A DNA stretch of 64,000 bases from Siphonodentalium dalli (taxonomy: Eukaryota > Mollusca > Scaphopoda > Gadilida > Siphonodentaliidae). Positions 1 through 64,000 of this stretch are shown here, piece after piece. The position numbers were made by a program, and so were the translations under genes. The first letter of the stretch is position 1. The number at the start of each line of letters is the position of its first letter. The stretch spans positions 35,188,732 to 35,252,731 of the forward strand of contig CP136065.1 in NCBI GenBank assembly GCA_032622095.1, in the 5' to 3' direction. Under the pieces are notes generated by a model that made no database searches, was not told where the DNA came from, and saw nothing but the letters and a program-made list of their open reading frames with translations.

Positions 1-24
1 TACCCTCCAGCGCACCTTAATTAA

Positions 25-211
25 TGTCCACACCGCGATGCTATCAAAGGAACTATAAAATATGTCGGGAGACTACCAAAATTGCTCAAATAGTACACAT
101 GGGGTGAAGAATCGTGAATAAAAACGAATGGACGCCTGACATAAACAGAAAATGAAAAAAAAATGAAGAAAATATAAAAATTGTCCACACCGCGACATGT
201 CCACACCTCGA
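25..211 (+). repeat. Iteron-like cluster of TGTCCACACCGCGA
   Basis: Exact copies of TGTCCACACCGCGA lie at 25-38 and 182-195, and a near copy (TGTCCACACCTCGA) at 198-211. A fourth near copy (TATCCACACCGCGA) lies at 3064-3077, just before the next monomer start. All are on the same strand, and the cluster spans about 0.38 kb per monomer across the unit junction. This spacing fits repeated protein-binding sites, but no binding protein can be named. Confidence 0.6.
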
Positions 212-352
212 CGCAGAATAACGTTACAGCCAGCCACAGACACATTTCACGATTAGAATATTTGGGTGGTTCTGTTGTAAAAGAGTCAACACGATGTACA
301 TACACATATAGTTCCTATTGGATGGGGGGGAATGAGTGAGTGAGTGGGGGGG

Positions 353-787
353 GGGGGTGTGCTCAGATATAGAAGCAGATGACAATTTGAAAATCAACTG
401 TTTCGGTACATTTCAACAATCGTTCTGCCTGTGGGACGATTTCCGGCTCGTATGGTATAGCAAAGGCGTCAATGACACATTTTGGGCCATCGGAATATCT
501 CACCGACAATTCAATCTGATTGAGCTCATCGAAAAACCCCTAAATACCAAATTTCAGTTCGATATCTTGAAACATGTAAGAGAAATCCATCGACATTGTT
601 TTCTATTCACGGTAAATTCTCTTTGCAATTTGGCGAACCCCTTGAGGAACAGAGTTTGATTGACGTATGTTCACGTTGTCTACACCAGAGTTCCTCCGTC
701 GTTTGGCGTCAAACCAAGTGTACGATGGACCAGGGCATGCCCGACTTGATAGGAATCGGCATTTATGCGATCAAATTCTGTTTCCTA
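353..787 (+). pseudogene. Possible decayed exon in each monomer, frameshifted in most copies
   Basis: Downstream of a variable G run, the sequence from TGTGCTCAG can be read as protein for about 145 codons, but only if the A run in CATCGAAAA...CCCC has six A. In copy 1 and most others the run has five A, so the frame breaks there. No ATG begins the frame. A CTCAG immediately upstream could be a splice acceptor, which is why an exon relic is suggested. I do not recognise a family. The open frame could equally be chance. Confidence 0.25.
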
Positions 788-1154
788 TGATCAGATCTGT
801 ACCTTGTATTCGTTGACCTCTTAGAGAGTTTGAACTCTAAGTCTCGCCCACAAAACACACAAATTTCCACCATCTATATTCAAATGGCCGTATCCCATAG
901 ACGTCTCAACGTGCGGAGCTGCATGTGCGATACGTCGTTTGGACATATACATCGTCGGCTACTCCGTGATGTACGTGTTGATAATTCAACTGTTAAAGGG
1001 CAAATGGCAAACAAGTGGCAAAAGTTTGGTTGGTTTCCATTAATCATGATATTCGAATTAAACACACGTTTTGGAGAAAGAGCGAATTTGACAATGACGT
1101 CGCCCTGATTCAACCCAGAAACGTCATTAGCACATGCTGTAATGAACGACCTTG

Positions 1155-1354
1155 ATTGGCCTTGACCTTGCCCAATAATTTGGCCAAATGTCATTTTCGT
1201 GGTCACCAATATCTGTGCTACATACTCGCATAAAATTCATCGGCATGTGACATATGTCATTTTTTCAGAATTTTCTGGACGAATTTGTTCATTTAAGGGA
1301 GAATCACCCATATATATGCGAGCATCGCATATAAAAGAGAATACCTTGACCTTG
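1155..1354 (+). promoter_or_regulatory. Promoter-like cluster in each monomer (candidate only)
   Basis: The stretch holds an inverted CCAAT (1155-1159), TGACCTTG (1163-1170), a CCAAT (1172-1176), TATAAAAG (1330-1337) and a second TGACCTTG (about 1347-1354). TGACCTTGA-type sites are known half-sites for orphan nuclear receptors of the SF-1/ERR type. No open reading frame of note follows, so any transcript would be non-coding. Copy 12 has lost the TATA match (CATGTAAAAG at about 36891-36900). Chance occurrence in an AT-rich unit is possible. Confidence 0.25.
1284..1316. repeat. Outermost inverted arm, left partner of 2661-2698
   Basis: The block containing TTTAAGGGAGAATCACCCAT recurs inverted at 2661-2698 as ATGGGTGATTCCCCCTTAAA. 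The inverted symmetry of the monomer therefore reaches well beyond the fold-back element, covering about 1.4 kb. Confidence 0.65.
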
Positions 1355-1373
1355 TAAGCCAGTGCATTCTCTT

Positions 1374-1396
1374 AAATATGCGAGACTCGCATATTT
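1374..1396. repeat. Short perfect palindrome with 11-bp arms
   Basis: AAATATGCGAG is followed by a single A and then its complement CTCGCATATTT. A related but less symmetric sequence (ATATGCGAGCATCGCATAT) lies about 50 bp upstream. These two near-copies could be dimer-binding sites or remnants of another small element. Confidence 0.6.
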
Positions 1397-1826
1397 TAGA
1401 GACCACTGGCACAGGATCTTTATTGCTGCACCAGCCATGAATTCAGCCTGTGACGCCATGACACATTCTTGTTAAAGAGCCCACCGTCCAAACTATGATA
1501 TTTCAGAGTGATTAATTGTTGTGTTTCAACACTTATGGTGTGCATGTTGAGGTACCATTTTCAAGATTGTCGTGTGCAATCTTGCTCATTAGCACTTTTA
1601 GTAGAAAAAATATGATCAGACACGATTTCCCAAGGGATTTTGCAGTATTGTTAAATAATCACACATAAATCTTTCACACCACTTTTGAACAGTTATCGAT
1701 TCTCTCTTAAGCGTCGGCGATAAGTCGACATTTAAACATTATTTCATTGCACGGTACACCGGTCGTTATAAAATGGCTCACCCCAATGCCCGTGACCACT
1801 TGTTCTAGCCTTGAAATTGTGCGTCT

Positions 1827-1899
1827 GTCCCCAGATGGTGAATTTAGTGATGCTACCCCGCTTATCGGGCTAGCATCACCAAATTCACCCTCTGGGGAC
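1827..1899. repeat. Hairpin module 1 of the fold-back element
   Basis: An imperfect palindrome runs from GTCCCCAGATGGTGAATTT to CACCCTCTGGGGAC, with arms meeting near the CCCCGCTTATCGGG loop region. It is the left-arm partner of module 4 (2248-2331). Copies 5-8 and 10, among others, carry an extra C in this loop-side run. Confidence 0.75.
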
Positions 1900-1919
1900 C
1901 TCATTCTGCTTGCACCCCA

Positions 1920-2013
1920 GCAGAATGAGGTTCCCAGATGGTGAATTTGGTGATGCTAGCCCGCTATGCGGGGTAGCATCACTAAATTCACCCCCCCCGG
2001 GACCTCATTCTGC
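1920..2013. repeat. Hairpin module 2 with variable C run
   Basis: The module starts with GCAGAATGAGG and ends with its exact complement CCTCATTCTGC. Inside, GGTGAATTTGGTGATGCTAG pairs with the CATCACTAAATTCACC side. A C run next to CGGGACC varies from about 7 to 12 bases between copies. The adjoining CCTCATTCTGC at 1899-1909 makes a smaller hairpin with the left edge of this module. Confidence 0.75.
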
Positions 2014-2152
2014 AAATGCCAGACAAAGTGTTGTTTTTTCGACAAAATTTCAGTCACTTTATTAATTCCAACCCCGGTGGACTTCCCTCTTTTGTCGTGA
2101 CCCTGCAAGTTAAGCAACAAGTACAAGCCTTGAAATAGTGTGTCGGTCATTT

Positions 2153-2237
2153 GCAGAATGAGGTTCCTAGGGGGTGAATTTAGTTATGCATAGTGGGCTA
2201 GCATCACCAAATTCACACTCTGTGAACCTCATTCTGC
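2153..2237. repeat. Hairpin module 3 of the fold-back element
   Basis: The module is flanked by GCAGAATGAGG and CCTCATTCTGC, like module 2, but its inner arms are more diverged (TTAGTTATGCATAGTGGGC). From copy 7 onward the inner sequence reads ATAGCGGGC instead of ATAGTGGGC, one of the variants that splits the array into left and right families. Confidence 0.7.
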
Positions 2238-2247
2238 TGAGGTGTAA

Positions 2248-2331
2248 GCAGAATGAGGTCCCCAGAGGGTGAATTTGGTGTTGCTAGCCCGCAATGCGGG
2301 GTAGCATAACTAAATTCACCTTCTGGGGGAC
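2248..2331. repeat. Hairpin module 4 of the fold-back element
   Basis: The palindrome runs from GCAGAATGAGGTCCCCAGAG to CACCTTCTGGGGGAC around a GCCCGCAATGCGGGG core. It is the inverted partner of module 1. Modules 1-4 look like related short palindromic elements that were duplicated and inverted within the monomer. Confidence 0.7.
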
Positions 2332-2543
2332 AGATGCACTATTTCAAGGCTAGAACAAGTAGTCACGGGCATTTTATAACGACCGTTGCCTTTGAAATAA
2401 TGTTTAATTGTCGATTTATCGCCGACGCTTAAGAGAAACTCGATAACTGTTCAAAAGTGGTGTGAAAGATTTATGTGTGATTATTTAACAATACTGCAAA
2501 ATCCCTTGGGAAATCGTGTCTGATCATATTTTTTCTACTAACA

Positions 2544-2650
2544 GTTGCTTAACTTGCAGCGTCACGGCAAGAGGGAAGTCGCCCCCATCTCGTCCACCGG
2601 GGTTGGAATTAATAAAGTGACTGAAATTTTTGCGAAAAACACTTTGCCAA
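2544..2650. repeat. Inverted duplicate of the fold-back centre
   Basis: The segment beginning GTTGCTTAACTTGCAG is an inverted, diverged copy of the fold-back centre at 2022-2120. Both contain CCACCGGGGTTGGAATTAAT and AATAAAGTGACTGAAATTT on the same relative strand. The central copy lacks the GCCCCCATCTCGT stretch found here. This shows that the monomer was built by nested inverted duplications. Confidence 0.75.
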
Positions 2651-5600
2651 TACATTCTCTTATATATGGGTGATTCCCCCTTAAACGGACAAATTGATGT
2701 CTCGTGTACAATTGTTCCATAAAAATATGATTGTGCCACAAACAAGACCTATTGTGGCCTTCCATTTCACTGAGGAGCATGTGGCACAACGTTATGGTAT
2801 AACAGTATTGTAATATATCAACACATGCCTTTAGTTACATGATCAAAACAACGAGAAAACACGAAAATCGCACTGTCTCATCGCCTAACTGCGAAATTTC
2901 ATTTTATTCCTATTAAGTTATCTTACCTCTAATTGACAGAGAACGTGCAGTGTTATGTTATTTCTTGGACTGTTTATCTATGAATATCATTTATGATGCA
3001 CGTTTTTCGTGGTTTGATGTAAATATTGACTCTGAAACATCGAAAACCGCCTGTCTCGAGAAATATCCACACCGCGACATTATTTACAATATAGGCTATC
3101 CCGGTTCCATTTTAACTAAGGTCAACAACCTACCATATGCATAAGAAAGTTTTGCCTTTTGACATTTTGTTTTGAAGATTTTGGACAATATAAAGAATCG
3201 AAACACATGAAAAATGAGACGAAAATAAGTGTACCCTCCAGCGCACCTTAATTAATGTCCACACCGCGATGCTATCAAAGGAACTATAAAATATGTCGGG
3301 AGACTACCAAAATTGCTCAAATAGTACACATGGGGTGAAGAATCGTGAATAAAAACGAATGGACGCCTGACATAAACAGAAAATGAAAAAAAAATGAAGA
3401 AAATATAAAAATTGTCCACACCGCGACATGTCCACACCTCGACGCAGAATAACGTTACAGCCAGCCACAGACACATTTCACGATTAGAATATTTGGGTGG
3501 TTCTGTTGTAAAAGAGTCAACACGATGTACATACACATATAGTTCCTATTGGATGGGGGGGGAATGAGTGAGTGAGTGGGGGGGGGGTGTGCTCAGATAT
3601 AGAAGCAGATGACAATTTGAAAATCAACTGTTTCGGTACATTTCAACAATCGTTCTGCCTGTGGGACGATTTCCGGCTCGTATGGTATAGCAAAGGCGTC
3701 AATGACACATTTTGGGCCATCGGAATATCTCACGGACAATTCAATCTGATTGAGCTCATCGAAAAACCCCTAAATACCAAATTTCAGTTCGATATCTTGA
3801 AACATGTAAGAGAAATCCATCGACATTGTTTTCTATTCACGGTAAATTCTCTTTGCAATTTGGCGAACCCCTTGAGGAACAGAGTTTGATTGACGTATGT
3901 TCACGTTGTCTACACCAGAGTTCCTCCGTCGTTTGGCGTCAAACCAAGTGTACGATGGACCAGGGCATGCCCGACTTGATAGGAATCGGCATTTATGCGA
4001 TCAAATTCTGTTTCCTATGATCAGATCTGTACCTTGTATTCGTTGACCTCTTAGAGAGTTTGAACTCTAAGTCTCGCCCACAAAACACACAAATTTCCAC
4101 CATCTATATTCAAATGGCCGTATCCCATAGACGTCTCAACGTGCGGAGCTGCATGTGCGATACGTCGTTTGGACATATACATCGTCGGCTACTCCGTGAT
4201 GTACGTGTTGATAATTCAACTGTTAAAGGGCAAATGGCAAACAAGTGGCAAAAGTTTGGTTGGTTTCCATTAATCATGATATTCGAATTAAACACACGTT
4301 TTGGAGAAAGAGCGAATTTGACAATGACGTCGCCCTGATTCAACCCAGAAACGTCATTAGCACATGCTGTAATGAACGACCTTGATTGGCCTTGACCTTG
4401 CCCAATAATTTGGCCAAATGTCATTTTCGTGGTCACCAATATCTGTGCTACATACTCGCATAAAATTCATCGGCATGTGACATATGTCATTTTTTCAGAA
4501 TTTTCTGGACGAATTTGTTCATTTAAGGGAGAATCACCCATATATATGCGAGCATCGCATATAAAAGAGAATACCTTGACCTTGTAAGCCAGTGCATTCT
4601 CTTAAATATGCGAGACTCGCATATTTTAGAGACCACTGGCACAGGATCTTTATTGCTGCACCAGCCATGAATTCAGCCTGTGACGCCATGACACATTCTT
4701 GTTAAAGAGCCCACCGTCCAAACTATGATATTTCAGAGTGATTAATTGTTGTGTTTCAACACTTATGGTGTGCATGTTGAGGTACCATTTTCAAGATTGT
4801 CGTGTGCAATCTTGCTCATTAGCACTTTTAGTAGAAAAAATATGATCAGACACGATTTCCCAAGGGATTTTGCAGTATTGTTAAATAATCACACATAAAT
4901 CTTTCACACCACTTTTGAACAGTTATCGATTCTCTCTTAAGCGTCGGCGATAAGTCGACATTTAAACATTATTTCATTGCACGGTACACCGGTCGTTATA
5001 AAATGGCTCACCCCAATTCCCGTGACCACTTGTTCTAGCCTTGAAATTGTGCGTCTGTCCCCAGATGGTGAATTTAGTGATGCTACCCCGCTTATCGGGC
5101 TAGCATCACCAAATTCACCCTCTGGGGACCTCATTCTGCTTGCACCCCAGCAGAATGAGGTTCCCAGATGGTGAATTTGGTGATGCTAGCCCGCTATGCG
5201 GGGTAGCATCACTAAATTCACCCCCCCCCGGGACCTCATTCTGCAAATGCCAGACAAAGTGTTGTTTTTTCGACAAAATTTCAGTCACTTTATTAATTCC
5301 AACCCCGGTGGACTTCCCTCTTTTGTCGTGACCCTGCAAGTTAAGCAACAAGTACAAGCCTTGAAATAGTGTGTCGGTCATTTGCAGAATGAGGTTCCCA
5401 GGGGGTGAATTTAGTTATGCATAGTGGGCTAGCATCACCAAATTCACACTCGGTGAACCTCATTCTGCTGAGGTGTAAGCAGAATGAGGTCCCCAGAGGG
5501 TGAATTTGGTGTTGCTAGCCCGCAATGCGGGGTAGCATAACTAAATTCACCTTCTGGGGGACAGATGCACTATTTCAAGGCTAGAACAAGTAGTCACGGG

Positions 5601-8600
5601 CATTTTATAACGACCGTTGCCTTTGAAATAATGTTTAATTGTCGATTTATCGCCGACGCTTAAGAGAAACTCGATAACTGTTCAAAAGTGGTGTGAAAGA
5701 TTTATGTGTGATTATTTAACAATACTGCAAAATCCCTTGGGAAATCGTGTCTGATCATATTTTTTCTACTAACAGTTGCTTAACTTGCAGCGTCACGGCA
5801 AGAGGGAAGTCGCCCCCATCTCGTCCACCGGGGTTGGAATTAATAAAGTGACTGAAATTTTGGCGAAAAACACTTTGCCAATACATTCTCTTATATATGG
5901 GTGATTCCCCCTTAAACGGACAAATTGATGTCTCGTGTACAATTGTTCCATAAAAATATGATTGTGCCACAAACAAGACCTATTGTGGCCTTCCATTTCA
6001 CTGAGGAGCATGTGGCACAACGTTATGGTATAACAGTATTGTAATATATCAACACATGCCTTTAGTTACATGATCAAAACAACGAGAAAACACGAAAATC
6101 GCACTGTCTCATCGCCTAACTGCGAAATTTCATTTTATTCCTATTAAGTTATCTTACCTCTAATTGACAGAGAACGTGCAGTGTTATGTTATTTCTTGGA
6201 CTGTTTATCTATGAATATCATTTATGATGCACGTTTTTCGTGGTTTGATGTAAATATTGACTCTGAAACATCGAAAACCGCCTGTCTCGAGAAATATCCA
6301 CACCGCGACATTATTTACAATATAGGCTATCCCGGTTCCATTTTAACTAAGGTCAACAACCTACCATATGCATAAGAAAGTTTTGCCTTTTGACATTTTG
6401 TTTTGAAGATTTTGGACAATATAAAGAATCGAAACACATGAAAAATGAGACGAAAATAAGTGTACCCTCCAGCGCACCTTAATTAATGTCCACACCGCGA
6501 TGCTATCAAAGGAACTATAAAATATGTCGGGAGACTACCAAAATTGCTCAAATAGTACACATGGGGTGAAGAATCGTGAATAAAAACGAATGGACGCCTG
6601 ACATAAACAGAAAATGAAAAAAAAATGAAGAAAATATAAAAATTGTCCACACCGCGACATGTCCACACCTCGACGCAGAATAACGTTACAGCCAGCCACA
6701 GACACATTTCACGATTAGAATATTTGGGTGGTTCTGTTGTAAAAGAGTCAACACGATGTACATACACATATAGTTCCTATTGGATGGGGGGGAATGAGTG
6801 AGTGAGTGGGGGGGGGTGTGCTCAGATATAGAAGCAGATGACAATTTGAAAATCAACTGTTTCGGTACATTTCAACAATCGTTCTGCCTGTGGGACGATT
6901 TCCGGCTCGTATGGTATAGCAAAGGCGTCAATGACACATTTTGGGCCATCGGAATATCTCACCGACAATTCAATCTGATTGAGCTCATCGAAAAACCCCT
7001 AAATACCAAATTTCAGTTCGATATCTTGAAACATGTAAGAGAAATCCATCGACATTGTTTTCTATTCACGGTAAATTCTCTTTGCAATTTGGCGAACCCC
7101 TTGAGGAACAGAGTTTGATTGACGTATGTTCACGTTGTCTACACCAGAGTTCCTCCGTCGTTTGGCGTCAAACCAAGTGTACGATGGACCAGGGCATGCC
7201 CGACTTGATAGGAATCGGCATTTATGCGATCAAATTCTGTTTCCTATGATCAGATCTGTACCTTGTATTCGTTGACCTCTTAGAGAGTTTGAACTCTAAG
7301 TCTCGCCCACAAAACACACAAATTTCCACCATCTATATTCAAATGGCCGTATCCCATAGACGTCTCAACGTGCGGAGCTGCATGTGCGATACGTCGTTTG
7401 GACATATACATCGTCGGCTACTCCGTGATGTACGTGTTGATAATTCAACTGTTAAAGGGCAAATGGCAAACAAGTGGCAAAAGTTTGGTTGGTTTCCATT
7501 AATCATGATATTCGAATTAAACACACGTTTTGGAGAAAGAGCGAATTTGACAATGACGTCGCCCTGATTCAACCCAGAAACGTCATTAGCACATGCTGTA
7601 ATGAACGACCTTGATTGGCCTTGACCTTGCCCAATAATTTGGCCAAATGTCATTTTCGTGGTCACCAATATCTGTGCTACATACTCGCATAAAATTCATC
7701 GGCATGTGACATATGTCATTTTTTCAGAATTTTCTGGACGAATTTGTTCATTTAAGGGAGAATCACCCATATATATGCGAGCATCGCATATAAAAGAGAA
7801 TACCTTGACCTTGTAAGCCAGTGCATTCTCTTAAATATGCGAGACTCGCATATTTTAGAGACCACTGGCACAGGATCTTTATTGCTGCACCAGCCATGAA
7901 TTCAGCCTGTGACGCCATGACACATTCTTGTTAAAGAGCCCACCGTCCAAACTATGATATTTCAGAGTGATTAATTGTTGTGTTTCAACACTTATGGTGT
8001 GCATGTTGAGGTACCATTTTCAAGATTGTCGTGTGCAATCTTGCTCATTAGCACTTTTAGTAGAAAAAATATGATCAGACACGATTTCCCAAGGGATTTT
8101 GCAGTATTGTTAAATAATCACACATAAATCTTTCACACCACTTTTGAACAGTTATCGATTCTCTCTTAAGCGTCGGCGATAAGTCGACATTTAAACATTA
8201 TTTCATTGCACGGTACACCGGTCGTTATAAAATGGCTCACCCCAATGCCCGTGACCACTTGTTCTAGCCTTGAAATTGTGCGTCTGTCCCCAGATGGTGA
8301 ATTTAGTGATGCTACCCCGCTTATCGGGCTAGCATCACCAAATTCACCCTCTGGGGACCTCATTCTGCTTGCACCCCAGCAGAATGAGGTTCCCAGATGG
8401 TGAATTTGGTGATGCTAGCCCGCTATGCGGGGTAGCATCACTAAATTCACCCCCCCCGGGACCTCATTCTGCAAATGCCAGACAAAGTGTTGTTTTTTCG
8501 ACAAAATTTCAGTCACTTTATTAATTCCAACCCCGGTGGACTTCCCTCTTTTGTCGTGACCCTGCAAGTTAAGCAACAAGTACAAGCCTTGAAATAGTGT

Positions 8601-11600
8601 GTCGGTCATTTGCAGAATGAGGTTCCTAGGGGGTGAATTTAGTTATGCATAGTGGGCTAGCATCACCAAATTCACACTCTGTGAACCTCATTCTGCTGAG
8701 GTGTAAGCAGAATGAGGTCCCCAGAGGGTGAATTTGGTGTTGCTAGCCCGCAATGCGGGGTAGCATAACTAAATTCACCTTCTGGGGGACAGATGCACTA
8801 TTTCAAGGCTAGAACAAGTAGTCACGGGCATTTTATAACGACCGTTGCCTTTGAAATAATGTTTAATTGTCGATTTATCGCCGACGCTTAAGAGAAACTC
8901 GATAACTGTTCAAAAGTGGTGTGAAAGATTTATGTGTGATTATTTAACAATACTGCAAAATCCCTTGGGAAATCGTGTCTGATCATATTTTTTCTACTAA
9001 CAGTTGCTTAACTTGCAGCGTCACGGCAAGAGGGAAGTCGCCCCCATCTCGTCCACCGGGGTTGGAATTAATAAAGTGACTGAAATTTTTGCGAAAAACA
9101 CTTTGCCAATACATTCTCTTATATATGGGTGATTCCCCCTTAAACGGACAAATTGATGTCTCGTGTACAATTGTTCCATAAAAATATGATTGTGCCACAA
9201 ACAAGACCTATTGTGGCCTTCCATTTCACTGAGGAGCATGTGGCACAACGTTATGGTATAACAGTATTGTAATATATCAACACATGCCTTTAGTTACATG
9301 ATCAAAACAACGAGAAAACACGAAAATCGCACTGTCTCATCGCCTAACTGCGAAATTTCATTTTATTCCTATTAAGTTATCTTACCTCTAATTGACAGAG
9401 AACGTGCAGTGTTATGTTATTTCTTGGACTGTTTATCTATGAATATCATTTATGATGCACGTTTTTCGTGGTTTGATGTAAATATTGACTCTGAAACATC
9501 GAAAACCGCCTGTCTCGAGAAATATCCACACCGCGACATTATTTACAATATAGGCTATCCCGGTTCCATTTTAACTAAGGTCAACAACCTACCATATGCA
9601 TAAGAAAGTTTTGCCTTTTGACATTTTGTTTTGAAGATTTTGGACAATATAAAGAATCGAAACACATGAAAAATGAGACGAAAATAAGTGTACCCTCCAG
9701 CGCACCTTAATTAATGTCCACACCGCGATGCTATCAAAGGAACTATAAAATATGTCGGGAGACTACCAAAATTGCTCAAATAGTACACATGGGGTGAAGA
9801 ATCGTGAATAAAAACGAATGGACGCCTGACATAAACAGAAAATGAAAAAAAAATGAAGAAAATATAAAAATTGTCCACACCGCGACATGTCCACACCTCG
9901 ACGCAGAATAACGTTACAGCCAGCCACAGACACATTTCACGATTAGAATATTTGGGTGGTTCTGTTGTAAAAGAGTCAACACGATGTACATACACATATA
10001 GTTCCTATTGGATGGGGGGGAATGAGTGAGTGAGTGGGGGGGGGTGTGCTCAGATATAGAAGCAGATGACAATTTGAAAATCAACTGTTTCGGTACATTT
10101 CAACAATCGTTCTGCCTGTGGGACGATTTCCGGCTCGTATGGTATAGCAAAGGCGTCAATGACACATTTTGGGCCATCGGAATATCTCACCGACAATTCA
10201 ATCTGATTGAGCTCATCGAAAAACCCCTAAATACCAAATTTCAGTTCGATATCTTGAAACATGTAAGAGAAATCCATCGACATTGTTTTCTATTCACGGT
10301 AAATTCTCTTTGCAATTTGGCGAACCCCTTGAGGAACAGAGTTTGATTGACGTATGTTCACGTTGTCTACACCAGAGTTCCTCCGTCGTTTGGCGTCAAA
10401 CCAAGTGTACGATGGACCAGGGCATGCCCGACTTGATAGGAATCGGCATTTATGCGATCAAATTCTGTTTCCTATGATCAGATCTGTACCTTGTATTCGT
10501 TGACCTCTTAGAGAGTTTGAACTCTAAGTCTCGCCCACAAAACACACAAATTTCCACCATCTATATTCAAATGGCCGTATCCCATAGACGTCTCAACGTG
10601 CGGAGCTGCATGTGCGATACGTCGTTTGGACATATACATCGTCGGCTACTCCGTGATGTACGTGTTGATAATTCAACTGTTAAAGGGCAAATGGCAAACA
10701 AGTGGCAAAAGTTTGGTTGGTTTCCATTAATCATGATATTCGAATTAAACACACGTTTTGGAGAAAGAGCGAATTTGACAATGACGTCGCCCTGATTCAA
10801 CCCAGAAACGTCATTAGCACATGCTGTAATGAACGACCTTGATTGGCCTTGACCTTGCCCAATAATTTGGCCAAATGTCATTTTCGTGGTCACCAATATC
10901 TGTGCTACATACTCGCATAAAATTCATCGGCATGTGACATATGTCATTTTTTCAGAATTTTCTGGACGAATTTGTTCATTTAAGGGAGAATCACCCATAT
11001 ATATGCGAGCATCGCATATAAAAGAGAATACCTTGACCTTGTAAGCCAGTGCATTCTCTTAAATATGCGAGACTCGCATATTTTAGAGACCACTGGCACA
11101 GGATCTTTATTGCTGCACCAGCCATGAATTCAGCCTGTGACGCCATGACACATTCTTGTTAAAGAGCCCACCGTCCAAACTATGATATTTCAGAGTGATT
11201 AATTGTTGTGTTTCAACACTTATGGTGTGCATGTTGAGGTACCATTTTCAAGATTGTCGTGTGCAATCTTGCTCATTAGCACTTTTAGTAGAAAAAATAT
11301 GATCAGACACGATTTCCCAAGGGATTTTGCAGTATTGTTAAATAATCACACATAAATCTTTCACACCACTTTTGAACAGTTATCGATTCTCTCTTAAGCG
11401 TCGGCGATAAGTCGACATTTAAACATTATTTCATTGCACGGTACACCGGTCGTTATAAAATGGCTCACCCCAATGCCCGTGACCACTTGTTCTAGCCTTG
11501 AAATTGTGCGTCTGTCCCCAGATGGTGAATTTAGTGATGCTACCCCCGCTTATCGGGCTAGCATCACCAAATTCACCCTCTGGGGACCTCATTCTGCTTG

Positions 11601-14600
11601 CACCCCAGCAGAATGAGGTTCCCAGATGGTGAATTTGGTGATGCTAGCCCGCTATGCGGGGTAGCATCACTAAATTCACCCCCCCCCCCGGGACCTCATT
11701 CTGCAAATGCCAGACAAAGTGTTGTTTTTTCGACAAAATTTCAGTCACTTTATTAATTCCAACCCCGGTGGACTTCCCTCTTTTGTCGTGACCCTGCAAG
11801 TTAAGCAACAAGTACAAGCCTTGAAATAGTGTGTCGGTCATTTGCAGAATGAGGTTCCTAGGGGGTGAATTTAGTTATGCATAGTGGGCTAGCATCACCA
11901 AATTCACACTCTGTGAACCTCATTCTGCTGAGGTGTAAGCAGAATGAGGTCCCCAGAGGGTGAATTTGGTGTTGCTAGCCCGCAATGCGGGGTAGCATAA
12001 CTAAATTCACCTTCTGGGGGACAGATGCACTATTTCAAGGCTAGAACAAGTAGTCACGGGCATTTTATAACGACCGTTGCCTTTGAAATAATGTTTAATT
12101 GTCGATTTATCGCCGACGCTTAAGAGAAACTCGATAACTGTTCAAAAGTGGTGTGAAAGATTTATGTGTGATTATTTAACAATACTGCAAAATCCCTTGG
12201 GAAATCGTGTCTGATCATATTTTTTCTACTAACAGTTGCTTAACTTGCAGCGTCACGGCAAGAGGGAAGTCGCCCCCATCTCGTCCACCGGGGTTGGAAT
12301 TAATAAAGTGACTGAAATTTTTGCGAAAAACACTTTGCCAATACATTCTCTTATATATGGGTGATTCCCCCTTAAACGGACAAATTGATGTCTCGTGTAC
12401 AATTGTTCCATAAAAATATGATTGTGCCACAAACAAGACCTATTGTGGCCTTCCATTTCACTGAGGAGCATGTGGCACAACGTTATGGTATAACAGTATT
12501 GTAATATATCAACACATGCCTTTAGTTACATGATCAAAACAACGAGAAAACACGAAAATCGCACTGTCTCATCGCCTAACTGCGAAATTTCATTTTATTC
12601 CTATTAAGTTATCTTACCTCTAATTGACAGAGAACGTGCAGTGTTATGTTATTTCTTGGACTGTTTATCTATGAATATCATTTATGATGCACGTTTTTCG
12701 TGGTTTGATGTAAATATTGACTCTGAAACATCGAAAACCGCCTGTCTCGAGAAATATCCACACCGCGACATTATTTACAATATAGGCTATCCCGGTTCCA
12801 TTTTAACTAAGGTCAACAACCTACCATATGCATAAGAAAGTTTTGCCTTTTGACATTTTGTTTTGAAGATTTTGGACAATATAAAGAATCGAAACACATG
12901 AAAAATGAGACGAAAATAAGTGTACCCTCCAGCGCACCTTAATTAATGTCCACACCGCGATGCTATCAAAGGAACTATAAAATATGTCGGGAGACTACCA
13001 AAATTGCTCAAATAGTACACATGGGGTGAAGAATCGTGAATAAAAACGAATGGACGCCTGACATAAACAGAAAATGAAAAAAAAATGAAGAAAATATAAA
13101 AATTGTCCACACCGCGACATGTCCACACCTCGACGCAGAATAACGTTACAGCCAGCCACAGACACATTTCACGATTAGAATATTTGGGTGGTTCTGTTGT
13201 AAAAGAGTCAACACGATGTACATACACATATAGTTCCTATTGGATGGGGGGGAATGAGTGAGTGAGTGGGGGGGGGGTGTGCTCAGATATAGAAGCAGAT
13301 GACAATTTGAAAATCAACTGTTTCGGTACATTTCAACAATCGTTCTGCCTGTGGGACGATTTCCGGCTCGTATGGTATAGCAAAGGCGTCAATGACACAT
13401 TTTGGGCCATCGGAATATCTCACCGACAATTCAATCTGATTGAGCTCATCGAAAAAACCCCTAAATACCAAATTTCAGTTCGATATCTTGAAACATGTAA
13501 GAGAAATCCATCGACATTGTTTTCTATTCACGGTAAATTCTCTTTGCAATTTGGCGAACCCCCTTGAGGAACAGAGTTTGATTGACGTATGTTCACGTTG
13601 TCTACACCAGAGTTCCTCCGTCGTTTGGCGTCAAACCAAGTGTACGATGGACCAGGGCATGCCCGACTTGATAGGAATCGGCATTTATGCGATCAAATTC
13701 TGTTTCCTATGATCAGATCTGTACCTTGTATTCGTTGACCTCTTAGAGAGTTTGAACTCTAAGTCTCGCCCACAAAACACACAAATTTCCACCATCTATA
13801 TTCAAATGGCCGTATCCCATAGACGTCTCAACGTGCGGAGCTGCATGTGCGATACGTCGTTTGGACATATACATCGTCGGCTACTCCGTGATGTACGTGT
13901 TGATAATTCAACTGTTAAAGGGCAAATGGCAAACAAGTGGCAAAAGTTTGGTTGGTTTCCATTAATCATGATATTCGAATTAAACACACGTTTTGGAGAA
14001 AGAGCGAATTTGACAATGACGTCGCCCTGATTCAACCCAGAAACGTCATTAGCACATGCTGTAATGAACGACCTTGATTGGCCTTGACCTTGCCCAATAA
14101 TTTGGCCAAATGTCATTTTCGTGGTCACCAATATCTGTGCTACATACTCGCATAAAATTCATCGGCATGTGACATATGTCATTTTTTCAGAATTTTCTGG
14201 ACGAATTTGTTCATTTAAGGGAGAATCACCCATATATATGCGAGCATCGCATATAAAAGAGAATACCTTGACCTTGTAAGCCAGTGCATTCTCTTAAATA
14301 TGCGAGACTCGCATATTTTAGAGACCACTGGCACAGGATCTTTATTGCTGCACCAGCCATGAATTCAGCCTGTGACGCCATGACACATTCTTGTTAAAGA
14401 GCCCACCGTCCAAACTATGATATTTCAGAGTGATTAATTGTTGTGTTTCAACACTTATGGTGTGCATGTTGAGGTACCATTTTCAAGATTGTCGTGTGCA
14501 ATCTTGCTCATTAGCACTTTTAGTAGAAAAAAATATGATCAGACACGATTTCCCAAGGGATTTTGCAGTATTGTTAAATAATCACACATAAATCTTTCAC

Positions 14601-16497
14601 ACCACTTTTGAACAGTTATCGATTCTCTCTTAAGCGTCGGCGATAAGTCGACATTTAAACATTATTTCATTGCACGGTACACCGGTCGTTATAAAATGGC
14701 TCACCCCAATGCCCGTGACCACTTGTTCTAGCCTTGAAATTGTGCGTCTGTCCCCAGATGGTGAATTTAGTGATGCTACCCCCGCTTATCGGGCTAGCAT
14801 CACCAAATTCACCCTCTGGGGACCTCATTCTGCTTGCACCCCAGCAGAATGAGGTTCCCAGATGGTGAATTTGGTGATGCTAGCCCGCTATGCGGGGTAG
14901 CATCACTAAATTCACCCCCCCCCCCGGGACCTCATTCTGCAAATGCCAGACAAAGTGTTGTTTTTTCGACAAAATTTCAGTCACTTTATTAATTCCAACC
15001 CCGGTGGACTTCCTCTTTTGTCGTGACCCCTGCAAGTTAAGCAACAAGTACAAGCCTTGAAATAGTGTGTCGGTCATTTGCAGAATGAGGTTCCTAGGGG
15101 GTGAATTTAGTTATGCATAGTGGGCTAGCATCACCAAATTCACACTCTGTGAACCTCATTCTGCTGAGGTGTAAGCAGAATGAGGTCCCCAGAGGGTGAA
15201 TTTGGTGTTGCTAGCCCGCAATGCGGGGTAGCATAACTAAATTCACCTTCTGGGGGACAGATGCACTATTTCAAGGCTAGAACAAGTAGTCACGGGCATT
15301 TTATAACGACCGTTGCCTTTGAAATAATGTTTAATTGTCGATTTATCGCCGACGCTTAAGAGAAACTCGATAACTGTTCAAAAGTGGTGTGAAAGATTTA
15401 TGTGTGATTATTTAACAATACTGCAAAATCCCTTGGGAAATCGTGTCTGATCATATTTTTTCTACTAACAGTTGCTTAACTTGCAGCGTCACGGCAAGAG
15501 GGAAGTCGCCCCCATCTCGTCCACCGGGGTTGGAATTAATAAAGTGACTGAAATTTTTGCGAAAAACACTTTGCCAATACATTCTCTTATATATGGGTGA
15601 TTCCCCCTTAAACGGACAAATTGATGTCTCGTGTACAATTGTTCCATAAAAATATGATTGTGCCACAAACAAGACCTATTGTGGCCTTCCATTTCACTGA
15701 GGAGCATGTGGCACAACGTTATGGTATAACAGTATTGTAATATATCAACACATGCCTTTAGTTACATGATCAAAACAACGAGAAAACACGAAAATCGCAC
15801 TGTCTCATCGCCTAACTGCGAAATTTCATTTTATTCCTATTAAGTTATCTTACCTCTAATTGACAGAGAACGTGCAGTGTTATGTTATTTCTTGGACTGT
15901 TTATCTATGAATATCATTTATGATGCACGTTTTTCGTGGTTTGATGTAAATATTGACTCTGAAACATCGAAAACCGCCTGTCTCGAGAAATATCCACACC
16001 GCGACATTATTTACAATATAGGCTATCCCGGTTCCATTTTAACTAAGGTCAACAACCTACCATATGCATAAGAAAGTTTTGCCTTTTGACATTTTGTTTT
16101 GAAGATTTTGGACAATATAAAGAATCGAAACACATGAAAAATGAGACGAAAATAAGTGTACCCTCCAGCGCACCTTAATTAATGTCCACACCGCGATGCT
16201 ATCAAAGGAACTATAAAATATGTCGGGAGACTACCAAAATTGCTCAAATAGTACACATGGGGTGAAGAATCGTGAATAAAAACGAATGGACGCCTGACAT
16301 AAACAGAAAATGAAAAAAAAATGAAGAAAATATAAAAATTGTCCACACCGCGACATGTCCACACCTCGACGCAGAATAACGTTACAGCCAGCCACAGACA
16401 CATTTCACGATTAGAATATTTGGGTGGTTCTGTTGTAAAAGAGTCAACACGATGTACATACACATATAGTTCCTATTGGATGGGGGGGAATGAGTGA

Positions 16498-16947
16498 GTG
16501 AGTGGGGGGGGGGTGTGCTCAGATATAGAAGCAGATGACAATTTGAAAATCAACTGTTTCGGTACATTTCAACAATCGTTCTGCCTGTGGGACGATTTCC
16601 GGCTCGTATGGTATAGCAAAGGCGTCAATGACACATTTTGGGCCATCGGAATATCTCACGGACAATTCAATCTGATTGAGCTCATCGAAAAAACCCCTAA
16701 ATACCAAATTTCAGTTCGATATCTTGAAACATGTAAGAGAAATCCATCGACATTGTTTTCTATTCACGGTAAATTCTCTTTGCAATTTGGCGAACCCCTT
16801 GAGGAACAGAGTTTGATTGACGTATGTTCACGTTGTCTACACCAGAGTTCCTCCGTCGTTTGGCGTCAAACCAAGTGTACGATGGACCAGGGCATGCCCG
16901 ACTTGATAGGAATCGGCATTTATGCGATCAAATTCTGTTTCCTATGA
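16498..16947 (+). pseudogene. Copy 6 version of the possible exon, frame unbroken
   Basis: This copy has six A in the homopolymer and the reading frame stays open for 149 codons to the TGA after TTCTGTTTCC. It starts at a GTG inside the GAGTGAGTGAGTG repeat, so it has no conventional eukaryotic start. Composition is that of an ordinary soluble protein with several Trp and Cys residues (for example a WDDFRLVWYSKG stretch and a CSRCLHQ motif). No known domain is recognised. Functionality is unproven. Confidence 0.25.
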
Positions 16948-19736
16948 TCAGATCTGTACCTTGTATTCGTTGACCTCTTAGAGAGTTTGAACTCTAAGTC
17001 TCGCCCACAAAACACACAAATTTCCACCATCTATATTCAAATGGCCGTATCCCATAGACGTCTCAACGTGCGGAGCTGCATGTGCGATACGTCGTTTGGA
17101 CATATACATCGTCGGCTACTCCGTGATGTACGTGTTGATAATTCAACTGTTAAAGGGCAAATGGCAAACAAGTGGCAAAAGTTTGGTTGGTTTCCATTAA
17201 TCATGATATTCGAATTAAACACACGTTTTGGAGAAAGAGCGAATTTGACAATGACGTCGCCCTGATTCAACCCAGAAACGTCATTAGCACATGCTGTAAT
17301 GAACGACCTTGATTGGCCTTGACCTTGCCCAATAATTTGGCCAAATGTCATTTTCGTGGTCACCAATATCTGTGCTACATACTCGCATAAAATTCATCGG
17401 CATGTGACATATGTCATTTTTTCAGAATTTTCTGGACGAATTTGTTCATTTAAGGGAGAATCACCCATATATATGCGAGCATCGCATATAAAAGAGAATA
17501 CCTTGACCTTGTAAGCCAGTCCATTCTCTTAAATATGCGAGACTCGCATATTTTAGAGACCACTGGCACAGGATCTTTATTGCTGCACCAGCCATGAATT
17601 CAGCCTGTGACGCCATGACACATTCTTGTTAAAGAGCCCACCGTCCAAACTATGATATTTCAGAGTGATTAATTGTTGTGTTTCAACACTTATGGTGTGC
17701 ATGTTGAGGTACCATTTTCAAGATTGTCGTGTGCAATCTTGCTCATTAGCACTTTTAGTAGAAAAAATATGATCAGACACGATTTCCCAAGGGATTTTGC
17801 AGTATTGTTAAATAATCACACATAAATCTTTCACACCACTTTTGAACAGTTATCGATTCTCTCTTAAGCGTCGGCGATAAGTCGACATTTAAACATTATT
17901 TCATTGCACGGTACACCGGTCGTTATAAAATGGCTCACCCCAATGCCCGTGACCACTTGTTCTAGCCTTGAAATTGTGCGTCTGTCCCCAGATGGTGAAT
18001 TTAGTGATGCTACCCCCGCTTATCGGGCTAGCATCACCAAATTCACCCTCTGGGGACCTCATTCTGCTTGCACCCCAGCAGAATGAGGTTCCCAGATGGT
18101 GAATTTGGTGATGCTAGCCCGCTATGCGGGGTAGCATCACTAAATTCACCCCCCCCCGGGACCTCATTCTGCAAATGCCAGACAAAGTGTTGTTTTTTCG
18201 ACAAAATTTCAGTCACTTTATTAATTCCAACCCCGGTGGACTTCCCTCTTTTGTCGTGACCCTGCAAGTTAAGCAACAAGTACAAGCCTTGAAATAGTGT
18301 GTCGGTCATTTGCAGAATGAGGTTCCTAGGGGGTGAATTTAGTTATGCATAGTGGGCTAGCATCACCAAATTCACACTCTGTGAACCTCATTCTGCTGAG
18401 GTGTAAGCAGAATGAGGTCCCCAGAGGGTGAATTTGGTGTTGCTAGCCCGCAATGCGGGGTAGCATAACTAAATTCACCTTCTGGGGGACAGATGCACTA
18501 TTTCAAGGCTAGAACAAGTAGTCACGGGCATTTTATAACGACCGTTGCCTTTGAAATAATGTTTAATTGTCGATTTATCGCCGACGCTTAAGAGAAACTC
18601 GATAACTGTTCAAAAGTGGTGTGAAAGATTTATGTGTGATTATTTAACAATACTGCAAAATCCCTTGGGAAATCGTGTCTGATCATATTTTTTCTACTAA
18701 CAGTTGCTTAACTTGCAGCGTCACGGCAAGAGGGAAGTCGCCCCCATCTCGTCCACCGGGGTTGGAATTAATAAAGTGACTGAAATTTTTGCGAAAAACA
18801 CTTTGCCAATACATTCTCTTATATATGGGTGATTCCCCCTTAAACGGACAAATTGATGTCTCGTGTACAATTGTTCCATAAAAATATGATTGTGCCACAA
18901 AAAAGACCTATTGTGGCCTTCCATTTCACTGAGGAGCATGTGGCACAACGTTATGGTATAACAGTATTGTAATATATCAACACATGCCTTTAGTTACATG
19001 ATCAAAACAACGAGAAAACACGAAAATCGCACTGTCTCATCGCCTAACTGCGAAATTTCATTTTATTCCTATTAAGTTATCTTACCTCTAATTGACAGAG
19101 AACGTGCAGTGTTATGTTATTTCTTGGACTGTTTATCTATGAATATCATTTATGATGCACGTTTTTCGTGGTTTGATGTAAATATTGACTCTGAAACATC
19201 GAAAACCGCCTGTCTCGAGAAATATCCACACCGCGACATTATTTACAATATAGGCTATCCCGGTTCCATTTTAACTAAGGTCAACAACCTACCATATGCA
19301 TAAGAAAGTTTTGCCTTTTGACATTTTGTTTTGAAGATTTTGGACAATATAAAGAATCGAAACACATGAAAAATGAGACGAAAATAAGTGTACCCTCCAG
19401 CGCACCTTAATTAATGTCCACACCGCGATGCTATCAAAGGAACTATAAAATATGTCGGGAGACTACCAAAATTGCTCAAATAGTACACATGGGGTGAAGA
19501 ATCGTGAATAAAAACGAATGGACGCCTGACATAAACAGAAAATGAAAAAAAAATGAAGAAAATATAAAAATTGTCCACACCGCGACATGTCCACACCTCG
19601 ACGCAGAATAACGTTACAGCCAGCCACAGACACATTTCACGATTAGAATATTTGGGTGGTTCTGTTGTAAAAGAGTCAACACGATGTACATACACATATA
19701 GTTCCTATTGGATGGGGGGGGGGAATGAGTGAGTGA

Positions 19737-20180
19737 GTGGGGGGGGTGTGCTCAGATATAGAAGCAGATGACAATTTGAAAATCAACTGTTTCGGTACAT
19801 TTCAACAATCGTTCTGCCTGTGGGACGATTTCCGGCTCGTATGGTATAGCAAAGGCGTCAATGACACATTTTGGGCCATCGGAATATCTCACGGACAATT
19901 CAATCTGATTGAGCTCATCGAAAAAACCCCTAAATACCAAATTTCAGTTCGATATCTTGAAACATGTAAGAGAAATCCATCGACATTGTTTTCTATTCAC
20001 GGTAAATTCTCTTTGCAATTTGGCGAACCCCTTGAGGAACAGAGTTTGATTGACGTATGTTCACGTTGTCTACACCAGAGTTCCTCCGTCGTTTGGCGTC
20101 AAACCAAGTGTACGATGGACCAGGGCATGCCCGACTTGATAGGAATCGGCATTTATGCGATCAAATTCTGTTTCCTATGA
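19737..20180 (+). pseudogene. Copy 7 version of the possible exon, frame unbroken
   Basis: Same as the copy 6 version, with six A and an open frame of 147 codons from a non-standard start. Copies 6 and 7 also share a private C (CCAGTCCATTCTC) downstream, so the open frame here is probably one event spread by local duplication and not independently kept. Confidence 0.25.
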
Positions 20181-23100
20181 TCAGATCTGTACCTTGTATT
20201 CGTTGACCTCTTAGAGAGTTTGAACTCTAAGTCTCGCCCACAAAACACACAAATTTCCACCATCTATATTCAAATGGCCGTATCCCATAGACGTCTCAAC
20301 GTGCGGAGCTGCATGTGCGATACGTCGTTTGGACATATACATCGTCGGCTACTCCGTGATGTACGTGTTGATAATTCAACTGTTAAAGGGCAAATGGCAA
20401 ACAAGTGGCAAAAGTTTGGTTGGTTTCCATTAATCATGATATTCGAATTAAACACACGTTTTGGAGAAAGAGCGAATTTGACAATGACGTCGCCCTGATT
20501 CAACCCAGAAACGTCATTAGCACATGCTGTAATGAACGACCTTGATTGGCCTTGACCTTGCCCAATAATTTGGCCAAATGTCATTTTCGTGGTCACCAAT
20601 ATCTGTGCTACATACTCGCATAAAATTCATCGGCATGTGACATATGTCATTTTTTCAGAATTTTCTGGACGAATTTGTTCATTTAAGGGAGAATCACCCA
20701 TATATATGCGAGCATCGCATATAAAAGAGAATACCTTGACCTTGTAAGCCAGTCCATTCTCTTAAATATGCGAGACTCGCATATTTTAGAGACCACTGGC
20801 ACAGGATCTTTATTGCTGCACCAGCCATGAATTCAGCCTGTGACGCCATGACACATTCTTGTTAAAGAGCCCACCGTCCAAACTATGATATTTCAGAGTG
20901 ATTAATTGTTGTGTTTCAACACTTATGGTGTGCATGTTGAGGTACCATTTTCAAGATTGTCGTGTGCAATCTTGCTCATTAGCACTTTTAGTAGAAAAAA
21001 TATGATCAGACACGATTTCCCAAGGGATTTTGCAGTATTGTTAAATAATCACACATAAATCTTTCACACCACTTTTGAACAGTTATCGATTCTCTCTTAA
21101 GCGTCGGCGATAAGTCGACATTTAAACATTATTTCATTGCACGGTACACCGGTCGTTATAAAATGGCTCACCCCAATGCCCGTGACCACTTGTTCTAGCC
21201 TTGAAATTGTGCGTCTGTCCCCAGATGGTGAATTTAGTGATGCTACCCCCGCTTATCGGGCTAGCATCACCAAATTCACCCTCTGGGGACCTCATTCTGC
21301 TTGCACCCCAGCAGAATGAGGTTCCCAGATGGTGAATTTGGTGATGCTAGCCCGCTATGCGGGGTAGCATCACTAAATTCACCCCCCCCCGGGACCTCAT
21401 TCTGCAAATGCCAGACAAAGTGTTGTTTTTTCGACAAAATTTCAGTCACTTTATTAATTCCAACCCCGGTGGACTTCCCTCTTTTGTCGTGACCCTGCAA
21501 GTTAAGCAACAAGTACAAGCCTTGAAATAGTGTGTCGGTCATTTGCAGAATGAGGTTCCCAGGGGGTGAATTTAGTTATGCATAGCGGGCTAGCATCACC
21601 AAATTCACACTCTGTGAACCTCATTCTGCTGAGGTGTAAGCAGAATGAGGTCCCCAGAGGGTGAATTTGGTGTTGCTAGCCCGCAATGCGGGGTAGCATA
21701 ACTAAATTCACCTTCTGGGGGACAGACGCACTATTTCAAGGCTAGAACAAGTAGTCACGGGCATTTTATAACGACCGTTGCCTTTGAAATAATGTTTAAT
21801 TGTCGATTTATCGCCGACGCTTAAGAGAAACTCGATAACTGTTCAAAAGTGGTGTGAAAGATTTATGTGTGATTATTTAACAATACTGCAAAATCCCTTG
21901 GGAAATCGTGTCTGATCATATTTTTTCTACTAACAGTTGCTTAACTTGCAGCGTCACGGCAAGAGGGAAGTCGCCCCCATCTCGTCCACCGGGGTTGGAA
22001 TTAATAAAGTGACTGAAATTTTGGCGAAAAACACTTTGCCAATACATTCTCTTATATATGGGTGATTCCCCCTTAAACGGACAAATTGATGTCTCGTGTA
22101 CAATTGTTCCATAAAAATATGATTGTGCCACAAACAAGACCTATTGTGGCCTTCCATTTCACTGAGGAGCATGTGGCACAACGTTATGGTATAACGGTAT
22201 TGTAATATATCAACACATGCCTTTAGTTACATGATCAAAACAACGAGAAAACACGAAAATCGCACTGTCTCATCGCCTAACTGCGAAATTTCATTTTATT
22301 CCTATTAAGTTATCTTACCTCTAATTGACAGAGAACGTGCAGTGTTATGTTATTTCTTGGACTGTTTATCTATGAATATCATTTATGATGCACGTTTTTC
22401 GTGGTTTGATGTAAATATTGACTCTGAAACATCGAAAACCGCCTGTCTCGAGAAATATCCACACCGCGACATTATTTACAATATAGGCTATCCCGGTTCC
22501 ATTTTAACTAAGGTCAACAACCTACCATATGCATAAGAAAGTTTTGCCTTTTGACATTTTGTTTTGAAGATTTTGGACAATATAAAGAATCGAAACACAT
22601 GAAAAATGAGACGAAAATAAGTGTACCCTCCAGCGCACCTTAATTAATGTCCACACCGCGATGCTATCAAAGGAACTATAAAATATGTCGGGAGACTACC
22701 AAAATTGCTCAAATAGTACACATGGGGTGAAGAATCGTGAATAAAAACGAATGGACGCCTGACATAAACAGAAAATGAAAAAAAAATGAAGAAAATATAA
22801 AAATTGTCCACACCGCGACATGTCCACACCTCGACGCAGAATAACGTTACAGCCAGCCACAGACACATTTCACGATTAGAATATTTGGGTGGTTCTGTTG
22901 TAAAAGAGTCAACACGATGTACATACACATATAGTTCCTATTGGATGGGGGGGGAATGAGTGAGTGAGTGGGGGGGGGTGTGCTCAGATATAGAAGCAGA
23001 TGACAATTTGAAAATCAACTGTTTCGGTACATTTCAACAATCGTTCTGCCTGTGGGACGATTTCCGGCTCGTATGGTATAGCAAAGGCGTCAATGACACA

Positions 23101-26100
23101 TTTTGGGCCATCGGAATATCTCACGGACAATTCAATCTGATTGAGCTCATCGAAAAACCCCTAAATACCAAATTTCAGTTCGATATCTTGAAACATGTAA
23201 GAGAAATCCATCGACATTGTTTTCTATTCACGGTAAATTCTCTTTGCAATTTGGCGAACCCCTTGAGGAACAGAGTTTGATTGACGTATGTTCACGTTGT
23301 CTACACCAGAGTTCCTCCGTCGTTTGGCGTCAAACCAAGTGTACGATGGACCAGGGCATGCCCGACTTGATAGGAATCGGCATTTATGCGATCAAATTCT
23401 GTTTCCTATGATCAGATCTGTACCTTGTATTCGTTGACCTCTTAGAGAGTTTGAACTCTAAGTCTCGCCCACAAAACACACAAATTTCCACCATCTATAT
23501 TCAAATGGCCGTATCCCATAGACGTCTCAACGTGCGGAGCTGCATGTGCGATACGTCGTTTGGACATATACATCGTCGGCTACTCCGTGATGTACGTGTT
23601 GATAATTCAACTGTTAAAGGGCAAATGGCAAACAAGTGGCAAAAGTTTGGTTGGTTTCCATTAATCATGATATTCGAATTAAACACACGTTTTGGAGAAA
23701 GAGCGAATTTGACAATGACGTCGCCCTGATTCAACCCAGAAACGTCATTAGCACATGCTGTAATGAACGACCTTGATTGGCCTTGACCTTGCCCAATAAT
23801 TTGGCCAAATGTCATTTTCGTGGTCACCAATATCTGTGCTACATACTCGCATAAAATTCATCGGCATGTGACATATGTCATTTTTTCAGAATTTTCTGGA
23901 CGAATTTGTTCATTTAAGGGAGAATCACCCATATATATGCGAGCATCGCATATAAAAGAGAATACCTTGACCTTGTAAGCCAGTGCATTCTCTTAAATAT
24001 GCGAGACTCGCATATTTTAGAGACCACTGGCACAGGATCTTTATTGCTGCACCAGCCATGAATTCAGCCTGTGACGCCATGACACATTCTTGTTAAAGAG
24101 CCCACCGTCCAAACTATGATATTTCAGAGTGATTAATTGTTGTGTTTCAACACTTATGGTGTGCATGTTGAGGTACCATTTTCAAGATTGTCGTGTGCAA
24201 TCTTGCTCATTAGCACTTTTAGTAGAAAAAATATGATCAGACACGATTTCCCAAGGGATTTTGCAGTATTGTTAAATAATCACACATAAATCTTTCACAC
24301 CACTTTTGAACAGTTATCGATTCTCTCTTAAGCGTCGGCGATAAGTCGACATTTAAACATTATTTCATTGCACGGTACACCGGTCGTTATAAAATGGCTC
24401 ACCCCAATGCCCGTGACCACTTGTTCTAGCCTTGAAATTGTGCGTCTGTCCCCAGATGGTGAATTTAGTGATGCTACCCCCGCTTATCGGGCTAGCATCA
24501 CCAAATTCACCCTCTGGGGACCTCATTCTGCTTGCACCCCAGCAGAATGAGGTTCCCAGATGGTGAATTTGGTGATGCTAGCCCGCTATGCGGGGTAGCA
24601 TCACTAAATTCACCCCCCCCGGGACCTCATTCTGCAAATGCCAGACAAAGTGTTGTTTTTTTCGACAAAATTTCAGTCACTTTATTAATTCCAACCCCGG
24701 TGGACTTCCCTCTTTTGTCGTGACCCCTGCAAGTTAAGCAACAAGTACAAGCCTTGAAATAGTGTGTCGGTCATTTGCAGAATGAGGTTCCCAGGGGGTG
24801 AATTTAGTTATGCATAGCGGGCTAGCATCACCAAATTCACACTCTGTGAACCTCATTCTGCTGAGGTGTAAGCAGAATGAGGTCCCCAGAGGGTGAATTT
24901 GGTGTTGCTAGCCCGCAATGCGGGGTAGCATAACTAAATTCACCTTCTGGGGGACAGACGCACTATTTCAAGGCTAGAACAAGTAGTCACGGGCATTTTA
25001 TAACGACCGTTGCCTTTGAAATAATGTTTAATTGTCGATTTATCGCCGACGCTTAAGAGAAACTCGATAACTGTTCAAAAGTGGTGTGAAAGATTTATGT
25101 GTGATTATTTAACAATACTGCAAAATCCCTTGGGAAATCGTGTCTGATCATATTTTTTCTACTAACAGTTGCTTAACTTGCAGCGTCACGGCAAGAGGGA
25201 AGTCGCCCCCATCTCGTCCACCGGGGTTGGAATTAATAAAGTGACTGAAATTTTGGCGAAAAACACTTTGCCAATACATTCTCTTATATATGGGTGATTC
25301 CCCCTTAAACGGACAAATTGATGTCTCGTGTACAATTGTTCCATAAAAATATGATTGTGCCACAAACAAGACCTATTGTGGCCTTCCATTTCACTGAGGA
25401 GCATGTGGCACAACGTTATGGTATAACAGTATTGTAATATATCAACACATGCCTTTAGTTACATGATCAAAACAACGAGAAAACACGAAAATCGCACTGT
25501 CTCATCGCCTAACTGCGAAATTTCATTTTATTCCTATTAAGTTATCTTACCTCTAATTGACAGAGAACGTGCAGTGTTATGTTATTTCTTGGACTGTTTA
25601 TCTATGAATATCATTTATGATGCACGTTTTTCGTGGTTTGATGTAAATATTGACTCTGAAACATCGAAAACCGCCTGTCTCGAGAAATATCCACACCGCG
25701 ACATTATTTACAATATAGGCTATCCCGGTTCCATTTTAACTAAGGTCAACAACCTACCATATGCATAAGAAAGTTTTGCCTTTTGACATTTTGTTTTGAA
25801 GATTTTGGACAATATAAAGAATCGAAACACATGAAAAATGAGACGAAAATAAGTGTACCCTCCAGCGCACCTTAATTAATGTCCACACCGCGATGCTATC
25901 AAAGGAACTATAAAATATGTCGGGAGACTACCAAAATTGCTCAAATAGTACACATGGGGTGAAGAATCGTGAATAAAAACGAATGGACGCCTGACATAAA
26001 CAGAAAATGAAAAAAAAATGAAGAAAATATAAAAATTGTCCACACCGCGACATGTCCACACCTCGACGCAGAATAACGTTACAGCCAGCCACAGACACAT

Positions 26101-29100
26101 TTCACGATTAGAATATTTGGGTGGTTCTGTTGTAAAAGAGTCAACACGATGTACATACACATATAGTTCCTATTGGATGGGGGGGGGAATGAGTGAGTGA
26201 GTGGGGGGGGGGGGTGTGCTCAGATATAGAAGCAGATGACAATTTGAAAATCAACTGTTTCGGTACATTTCAACAATCGTTCTGCCTGTGGGACGATTTC
26301 CGGCTCGTATGGTATAGCAAAGGCGTCAATGACACATTTTGGGCCATCGGAATATCTCACGGACAATTCAATCTGATTGAGCTCATCGAAAAACCCCTAA
26401 ATACCAAATTTCAGTTCGATATCTTGAAACATGTAAGAGAAATCCATCGACATTGTTTTCTATTCACGGTAAATTCTCTTTGCAATTTGGCGAACCCCTT
26501 GAGGAACAGAGTTTGATTGACGTATGTTCACGTTGTCTACACCAGAGTTCCTCCGTCGTTTGGCGTCAAACCAAGTGTACGATGGACCAGGGCATGCCCG
26601 ACTTGATAGGAATCGGCATTTATGCGATCAAATTCTGTTTCCTATGATCAGATCTGTACCTTGTATTCGTTGACCTCTTAGAGAGTTTGAACTCTAAGTC
26701 TCGCCCACAAAACACACAAATTTCCACCATCTATATTCAAATGGCCGTATCCCATAGACGTCTCAACGTGCGGAGCTGCATGTGCGATACGTCGTTTGGA
26801 CATATACATCGTCGGCTACTCCGTGATGTACGTGTTGATAATTCAACTGTTAAAGGGCAAATGGCAAACAAGTGGCAAAAGTTTGGTTGGTTTCCATTAA
26901 TCATGATATTCGAATTAAACACACGTTTTGGAGAAAGAGCGAATTTGACAATGACGTCGCCCTGATTCAACCCAGAAACGTCATTAGCACATGCTGTAAT
27001 GAACGACCTTGATTGGCCTTGACCTTGCCCAATAATTTGGCCAAATGTCATTTTCGTGGTCACCAATATCTGTGCTACATACTCGCATAAAATTCATCGG
27101 CATGTGACATATGTCATTTTTTCAGAATTTTCTGGACGAATTTGTTCATTTAAGGGAGAATCACCCATATATATGCGAGCATCGCATATAAAAGAGAATA
27201 CCTTGACCTTGTAAGCCAGTGCATTCTCTTAAATATGCGAGACTCGCATATTTTAGAGACCACTGGCACAGGATCTTTATTGCTGCACCAGCCATGAATT
27301 CAGCCTGTGACGCCATGACACATTCTTGTTAAAGAGCCCACCGTCCAAACTATGATATTTCAGAGTGATTAATTGTTGTGTTTCAACACTTATGGTGTGC
27401 ATGTTGAGGTACCATTTTCAAGATTGTCGTGTGCAATCTTGCTCATTAGCACTTTTAGTAGAAAAAATATGATCAGACACGATTTCCCAAGGGATTTTGC
27501 AGTATTGTTAAATAATCACACATAAATCTTTCACACCACTTTTGAACAGTTATCGATTCTCTCTTAAGCGTCGGCGATAAGTCGACATTTAAACATTATT
27601 TCATTGCACGGTACACCGGTCGTTATAAAATGGCTCACCCCAATGCCCGTGACCACTTGTTCTAGCCTTGAAATTGTGCGTCTGTCCCCAGATGGTGAAT
27701 TTAGTGATGCTACCCCCCGCTTATCGGGCTAGCATCACCAAATTCACCCTCTGGGGACCTCATTCTGCTTGCACCCCAGCAGAATGAGGTTCCCAGATGG
27801 TGAATTTGGTGATGCTAGCCCGCTATGCGGGGTAGCATCACTAAATTCACCCCCCCCCCCCGGGACCTCATTCTGCAAATGCCAGACAAAGTGTTGTTTT
27901 TTCGACAAAATTTCAGTCACTTTATTAATTCCAACCCCGGTGGACTTCCCTCTTTTGTCGTGACCCTGCAAGTTAAGCAACAAGTACAAGCCTTGAAATA
28001 GTGTGTCGGTCATTTGCAGAATGAGGTTCCCAGGGGGTGAATTTAGTTATGCATAGCGGGCTAGCATCACCAAATTCACACTCTGTGAACCTCATTCTGC
28101 TGAGGTGTAAGCAGAATGAGGTCCCCAGAGGGTGAATTTGGTGTTGCTAGCCCGCAATGCGGGGTAGCATAACTAAATTCACCTTCTGGGGGACAGACGC
28201 ACTATTTCAAGGCTAGAACAAGTAGTCACGGGCATTTTATAACGACCGTTGCCTTTGAAATAATGTTTAATTGTCGATTTATCGCCGACGCTTAAGAGAA
28301 ACTCGATAACTGTTCAAAAGTGGTGTGAAAGATTTATGTGTGATTATTTAACAATACTGCAAAATCCCTTGGGAAATCGTGTCTGATCATATTTTTTCTA
28401 CTAACAGTTGCTTAACTTGCAGCGTCACGGCAAGAGGGAAGTCGCCCCCATCTCGTCCACCGGGGTTGGAATTAATAAAGTGACTGAAATTTTGGCGAAA
28501 AACACTTTGCCAATACATTCTCTTATATATGGGTGATTCCCCCTTAAACGGACAAATTGATGTCTCGTGTACAATTGTTCCATAAAAATATGATTGTGCC
28601 ACAAACAAGACCTATTGTGGCCTTCCATTTCACTGAGGAGCATGTGGCACAACGTTATGGTATAACAGTATTGTAATATATCAACACATGCCTTTAGTTA
28701 CATGATCAAAACAACGAGAAAACACGAAAATCGCACTGTCTCATCGCCTAACTGCGAAATTTCATTTTATTCCTATTAAGTTATCTTACCTCTAATTGAC
28801 AGAGAACGTGCAGTGTTATGTTATTTCTTGGACTGTTTATCTATGAATATCATTTATGATGCACGTTTTTCGTGGTTTGATGTAAATATTGACTCTGAAA
28901 CATCGAAAACCGCCTGTCTCGAGAAATATCCACACCGCGACATTATTTACAATATAGGCTATCCCGGTTCCATTTTAACTAAGGTCAACAACCTACCATA
29001 AGCATAAGAAAGTTTTGCCTTTTGACATTTTGTTTTGAAGATTTTGGACAATATAAAGAATCGAAACACATGAAAAATGAGACGAAAATAAGTGTACCCT

Positions 29101-32100
29101 CCAGCGCACCTTAATTAATGTCCACACCGCGATGCTATCAAAGGAACTATAAAATATGTCGGGAGACTACCAAAATTGCTCAAATAGTACACATGGGGTG
29201 AAGAATCGTGAATAAAAACGAATGGACGCCTGACATAAACAGAAAATGAAAAAAAAATGAAGAAAATATAAAAATTGTCCACACCGCGACATGTCCACAC
29301 CTCGACGCAGAATAACGTTACAGCCAGCCACAGACACATTTCACGATTAGAATATTTGGGTGGTTCTGTTGTAAAAGAGTCAACACGATGTACATACACA
29401 TATAGTTCCTATTGGATGGGGGGGGGGGGGAATGAGTGAGTGAGTGGGGGGGGGGGGTGTGCTCAGATATAGAAGCAGATGACAATTTGAAAATCAACTG
29501 TTTCGGTACATTTCAACAATCGTTCTGCCTGTGGGACGATTTCCGGCTCGTATGGTATAGCAAAGGCGTCAATGACACATTTTGGGCCATCGGAATATCT
29601 CACGGACAATTCAATCTGATTGAGCTCATCGAAAAACCCCTAAATACCAAATTTCAGTTCGATATCTTGAAACATGTAAGAGAAATCCATCGACATTGTT
29701 TTCTATTCACGGTAAATTCTCTTTGCAATTTGGCGAACCCCTTGAGGAACAGAGTTTGATTGACGTATGTTCACGTTGTCTACACCAGAGTTCCTCCGTC
29801 GTTTGGCGTCAAACCAAGTGTACGATGGACCAGGGCATGCCCGACTTGATAGGAATCGGCATTTATGCGATCAAATTCTGTTTCCTATGATCAGATCTGT
29901 ACCTTGTATTCGTTGACCTCTTAGAGAGTTTGAACTCTAAGTCTCGCCCACAAAACACACAAATTTCCACCATCTATATTCAAATGGCCGTATCCCATAG
30001 ACGTCTCAACGTGCGGAGCTGCATGTGCGATACGTCGTTTGGACATATACATCGTCGGCTATTCCGTGATGTACGTGTTGATAATTCAACTGTTAAAGGG
30101 CAAATGGCAAACAAGTGGCAAAAGTTTGGTTGGTTTCCATTAATCATGATATTCGAATTAAACACACGTTTTGGAGAAAGAGCGAATTTGACAATGACGT
30201 CGCCCTGATTCAACCCAGAAACGTCATTAGCACATGCTGTAATGAACGACCTTGATTGGCCTTGACCTTGCCCAATAATTTGGCCAAATGTCATTTTCGT
30301 GGTCACCAATATCTGTGCTACATACTCGCATAAAATTCATCGGCATGTGACATATGTCATTTTTTCAGAATTTTCTGGACGAATTTGTTCATTTAAGGGA
30401 GAATCACCCATATATATGCGAGCATCGCATATAAAAGAGAATACCTTGACCTTGTAAGCCAGTGCATTCTCTTAAATATGCGAGACTCGCATATTTTAGA
30501 GACCACTGGCACAGGATCTTTATTGCTGCACCAGCCATGAATTCAGCCTGTGACGCCATGACACATTCTTGTTAAAGAGCCCACCGTCCAAACTATGATA
30601 TTTCAGAGTGATTAATTGTTGTGTTTCAACACTTATGGTGTGCATGTTGAGGTACCATTTTCAAGATTGTCGTGTGCAATCTTGCTCATTAGCACTTTTA
30701 GTAGAAAAAATATGATCAGACACGATTTCCCAAGGGATTTTGCAGTATTGTTAAATAATCACACATAAATCTTTCACACCACTTTTGAACAGTTATCGAT
30801 TCTCTCTTAAGCGTCGGCGATAAGTCGACATTTAAACATTATTTCATTGCACGGTACACCGGTCGTTATAAAATGGCTCACCCCAATGCCCGTGACCACT
30901 TGTTCTAGCCTTGAAATTGTGCGTCTGTCCCCAGATGGTGAATTTAGTGATGCTACCCCCGCTTATCGGGCTAGCATCACCAAATTCACCCTCTGGGGAC
31001 CTCATTCTGCTTGCACCCCAGCAGAATGAGGTTCCCAGATGGTGAATTTGGTGATGCTAGCCCGCTATGCGGGGTAGCATCACTAAATTCACCCCCCCCC
31101 CCGGGACCTCATTCTGCAAATGCCAGACAAAGTGTTGTTTTTTCGACAAAATTTCAGTCACTTTATTAATTCCAACCCCGGTGGACTTCCCTCTTTTGTC
31201 GTGACCCTGCAAGTTAAGCAACAAGTACAAGCCTTGAAATAGTGTGTCGGTCATTTGCAGAATGAGGTTCCCAGGGGGTGAATTTAGTTATGCATAGCGG
31301 GCTAGCATCACCAAATTCACACTCTGTGAACCTCATTCTGCTGAGGTGTAAGCAGAATGAGGTCCCCAGAGGGTGAATTTGGTGTTGCTAGCCCGCAATG
31401 CGGGGTAGCATAACTAAATTCACCTTCTGGGGGACAGACGCACTATTTCAAGGCTAGAACAAGTAGTCACGGGCATTTTATAACGACCGTTGCCTTTGAA
31501 ATAATGTTTAATTGTCGATTTATCGCCGACGCTTAAGAGAAACTCGATAACTGTTCAAAAGTGGTGTGAAAGATTTATGTGTGATTATTTAACAATACTG
31601 CAAAATCCCTTGGGAAATCGTGTCTGATCATATTTTTTCTACTAACAGTTGCTTAACTTGCAGCGTCACGGCAAGAGGGAAGTCGCCCCCATCTCGTCCA
31701 CCGGGGTTGGAATTAATAAAGTGACTGAAATTTTGGCGAAAAACACTTTGCCAATACATTCTCTTATATATGGGTGATTCCCCCTTAAACGGACAAATTG
31801 ATGTCTCGTGTACAATTGTTCCATAAAAATATGATTGTGCCACAAACAAGACCTATTGTGGCCTTCCATTTCACTGAGGAGCATGTGGCACAACGTTATG
31901 GTATAACAGTATTGTAATATATCAACACATGCCTTTAGTTACATGATCAAAACAACGAGAAAACACGAAAATCGCACTGTCTCATCGCCTAACTGCGAAA
32001 TTTCATTTTATTCCTATTAAGTTATCTTACCTCTAATTGACAGAGAACGTGCAGTGTTATGTTATTTCTTGGACTGTTTATCTATGAATATCATTTATGA

Positions 32101-35100
32101 TGCACGTTTTTCGTGGTTTGATGTAAATATTGACTCTGAAACATCGAAAACCGCCTGTCTCGAGAAATATCCACACCGCGACATTATTTACAATATAGGC
32201 TATCCCGGTTCCATTTTAACTAAGGTCAACAACCTACCATATGCATAAGAAAGTTTTGCCTTTTGACATTTTGTTTTGAAGATTTTGGACAATATAAAGA
32301 ATCGAAACACATGAAAAATGAGACGAAAATAAGTGTACCCTCCAGCGCACCTTAATTAATGTCCACACCGCGATGCTATCAAAGGAACTATAAAATATGT
32401 CGGGAGACTACCAAAATTGCTCAAATAGTACACATGGGGTGAAGAATCGTGAATAAAAACGAATGGACGCCTGACATAAACAGAAAATGAAAAAAAAATG
32501 AAGAAAATATAAAAATTGTCCACACCGCGACATGTCCACACCTCGACGCAGAATAACGTTACAGCCAGCCACAGACACATTTCACGATTAGAATATTTGG
32601 GTGGTTCTGTTGTAAAAGAGTCAACACGATGTACATACACATATAGTTCCTATTGGATGGGGGGGAATGAGTGAGTGAGTGGGGGGGGGGTGTGCTCAGA
32701 TATAGAAGCAGATGACAATTTGAAAATCAACTGTTTCGGTACATTTCAACAATCGTTCTGCCTGTGGGACGATTTCCGGCTCGTATGGTATAGCAAAGGC
32801 GTCAATGACACATTTTGGGCCATCGGAATATCTCACGGACAATTCAATCTGATTGAGCTCATCGAAAAACCCCTAAATACCAAATTTCAGTTCGATATCT
32901 TGAAACATGTAAGAGAAATCCATCGACATTGTTTTCTATTCACGGTAAATTCTCTTTGCAATTTGGCGAACCCCTTGAGGAACAGAGTTTGATTGACGTA
33001 TGTTCACGTTGTCTACACCAGAGTTCCTCCGTCGTTTGGCGTCAAACCAAGTGTACGATGGACCAGGGCATGCCCGACTTGATAGGAATCGGCATTTATG
33101 CGATCAAATTCTGTTTCCTATGATCAGATCTGTACCTTGTATTCGTTGACCTCTTAGAGAGTTTGAACTCTAAGTCTCGCCCACAAAACACACAAATTTC
33201 CACCATCTATATTCAAATGGCCGTATCCCATAGACGTCTCAACGTGCGGAGCTGCATGTGCGATACGTCGTTTGGACATATACATCGTCGGCTACTCCGT
33301 GATGTACGTGTTGATAATTCAACTGTTAAAGGGCAAATGGCAAACAAGTGGCAAAAGTTTGGTTGGTTTCCATTAATCATGATATTCGAATTAAACACAC
33401 GTTTTGGAGAAAGAGCGAATTTGACAATGACGTCGCCCTGATTCAACCCAGAAACGTCATTAGCACATGCTGTAATGAACGACCTTGATTGGCCTTGACC
33501 TTGCCCAATAATTTGGCCAAATGTCATTTTCGTGGTCACCAATATCTGTGCTACATACTCGCATAAAATTCATCGGCATGTGACATATGTCATTTTTTCA
33601 GAATTTTCTGGACGAATTTGTTCATTTAAGGGAGAATCACCCATATATATGCGAGCATCGCATATAAAAGAGAATACCTTGACCTTGTAAGCCAGTGCAT
33701 TCTCTTAAATATGCGAGACTCGCATATTTTAGAGACCACTGGCACAGGATCTTTATTGCTGCACCAGCCATGAATTCAGCCTGTGACGCCATGACACATT
33801 CTTGTTAAAGAGCCCACCGTCCAAACTATGATATTTCAGAGTGATTAATTGTTGTGTTTCAACACTTATGGTGTGCATGTTGAGGTACCATTTTCAAGAT
33901 TGTCGTGTGCAATCTTGCTCATTAGCACTTTTAGTAGAAAAAATATGATCAGACACGATTTCCCAAGGGATTTTGCAGTATTGTTAAATAATCACACATA
34001 AATCTTTCACACCACTTTTGAACAGTTATCGATTCTCTCTTAAGCGTCGGCGATAAGTCGACATTTAAACATTATTTCATTGCACGGTACACCGGTCGTT
34101 ATAAAATGGCTCACCCCAATGCCCGTGACCACTTGTTCTAGCCTTGAAATTGTGCGTCTGTCCCCAGATGGTGAATTTAGTGATGCTACCCCGCTTATCG
34201 GGCTAGCATCACCAAATTCACCCTCTGGGGACCTCATTCTGCTTGCACCCCAGCAGAATGAGGTTCCCAGATGGTGAATTTGGTGATGCTAGCCCGCTAT
34301 GCGGGGTAGCATCACTAAATTCACCCCCCCCCGGGACCTCATTCTGCAAATGCCAGACAAAGTGTTGTTTTTTCGACAAAATTTCAGTCACTTTATTAAT
34401 TCCAACCCCGGTGGACTTCCCTCTTTTGTCGTGACCCTGCAAGTTAAGCAACAAGTACAAGCCTTGAAATAGTGTGTCGGTCATTTGCAGAATGAGGTTC
34501 CCAGGGGGTGAATTTAGTTATGCATAGCGGGCTAGCATCACCAAATTCACACTCTGTGAACCTCATTCTGCTGAGGTGTAAGCAGAATGAGGTCCCCAGA
34601 GGGTGAATTTGGTGTTGCTAGCCCGCAATGCGGGGGTAGCATAACTAAATTCACCTTCTGGGGGACAGACACACTATTTCAAGGCTAGAACAAGTAGTCA
34701 CGGGCATTTTATAACGACCGTTGCCTTTGAAATAATGTTTAATTGTCGATTTATCGCCGACGCTTAAGAGAAACTCGATAACTGTTCAAAAGTGGTGTGA
34801 AAGATTTATGTGTGATTATTTAACAATACTGCAAAATCCCTTGGGAAATCGTGTCTGATCATATTTTTTCTACTAACAGTTGCTTAACTTGCAGCGTCAC
34901 GGCAAGAGGGAAGTCGCCCCCATCTCGTCCACCGGGGTTGGAATTAATAAAGTGACTGAAATTTTGGCGAAAAACACTTTGCCAATACATTCTCTTATAT
35001 ATGGGTGATTCCCCCTTAAACGGACAAATTGATGTCTCGTGTACAATTGTTCCATAAAAATATGATTGTGCCACAAACAAGACCTATTGTGGCCTTCCAT

Positions 35101-38100
35101 TTCACTGAGGAGCATGTGGCACAACGTTATGGTATAACAGTATTGTAATATATCAACACATGCCTTTAGTTACATGATCAAAACAACGAGAAAACACGAA
35201 AATCGCACTGTCTCATCGCCTAACTGCGAAATTTCATTTTATTCCTATTAAGTTATCTTACCTCTAATTGACAGAGAACGTGCAGTGTTATGTTATTTCT
35301 TGGACTGTTTATCTATGAATATCATTTATGATGCACGTTTTTCGTGGTTTGATGTAAATATTGACTCTGAAACATCGAAAACCGCCTGTCTCGAGAAATA
35401 TCCACACCGCGACATTATTTACAATATAGGCTATCCCGGTTCCATTTTAACTAAGGTCAACAACCTACCATATGCATAAGAAAGTTTTGCCTTTTGACAT
35501 TTTGTTTTGAAGATTTTGGACAATATAAAGAATCGAAACACATGAAAAATGAGACGAAAATAAGTGTACCCTCCAGCGCACCTTAATTAATGTCCACACC
35601 GCGATGCTATCAAAGGAACTATAAAATATGTCGGGAGACTACCAAAATTGCTCAAATAGTACACATGGGGTGAAGAATCGTGAATAAAAACGAATGGACG
35701 CCTGACATAAACAGAAAATGAAAAAAAAATGAAGAAAATATAAAAATTGTCCACACCGCGACATGTCCACACCTCGACGCAGAATAACGTTACAGCCAGC
35801 CACAGACACATTTCACGATTAGAATATTTGGGTGGTTCTGTTGTAAAAGAGTCAACACGATGTACATACACATATAGTTCCTATTGGATGGGGGGGAATG
35901 AGTGAGTGAGTGGGGGGGGGTGTGCTCAGATATAGAAGCAGATGACAATTTGAAAATCAACTGTTTCGGTACATTTCAACAATCGTTCTGCCTGTGGGAC
36001 GATTTCCGGCTCGTATGGTATAGCAAAGGCGTCAATGACACATTTTGGGCCATCGGAATATCTCACGGACAATTCAATCTGATTGAGCTCATCGAAAAAC
36101 CCCTAAATACCAAATTTCAGTTCGATATCTTGAAACATGTAAGAGAAATCCATCGACATTGTTTTCTATTCACGGTAAATTCTCTTTGCAATTTGGCGAA
36201 CCCCTTGAGGAACAGAGTTTGATTGACGTATGTTCACGTTGTCTACACCAGAGTTCCTCCGTCGTTTGGCGTCAAACCAAGTGTACGATGGACCAGGGCA
36301 TGCCCGACTTGATAGGAATCGGCATTTATGCGATCAAATTCTGTTTCCTATGATCAGATCTGTACCTTGTATTCGTTGACCTCTTAGAGAGTTTGAACTC
36401 TAAGTCTCGCCCACAAAACACACAAATTTCCACCATCTATATTCAAATGGCCGTATCCCATAGACGTCTCAACGTGCGGAGCTGCATGTGCGATACGTCG
36501 TTTGGACATATACATCGTCGGCTACTCCGTGATGTACGTGTTGATAATTCAACTGTTAAAGGGCAAATGGCAAACAAGTGGCAAAAGTTTGGTTGGTTTC
36601 CATTAATCATGATATTCGAATTAAACACACGTTTTGGAGAAAGAGCGAATTTGACAATGACGTCGCCCTGATTCAACCCAGAAACGTCATTAGCACATGC
36701 TGTAATGAACGACCTTGATTGGCCTTGACCTTGCCCAATAATTTGGCCAAATGTCATTTTCGTGGTCACCAATATCTGTGCTACATACTCGCATAAAATT
36801 CATCGGCATGTGACATATGTCATTTTTTCAGAATTTTCTGGACGAATTTGTTCATTTAAGGGAGAATCACCCATATATATGCGAGCATCGCATGTAAAAG
36901 AGAATACCTTGACCTTGTAAGCCAGTGCATTCTCTTAAATATGCGAGACTCGCATATTTTAGAGACCACTGGCACAGGATCTTTATTGCTGCACCAGCCA
37001 TGAATTCAGCCTGTGACGCCATGCCACATTCTTGTTAAAGAGCCCACCGTCCAAACTATGATATTTCAGAGTGATTAATTGTTGTGTTTCAACACTTATG
37101 GTGTGCATGTTGAGGTACCATTTTCAAGATTGTCGTGTGCAATCTTGCTCATTAGCACTTTTAGTAGAAAAAATATGATCAGACACGATTTCCCAAGGGA
37201 TTTTGCAGTATTGTTAAATAATCACACATAAATCTTTCACACCACTTTTGAACAGTTATCGATTCTCTCTTAAGCGTCGGCGATAAGTCGACATTTAAAC
37301 ATTATTTCATTGCACGGTACACCGGTCATTATAAAATGGCTCACCCCAATGCCTGTGACCACTTGTTCTAGCCTTGAAATTGTGCGTCTGTCCCCAGATG
37401 GTGAATTTAGTGATGCTACCCCGCTTATCGGGCTAGCATCACCAAATTCACCCTCTGGGGACCTCATTCTGCTTGCACCCCCAGCAGAATGAGGTTCCCA
37501 GATGGTGAATTTGGTGATGCTAGCCCGCTATGCGGGGTAGCATCACTAAATTCACCCCCCCCCCGGGACCTCATTCTGCAAATGCCAGACAAAGTGTTGT
37601 TTTTTCGACAAAATTTCAGTCACTTTATTAATTCCAACCCCGGTGGACTTCCCTCTTTTGTCGTGACCCTGCAAGTTAAGCAACAAGTACAAGCCTTGAA
37701 ATAGTGTGTCGGTCATTTGCAGAATGAGGTTCCCAGGGGGTGAATTTAGTTATGCATAGCGGGCTAGCATCACCAAATTCACACTCTGTGAACCTCATTC
37801 TGCTGAGGTGTAAGCAGAATGAGGTCCCCAGAGGGTGAATTTGGTGTTGCTAGCCCGCAATGCGGGGTAGCATAACTAAATTCACCTTCTGGGGGACAGA
37901 CGCACTATTTCAAGGCTAGAACAAGTAGTCACGGGCATTTTATAACGACCGTTGCCTTTGAAATAATGTTTAATTGTCGATTTATCGCCGACGCTTAAGA
38001 GAAACTCGATAACTGTTCAAAAGTGGTGTGAAAGATTTATGTGTGATTATTTAACAATACTGCAAAATCCCTTGGGAAATCGTGTCTGATCATATTTTTT

Positions 38101-41100
38101 CTACTAACAGTTGCTTAACTTGCAGCGTCACGGCAAGAGGGAAGTCGCCCCCATCTCGTCCACCGGGGTTGGAATTAATAAAGTGACTGAAATTTTGGCG
38201 AAAAACACTTTGCCAATACATTCTCTTATATATGGGTGATTCCCCCTTAAACGGACAAATTGATGTCTCGTGTACAATTGTTCCATAAAAATATGATTGT
38301 GCCACAAACAAGACCTATTGTGGCCTTCCATTTCACTGAGGAGCATGTGGCACAACGTTATGGTATAACAGTATTGTAATATATCAACACATGCCTTTAG
38401 TTACATGATCAAAACAACGAGAAAACACGAAAATCGCACTGTCTCATCGCCTAACTGCGAAATTTCATTTTATTCCTATTAAGTTATCTTACCTCTAATT
38501 GACAGAGAACGTGCAGTGTTATGTTATTTCTTGGACTGTTTATCTATGAATATCATTTATGATGCACGTTTTTCGTGGTTTGATGTAAATATTGACTCTG
38601 AAACATCGAAAACCGCCTGTCTCGAGAAATATCCACACCGCGACATTATTTACAATATAGGCTATCCCGGTTCCATTTTAACTAAGGTCAACAACCTACC
38701 ATATGCATAAGAAAGTTTTGCCTTTTGACATTTTGTTTTGAAGATTTTGGACAATATAAAGAATCGAAACACATGAAAAATGAGACGAAAATAAGTGTAC
38801 CCTCCAGCGCACCTTAATTAATGTCCACACCGCGATGCTATCAAAGGAACTATAAAATATGTCGGGAGACTACCAAAATTGCTCAAATAGTACACATGGG
38901 GTGAAGAATCGTGAATAAAAACGAATGGACGCCTGACATAAACAGAAAATGAAAAAAAAATGAAGAAAATATAAAAATTGTCCACACCGCGACATGTCCA
39001 CACCTCGACGCAGAATAACGTTACAGCCAGCCACAGACACATTTCACGATTAGAATATTTGGGTGGTTCTGTTGTAAAAGAGTCAACACGATGTACATAC
39101 ACATATAGTTCCTATTGGATGGGGGGGGGGAATGAGTGAGTGAGTGGGGGGGGGGGGGTGTGCTCAGATATAGAAGCAGATGACAATTTGAAAATCAACT
39201 GTTTCGGTACATTTCAACAATCGTTCTGCCTGTGGGACGATTTCCGGCTCGTATGGTATAGCAAAGGCGTCAATGACACATTTTGGGCCATCGGAATATC
39301 TCACGGACAATTCAATCTGATTGAGCTCATCGAAAAACCCCTAAATACCAAATTTCAGTTCGATATCTTGAAACATGTAAGAGAAATCCATCGACATTGT
39401 TTTCTATTCACGGTAAATTCTCTTTGCAATTTGGCGAACCCCTTGAGGAACAGAGTTTGATTGACGTATGTTCACGTTGTCTACACCAGAGTTCCTCCGT
39501 CGTTTGGCGTCAAACCAAGTGTACGATGGACCAGGGCATGCCCGACTTGATAGGAATCGGCATTTATGCGATCAAATTCTGTTTCCTATGATCAGATCTG
39601 TACCTTGTATTCGTTGACCTCTTAGAGAGTTTGAACTCTAAGTCTCGCCCACAAAACACACAAATTTCCACCATCTATATTCAAATGGCCGTATCCCATA
39701 GACGTCTCAACGTGCGGAGCTGCATGTGCGATACGTCGTTTGGACATATACATCGTCGGCTACTCCGTGATGTACGTGTTGATAATTCAACTGTTAAAGG
39801 GCAAATGGCAAACAAGTGGCAAAAGTTTGGTTGGTTTCCATTAATCATGATATTCGAATTAAACACACGTTTTGGAGAAAGAGCGAATTTGACAATGACG
39901 TCGCCCTGATTCAACCCAGAAACGTCATTAGCACATGCTGTAATGAACGACCTTGATTGGCCTTGACCTTGCCCAATAATTTGGCCAAATGTCATTTTCG
40001 TGGTCACCAATATATGTGCTACATACTCGCATAAAATTCATCGGCATGTGACATATGTCATTTTTTCAGAATTTTCTGGACGAATTTGTTCATTTAAGGG
40101 AGAATCACCCATATATATGCGAGCATCGCATATAAAAGAGAATACCTTGACCTTGTAAGCCAGTGCATTCTCTTAAATATGCGAGACTCGCATATTTTAG
40201 AGACCACTGGCACAGGATCTTTATTGCTGCACCAGCCATGAATTCAGCCTGTGACGCCATGACACATTCTTGTTAAAGAGCCCACCGTCCAAACTATGAT
40301 ATTTCAGAGTGATTAATTGTTGTGTTTCAACACTTATGGTGTGCATGTTGAGGTACCATTTTCAAGATTGTCGTGTGCAATCTTGCTCATTAGCACTTTT
40401 AGTAGAAAAAATATGATCAGACACGATTTCCCAAGGGATTTTGCAGTATTGTTAAATAATCACACATAAATCTTTCACACCACTTTTGAACAGTTATCGA
40501 TTCTCTCTTAAGCGTCGGCGATAAGTCGACATTTAAACATTATTTCATTGCACGGTACACCGGTCATTATAAAATGGCTCACCCCAATGCCTGTGACCAC
40601 TTGTTCTAGCCTTGAAATTGTGCGTCTGTCCCCAGATGGTGAATTTAGTGATGCTACCCCGCTTATCGGGCTAGCATCACCAAATTCACCCTCTGGGGAC
40701 CTCATTCTGCTTGCACCCCAGCAGAATGAGGTTCCCAGATGGTGAATTTGGTGATGCTAGCCCGCTATGCGGGGTAGCATCACTAAATTCACCCCCCCCC
40801 CCGGGACCTCATTCTGCAAATGCCAGACAAAGTGTTGTTTTTTCGACAAAATTTCAGTCACTTTATTAATTCCAACCCCGGTGGACTTCCCTCTTTTGTC
40901 GTGACCCTGCAAGTTAAGCAACAAGTACAAGCCTTGAAATAGTGTGTCGGTCATTTGCAGAATGAGGTTCCCAGGGGGTGAATTTAGTTATGCATAGCGG
41001 GCTAGCATCACCAAATTCACACTCTGTGAACCTCATTCTGCTGAGGTGTAAGCAGAATGAGGTCCCCAGAGGGTGAATTTGGTGTTGCTAGCCCGCAATG

Positions 41101-44100
41101 CGGGGTAGCATAACTAAATTCACCTTCTGGGGGACAGACGCACTATTTCAAGGCTAGAACAAGTAGTCACGGGCATTTTATAACGACCGTTGCCTTTGAA
41201 ATAATGTTTAATTGTCGATTTATCGCCGACGCTTAAGAGAAACTCGATAACTGTTCAAAAGTGGTGTGAAAGATTTATGTGTGATTATTTAACAATACTG
41301 CAAAATCCCTTGGGAAATCGTGTCTGATCATATTTTTTCTACTAACAGTTGCTTAACTTGCAGCGTCACGGCAAGAGGGAAGTCGCCCCCATCTCGTCCA
41401 CCGGGGTTGGAATTAATAAAGTGACTGAAATTTTGGCGAAAAACACTTTGCCAATACATTCTCTTATATATGGGTGATTCCCCCTTAAACGGACAAATTG
41501 ATGTCTCGTGTACAATTGTTCCATAAAAATATGATTGTGCCACAAACAAGACCTATTGTGGCCTTCCATTTCACTGAGGAGCATGTGGCACAACGTTATG
41601 GTATAACAGTATTGTAATATATCAACACATGCCTTTAGTTACATGATCAAAACAACGAGAAAACACGAAAATCGCACTGTCTCATCGCCTAACTGCGAAA
41701 TTTCATTTTATTCCTATTAAGTTATCTTACCTCTAATTGACAGAGAACGTGCAGTGTTATGTTATTTCTTGGACTGTTTATCTATGAATATCATTTATGA
41801 TGCACGTTTTTCGTGGTTTGATGTAAATATTGACTCTGAAACATCGAAAACCGCCTGTCTCGAGAAATATCCACACCGCGACATTATTTACAATATAGGC
41901 TATCCCGGTTCCATTTTAACTAAGGTCAACAACCTACCATATGCATAAGAAAGTTTTGCCTTTTGACATTTTGTTTTGAAGATTTTGGACAATATAAAGA
42001 ATCGAAACACATGAAAAATGAGACGAAAATAAGTGTACCCTCCAGCGCACCTTAATTAATGTCCACACCGCGATGCTATCAAAGGAACTATAAAATATGT
42101 CGGGAGACTACCAAAATTGCTCAAATAGTACACATGGGGTGAAGAATCGTGAATAAAAACGAATGGACGCCTGACATAAACAGAAAATGAAAAAAAAATG
42201 AAGAAAATATAAAAATTGTCCACACCGCGACATGTCCACACCTCGACGCAGAATAACGTTACAGCCAGCCACAGACACATTTCACGATTAGAATATTTGG
42301 GTGGTTCTGTTGTAAAAGAGTCAACACGATGTACATACACATATAGTTCCTATTGGATGGGGGGGGGGAATGAGTGAGTGAGTGGGGGGGGGGGGTGTGC
42401 TCAGATATAGAAGCAGATGACAATTTGAAAATCAACTGTTTCGGTACATTTCAACAATCGTTCTGCCTGTGGGACGATTTCCGGCTCGTATGGTATAGCA
42501 AAGGCGTCAATGACACATTTTGGGCCATCGGAATATCTCACGGACAATTCAATCTGATTGAGCTCATCGAAAAACCCCTAAATACCAAATTTCAGTTCGA
42601 TATCTTGAAACATGTAAGAGAAATCCATCGACATTGTTTTCTATTCACGGTAAATTCTCTTTGCAATTTGGCGAACCCCTTGAGGAACAGAGTTTGATTG
42701 ACGTATGTTCACGTTGTCTACACCAGAGTTCCTCCGTCGTTTGGCGTCAAACCAAGTGTACGATGGACCAGGGCATGCCCGACTTGATAGGAATCGGCAT
42801 TTATGCGATCAAATTCTGTTTCCTATGATCAGATCTGTACCTTGTATTCGTTGACCTCTTAGAGAGTTTGAACTCTAAGTCTCGCCCACAAAACACACAA
42901 ATTTCCACCATCTATATTCAAATGGCCGTATCCCATAGACGTCTCAACGTGCGGAGCTGCATGTGCGATACGTCGTTTGGACATATACATCGTCGGCTAC
43001 TCCGTGATGTACGTGTTGATAATTCAACTGTTAAAGGGCAAATGGCAAACAAGTGGCAAAAGTTTGGTTGGTTTCCATTAATCATGATATTCGAATTAAA
43101 CACACGTTTTGGAGAAAGAGCGAATTTGACAATGACGTCGCCCTGATTCAACCCAGAAACGTCATTAGCACATGCTGTAATGAACGACCTTGATTGGCCT
43201 TGACCTTGCCCAATAATTTGGCCAAATGTCATTTTCGTGGTCACCAATATATGTGCTACATACTCGCATAAAATTCATCGGCATGTGACATATGTCATTT
43301 TTTCAGAATTTTCTGGACGAATTTGTTCATTTAAGGGAGAATCACCCATATATATGCGAGCATCGCATATAAAAGAGAATACCTTGACCTTGTAAGCCAG
43401 TGCATTCTCTTAAATATGCGAGACTCGCATATTTTAGAGACCACTGGCACAGGATCTTTATTGCTGCACCAGCCATGAATTCAGCCTGTGACGCCATGAC
43501 ACATTCTTGTTAAAGAGCCCACCGTCCAAACTATGATATTTCAGAGTGATTAATTGTTGTGTTTCAACACTTATGGTGTGCATGTTGAGGTACCATTTTC
43601 AAGATTGTCGTGTGCAATCTTGCTCATTAGCACTTTTAGTAGAAAAAATATGATCAGACACGATTTCCCAAGGGATTTTGCAGTATTGTTAAATAATCAC
43701 ACATAAATCTTTCACACCACTTTTGAACAGTTATCGATTCTCTCTTAAGCGTCGGCGATAAGTCGACATTTAAACATTATTTCATTGCACGGTACACCGG
43801 TCGTTATAAAATGGCTCACCCCAATGCCCGTGACCACTTGTTCTAGCCTTGAAATTGTGCGTCTGTCCCCAGATGGTGAATTTAGTGATGCTACCCCCCG
43901 CTTATCGGGCTAGCATCACCAAATTCACCCTCTGGGGACCTCATTCTGCTTGCACCCCAGCAGAATGAGGTTCCCAGATGGTGAATTTGGTAATGCTAGC
44001 CCGCTATGCGGGGTAGCATCACTAAATTCACCCCCCCCGGGACCTCATTCTGCAAATGCCAGACAAAGTGTTGTTTTTTCGACAAAATTTCAGTCACTTT

Positions 44101-45614
44101 ATTAATTCCAACCCCGGTGGACTTCCCTCTTTTGTCGTGACCCTGCAAGTTAAGCAACAAGTACAAGCCTTGAAATAGTGTGTCGGTCATTTGCAGAATG
44201 AGGTTCCCAGGGGGTGAATTTAGTTATGCATAGCGGGCTAGCATCACCAAATTCACACTCTGTGAACCTCATTCTGCTGAGGTGTAAGCAGAATGAGGTC
44301 CCCAGAGGGTGAATTTGGTGTTGCTAGCCCGCAATGCGGGGTAGCATAACTAAATTCACCTTCTGGGGGACAGACGCACTATTTCAAGGCTAGAACAAGT
44401 AGTCACGGGCATTTTATAACGACCGTTGCCTTTGAAATAATGTTTAATTGTCGATTTATCGCCGACGCTTAAGAGAAACTCGATAACTGTTCAAAAGTGG
44501 TGTGAAAGATTTATGTGTGATTATTTAACAATACTGCAAAATCCCTTGGGAAATCGTGTCTGATCATATTTTTTCTACTAACAGTTGCTTAACTTGCAGC
44601 GTCACGGCAAGAGGGAAGTCGCCCCCATCTCGTCCACCGGGGTTGGAATTAATAAAGTGACTGAAATTTTGGCGAAAAACACTTTGCCAATACATTCTCT
44701 TATATATGGGTGATTCCCCCTTAAACGGACAAATTGATGTCTCGTGTACAATTGTTCCATAAAAATATGATTGTGCCACAAACAAGACCTATTGTGGCCT
44801 TCCATTTCACTGAGGAGCATGTGGCACAACGTTATGGTATAACAGTATTGTAATATATCAACACATGCCTTTAGTTACATGATCAAAACAACGAGAAAAC
44901 ACGAAAATCGCACTGTCTCATCGCCTAACTGCGAAATTTCATTTTATTCCTATTAAGTTATCTTACCTCTAATTGACAGAGAACGTGCAGTGTTATGTTA
45001 TTTCTTGGACTGTTTATCTATGAATATCATTTATGATGCACGTTTTTCGTGGTTTGATGTAAATATTGACTCTGAAACATCGAAAACCGCCTGTCTCGAG
45101 AAATATCCACACCGCGACATTATTTACAATATAGGCTATCCCGGTTCCATTTTAACTAAGGTCAACAACCTACCATATGCATAAGAAAGTTTTGCCTTTT
45201 GACATTTTGTTTTGAAGATTTTGGACAATATAAAGAATCGAAACACATGAAAAATGAGACGAAAATAAGTGTACCCTCCAGCGCACCTTAATTAATGTCC
45301 ACACCGCGATGCTATCAAAGGAACTATAAAATATGTCGGGAGACTACCAAAATTGCTCAAATAGTACACATGGGGTGAAGAATCGTGAATAAAAACGAAT
45401 GGACGCCTGACATAAACAGAAAATGAAAAAAAAATGAAGAAAATATAAAAATTGTCCACACCGCGACATGTCCACACCTCGACGCAGAATAACGTTACAG
45501 CCAGCCACAGACACATTTCACGATTAGAATATTTGGGTGGTTCTGTTGTAAAAGAGTCAACACGATGTACATACACATATAGTTCCTATTGGATGGGGGG
45601 GAATGAGTGAGTGA

Positions 45615-46058
45615 GTGGGGGGGGTGTGCTCAGATATAGAAGCAGATGACAATTTGAAAATCAACTGTTTCGGTACATTTCAACAATCGTTCTGCCTGTG
45701 GGACGATTTCCGGCTCGTATGGTATAGCAAAGGCGTCAATGACACATTTTGGGCCATCGGAATATCTCACGGACAATTCAATCTGATTGAGCTCATCGAA
45801 AAAACCCCTAAATACCAAATTTCAGTTCGATATCTTGAAACATGTAAGAGAAATCCATCGACATTGTTTTCTATTCACGGTAAATTCTCTTTGCAATTTG
45901 GCGAACCCCTTGAGGAACAGAGTTTGATTGACGTATGTTCACGTTGTCTACACCAGAGTTCCTCCGTCGTTTGGCGTCAAACCAAGTGTACGATGGACCA
46001 GGGCATGCCCGACTTGATAGGAATCGGCATTTATGCGATCAAATTCTGTTTCCTATGA
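45615..46058 (+). pseudogene. Copy 15 version of the possible exon, frame unbroken
   Basis: The third copy with the six-A allele and an open frame of 147 codons. Its sister copy 16, which shares at least five private variants with it, has the five-A allele. The homopolymer has therefore changed since those two copies separated. Copy 5 also has six A but carries a second frameshift, five C instead of four before TTGAGG (about 13559). Confidence 0.25.
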
Positions 46059-49000
46059 TCAGATCTGTACCTTGTATTCGTTGACCTCTTAGAGAGTTTG
46101 AACTCTAAGTCTCGCCCACAAAACACACAAATTTCCACCATCTATATTCAAATGGCCGTATCCCATAGACGTCTCAACGTGCGGAGCTGCATGTGCGATA
46201 TGTCGTTTGGACATATACATCGTCGGCTACTCCGTGATGTACGTGTTGATAATTCAACTGTTAAGGGGCAAATGGCAAACAAGTGGCAAAAGTTTGGTTG
46301 GTTTCCATTAATCATGATATTCGAATTAAACACACGTTTTGGAGAAAGAGCGAATTTGACAATGACGTCGCCCTGATTCAACCCAGAAACGTCATTAGCA
46401 CATGCCGTAATGAACGACCTTGATTGGCCTTGACCTTGCCCAATAATTTGGCCAAATGTCATTTTCGTGGTCACCAATATCTGTGCTACATACTCGCATA
46501 AAATTCATCGGCATGTGACATATGTCATTTTTTCAGAATTTTCTGGACGAATTTGTTCATTTAAGGGAGAATCACCCATATATATGCGAGCATCGCATAT
46601 AAAAGAGAATACCTTGACCTTGTAAGCCAGTGCATTCTCTTAAATATGCGAGACTCGCATATTTTAGAAACAACTGGCACAGGATCTTTATTGCTGCACC
46701 AGCCATGAATTCAGCCTGTGACGCCATGACACATTCTTGTTAAAGAGCCCACCGTCCAAACTATGATATTTCAGAGTGATTAATTGTTGTGTTTCAACAC
46801 TTATGGTGTGCATGTTGAGGTACCATTTTCAAGATTGTCGTGTGCAATCTTGCTCATTAGCACTTTTAGTAGAAAAAATATGATCAGACACGATTTCCCA
46901 AGGGATTTTGCAGTATTGTTAAATAATCACACATAAATCTTTCACACCACTTTTGAACAGTTATCGATTCTCTCTTAAGCGTCGGCGATAAGTCGACATT
47001 TAAACATTATTTCATTGCACGGTACACCGGTCGTTATAAAATGGCTCACCCCAATGCCCGTGACCACTTGTTCTAGCCTTGAAATTGTGCGTCTGTCCCC
47101 AGATGGTGAATTTAGTGATGCTACCCCGCTTATCGGGCTAGCATCACCAAATTCACCCTCTGGGGACCTCATTCTGCTTGCACCCCAGCAGAATGAGGTT
47201 CCCAGATGGTGAATTTGGTGATGCTAGCCCGCTATGCGGGGTAGCATCACTAAATTCACCCCCCCCCGGGACCTCATTCTGCAAATGCCAGACAAAGTGT
47301 TGTTTTTTCGACAAAATTTCAGTCACTTTATTAATTCCAACCCCGGTGGACTTCCCTCTTTTGTCGTGACCCTGCAAATTAAGCAACAAGTACAAGCCTT
47401 GAAATAGTGTGTCGGTCATTTGCAGAATGAGGTTCCCAGGGGTGAATTTAGTTATGCATAGCGGGCTAGCATCACCAAATTCACACTCTGTGAACCTCAT
47501 TCTGCTGAGGTGTAAGCAGAATGAGGTCCCCAGAGGGTGAATTTGGTGTTGCTAGCCCGCAATGCGGGGTAGCATAACTAAATTCACCTTCTGGGGGACA
47601 GACGCACTATTTCAAGGCTAGAACAAGTAGTCACGGGCATTTTATAACGACCGTTGCCTTTGAAATAATGTTTAATTGTCGATTTATCGCCGACGCTTAA
47701 GAGAAACTCGATAACTGTTCAAAAGTGGTGTGAAAGATTTATGTGTGATTATTTAACAATACTGCAAAATCCCTTGGGAAATCGTGTCTGATCATATTTT
47801 TTCTACTAACAGTTGCTTAACTTGCAGCGTCACGGCAAGAGGGAAGTCGCCCCCATCTCGTCCACCGGGGTTGGAATTAATAAAGTGACTGAAATTTTGG
47901 CGAAAAACACTTTGCCAATACATTCTCTTATATATGGGTGATTCCCCCTTAAACGGACAAATTGATGTCTCGTGTACAATTGTTCCATAAAAATATGATT
48001 GTGCCACAAACAAGACCTATTGTGGCCTTCCATTTCACTGAGGAGCATGTGGCACAACGTTATGGTATAACAGTATTGTAATATATCAACACATGCCTTT
48101 AGTTACATGATCAAAACAACGAGAAAACACGAAAATCGCACTGTCTCATCGCCTAACTGCGAAATTTCATTTTATTCCTATTAAGTTATCTTACCTCTAA
48201 TTGACAGAGAACGTGCAGTGTTATGTTATTTCTTGGACTGTTTATCTATGAATATCATTTATGATGCACGTTTTTCGTGGTTTGATGTAAATATTGACTC
48301 TGAAACATCGAAAACCGCCTGTCTCGAGAAATATCCACACCGCGACATTATTTACAATATAGGCTATCCCGGTTCCATTTTAACTAAGGTCAACAACCTA
48401 CCATATGCATAAGAAAGTTTTGCCTTTTGACATTTTGTTTTGAAGATTTTGGACAATATAAAGAATCGAAACACATGAAAAATGAGACGAAAATAAGTGT
48501 ACCCTCCAGCGCACCTTAATTAATGTCCACACCGCGATGCTATCAAAGGAACTATAAAATATGTCGGGAGACTACCAAAATTGCTCAAATAGTACACATG
48601 GGGTGAAGAATCGTGAATAAAAACGAATGGACGCCTGACATAAACAGAAAATGAAAAAAAAATGAAGAAAATATAAAAATTGTCCACACCGCGACATGTC
48701 CACACCTCGACGCAGAATAACGTTACAGCCAGCCACAGACACATTTCACGATTAGAATATTTGGGTGGTTCTGTTGTAAAAGAGTCAACACGATGTACAT
48801 ACACATATAGTTCCTATTGGATGGGGGGGGGAATGAGTGAGTGAGTGGGGGGGGTGTGCTCAGATATAGAAGCAGATGACAATTTGAAAATCAACTGTTT
48901 CGGTACATTTCAACAATCGTTCTGCCTGTGGGACGATTTCCGGCTCGTATGGTATAGCAAAGGCGTCAATGACACATTTTGGGCCATCGGAATATCTCAC

Positions 49001-51729
49001 GGACAATTCAATCTGATTGAGCTCATCGAAAAACCCCTAAATACCAAATTTCAGTTCGATATCTTGAAACATGTAAGAGAAATCCATCGACATTGTTTTC
49101 TATTCACGGTAAATTCTCTTTGCAATTTGGCGAACCCCTTGAGGAACAGAGTTTGATTGACGTATGTTCACGTTGTCTACACCAGAGTTCCTCCGTCGTT
49201 TGGCGTCAAACCAAGTGTACGATGGACCAGGGCATGCCCGACTTGATAGGAATCGGCATTTATGCGATCAAATTCTGTTTCCTATGATCAGATCTGTACC
49301 TTGTATTCGTTGACCTCTTAGAGAGTTTGAACTCTAAGTCTCGCCCACAAAACACACAAATTTCCACCATCTATATTCAAATGGCCGTATCCCATAGACG
49401 TCTCAACGTGCGGAGCTGCATGTGCGATATGTCGTTTGGACATATACATCGTCGGCTACTCCGTGATGTACGTGTTGATAATTCAACTGTTAAGGGGCAA
49501 ATGGCAAACAAGTGGCAAAAGTTTGGTTGGTTTCCATTAATCATGATATTCGAATTAAACACACGTTTTGGAGAAAGAGCGAATTTGACAATGACGTCGC
49601 CCTGATTCAACCCAGAAACGTCATTAGCACATGCCGTAATGAACGACCTTGATTGGCCTTGACCTTGCCCAATAATTTGGCCAAATGTCATTTTCGTGGT
49701 CACCAATATCTGTGCTACATACTCGCATAAAATTCATCGGCATGTGACATATGTCATTTTTTCAGAATTTTCTGGACGAATTTGTTCATTTAAGGGAGAA
49801 TCACCCATATATATGCGAGCATCGCATATAAAAGAGAATACCTTGACCTTGTAAGCCAGTGCATTCTCTTAAATATGCGAGACTCGCATATTTTAGAAAC
49901 AACTGGCACAGGATCTTTATTGCTGCACCAGCCATGAATTCAGCCTGTGACGCCATGACACATTCTTGTTAAAGAGCCCACCGTCCAAACTATGATATTT
50001 CAGAGTGATTAATTGTTGTGTTTCAACACTTATGGTGTGCATGTTGAGGTACCATTTTCAAGATTGTCGTGTGCAATCTTGCTCATTAGCACTTTTAGTA
50101 GAAAAAATATGATCAGACACGATTTCCCAAGGGATTTTGCAGTATTGTTAAATAATCACACATAAATCTTTCACACCACTTTTGAACAGTTATCGATTCT
50201 CTCTTAAGCGTCGGCGATAAGTCGACATTTAAACATTATTTCATTGCACGGTACACCGGTCGTTATAAAATGGCTCACCCCAATGCCCGTGACCACTTGT
50301 TCTAGCCTTGAAATTGTGCGTCTGTCCCCAGATGGTGAATTTAGTGATGCTACCCCGCTTATCGGGCTAGCATCACCAAATTCACCCTCTGGGGACCTCA
50401 TTCTGCTTGCACCCCAGCAGAATGAGGTTCCCAGATGGTGAATTTGGTGATGCTAGCCCGCTATGCGGGGTAGCATCACTAAATTCACCCCCCCCCCGGG
50501 ACCTCATTCTGCAAATGCCAGACAAAGTGTTGTTTTTTCGACAAAATTTCAGTCACTTTATTAATTCCAACCCCGGTGGACTTCCCTCTTTTGTCGTGAC
50601 CCTGCAAATTAAGCAACAAGTACAAGCCTTGAAATAGTGTGTCGGTCATTTGCAGAATGAGGTTCCCAGGGGTGAATTTAGTTATGCATAGCGGGCTAGC
50701 ATCACCAAATTCACACTCTGTGAACCTCATTCTGCTGAGGTGTAAGCAGAATGAGGTCCCCAGAGGGTGAATTTGGTGTTGCTAGCCCGCAATGCGGGGT
50801 AGCATAACTAAATTCACCTTCTGGGGGACAGACGCACTATTTCAAGGCTAGAACAAGTAGTCACGGGCATTTTATAACGACCGTTGCCTTTGAAATAATG
50901 TTTAATTGTCGATTTATCGCCGACGCTTAAGAGAAACTCGATAACTGTTCAAAAGTGGTGTGAAAGATTTATGTGTGATTATTTAACAATACTGCAAAAT
51001 CCCTTGGGAAATCGTGTCTGATTATATTTTTTCTACTAACAGTTGCTTAACTTGCAGCGTCACGGCAAGAGGGAAGTCGCCCCCATCTCGTCCACCGGGG
51101 TTGGAATTAATAAAGTGACTGAAATTTTGGCGAAAAACACTTTGCCAATACATTCTCTTATATATGGGTGATTCCCCCTTAAACGGACAAATTGATGTCT
51201 CGTGTACAATTGTTCCATAAAAATATGATTGTGCCACAAACAAGACCTATTGTGGCCTTCCATTTCACTGAGGAGCATGTGGCACAACGTTATGGTATAA
51301 CAGTATTGTAATATATCAACACATGCCTTTAGTTACATGATCAAAACAACGAGAAAACACGAAAATCGCACTGTCTCATCGCCTAACTGCGAAATTTCAT
51401 TTTATTCCTATTAAGTTATCTTACCTCTAATTGACAGAGAACGTGCAGTGTTATTTTATTTCTTGGACTGTTTATCTATGAATATCATTTATGATGCACG
51501 TTTTTCGTGGTTTGATGTAAATATTGACTCTGAAACATCGAAAACCGCCTGTCTCGAGAAATATCCACACCGCGACATTATTTACAATATAGGCTATCCC
51601 GGTTCCATTTTAACTAAGGTCAACAACCTACCATATGCATAAGAAAGTTTTGCCTTTTGACATTTTGTTTTGAAGATTTTGGACAATATAAAGAATCGAA
51701 ACACATGAAAAATGAGACGAAAATAAGTG

Positions 51730-53428
51730 TACCCTCCAGCGCACCTTAATTAATGTCCACACCGCGATGCTATCAAAGGAACTATAAAATATGTCGGGAG
51801 ACTACCAAAATTGCTCAAATAGTACACATGGGGTGAAGAATCGTGAATAAAAACGAATGGACGCCTGACATAAACAGAAAATGAAAAAAAAATGAAGAAA
51901 ATATAAAAATTGTCCACACCGCGACATGTCCACACCTCGACGCAGAATAACGTTACAGCCAGCCACAGACACATTTCACGATTAGAATATTTGGGTGGTT
52001 CTGTTGTAAAAGAGTCAACACGATGTACATACACATATAGTTCCTATTGGATGGGGGGGGGAATGAGTGAGTGAGTGGGGGGGGGGTGTGCTCAGATATA
52101 GAAGCAGATGACAATTTGAAAATCAACTGTTTCGGTACATTTCAACAATCGTCTGCCTGTGGGACGATTTCCGGCTCGTATGGTATAGCAAAGGCGTCAA
52201 TGACACATTTTGGGCCATCGGAATATCTCACGGACAATTCAATCTGATTGAGCTCATCGAAAAACCCCTAAATACCAAATTTCAGTTCGATATCTTGAAA
52301 CATGTAAGAGAAATCCATCGACATTGTTTTCTATTCACGGTAAATTCTCTTTGCAATTTGGCGAACCCCTTGAGGAACAGAGTTTGATTGACGTATGTTC
52401 ACGTTGTCTACACCAGAGTTCCTCCGTCGTTTGGCGTCAAACCAAGTGTACGATGGACCAGGGCATGCCCGACTTGATAGGAATCGGCATTTATGCGATC
52501 AAATTCTGTTTCCTATGATCAGATCTGTACCTTGTATTCGTTGACCTCTTAGAGAGTTTGAACTCTAAGTCTCGCCCACAAAACACATAAATTTCCACCA
52601 TCTATATTCAAATGGCCGTATCCCATAGACGTCTCAACGTGCGGAGCTGCATGTGCGATACGTCGTTTGGACATATACATCGTCGGCTACTCCGTGATGT
52701 ACGTGTTGATAATTCAACTGTTAAAGGGCAAATGGCAAACAAGTGGCAAAAGTTTGGTTGGTTTCCATTAATCATGATATTCGAATTAAACACACGTTTT
52801 GGAGAAAGAGCGAATTTGACAATGACGTCGCCCTGATTCAACCCAGAAACGTCATTAGCACATGCTGTAATGAACGACCTTGATTGGCCTTGACCTTGCC
52901 CAATAATTTGGCCAAATGTCATTTTCGTGGTCACCAATATCTGTGCTACATACTCGCATAAAATTCATCGGCATGTGACATATGTCATTTTTTCAGAATT
53001 TTCTGGACGAATTTGTTCATTTAAGGGAGAATCACCCATATATATGCGAGCATCGCATATAAAAGAGAATACCTTGACCTTGTAAGCCAGTGCATTCTCT
53101 TAAATATGCGAGACTCGCATATTTTAGAGACCGCTGGCACAGGATCTTTATTGCTGCACCAGCCATGAATTCAGCCTGTGACGCCATGACACATTCTTGT
53201 TAAAGAGCCCACCGTCCAAACTATGATATTTCAGAGTGATTAATTGTTGTGTTTCAACACTTATGGTGTGCATGTTGAGGTACCATTTTCAAGATTGTCG
53301 TGTGCAATCTTGCTCATTAGCACTTTTAGTAGAAAAAATATGATCAGACACGATTTCCCAAGGGATTTTGCAGTATTGTTAAATAATCACACATAAATCT
53401 TTCACACCACTTTTGAACAGTTATCGAT
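51730..53428. repeat. Truncated 17th monomer at the array edge
   Basis: The monomer runs normally for about 1.7 kb and breaks off after TTATCGAT, in the left arm of the fold-back element. It has private changes: loss of one T in CAATCGTCTGCC (about 52149-52152), CACATAAATTTCC in place of CACACAAATTTCC, and GACCGCTGGC. Edge copies of tandem arrays are typically more diverged, as seen here. Confidence 0.95.
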
Positions 53429-53436
53429 AGTAGTAA

Positions 53437-53712
53437 TGGGGGGGCACTATGGCCCAGTACCCCCCAGTGGGGGGCACTATGGCCCAGTACCCCCCAGTGG
53501 GGGGCACTATGGCCCAGTATCGAATACTGGACCATAGATCGTCCAGTATTCGATACTGGGCCATAGTGCCCCCCAGTGGGGGGCACTATGGCCCAGTATC
53601 GAAAACTGGACGATCTATGGTCCAGTATTCGATACTGGGCCATAGTGCCCCCACTGGGGGGTACTGGGCCATAGTGCCCCCCACTGATGGGTACTGGGCC
53701 ATAGTTCCCCCC
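53437..53712. repeat. 276-bp palindrome of eight 17-bp motifs at the array/element junction
   Basis: The motif GGCACTATGGCCCAGTA occurs at 53443, 53473, 53503 and 53582. Its complement TACTGGGCCATAGTGCC occurs at 53554, 53633 and 53662, with a degenerate copy at 53692. The order (+ + + - + - - -) is its own reverse complement around 53575, so the block folds into one large hairpin or cruciform with two inner palindromes, such as ATCGAATACTGGA paired with TCCAGTATTCGAT (53519-53554). GGGGGG and CCCCCC runs separate the motifs. Candidates are an element terminus, a replication origin or a fold-back insertion. Open frames here are low-complexity by-products of the repeats. Confidence 0.9.
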
Positions 53713-53857
53713 TGAGGATAGATATTCCTGTCATTGATGTGATATTTCTGATCGGAAAAAATGAAAATGGACTTAGAATTATTTTTTTTCAAAAGGAAAA
53801 TCTCACTTTGGAAAATATCAATTAGCAATCAAGAGTTTTTCTTTTCGAATATTTGGT
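53713..53857. other. Short AT-rich spacer, no gene seen
   Basis: This spacer lies between the palindrome and the first stem-loop. Its right part (AAGAGTTTTTCTTTTCGAA) is similar to 55690-55712 next to the other leftward stem-loop. Read on the minus strand it gives the purine-rich GAAAAGAAAAACTC, a possible histone downstream element. Confidence 0.5.
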
Positions 53858-53873
53858 GGCCCTGAAAAGGGCC
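53858..53873 (-). terminator. Histone-type mRNA 3' stem-loop of the OTU-like gene
   Basis: On the minus strand it reads GGCCCTTTTCAGGGCC followed by ACCA: a six-base-pair stem and a TTTC loop. This fits the metazoan replication-dependent histone consensus (GGYYYT-loop-ARRRCC followed by an ACCCA-like sequence). It starts about 20 nt after the stop codon, a spacing typical of histone genes. A purine-rich stretch follows, as expected for U7 snRNA pairing, though this is not tested. Confidence 0.8.
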
Positions 53874-53892
53874 GTTTTATTTTTGTTATAGT

Positions 53893-54357
53893 TTAGAATC
53901 CGCCACATTGAACTTCTTTGTTCGCCAAAACTTCAATTGATTTTTCTCCTCGCCTCATCCATATTTCGCATTCACAATAATGCTCGTGGCAAACGTGTGG
54001 GATCCACACTAGAGTTATTGATGACTTGAATCTTGGTGTTGATTTGTAGCCGCCTTTGGTAGCATCAAACATGACGATAGGTCGCTGTATAACAGTCGCC
54101 GCTAATTCAACCATCAATCTTGATTCAGCCAAAAGTGGTGTGCGCCGTAAATCTTGTGCCGACGCACCAAGTTCGTCACTCTCTGCGTAGTACAGGTCAA
54201 CTGCCGCATCTCTCAGAATCATCCATCCATCGGTCGTCCCGTAAACCCCGAGGCTGAGTGCCCTCCAAAACAGCGATATTTCTTCACCGTACACTGCTTT
54301 ACAGTATACCCCACCGGCCATTATCTCGTCAAGATCTGTTATGTTTACAGCAGTCAT
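53893..54357 (-). CDS. OTU-like protein with Ser at the nucleophile position (154 aa)
   Basis: The start chosen is the ATG at 54357, about 40 nt downstream of a TATA-like GATATATGTTC; an upstream in-frame ATG at 54432 lies before the TATA. The sibling gene at 55776-55964 starts at the matching ATTCAAAGATG. Residues 28-40 (SLFWRALSLGVYG), 84-99 (ELAATVIQRPIVMFDA) and the late HEHY (124-127) follow the order of OTU cysteine proteases, which remove ubiquitin. In that family the first block has Cys before LF; here it is Ser28, with an inserted Trp31. The likely His is H126. The protein is therefore either a catalytically dead OTU fold, for example a ubiquitin binder, or uses Ser. Similarity is weak and judged by eye. 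It is divergently paired with 54981-55469. Confidence 0.6.
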   Translation of the reverse strand: MTAVNITDLDEIMAGGVYCKAVYGEEISLFWRALSLGVYGTTDGWMILRDAAVDLYYAESDELGASAQDLRRTPLLAESRLMVELAATVIQRPIVMFDATKGGYKSTPRFKSSITLVWIPHVCHEHYCECEIWMRRGEKSIEVLANKEVQCGGF

Positions 54358-54980
54358 CTTTGAATGTAGAATAAGTCTGAAGATCCGTCTTGAACATATA
54401 TCACGATTGCGCGGGCGGTAGAGAAAGCACATAATACTTTGACGTTAAAATGACAAATGCTCCCTGACGTTGTGTTTCTTTTCAGTGCATTATCTGTTAG
54501 TTTCACCATTTCGATATGATATAGATTAAATTCATGATAGTATATGCAATTAATTAAGATATTTTAACATATGAATTCATCTTCGTTCATAAACGATGAC
54601 CAAGTAAAGTTATCAATTGTAATGATGAAGAAAAATGTTCAGTATGTTTTCTTGTGTTCAGTTTTATGTATAAAATATGTACATTTCCAAAACCAAAAAC
54701 TAGAAAAACATTCCATATTTGCCTAACGAGGCAACAAATATATCAATCATGTGTACCAAATAATAGATAATGATCTAACGAAATAAAAAACATTTGTTTG
54801 ATCGCTATGCAATAATGATCAAGAAAAATATGAATGCTGATCCGTCTCTGAAAAAACACAACGCCAGGAAACATTTGTCAATTTTAACGTCAATGCGACA
54901 TGTGATTTCATTGACGCCCGTGTCAAATGTATAAAAATATTTTCGAATTTGATCAACGTTACATTGCATTGCTATCAAAG
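54358..54980. promoter_or_regulatory. Divergent promoter of cassette 1
   Basis: This AT-rich region drives the OTU-like gene leftward and the 162-aa gene rightward. TATA-like boxes lie at 54392-54403 (minus strand, GATATATGTTC) and 54930-54939 (plus strand, TATAAAAATA), 40-50 nt from the start codons. Upstream of each TATA is a GCCCG element, with CTCTACCGCCCG on the minus side, and further out matched ACAACG-CAGGAA and CATTTGTCA blocks. The whole region is about 90 percent identical by eye to 55965-56580, so it was duplicated as a unit. Confidence 0.8.
54930..54939 (+). promoter_or_regulatory. TATA box of the 162-aa gene
   Basis: TATAAAAATA overlaps the ATG of a longer in-frame reading (54927), which argues that the longer reading is not used. 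The same box in cassette 2 is at 56541-56550. Confidence 0.7.
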
Positions 54981-55469
54981 ATGGATCCGTTAACAGAATT
55001 TCTTCAGAGTGAGATATACAGTAATCCTGTTGTACAGAATACATATGCGGCACCACAGTCAACAGGCCAAGCTAATACGACAATGACTATAGGTGGAGAT
55101 ACACTCATTTTAAAAGCGATTTTAGATGAACTGAGATGTCTTCGCAGGGATATTGACGTGAAAACACAAGTAACGCATCAAGAAGTAAAAGTGAATCTTC
55201 GTTTCGTTGCAGAAGAGATAGATATACCAATCAGGGTTCATGATGTTCAGAGATCGAAAGAACAGAAACAGATCAAAAAAGAAAAAATATTATCGGCGAA
55301 AGAAAAAGAACCTAAAAGTATCATGAAGCCTTCTACTGAGACAAAAGTCAGATTTCGTCTTCCTTGTAAAGAATCTAAAGATACAGAGAAAAGTGATGAA
55401 TTCGCAAAAGCTATTGGTTCTCATGGGAAAGATATGTCAAGATATAAGAAAAACACAAAACGATGTTAA
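54981..55469 (+). CDS. Unknown protein with basic, Lys/Glu-rich C-terminal half (162 aa)
   Basis: The start is the ATG at 54981, about 42 nt after the TATA box; the upstream ATG at 54927 overlaps that box. The N-terminal third is neutral (MDPLTEFLQSEIYS, then a Thr/Gln-rich stretch). Residues about 43-85 can form an amphipathic helix with LKAILDELRCLRRDID. From residue about 90 onward it is dominated by Lys, Glu, Arg and Ser and ends KKNTKRC, suggesting nucleic-acid binding or nuclear localisation. I do not recognise a family. It ends in a histone-type stem-loop, and its promoter is shared with the OTU-like gene. Confidence 0.7.
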   Translation: MDPLTEFLQSEIYSNPVVQNTYAAPQSTGQANTTMTIGGDTLILKAILDELRCLRRDIDVKTQVTHQEVKVNLRFVAEEIDIPIRVHDVQRSKEQKQIKKEKILSAKEKEPKSIMKPSTETKVRFRLPCKESKDTEKSDEFAKAIGSHGKDMSRYKKNTKRC

Positions 55470-55491
55470 AGTCAGATGATAATTTTAAAAC

Positions 55492-55507
55492 GGCCCTTTT
55501 CAGGGCC
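55492..55507 (+). terminator. Histone-type mRNA 3' stem-loop of the 162-aa gene
   Basis: GGCCCTTTTCAGGGCC followed by ACACACA begins 22 nt after the stop. The downstream CCCAAAAGGTTACTCTTTC is repeated almost exactly after the cassette 2 stem-loop, so it is part of the duplicated 3' module and may be the processing element. Confidence 0.85.
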
Positions 55508-55718
55508 ACACACATTTCCCAAAAGGTTACTCTTTCATTGCTGAAAAAATCAAAAACACGATTGTTCAATTTATATTTTATTCAACAACAAATATTTGCA
55601 AGTATATTTTGTTTTAAATTATTCGTGGCGTGATTTTTTCAAAACAAAACATAGGGTACAAAGAACATTATTAGTTATTAAGCAATGCTAAAAGTTTTTC
55701 TTTTTGAAAAAATTGGTT
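55508..55718. other. Spacer between cassettes with an orphan poly(A) signal
   Basis: No gene is seen. The first 80 bases match 56966-57045. They include CACGATTGTTCAATT and a TTTATT (55577-55582, AATAAA on the minus strand), which at the other site serves the zinc-knuckle gene. Here no leftward gene precedes it, so this is probably a leftover of that gene's 3' end carried along in the cassette duplication. Confidence 0.6.
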
Positions 55719-55734
55719 GGTCCTGAAAAGGACC
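55719..55734 (-). terminator. Second (distal) histone-type stem-loop of the 62-aa gene
   Basis: On the minus strand it reads GGTCCTTTTCAGGACC followed by AACCA. Relative to the other loops it has a compensating change (C to T paired with G to A) that keeps the stem intact. A purine-rich AAAAAGAAAAAC follows, as after the cassette 1 leftward gene. Confidence 0.75.
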
Positions 55735-55746
55735 GTTTTTGTTTTT

Positions 55747-55762
55747 GGCCCTGAAAAGGGCC
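55747..55762 (-). terminator. First (proximal) histone-type stem-loop of the 62-aa gene
   Basis: The minus-strand GGCCCTTTTCAGGGCC starts 14 nt after the stop at 55776. It is followed by AAAAACAAAAAC, not an ACCA-type tail, so the distal loop may be the better processing site. Confidence 0.75.
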
Positions 55763-55775
55763 GTTTTGTATGGCA

Positions 55776-55964
55776 TCAAAGTTCACGCCACGATTTTCTT
55801 TTGAGACTTTTGCTTTTGTTCCAACGCTGTTGTTTTTTGCATATTTGCATAACCAGTTTTGCACTGGCGGTTACTTCTTTTGCGTGTTCGCCCCGCATTA
55901 TCTGGGGTGTTAGCCCTATCGTTCCTCTTAGTATAGACATCAACGGTTCGGGGGTTTCGGACAT
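55776..55964 (-). CDS. Small basic protein of unknown function (62 aa)
   Basis: This is the first ATG after the minus-strand TATA-like box (56004-56013). The leader and start context (ATTCAAAGATG) match those of the OTU-like gene in cassette 1, which selects this frame over an overlapping 86-codon frame that begins upstream of the TATA. The product has a neutral N-terminal half (MSETPEPLMSILRG) and a very basic C-terminus (KKQQRW, SLKRKSWREL). I recognise no family. It occupies the position held by the OTU-like gene in cassette 1 but shows no similarity to it. It may be a truncated remnant, yet its promoter and stem-loops are intact. Confidence 0.55.
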   Translation of the reverse strand: MSETPEPLMSILRGTIGLTPQIMRGEHAKEVTASAKLVMQICKKQQRWNKSKSLKRKSWREL

Positions 55965-56580
55965 CTTTGAATGCAGAATAAAAATTGTTCACGGCCGTGT
56001 TTGAACATATATTACGATTGCGCGGGCGGTAGAGAAAGCACATGTCGCATTGACATTAAAAATGACAAATGCTTCCTGACGTTGTGTTTCTTTACAGTGC
56101 ATTATCTGTAGTTTTCACTATTTCGATATGTTATAGATTAAATTCATGATAGTATATGCAATTAATTAAGATGTTTTAACATATGAATTCATCTTCGTTC
56201 ATAAACGATGACCAAGTAAAGTTATCGATTGTAATGATGAAGAAAAATGTTCAGTATGTTTTCTTGTGTTCAGTTTTATGTATAAAATATGTACATCTCC
56301 AAAAACAAAACTAGAAAAACATTCCATATTTTCCTAACGAGGTAACAAATATATCAATCATGTGTACCAAATAATAGATAATGATCTAACGAAATAAAAA
56401 ACATTTGTTTGATCGCTATGCAATAATGATCAAGAAAAATATGAATGCTGATCCGTCTCTGAAAAAACACAACGCCAGGAAACATTTGTCAATTTTAACG
56501 TCAATGCGACATGTGATTTCTCTACCGCCCGTGTCAAATGTATAAAAATATTTTCACTTTTTCAGTGAACTTCATTCATT
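55965..56580. promoter_or_regulatory. Divergent promoter of cassette 2, with inverted promoter arms
   Basis: This is a near-identical duplicate of 54358-54980. The outer parts are inverted copies of each other: 56003-56092 on the minus strand and 56461-56550 on the plus strand. They share AACACAACG-CAGGAA, CATTTGTCA, GTCAATGCGACATGTG, TTTCTCTACCGCCCG and a TATA box in the same order and spacing. Each gene therefore has its own complete proximal promoter. TATA boxes lie at about 56004-56013 (minus) and 56541-56550 (plus), each about 40 nt from its ATG. Confidence 0.8.
56541..56550 (+). promoter_or_regulatory. TATA box of the 116-aa gene
   Basis: TATAAAAATA lies 31 nt before the ATG at 56581, so the predicted leader is very short. 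CTCTACCGCCCG sits just upstream. Confidence 0.7.
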
Positions 56581-56931
56581 ATGCCGTCTCTAAAGAAATT
56601 TTTCAAGAAGCTATGGAGGAAGAGAGATTCGTCAGAGGAGACGAAAATCAGAACCTATAGGAAATGGCAGGATTCTCCTGAACAAAAGGTGGTGCAGAAA
56701 CAGATGTTAACAGATTTTCTGGCTCGGCGACGACCATCGGCTGAAGTATGTGATCAAGAACCAAGCAATCTTGATCTCGTGGAGATCTTGTCACAGATCT
56801 CGAAGAAAGATCTGTGCAATGCAGCAATTGACAGCTTCGCTCAGGCTGCTGCGGCGCACAGATCAAACCCTACTTGGTCTGTGACAATTAATCCCAACGG
56901 GATATATCCTGATTTGGCAGAATTTTTATGA
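56581..56931 (+). CDS. Unknown protein with strongly basic N-terminus (116 aa)
   Basis: The only ATG close to the TATA box is at 56581. Residues 1-15 (MPSLKKFFKKLWRKR) form a basic amphipathic segment that could bind membrane, nucleic acid or act as a nuclear signal. The C-terminal half (NLDLVEILSQISKKDL, then an Ala-rich helix) looks like a small helical domain. I recognise no family, and it has no evident similarity to the 162-aa protein that fills the equivalent slot in cassette 1. It ends in the best histone-type stem-loop of the set. Confidence 0.7.
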   Translation: MPSLKKFFKKLWRKRDSSEETKIRTYRKWQDSPEQKVVQKQMLTDFLARRRPSAEVCDQEPSNLDLVEILSQISKKDLCNAAIDSFAQAAAAHRSNPTWSVTINPNGIYPDLAEFL

Positions 56932-56949
56932 ATTCTGGAAAAGAAAAAC

Positions 56950-56965
56950 GGCCCTTTTCAGGGCC
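56950..56965 (+). terminator. Canonical histone-type mRNA 3' stem-loop of the 116-aa gene
   Basis: AAAACGGCCCTTTTCAGGGC continues CACCCA, so the stem, loop and ACCCA cleavage tail all match the metazoan histone consensus. It begins 18 nt after the stop. CCCCAAAAAGGTTACTCTTT follows. No AATAAA on the plus strand is seen between the stop and the loop. Confidence 0.9.
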
Positions 56966-57039
56966 ACCCACATTCCCCAAAAAGGTTACTCTTTCATAGC
57001 TGAAAAAAACAAAACAAAACACGATTGTTCAATTCATAA

Positions 57040-57045
57040 TTTATT
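57040..57045 (-). terminator. Poly(A) signal of the zinc-knuckle gene
   Basis: AATAAA on the minus strand lies 32 nt after the stop codon at 57077. No histone-type stem-loop is found for this gene, so its 3' end differs from those of its four leftward neighbours. Confidence 0.6.
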
Positions 57046-57076
57046 CACAATATAATTTTCAAATGTTTGTATCGAT

Positions 57077-57652
57077 TCATTTATCTGTTTTTGGAATGTA
57101 GAATTGTCTCAGCTTCTTTTTCTTGGAAGTTTTCTTGGAATTTTCAAAATCTGGATGCTTATCTTCAGATTTGTTCTGTGAATCATTCGTAGGATCAACA
57201 GGTCGGGGTTGTTTGAAAACATCTGATGTTGTAGACATCTCTTCAGTTTTGATAACTGCATTTTGTTCTTGTATTGTTACTGCTTGTAGACTTTTTTGTA
57301 TAGTTTTCACATTTTTTTTGTCGTCGAAATCTGTTTTACATTGGAAGGACCAATGGGAGTCTTGTCCGCATTTGTAACAGTAACCATATGGTGGTTTCCA
57401 ATTTTTATCAGCTTTGTTTTTCTCTTTTTTCTCTTGCCATTGCATTTTGTTACAAAATTTAAACAAATCAGTAGAGATCTGTCTCAATTCGACAAGATTA
57501 TCTTGAATTTTTCTAGTCTGTAGTAGTGTAGATTCTTCTTTATGCAGCTCAATATAGCTCTCTTCAATAACTGCAGGCCTTGGTCTTTTTCTAACAATAT
57601 CTTCTTCGCTGGCGGAGTCGTCTGAAACAGGTCTTTTGATTCTCTTAAACAT
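57077..57652 (-). CDS. CCHC zinc-knuckle protein sharing its N-terminus with the polymerase (191 aa)
   Basis: Residues 1-32 (from MFKRIKRPVSDDSASEED) are identical to the polymerase N-terminus because both are encoded in the arms of an inverted repeat. This part has two basic patches (KRIKRP, RKRPRP) around acidic residues and looks like a nuclear signal. Residues 33-80 are likely helical. Cys92, Cys95, His100 and Cys105 make a perfect C-X2-C-X4-H-X4-C zinc knuckle (CYKCGQDSHWSFQC), which in other proteins binds single-stranded RNA or DNA. The tail is Lys/Ser rich and ends near QFYIPKTDK. A single-stranded DNA or RNA binding role in replication is inferred from the knuckle and the shared promoter with the polymerase. 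Confidence 0.8.
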   Translation of the reverse strand: MFKRIKRPVSDDSASEEDIVRKRPRPAVIEESYIELHKEESTLLQTRKIQDNLVELRQISTDLFKFCNKMQWQEKKEKNKADKNWKPPYGYCYKCGQDSHWSFQCKTDFDDKKNVKTIQKSLQAVTIQEQNAVIKTEEMSTTSDVFKQPRPVDPTNDSQNKSEDKHPDFENSKKTSKKKKLRQFYIPKTDK

Positions 57653-57967
57653 TTTTGTCTTGAGTTTTTGTCAGCAAAAAATATTGTGACTGGCTTCTTC
57701 GGAGTTGAAGTGTAAAGTGTATAATTACACAATTTTAACACCTGCTTTTATAGCAGTCACGATGAAAAATGCTATAAAAGCAAGTGTAAAATTGTGTAAT
57801 TATACACTTTACACTTCAACTCCGAAGAAGCCAGTCGCAATATTTTTTGCTGACAAAAACTCAAGACAAAAATGTTTAAGAGAATCAAAAGACCTGTTTC
57901 AGACGACTCCGCCAGCGAAGAAGATATTGTTAGAAAAAGACCAAGGCCTGCAGTTATTGAAGAGAGC
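57558..57967. repeat. Inverted repeat with 198-bp arms: divergent promoter, leaders and 32 shared codons
   Basis: The arms are 57558-57755 and 57770-57967, separated by 14 bp. They differ by only about two substitutions and one 1-bp indel (GTGTTAAAA versus GTGTAAAA). All differences lie upstream of the ATGs, and the 32 codons are identical. The arms start at TGCTATAAAAGCA and stop inside codons 32-33. Such near identity means either recent duplication or ongoing gene conversion. Confidence 0.95.
57745..57780. promoter_or_regulatory. Back-to-back TATA boxes for the zinc-knuckle and polymerase genes
   Basis: TATAAAAG occurs at 57773-57780 (plus) and 57745-57752 (minus), only 20 bp apart and about 95-100 nt from each ATG. 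The symmetric arrangement implies equal expression of both genes from one locus. It differs in sequence from the cassette promoters, which suggests a different timing class. Confidence 0.7.
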
Positions 57968-60900
57968 GAAATGGAAACTGATGAGGCAGAAAGTGAAGAG
58001 AGCGATATGGAAACTGATGAGGCAGAAAGTGAAGAGAGCGATATGGAAACTGATGAGGCAGAAAGTGAAGAGAGCGATATGGAAACTGATGGAGGCGAAA
58101 GTGAAGAAAGTTCTAGTGATGGTCAGATTGGACGCGGTCGAAGACAGAATAGAGAAATTGGTGGGAAGAGAAAGAGAAGTCTGGCTAGAGAGCGTGTTGT
58201 GTTCAATCCAACAAAATATTTCAAATTGGAGCTGAACTCAGAGAAATTTTCCAGAAAATTTAAATCAGCATCACGACAATTTGGTGTGAAATTCGAGAAA
58301 TTTACAGATCCAATCGAAAACATTCCAGAGATATTTGAGAAGTTGACAGAAGAATTGAAACAGAAATGTTCAGCAAATGAGAAGACAAGAATCAGAGTTA
58401 CGATAAATCGTCCAGGACTTGATATGAACATTTTCATTCCATTCACAAAAGCCAGTGAATTGAATGGTGAGACACTCATGGATAATATTCAAAATGTGGT
58501 TCAATCAAATGCAGACTTTACAATTCATGACGGTGCACTCAATTTCGAAATCTTCGTTACAGATATTCCGGAAGGTGGTACACGACACTCACTACATTAT
58601 GGACCATTTGCAGACAAGAACAAGCTTACAAAAGTGAAAAGAAGTATTGTCCGGATTGAAAATGCTGATGATGTTATGTGTATGGCAAGATCTATTGTCG
58701 TCGGAATGTGTAAGGCAGATAGTGATGGATCTGCGTGCTGGTCAAAGAAATGGAAAAGAATAAGACAATCAATATACACAGCACAAACAGATGCAGCAAA
58801 AAATCTACTCAACCGTGCTGGTATTCCACACGATACAGTTTGCAGTATCAATGAGTTCCACAAGATTCAAGAAATATTGTATCCAGAATATGTTGTGAAA
58901 ATTTACAATGAATTTGCTGGCGCTGGATTTCTATTTGAACCTGCAGAAATGTGTTCGGAGAGCAAATGTGTACACATCTACTACAACAACAATCACTTCG
59001 ACACCATAACATCAATCAAAGGATTTCTAGGCACCAGCTACTACTGCGAATTCTGTGACATTGGATTCAAAAGTCGTGGCGATCATCGATGCAGATTTGT
59101 TTGTGCATGCTGGTCATTGACACAGTGTAATTTCACAAATTTGGTGAAGTGTAGAACGTGTCGACGATCATTCAGAAGTAAATCTTGTTTCGACAACCAT
59201 TTGAAGACGGAAGGAAAACAGAAAAGAAAAATATGTGATTTGGTTCAACTATGCAACATTTGTGATGAAGAATTTCTCATCAATAAATCAAACAGACATA
59301 TATGTGCGGGGTTGAAGAAATGCAAACATTGCAAAGAAATCGTTGAAGCAGATCACAGGTGCTACATTCCAAAATATGAATCACCGGAAAAGAAACCTGC
59401 AAAGATTCCATATGTATTCTTTGACTTTGAATGCAGACAAGACACAGGTGTTCATATTCCAAACTTCTGTGTTGCACATACCGCTTGTGGAGATTGCATG
59501 TGCAAACCAATCGAAGAAAAATGTGAAACATGCGGACCGGATTCCAGAGAATTTGTATTCAAGGGTGACAACGTTTTAACAGACTTCACAAACTGGTTAT
59601 TCCATCAAGATCACAAAGGATGTGTTGCAATAGCACATAATGCTCAGGGATACGATGCACAGTTTCTACTTCAAGCACTCATACAAAGTGGAATTCATAA
59701 ACCAGAACTGATCATGAATGGAAACAAAATTCTCAGTTTAAAATGCAACAGCGTGAAAGTTATTGATTCTCTGAGTTTTCTGATGATGCCGCTTTCAAAA
59801 TTTCCACAAACTTTTCAGCTGAATGAGATGGCAAAAGGACACTTTCCACATTGGGCGAATTCACCAAAGTTTCAAAATTACATTGGACCTTACTTGGCTT
59901 GTGATTACTACAAACCAGATATGATGAGCGTGGAAAATCGAGAGAAATTCTTTGAATGGTACAATGAGAAAATAGAAAATTATGCGATATTCAACTTCCA
60001 AGAAGAGATAGAGAAGTACTGCAAATCAGACGTGGATATTCTTCGCCGTGGATGTGGAAAATTCAGGAAATACATATTGGAAACAGAACAGATTGACCCG
60101 TTCATTGAGTCAATAACATTGGCACAAGTTTGCAATTTGGCATGGAGGAAGAATTCAATGCCAGAGAAAACAATTGGAATCATTCCAGATGGTGGATACC
60201 CATGTGCTAAAAACTATTCCATGAAAGCGATACGTTGGCTTCAACATATATCATTGTCACGTATGATAACAATCAAGCATGCTTTGAATGGAGGAGAAAT
60301 CAAGATTGGTGGACACTACGTCGATGGATATGAGGAAGCCACAAGAACAGTTTTTGAGATGAATGGATGTCTGTTTCATGGATGTCCAAAATGTTACAAC
60401 AACAGACAATACAAGAATCCCTATACGATGCTCACCATGGAAGAATTATATACAAGAACCCAACAGAAGAAAGATGAACTGGAAAGTCTTGGTTACAGAG
60501 TTGAATCAATTTGGGAGCATCAGATCGACGAAAGAATGAAATCGGATGTGAAATTCAAACAACAAATGGAATCTTTCTACAAACATCGAGACCCCATTTT
60601 GCCAAGAGAAGCATTGTTTGGTGGACGTACAAATGCCATCAAATTGTACGAGGAAATTGATCAAGATTCCACAAAAGAAATCAAGTTCATCGATGTGTGT
60701 TCGTTGTATCCATTTTGCAACAAATATAAATTCTACCCTGTTGGACATCCAGAAATTTTGAGCCAAGAGCAGATCGATCAAGAACACATTAGAGACTATG
60801 CGGGGCTTGTTAAATGTACAATTTTACCACCATCGAAATTGTATATTCCAGTTCTACCGATTCATTGTAACAAGAAAATGGTTTTTACTCTGTGCAACAC

Positions 60901-61945
60901 TTGTGCCATCAATGAGAACGAGGCATGTAACCATTCAGAAGAAGATCGAGCTATAACCGGAGTGTGGACCACGCCAGAATTATTCAAAGCAATGGATGTT
61001 GGCTACAAAATACTTGATGTGTACCAAATTTGGCATTGGACAGATTGGACAGATGAAATATACAAATCCTATATCGATAAACATCTAAAGATCAAACAGG
61101 AATGTAGTGGTTATCCATTTGGTGTTGAGACAGAAGAACAGAAACAAAAGTTTGTACAGGATTATTATGCAGCTGAGGGTATAAAATTGGAGAACATCGA
61201 GAAGAATCCAGGAAAACGTCAAATATCTAAAATTATGATTAATTGTATATGGGGTAAGAACGCACAAAGAAATCTTATGTCAAAAACAGAGTATGTGGAT
61301 AAACCATCACGTTATTTTGAATTGCTTACTAGTAACAATATAATTGTTCAAAATGTTACACTTCTTGATGGTGACAAATTCATTCTGGTAAATTATGTTG
61401 ACATCTTAGATAATATTGAACCTCATCATTCAGCAAATGTTGTTGTTGCTTCTTTTGTTACAGCGTATGCAAGATTACAATTGTATAAAGTTTTAGAAAA
61501 ACTTGGAGATAGAGTGCTGTATTTTGATACAGACAGCTGTATGTATGTCAGTGATCCATCAAAGAAGAACATCAAAACTATCGAAGGAAGATTGGGGAAA
61601 TGGAGCGACGAACATCCAGATGCAAAGATTGTCAAATTTGTTGGACTTGGGCCAAAGAACTACGGATATGAATACATCAAAGATGGGAGAAGATACACCA
61701 AATGTAAGGTAAAAGGTATCACTCTTGATTACAGCACAAGTCAAAAAGTTAATTTTGAAACAATGGTACAATGTGTTAATGATCGTGAAAATTTCAAAAC
61801 TGTTGTTGAGTATCCTTCCAGAATTAAAAGACAAAAGAACCATCACTTGATTAGTGAGTGTCAAACCAAAACTTTCAGATCGGTGTACACAAAACGAAAA
61901 CTCGTCAATGGTATTCATACATACCCATACGGATGGAGATGTTGA
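57872..61945 (+). CDS. Protein-primed family B DNA polymerase, Polinton/adintovirus type (1357 aa)
   Basis: Replicates the element, probably from a protein primer. Residues 1-32 are shared with the zinc-knuckle protein, and 31-78 are four acidic 12-residue repeats (ESDMETDEAESE). Residues 266-378 have an OTU-like layout (Cys270 in DDVMCMARSIVVG, His375 in NNNHFDTI). Cys/His pairs from 392 to 497 suggest zinc fingers. The 3'-5' exonuclease motifs are FFDFE (516-520), HNAQGYD (589-595) and YCKSD (716-720). Residues 828-882 (NGCLFHGCPKCY, then LGYRVESIWEH) resemble the Vsr-like nuclease insertion of Polinton polymerases. Polymerase motifs are A DVCSLYP (941-947), B KIMINCIWGK (1120-1129) and C YFDTDS (1217-1222). 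The C-terminus (VYTKRKL...YPYGW) is typical, so the gene looks full length. Motif B has Cys-Ile-Trp where Ser-x-Tyr is usual. Confidence 0.96.
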   Translation: MFKRIKRPVSDDSASEEDIVRKRPRPAVIEESEMETDEAESEESDMETDEAESEESDMETDEAESEESDMETDGGESEESSSDGQIGRGRRQNREIGGKRKRSLARERVVFNPTKYFKLELNSEKFSRKFKSASRQFGVKFEKFTDPIENIPEIFEKLTEELKQKCSANEKTRIRVTINRPGLDMNIFIPFTKASELNGETLMDNIQNVVQSNADFTIHDGALNFEIFVTDIPEGGTRHSLHYGPFADKNKLTKVKRSIVRIENADDVMCMARSIVVGMCKADSDGSACWSKKWKRIRQSIYTAQTDAAKNLLNRAGIPHDTVCSINEFHKIQEILYPEYVVKIYNEFAGAGFLFEPAEMCSESKCVHIYYNNNHFDTITSIKGFLGTSYYCEFCDIGFKSRGDHRCRFVCACWSLTQCNFTNLVKCRTCRRSFRSKSCFDNHLKTEGKQKRKICDLVQLCNICDEEFLINKSNRHICAGLKKCKHCKEIVEADHRCYIPKYESPEKKPAKIPYVFFDFECRQDTGVHIPNFCVAHTACGDCMCKPIEEKCETCGPDSREFVFKGDNVLTDFTNWLFHQDHKGCVAIAHNAQGYDAQFLLQALIQSGIHKPELIMNGNKILSLKCNSVKVIDSLSFLMMPLSKFPQTFQLNEMAKGHFPHWANSPKFQNYIGPYLACDYYKPDMMSVENREKFFEWYNEKIENYAIFNFQEEIEKYCKSDVDILRRGCGKFRKYILETEQIDPFIESITLAQVCNLAWRKNSMPEKTIGIIPDGGYPCAKNYSMKAIRWLQHISLSRMITIKHALNGGEIKIGGHYVDGYEEATRTVFEMNGCLFHGCPKCYNNRQYKNPYTMLTMEELYTRTQQKKDELESLGYRVESIWEHQIDERMKSDVKFKQQMESFYKHRDPILPREALFGGRTNAIKLYEEIDQDSTKEIKFIDVCSLYPFCNKYKFYPVGHPEILSQEQIDQEHIRDYAGLVKCTILPPSKLYIPVLPIHCNKKMVFTLCNTCAINENEACNHSEEDRAITGVWTTPELFKAMDVGYKILDVYQIWHWTDWTDEIYKSYIDKHLKIKQECSGYPFGVETEEQKQKFVQDYYAAEGIKLENIEKNPGKRQISKIMINCIWGKNAQRNLMSKTEYVDKPSRYFELLTSNNIIVQNVTLLDGDKFILVNYVDILDNIEPHHSANVVVASFVTAYARLQLYKVLEKLGDRVLYFDTDSCMYVSDPSKKNIKTIEGRLGKWSDEHPDAKIVKFVGLGPKNYGYEYIKDGRRYTKCKVKGITLDYSTSQKVNFETMVQCVNDRENFKTVVEYPSRIKRQKNHHLISECQTKTFRSVYTKRKLVNGIHTYPYGWRC
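57962..58105 (+). repeat. Four 36-bp repeats encoding an acidic tract in the polymerase
   Basis: Each unit encodes the 12 residues ESDMETDEAESE with small changes in the first and last unit. The inverted repeat ends within the first six bases of the first unit, so this tract is specific to the polymerase copy. Length probably varies between copies of the element. Confidence 0.9.
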
Positions 61946-61961
61946 GTCATTTCATGTCAAG

Positions 61962-62558
61962 ATGTTGGCAGGAGTAGTACCTCCAGAAATTGCTGAGAAG
62001 ATTTATGGATATTTGGTGGCACAGTCAACGCTTATTCCAGAGATAAAGAAGGAATTACAAGAAGTCTGGTTTGAAAGAGAAAAGAAAGCAATACTACGAT
62101 GCTGTGATGTCGGCGAATGTTTACAGAGATTGGCCTATCTTGAGTCAAGTATATCTTCTCATTTCTCTCAAAAATATATTGAATCATTTATTAAATTCAA
62201 AACATTTTTTCTCATTGAAAAAATATCTGATTTTTGGACATTTGGTGGTGATCAACACCATTTAGATATAGATTTAGGAACTTTTGATGAACATGACTAT
62301 ATTCATTATACAAAGTATGAAGATCATTTTCCTCTTGCTGGGGGAACTTTTGAATCAGATCCTAGGATCTATGGGTATTTGTTAACAAAAACAATGTCAA
62401 CATATGCAAAAATTCAAAACATTTTGGGGGATGATTTTTTTATTTACAGAACAAAGTACAGAAGAATAGAAGACTATGATAATTGGATTATTGAAATGTA
62501 TGGAAATGTTTACAGCTTTGGAGATTTCTCTTTAAGAACTAAATTCACACGTCGTTAA
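61962..62558 (+). CDS. Unknown protein between polymerase and ATPase (198 aa)
   Basis: The start is the ATG at 61962, 16 nt after the polymerase stop, with A at -3; an in-frame ATG at 61908 inside the polymerase gene would add 18 residues and is possible. The N-terminus (VPPEIAEKIYGYLVAQ) could be a short F-box-like or helical segment. The rest is rich in aromatic residues (FWTFGGDQHHLDIDL, HDYIHYTKYEDHF) and charged, with no signal peptide or membrane segment. I recognise no family. Its place between replication and packaging genes suggests a virion or replication accessory role. It is tightly packed, with 33 nt to the ATPase. Confidence 0.7.
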   Translation: MLAGVVPPEIAEKIYGYLVAQSTLIPEIKKELQEVWFEREKKAILRCCDVGECLQRLAYLESSISSHFSQKYIESFIKFKTFFLIEKISDFWTFGGDQHHLDIDLGTFDEHDYIHYTKYEDHFPLAGGTFESDPRIYGYLLTKTMSTYAKIQNILGDDFFIYRTKYRRIEDYDNWIIEMYGNVYSFGDFSLRTKFTRR

Positions 62559-62591
62559 GTTCACTCTCTGATTAGACATCAAAGTGACAAC

Positions 62592-63242
62592 ATGGAAGAA
62601 TCTTTACTTTTCCAACATCCGTGTAATTTCTTTATCAGCGGACCTAGTGGATCAGGTAAAACAGAATTTGTTAAAAAAGTTATTGAATTTAAACACGATT
62701 TATTCCAAACACCACCAAAGAAAATAGTTTGGTGTTACAAAGAATGGCAAGACACATACAATCGTATAAAAGAAATTGATAACGTTAAGTTTATCGATGG
62801 TATTCCAGACGATGATGAGGAAATTGTATCAGATAAATCATTTCCTCATCTTGTTGTTTTCGATGACATGATGGGGGAACAAGATGAAGACAAAATAATG
62901 CTTTGGTTTACTAGAAAAGGTCATCATCGAAATGCTTCAATAATTTACATTACTCAAAACATGTTCCAAAAATCAAAAAGTAGCAGAACTATAAGTTTGA
63001 ATGCACACTACATGGTTTTATTTCAAAGCGTTCGAGATAAAAATCAAATAAAAGTTTTGGCTCATCAAATGCAAACCAATCATTTGAAACAAGCATACGA
63101 AGATGCAACTTCAATAAATCATGGATATATTTTAGTAGATTTTCATCCTAGAACAGAAAATTATTTGCGAATTAGAACTGATATTTTCCATAAATGGTTG
63201 ACAGCTAATGACCGAGGTCCTGTCATATATTCAAAAGTATAA
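62592..63242 (+). CDS. Genome-packaging ATPase, A32/FtsK-HerA type (216 aa)
   Basis: Residues 17-24 GPSGSGKT are the Walker A motif, and 86-94 HLVVFDDMM is Walker B with adjacent acids Asp91 and Asp92. IIYITQNMF (117-125) is the sensor-like Gln motif that follows in this family. An Arg-rich stretch (RKGHHR, 108-113) is a candidate arginine finger. The length fits the compact packaging ATPases of Polintons, adintoviruses and virophages, which pump dsDNA into preformed capsids. Its presence implies the element is, or descends from, a particle-forming virus. The N-terminus is short, with the P-loop starting at residue 17, which supports the chosen ATG. Confidence 0.93.
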   Translation: MEESLLFQHPCNFFISGPSGSGKTEFVKKVIEFKHDLFQTPPKKIVWCYKEWQDTYNRIKEIDNVKFIDGIPDDDEEIVSDKSFPHLVVFDDMMGEQDEDKIMLWFTRKGHHRNASIIYITQNMFQKSKSSRTISLNAHYMVLFQSVRDKNQIKVLAHQMQTNHLKQAYEDATSINHGYILVDFHPRTENYLRIRTDIFHKWLTANDRGPVIYSKV

Positions 63243-63276
63243 ATTCAGTTGTTGTTATTTTTTTCATTTTAGAACC

Positions 63277-63864
63277 ATGTCGTCCACCGAGATGTTTAGT
63301 CGTGATGAACTGTCACAAATTATAAATTTCTTCACTTTTGCAGCTGAATTATTTCTTGAAAATGATTGGAAATTACCATCACAGACAAAAAAGTTTTTTC
63401 AGAGAAATAAAAATGTTCTTAAAAAAATCTCTGATCGATCAACTGATATGGAAACAAAACGCAAATTAATTTTACAACGAGGTGGTAGTGGGTTTCTTGG
63501 AGGAGTTTTAATTAGAAGTCTTTTGAAAAATTCATTTGAACAAACTGGTAGACAATCTAAAAGTAAATCAAAGGTTTCTCCAAAACGTTCAAAGATTACT
63601 CGGAAGCAAACACAACAAAGAGGTAATCAAAAAGAATCTAAACGTAAAACAAAGCTTTCTCTAAATCATTCAAAGTTTACACCGATGCAAACTCAACAAA
63701 ATCAACATTCTAAATTTACACCTATACCTTCTCAGCAGAACCCTCAACATCAACCGTTACAAAAAAAACCAGTTATTGATCTTGAATTTTCAAAATTTAT
63801 GCCGTTGTCTGATGCATCGAAATCTGCATTCGAAGCTTTAGAATGGTTCAATCCGAAAAGATAA
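63277..63864 (+). CDS. Basic protein with GG-F-L-GG motif, candidate virion core protein (195 aa)
   Basis: The start is the first ATG after a pyrimidine-rich tract (TTTTTTTCATTTTAG); a longer frame from 63208 would overlap the ATPase end. Residues 61-84 (KRKLILQRGGSGFLGGVLIR) match in pattern the short hydrophobic GG-F-L segment, preceded by a KRK-L-QRGG stretch, that recurs in Polinton/adintovirus proteins often compared with adenovirus core or membrane-active peptides; this is from memory of the family. The middle is Lys/Arg rich. An SKxTPxxTQQ-like motif recurs at about 104, 131, 144 and 171 (RSKITRKQTQQ, HSKFTPMQTQQ, HSKFTPIPSQQ, FSKFMPLSD), which looks like an internal peptide repeat. 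The basic charge fits DNA condensation. Confidence 0.65.
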   Translation: MSSTEMFSRDELSQIINFFTFAAELFLENDWKLPSQTKKFFQRNKNVLKKISDRSTDMETKRKLILQRGGSGFLGGVLIRSLLKNSFEQTGRQSKSKSKVSPKRSKITRKQTQQRGNQKESKRKTKLSLNHSKFTPMQTQQNQHSKFTPIPSQQNPQHQPLQKKPVIDLEFSKFMPLSDASKSAFEALEWFNPKR

Positions 63865-63920
63865 AAGATGAAACATATAATTTTTCTGCTCATTTTGAGA
63901 CAACTACTTAGACTGTGAAG

Positions 63921-64000
63921 ATGCCTTCAAAAACTAAGAGCCGGAAAGCACCGCTGATAAAAAAATATGGTGAGTTGATTGTTGCAATGAGTAAAGTTCC
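63921..64000 (+). CDS. Start of a further basic protein, cut by the window end
   Basis: An ATG at 63921 opens a frame that is still open at position 64000, 26 codons later. The visible N-terminus (MPSKTKSRKAPLIKKYGELI) is basic and then helical. It resembles the lead-in of other small Polinton/adintovirus structural proteins, but too little is visible to name it. Gene spacing (56 nt after the previous stop) fits the compact layout to its left. Confidence 0.5.
   Translation, partial: MPSKTKSRKAPLIKKYGELIVAMSKV

Follow-up and report, generated by a model that had tools for sequence, protein, structure and literature searches.

Four small non-histone genes (A–D) of a Polinton/adintovirus-like element probably give rise to mRNAs that end in genuine replication-dependent histone-type signals, with 3′ ends probably derived from the host and with predicted processing by U7 snRNP and SLBP. 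The evidence came from the window, which is the whole 64,000-nucleotide stretch of Siphonodentalium dalli DNA that was analyzed, and from other copies of the element, the host histone genes, and related contigs.

Structure of the element

The element was 17.2 kb long and was located on C5 (Table 1). It was inserted inside the last unit, within the window, of a host tandem array whose full copies were 99.3–99.8% identical when one unit was compared with the window by BLAST. The array continued beyond the far side of the element in L036, the stretch that holds the integrase/capsid half. The outer part of the left end recurred inverted at the right end. Inverted terminal repeats (AGTAGTAATGGGGGG) and the 6-bp target duplication ATCGAT were present. 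Target duplications of 6 bp are a Polinton trait.

The core genes were consistent with this assignment. The polymerase belonged to the DNA_pol_B_2 family (PF03175) and was aligned with 23 relatives. An rve integrase with a C-terminal chromodomain was found at L036:1125-2216, with E = 1.2e-12 for rve and E = 7e-4 for Chromo, the latter being under the curated cut-off. A candidate adenain-like protease matched PF00770 with E = 5e-4 and 20.2 bits, below the 21.3-bit cut-off. The regions L036:3721-5025 and 2487-3338 gave no Pfam match, and their size and place suited a double jelly-roll major capsid protein and a penton. The element shared with adintoviruses and animal Polintons a PolB, an rve-chromodomain integrase, an A32-like ATPase, inverted ends, and the 6-bp duplication, besides the candidate adenain-like protease. 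It differed from them in the predicted histone-type 3′ ends of its accessory genes. The integrase with a chromodomain is described as an adintovirus/Polinton feature in PMC11071296, and the term "stem-loop" is absent from the main text of PMC11071296 and PMC11071308.

Table 1. Positions of the array, the element end, and the genes and 3′ signals of the element within the window.
Feature	Positions	Strand	Evidence or remark
Host tandem array, ~3,232-bp unit, ~16.5 copies	1..53428		one unit compared by BLAST
Left copy of the 6-bp target site duplication ATCGAT	53423..53428		identical array positions to the left and right of the element
Left end of the element, starting AGTAGTAATGGGGGG, then GC-rich palindromic repeats	53429..53717		
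Gene A tail and downstream-element-like stretch ACCAAATATTCGAAAAGAAAAACTCTTG	53830..53857	-	top score of 18 against host histone tails
Gene A stem-loop	53858..53873	-	RF00032 41.8 bits
Gene A, 154 aa, without known family	53893..54357	-	open frame
A–B region between divergent genes, putative promoter	54358..54980		
Gene B, 162 aa (from MDPLTEF), without known family	54981..55469	+	
Gene B stem-loop	55492..55507	+	RF00032 40.1 bits
Gene B tail and downstream-element-like stretch ...CCCAAAAGGTTACTCTTTC	55508..55541	+	likeness to host histone tails
Gene C distal stem-loop, compensated pair GGTCC/GGACC	55719..55734	-	RF00032 37.1 bits
Gene C proximal stem-loop, without ACC tail or own downstream element	55747..55762	-	RF00032 22.2 bits
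Gene C, 62 aa, without known family	55776..55964	-	
C–D region between divergent genes, putative promoter	55965..56580		
Gene D, 116 aa, without known family	56581..56931	+	
Gene D stem-loop, then ACCCA	56950..56965	+	RF00032 42.6 bits
Zinc-knuckle-like gene, 191 aa, without stem-loop	57077..57652	-	Pfam zf-CCHC_3 E 1e-4, under the curated cut-off
Family B DNA polymerase, 1357 aa, without stem-loop	57872..61945	+	PF03175 E 6.9e-39
A32-like packaging ATPase, without stem-loop	62592..63242	+	PF04665 E 1.3e-8

Histone-type hairpins at the gene ends

The first-pass annotation had reported five perfect stem-loops on the coding strand, shortly beyond the stops of four genes. All five were found as described, and each had a perfect 6-bp stem and a TTTC loop when read in the coding sense (5/5). 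The gap, counted as the number of bases lying between stop and stem, was 19 for A, 22 for B, 13 and 41 for C, and 18 for D. The range of 14–22 nt (distal 42) given earlier was therefore true within one base. The hairpin at 55719 was the compensated variant, and the ACCCA tail ascribed to the copy at 56950 was present behind gene D. The tails after the other hairpins were ACCAA (A), ACACA (B), and AACCA (C distal). The signals followed the stops of single uninterrupted ORFs and showed an A-rich 5′ flank (AAAC), a UUUC-type loop, an ACC(C)A-type 3′ flank, and a purine-rich downstream element ~12–30 nt past the stem-loop. In the zinc-knuckle-like gene, AATAAA was located on its own strand at 57040-57045 in place of a hairpin.

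Four of the five hairpins reached the gathering cut-off of Rfam RF00032 (Histone3; 34 bits) with 37.1–42.6 bits, and their matches spanned all 46 model positions, including the downstream part. The proximal hairpin of gene C stayed under the cut-off, with the second hairpin at the expected position of its downstream element. In 100 dinucleotide shuffles of the window, the mean was 0.24 matches to the 16-mer (up to 3 mismatches) and 0.11 matches to the degenerate pattern, with never more than 2 in any shuffle. The shuffle counts and Rfam scores ruled out a chance origin.

The palindromes might instead act as DNA elements or terminators in replication, packaging, or the stop of convergent transcription, with a histone likeness that is only superficial. 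The perfect G+C-rich palindromes at 55492 and 55719–55762, between the convergent ends of B and C, would suit such a role. However, the TTTC loop always stood in the coding sense, and the AAAC flank, the ACC-type tail, and the downstream element suited the histone RNA model. In addition, the hairpin of gene A had no recognised converging neighbour gene, and the histone-type hairpin was absent from L036, the other half of the element. A DNA-level role was thus considered highly unlikely. These results supported the assignment of predicted histone-type 3′ ends to non-histone genes of a Polinton/adintovirus-like element.

Products and arrangement of genes A to D

A–D did not qualify as histone genes despite their histone-like 3′ ends; as stated earlier, none of the four proteins is a histone, and none gave a Pfam match at E ≤ 1. 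The description of the genes as unrelated also held, with pairwise scores mostly inside the shuffle range. The strongest score was between B and C, and 8 of 200 shuffles were equally high. No homologues of A and B were detected among 5.8 billion proteins at the thresholds used. Structures of A and D modelled from single sequences were uninformative (mean pLDDT 36.9 and 48.2). An OTU-like identity of gene A, proposed by eye, was dropped since Pfam and PDB profile matches gave it no support. The A–B and C–D intergenic regions were 93% identical over 595 columns, and the 3′ flanks were 87% identical over 120 columns for B/D and 70% over 112 for A/C. This meant that in both gene pairs a common intergenic region and common 3′ ends enclosed unrelated ORFs.

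Conservation of the ends across copies and families

The 19-mer GGCCCTTTTCAGGGCCACC occurred 1,400 times in the genome, a count that takes in the host histone cluster as well as other repeats, and its reversed-letter control occurred 0 times. The first 100 of these sites were all on C1; 60 of them formed 30 minus/plus pairs 1.5–3.8 kb apart, which is the A...D arrangement, and none formed plus/minus pairs. Motif-chosen stretches were taken from these first 100 matches, so the counts below are not genome-wide rates; L036 was chosen otherwise, and L056–L059 came from an H4 search. Ends were counted in stretches L016–L059 only where the last residues of the gene aligned, with family 3 left out. 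An intact hairpin was present at 19/21 ends of A, 16/16 of B, 9/9 of C, and 14/14 of D, where the counts for A and D are biased because the hairpin motif served to collect the copies and the ends of A and D normally match it. The proximal hairpin of gene C was also present at 9/9 C ends. In the second family, the values were 2/3 for A, 4/4 for B, and 4/4 for D. The genes whose usual tail is unlike the fetch motif (B, C, A2, and B2) kept the hairpin at 31 of 32 ends, and 2 of these 31 intact ends matched the motif. When 14 related stretches were scanned at the gathering score, only 8 RF00032 matches resulted; the family 2 hairpins of gene A and most of those of gene B were under the cut-off, and 1 of 3 stretches of family 3 reached it.

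The hairpins could also be functionless leftovers from captured histone genes, with transcripts that are ordinarily cleaved and polyadenylated. The capture of a host histone by the element is real, three ends carried hairpins with 1–2 mismatches, and AATAAA was located between stop and hairpin in gene A, likewise in host H2B, and 136 nt beyond the distal hairpin in gene C. However, the hairpin was invariant and the flanks varied: in 17 copies of the gene B end, 0 of 16 hairpin columns were variable, as against 28 of 49 columns past the downstream element. The hairpin was also kept in three families, in two of which the relatives of gene A showed only 25–34% identity. The strands of B and D lacked AATAAA/ATTAAA for 470 nt and 2.3 kb, respectively, with none on the strand of D before 59282. 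Such leftovers were regarded as unlikely, and the best reading is that the histone-type 3′ ends are kept by selection.

Relation to host histone genes

The host histone cluster was found on C9. The first-pass annotation had raised the case that the block is host histone-cluster DNA, and the placement spoke against it. The block as cluster DNA or histone pseudogenes independent of the element would fit the same 16-mer on host histone genes and the host H2A/H2B pair, which is also divergent. However, the block lay on C5 within an element that has inverted ends and is flanked by the 6-bp duplication, and A–D matched no histone family. In addition, dN/dS between dispersed open copies was well below 1, with medians of 0.38 for A (78 pairs), 0.40 for B (36 pairs), and 0.22 for D (53 pairs); the comparison was limited to open-frame copies of roughly the expected length and to pairs showing 6 or more synonymous differences, a choice that favours purifying selection. 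The probability of an element-independent block was negligible.

The tails were then compared with those of host H4, H2A, and H2B. For 6 of the 11 sequences tested, genes A and B among them, 0 of 500 shuffles scored as high. The likeness was weaker for C (2 of 500), D (6), the third family (6), and L023 B (12). The upstream regions of A, B, C, and D showed a likeness to the host H4 and H2A/H2B promoters that was within shuffles. Histone promoters were thus rejected as an identity for the element promoters, and only the 3′ ends looked histone-derived. A sequence in which the element promoter runs into a host-like H4 had matches at nine dispersed loci, each covering no fewer than 549 of its 551 nt, and the H4 hairpin was present in the three loci read. 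In some element copies, a host-derived H4 lay in the same block, a feature absent from the first-pass annotation, as was the sharing of promoter and 3′ ends by the two gene pairs. In the H4 copy L042, the host-like part comprised only ~37 nt of H4 leader, the ORF, and the 3′ end. Host histone genes are the most likely source of the 3′ ends, since most of these match those of the host and other copies hold a captured H4 with its own 3′ end. A search for host U7 snRNA with RF00066 gave 0 matches, with 65 of 541,557 candidates scored and 0 of 14 control genomes matched.

Related elements outside the host

Loops in related elements, which the first-pass annotation had proposed to look for, were present in other copies, in two diverged families, and in 1 of 4 distant Polinton-related contigs. 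In that contig (L002), the hairpin was located 28 nt past a zinc-finger gene, and its tail was without likeness to host histone tails (330 of 500 shuffles as high). Scans of IMG/VR with the hairpin pattern gave 0 matches, and PolB searches of IMG/VR gave no relative or short weak matches (L005–L007). The earlier reading of a replication-dependent histone mRNA signature was supported by RF00032, the copies and two diverged families, the likeness of most tails to host histone tails, and the one distant Polinton contig.

Implications for element expression

The ends of A–D shared the stem-loop sequence, flanks, short stop distance, and downstream element with replication-dependent histone mRNA 3′ ends (RF00032; SLBP, U7 snRNP), and most resembled host H4, H2A, and H2B ends. 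They differed in that the genes do not encode histones and belong to a mobile element. A histone-type end is defined by no poly(A), cleavage 4–5 nt past the stem, and SLBP binding (PMC7026596). The S-phase-induced histone mRNAs are described as the sole non-polyadenylated protein-coding transcripts of animals, and the stem-loop end is considered private to them (PMC12819152).

In the preferred reading, the genes of the block form two divergent pairs, A/B and C/D, with genuine histone-type 3′ signals. The ends carry an SLBP-type stem-loop 13–22 nt past the stop and a purine-rich downstream element, and the ORFs within this shell would have been exchanged or have diverged past recognition. The transcripts would be cleaved by U7 snRNP, bind SLBP, and lack poly(A), and would thus accumulate mainly in S phase. 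The polymerase and virion genes would use ordinary 3′ ends. The likely advantage would be that early helper proteins are made while the nucleus replicates and is rich in nucleotides. These results suggested that a mobile element may tie its own gene expression to host DNA replication. We lean slightly toward the wider proposal that a Polinton lineage adopted the histone mRNA system, with early genes that are non-polyadenylated, S-phase-restricted, and SLBP-translated, and with a 3′ shell acquired through histone gene capture and ORF exchange. If this is true, other genes can be placed under the control of DNA replication through a borrowed histone 3′ end, and A–D would be animal non-histone protein-coding mRNAs using the stem-loop end. 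They would then offer natural reporters of SLBP/U7 processing outside the histones and hint at a way for endogenous Polintons to match their expression to S phase.

Bracovirus H4 and other single viral histones (PMC9145170) are similar to the H4-bearing copies, as a virus-derived element with one host-like H4. The main text of that review contains neither "stem-loop" nor "polyadenyl". The present case differed in that the predicted histone-type 3′ end was also on unrelated genes. Histone gene capture was still visible in the H4-carrying copies.

Histone-type 3' ends of four non-histone genes

Five stem-loops had been proposed in the first-pass annotation, and all five were found at those positions, with perfect 6-bp stems, a TTTC loop and the sense of the preceding gene. 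Shuffled versions of the window gave at most two such matches each. Four of the five hairpins reached the curated score of RF00032, the Rfam covariance model of the histone 3' UTR stem-loop, and these matches took in both the hairpin and the model's downstream part. The exception was gene C's nearer hairpin, which scored 22.2 bits (cut-off 34); the second gene C hairpin lay directly 3' of it. The claim that four small non-histone genes (A, B, C and D) have histone-type 3' ends on the sense strand past their stops was thus seen directly in the sequence. Neither AATAAA nor ATTAAA occurred on the gene's own strand for 470 nt (gene B) or 2.3 kb (gene D). Gene A had an AATAAA between stop and hairpin, and gene C had one 136 nt beyond its distal hairpin. 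The zinc-knuckle-like gene was without a hairpin and had an AATAAA 31 nt past its stop instead. A hairpin search in L036, the next 9.9 kb past the window, gave none, so the element's genes other than A-D lacked it.

The element that carries the hairpin genes is Polinton/adintovirus-like. Its part in the window held the four small genes, the zinc-knuckle-like gene, a family B polymerase and an A32-like ATPase. L036 held an rve-chromodomain integrase, an adenain-like protease (slightly below the Pfam cut-off) and ORFs of capsid size that remained unassigned. From the coordinates, the element was about 17.2 kb long, with inverted ends AGTAGTAATGGGGGG... and a 6-bp duplication, ATCGAT. It interrupted a tandem array, which resumed in L036 just past base 6736. 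Below 18 better hits, the nearest named relatives of the polymerase were bivalve: Saccostrea and Ostrea at about 39% over 99% of the query, and Mercenaria at 50% over 62%. A molluscan host is therefore likely. The zinc-knuckle gene and the divergent polymerase open with the same 32 residues because of an inverted repeat (see the table).

Coordinates of features in the window and in the other stretches
Feature	Location	Remarks
Tandem array	window 1-53428	unit about 3,232 bp; units 99.3-99.8% identical; internal inverted copies about 87%; no Rfam match
Nested GC-rich palindromic repeats	window 53439-53717	left end of the element
Inverted repeat, 189 nt	window 57549-57737 / 57787-57975	98% complementary
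Tandem histone-type hairpins	L027:2962-3010; L028:2625-2704; L029:2616-2663	32-nt period
Second-family polymerase gene	L037:2795-6013	broken by about 3.2 kb
Host-cluster H4 gene	L056:209-517	interrupted after the first codons by about 300 bp of inserted sequence
H4-like genes after the element promoter	L042:1853-2161; L058:1887-2226; L059:1293-1601	with H4 hairpin; three loci read
TATA-binding-protein homologue	L002:7189-7695	PF00352, E 1.2e-27; between integrase and zinc-finger gene

Copies in the host genome and conservation of the hairpins

In the 2.23-Gb assembly, the 19-mer GGCCCTTTTCAGGGCCACC occurred 1,400 times, with copies in the host histone cluster and in other repeats counted in; the reversed-letter control occurred 0 times. 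The first 100 places all lay on C1; 60 of them made 30 minus/plus pairs with a spacing of 1.5-3.8 kb, as A and D do in the window, and no plus/minus pairs were present among the 100. We sampled 20 stretches around motif places and then 20 further pieces. Nine of the first 20 had homologues of the polymerase and of all four small genes; six others had one, two or three of the small genes of the window's family (family 1). Two belonged to a second family, and three (L027-L029) had hairpins and none of A-D or the polymerase. The second family included L030, L031, L047, L052 and L053. Its polymerase segments, where present, were 42-69% identical, and its gene A was 29-37% identical in four of these stretches. 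A third gene A was found in L043, L045 and L055. The aligned A proteins showed 34% (family 2) and 25-26% (family 3) identity to that of the window.

The hairpin was intact in most alignable ends of family 1 (A 19/21, B 16/16, C 9/9, D 14/14) and family 2 (A 2/3, B 4/4, D 4/4), and the three other ends had a hairpin with one or two mismatches. Since the stretches were chosen by the motif, the share of this count that can be fairly used is that of B, C and family-2 A and B, whose usual tails are unlike the motif. Here 31 of 32 ends were intact, or 29 of 30 minus two motif-matching ends. An intact hairpin followed the stop of gene A after 19 nt in family 1, and after 13 nt in the other two families. 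At the 3' end of gene B (17 copies), variable columns numbered 8/90 in the coding end, 4/25 in the stop and spacer, 0/16 in the hairpin, 4/18 in the downstream element (7 gapped columns) and 28/49 beyond. Gene C (10 copies) had 0/16 in the near hairpin, 2/16 in the distal one and 2/30 beyond. It added little to the conservation case because the sequence beyond its hairpins varied little too. An Rfam scan of 14 further stretches gave eight Histone3 matches at the gathering score, one each in L042, L028, L030, L031, L047, L052, L053 and L043. The gene A hairpins of family 2 fell below this score in that scan, as did two of the three stretches of family 3.

The tandem hairpins of L027-L029 sat immediately 5' of an ORF starting MPPKKSN, which may be Helitron-like. 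No ORF of at least 25 aa ended within 120 nt before them, and one of the three sets passed Rfam Histone3. Histone hairpins may have been adopted by a second kind of repeat, in this case at a 5' end.

Repeated flanks around different genes

A/B and C/D formed two divergent pairs. Over 595 columns, the A-B and C-D intergenic regions shared 93% identity, and the likeness extended to the 3' flanks (B/D 87% over 120, A/C 70% over 112). The four proteins had no clear likeness; for the closest two, B and C, 8 of 200 shuffles scored equally high. A regulatory shell was therefore repeated around different cargo. The median dN/dS of open copies was 0.38 for A, 0.40 for B and 0.22 for D, as expected for coding genes. 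The number of gene pairs varies: in the shorter copies L021, L026 and L044, the block consisted of A and D alone, separated by about 1.5 kb.

Likeness to host histone tails

A DNA search with an H4-carrying copy as the query located host histone genes in a tandem cluster (C9:143.80-144.27 Mb), of which the pieces L056 and L057 contained divergent H2A/H2B pairs and H4. Complete host histone frames had the same 16-mer 25-27 nt past the stop, followed by ACCAAA...AAAAGATAGCTCTTT or variants. Such stem-loops are reported near the stop of histone mRNAs of the bivalve Lucina (PMC6210712). The element tails aligned with the host histone tails. In tests with 500 dinucleotide shuffles per tail, no shuffle scored as high as window A, window B, L025 A or any of the three family-2 tails. 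The number that did was 2 for C distal, 6 each for window D and family 3, and 12 for L023 B. By sequence, the hairpin ends of A-D are conserved among copies and families and are mostly host-like. The upstream regions of A-D showed no resemblance to host histone promoters. One H4 gene of the cluster was split by an insert, and short separate matches at three cluster places suggested other insert-split H4 genes.

Histone H4 carried by the element

In a DNA search, nine dispersed loci matched the element promoter and H4 over at least 549 of 551 nt with 90-100% identity. L042 and L059 had open 103-aa H4-like frames, L058 was frameshifted, and all three had the hairpin. They had changes in common that were absent in host H4, for example an extra R in VLRK and RQIRT for RQGRT. 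In L042, the last 37 nt of the leader, the ORF, the hairpin and the downstream element were those of host H4, and the preceding sequence was that of the element. A host histone gene with its own 3' end has thus entered the element at least once and later spread. This shows one way in which the 3' ends of the other genes may have been acquired.

Proposed processing and expression

We consider it probable that the ends of A-D are functional, host-derived histone-type ends. In histone mRNA, SLBP stays bound to the hairpin, and the mRNA is without poly(A), stable and translated in S phase. By analogy, SLBP would remain on the A-D hairpins, and their mRNAs would be without poly(A), stable and translated in S phase. 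U7 pairing in histone mRNA and its cleavage 4-5 nt beyond the hairpin are described in PMC7026596, and the A-D mRNAs are predicted to be processed likewise. The polymerase, ATPase and virion genes would form a second expression class with ordinary polyadenylation. The full S-phase reading of A-D expression is slightly favored. Among the titles and abstract openings listed by searches of open-access full text, none placed histone stem-loops on Polinton, adintovirus or other viral genes; most subscription journals lie outside this scope, and priority is not established. Passages of PMC11071296, PMC11071308 and PMC9145170 located by word search gave no account of them on such genes.

Related elements elsewhere

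Exact-pattern scans of IMG/VR found no hairpin. Searches there gave no close relative of the element polymerase, so this result is weak evidence either way. Four Polinton-related contigs from bacterial genome records (29,886 bases) were also searched. One of them, L002, a distant Polinton contig, had a Histone3 match. The other three had none at E<=1; one of these was just 3.6 kb of polymerase. The L002 polymerase was 35% identical in the best segment. Against the host histone tails, 330 of 500 shuffles scored as high as the L002 tail, which is thus unlike those of this host. L002 derives from another host. Its hairpin lay 28 nt past a two-finger C2H2 gene located beyond the integrase and a TATA-binding-protein gene. 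Some adintoviruses are reported to have zinc-finger genes (PMC11071296).
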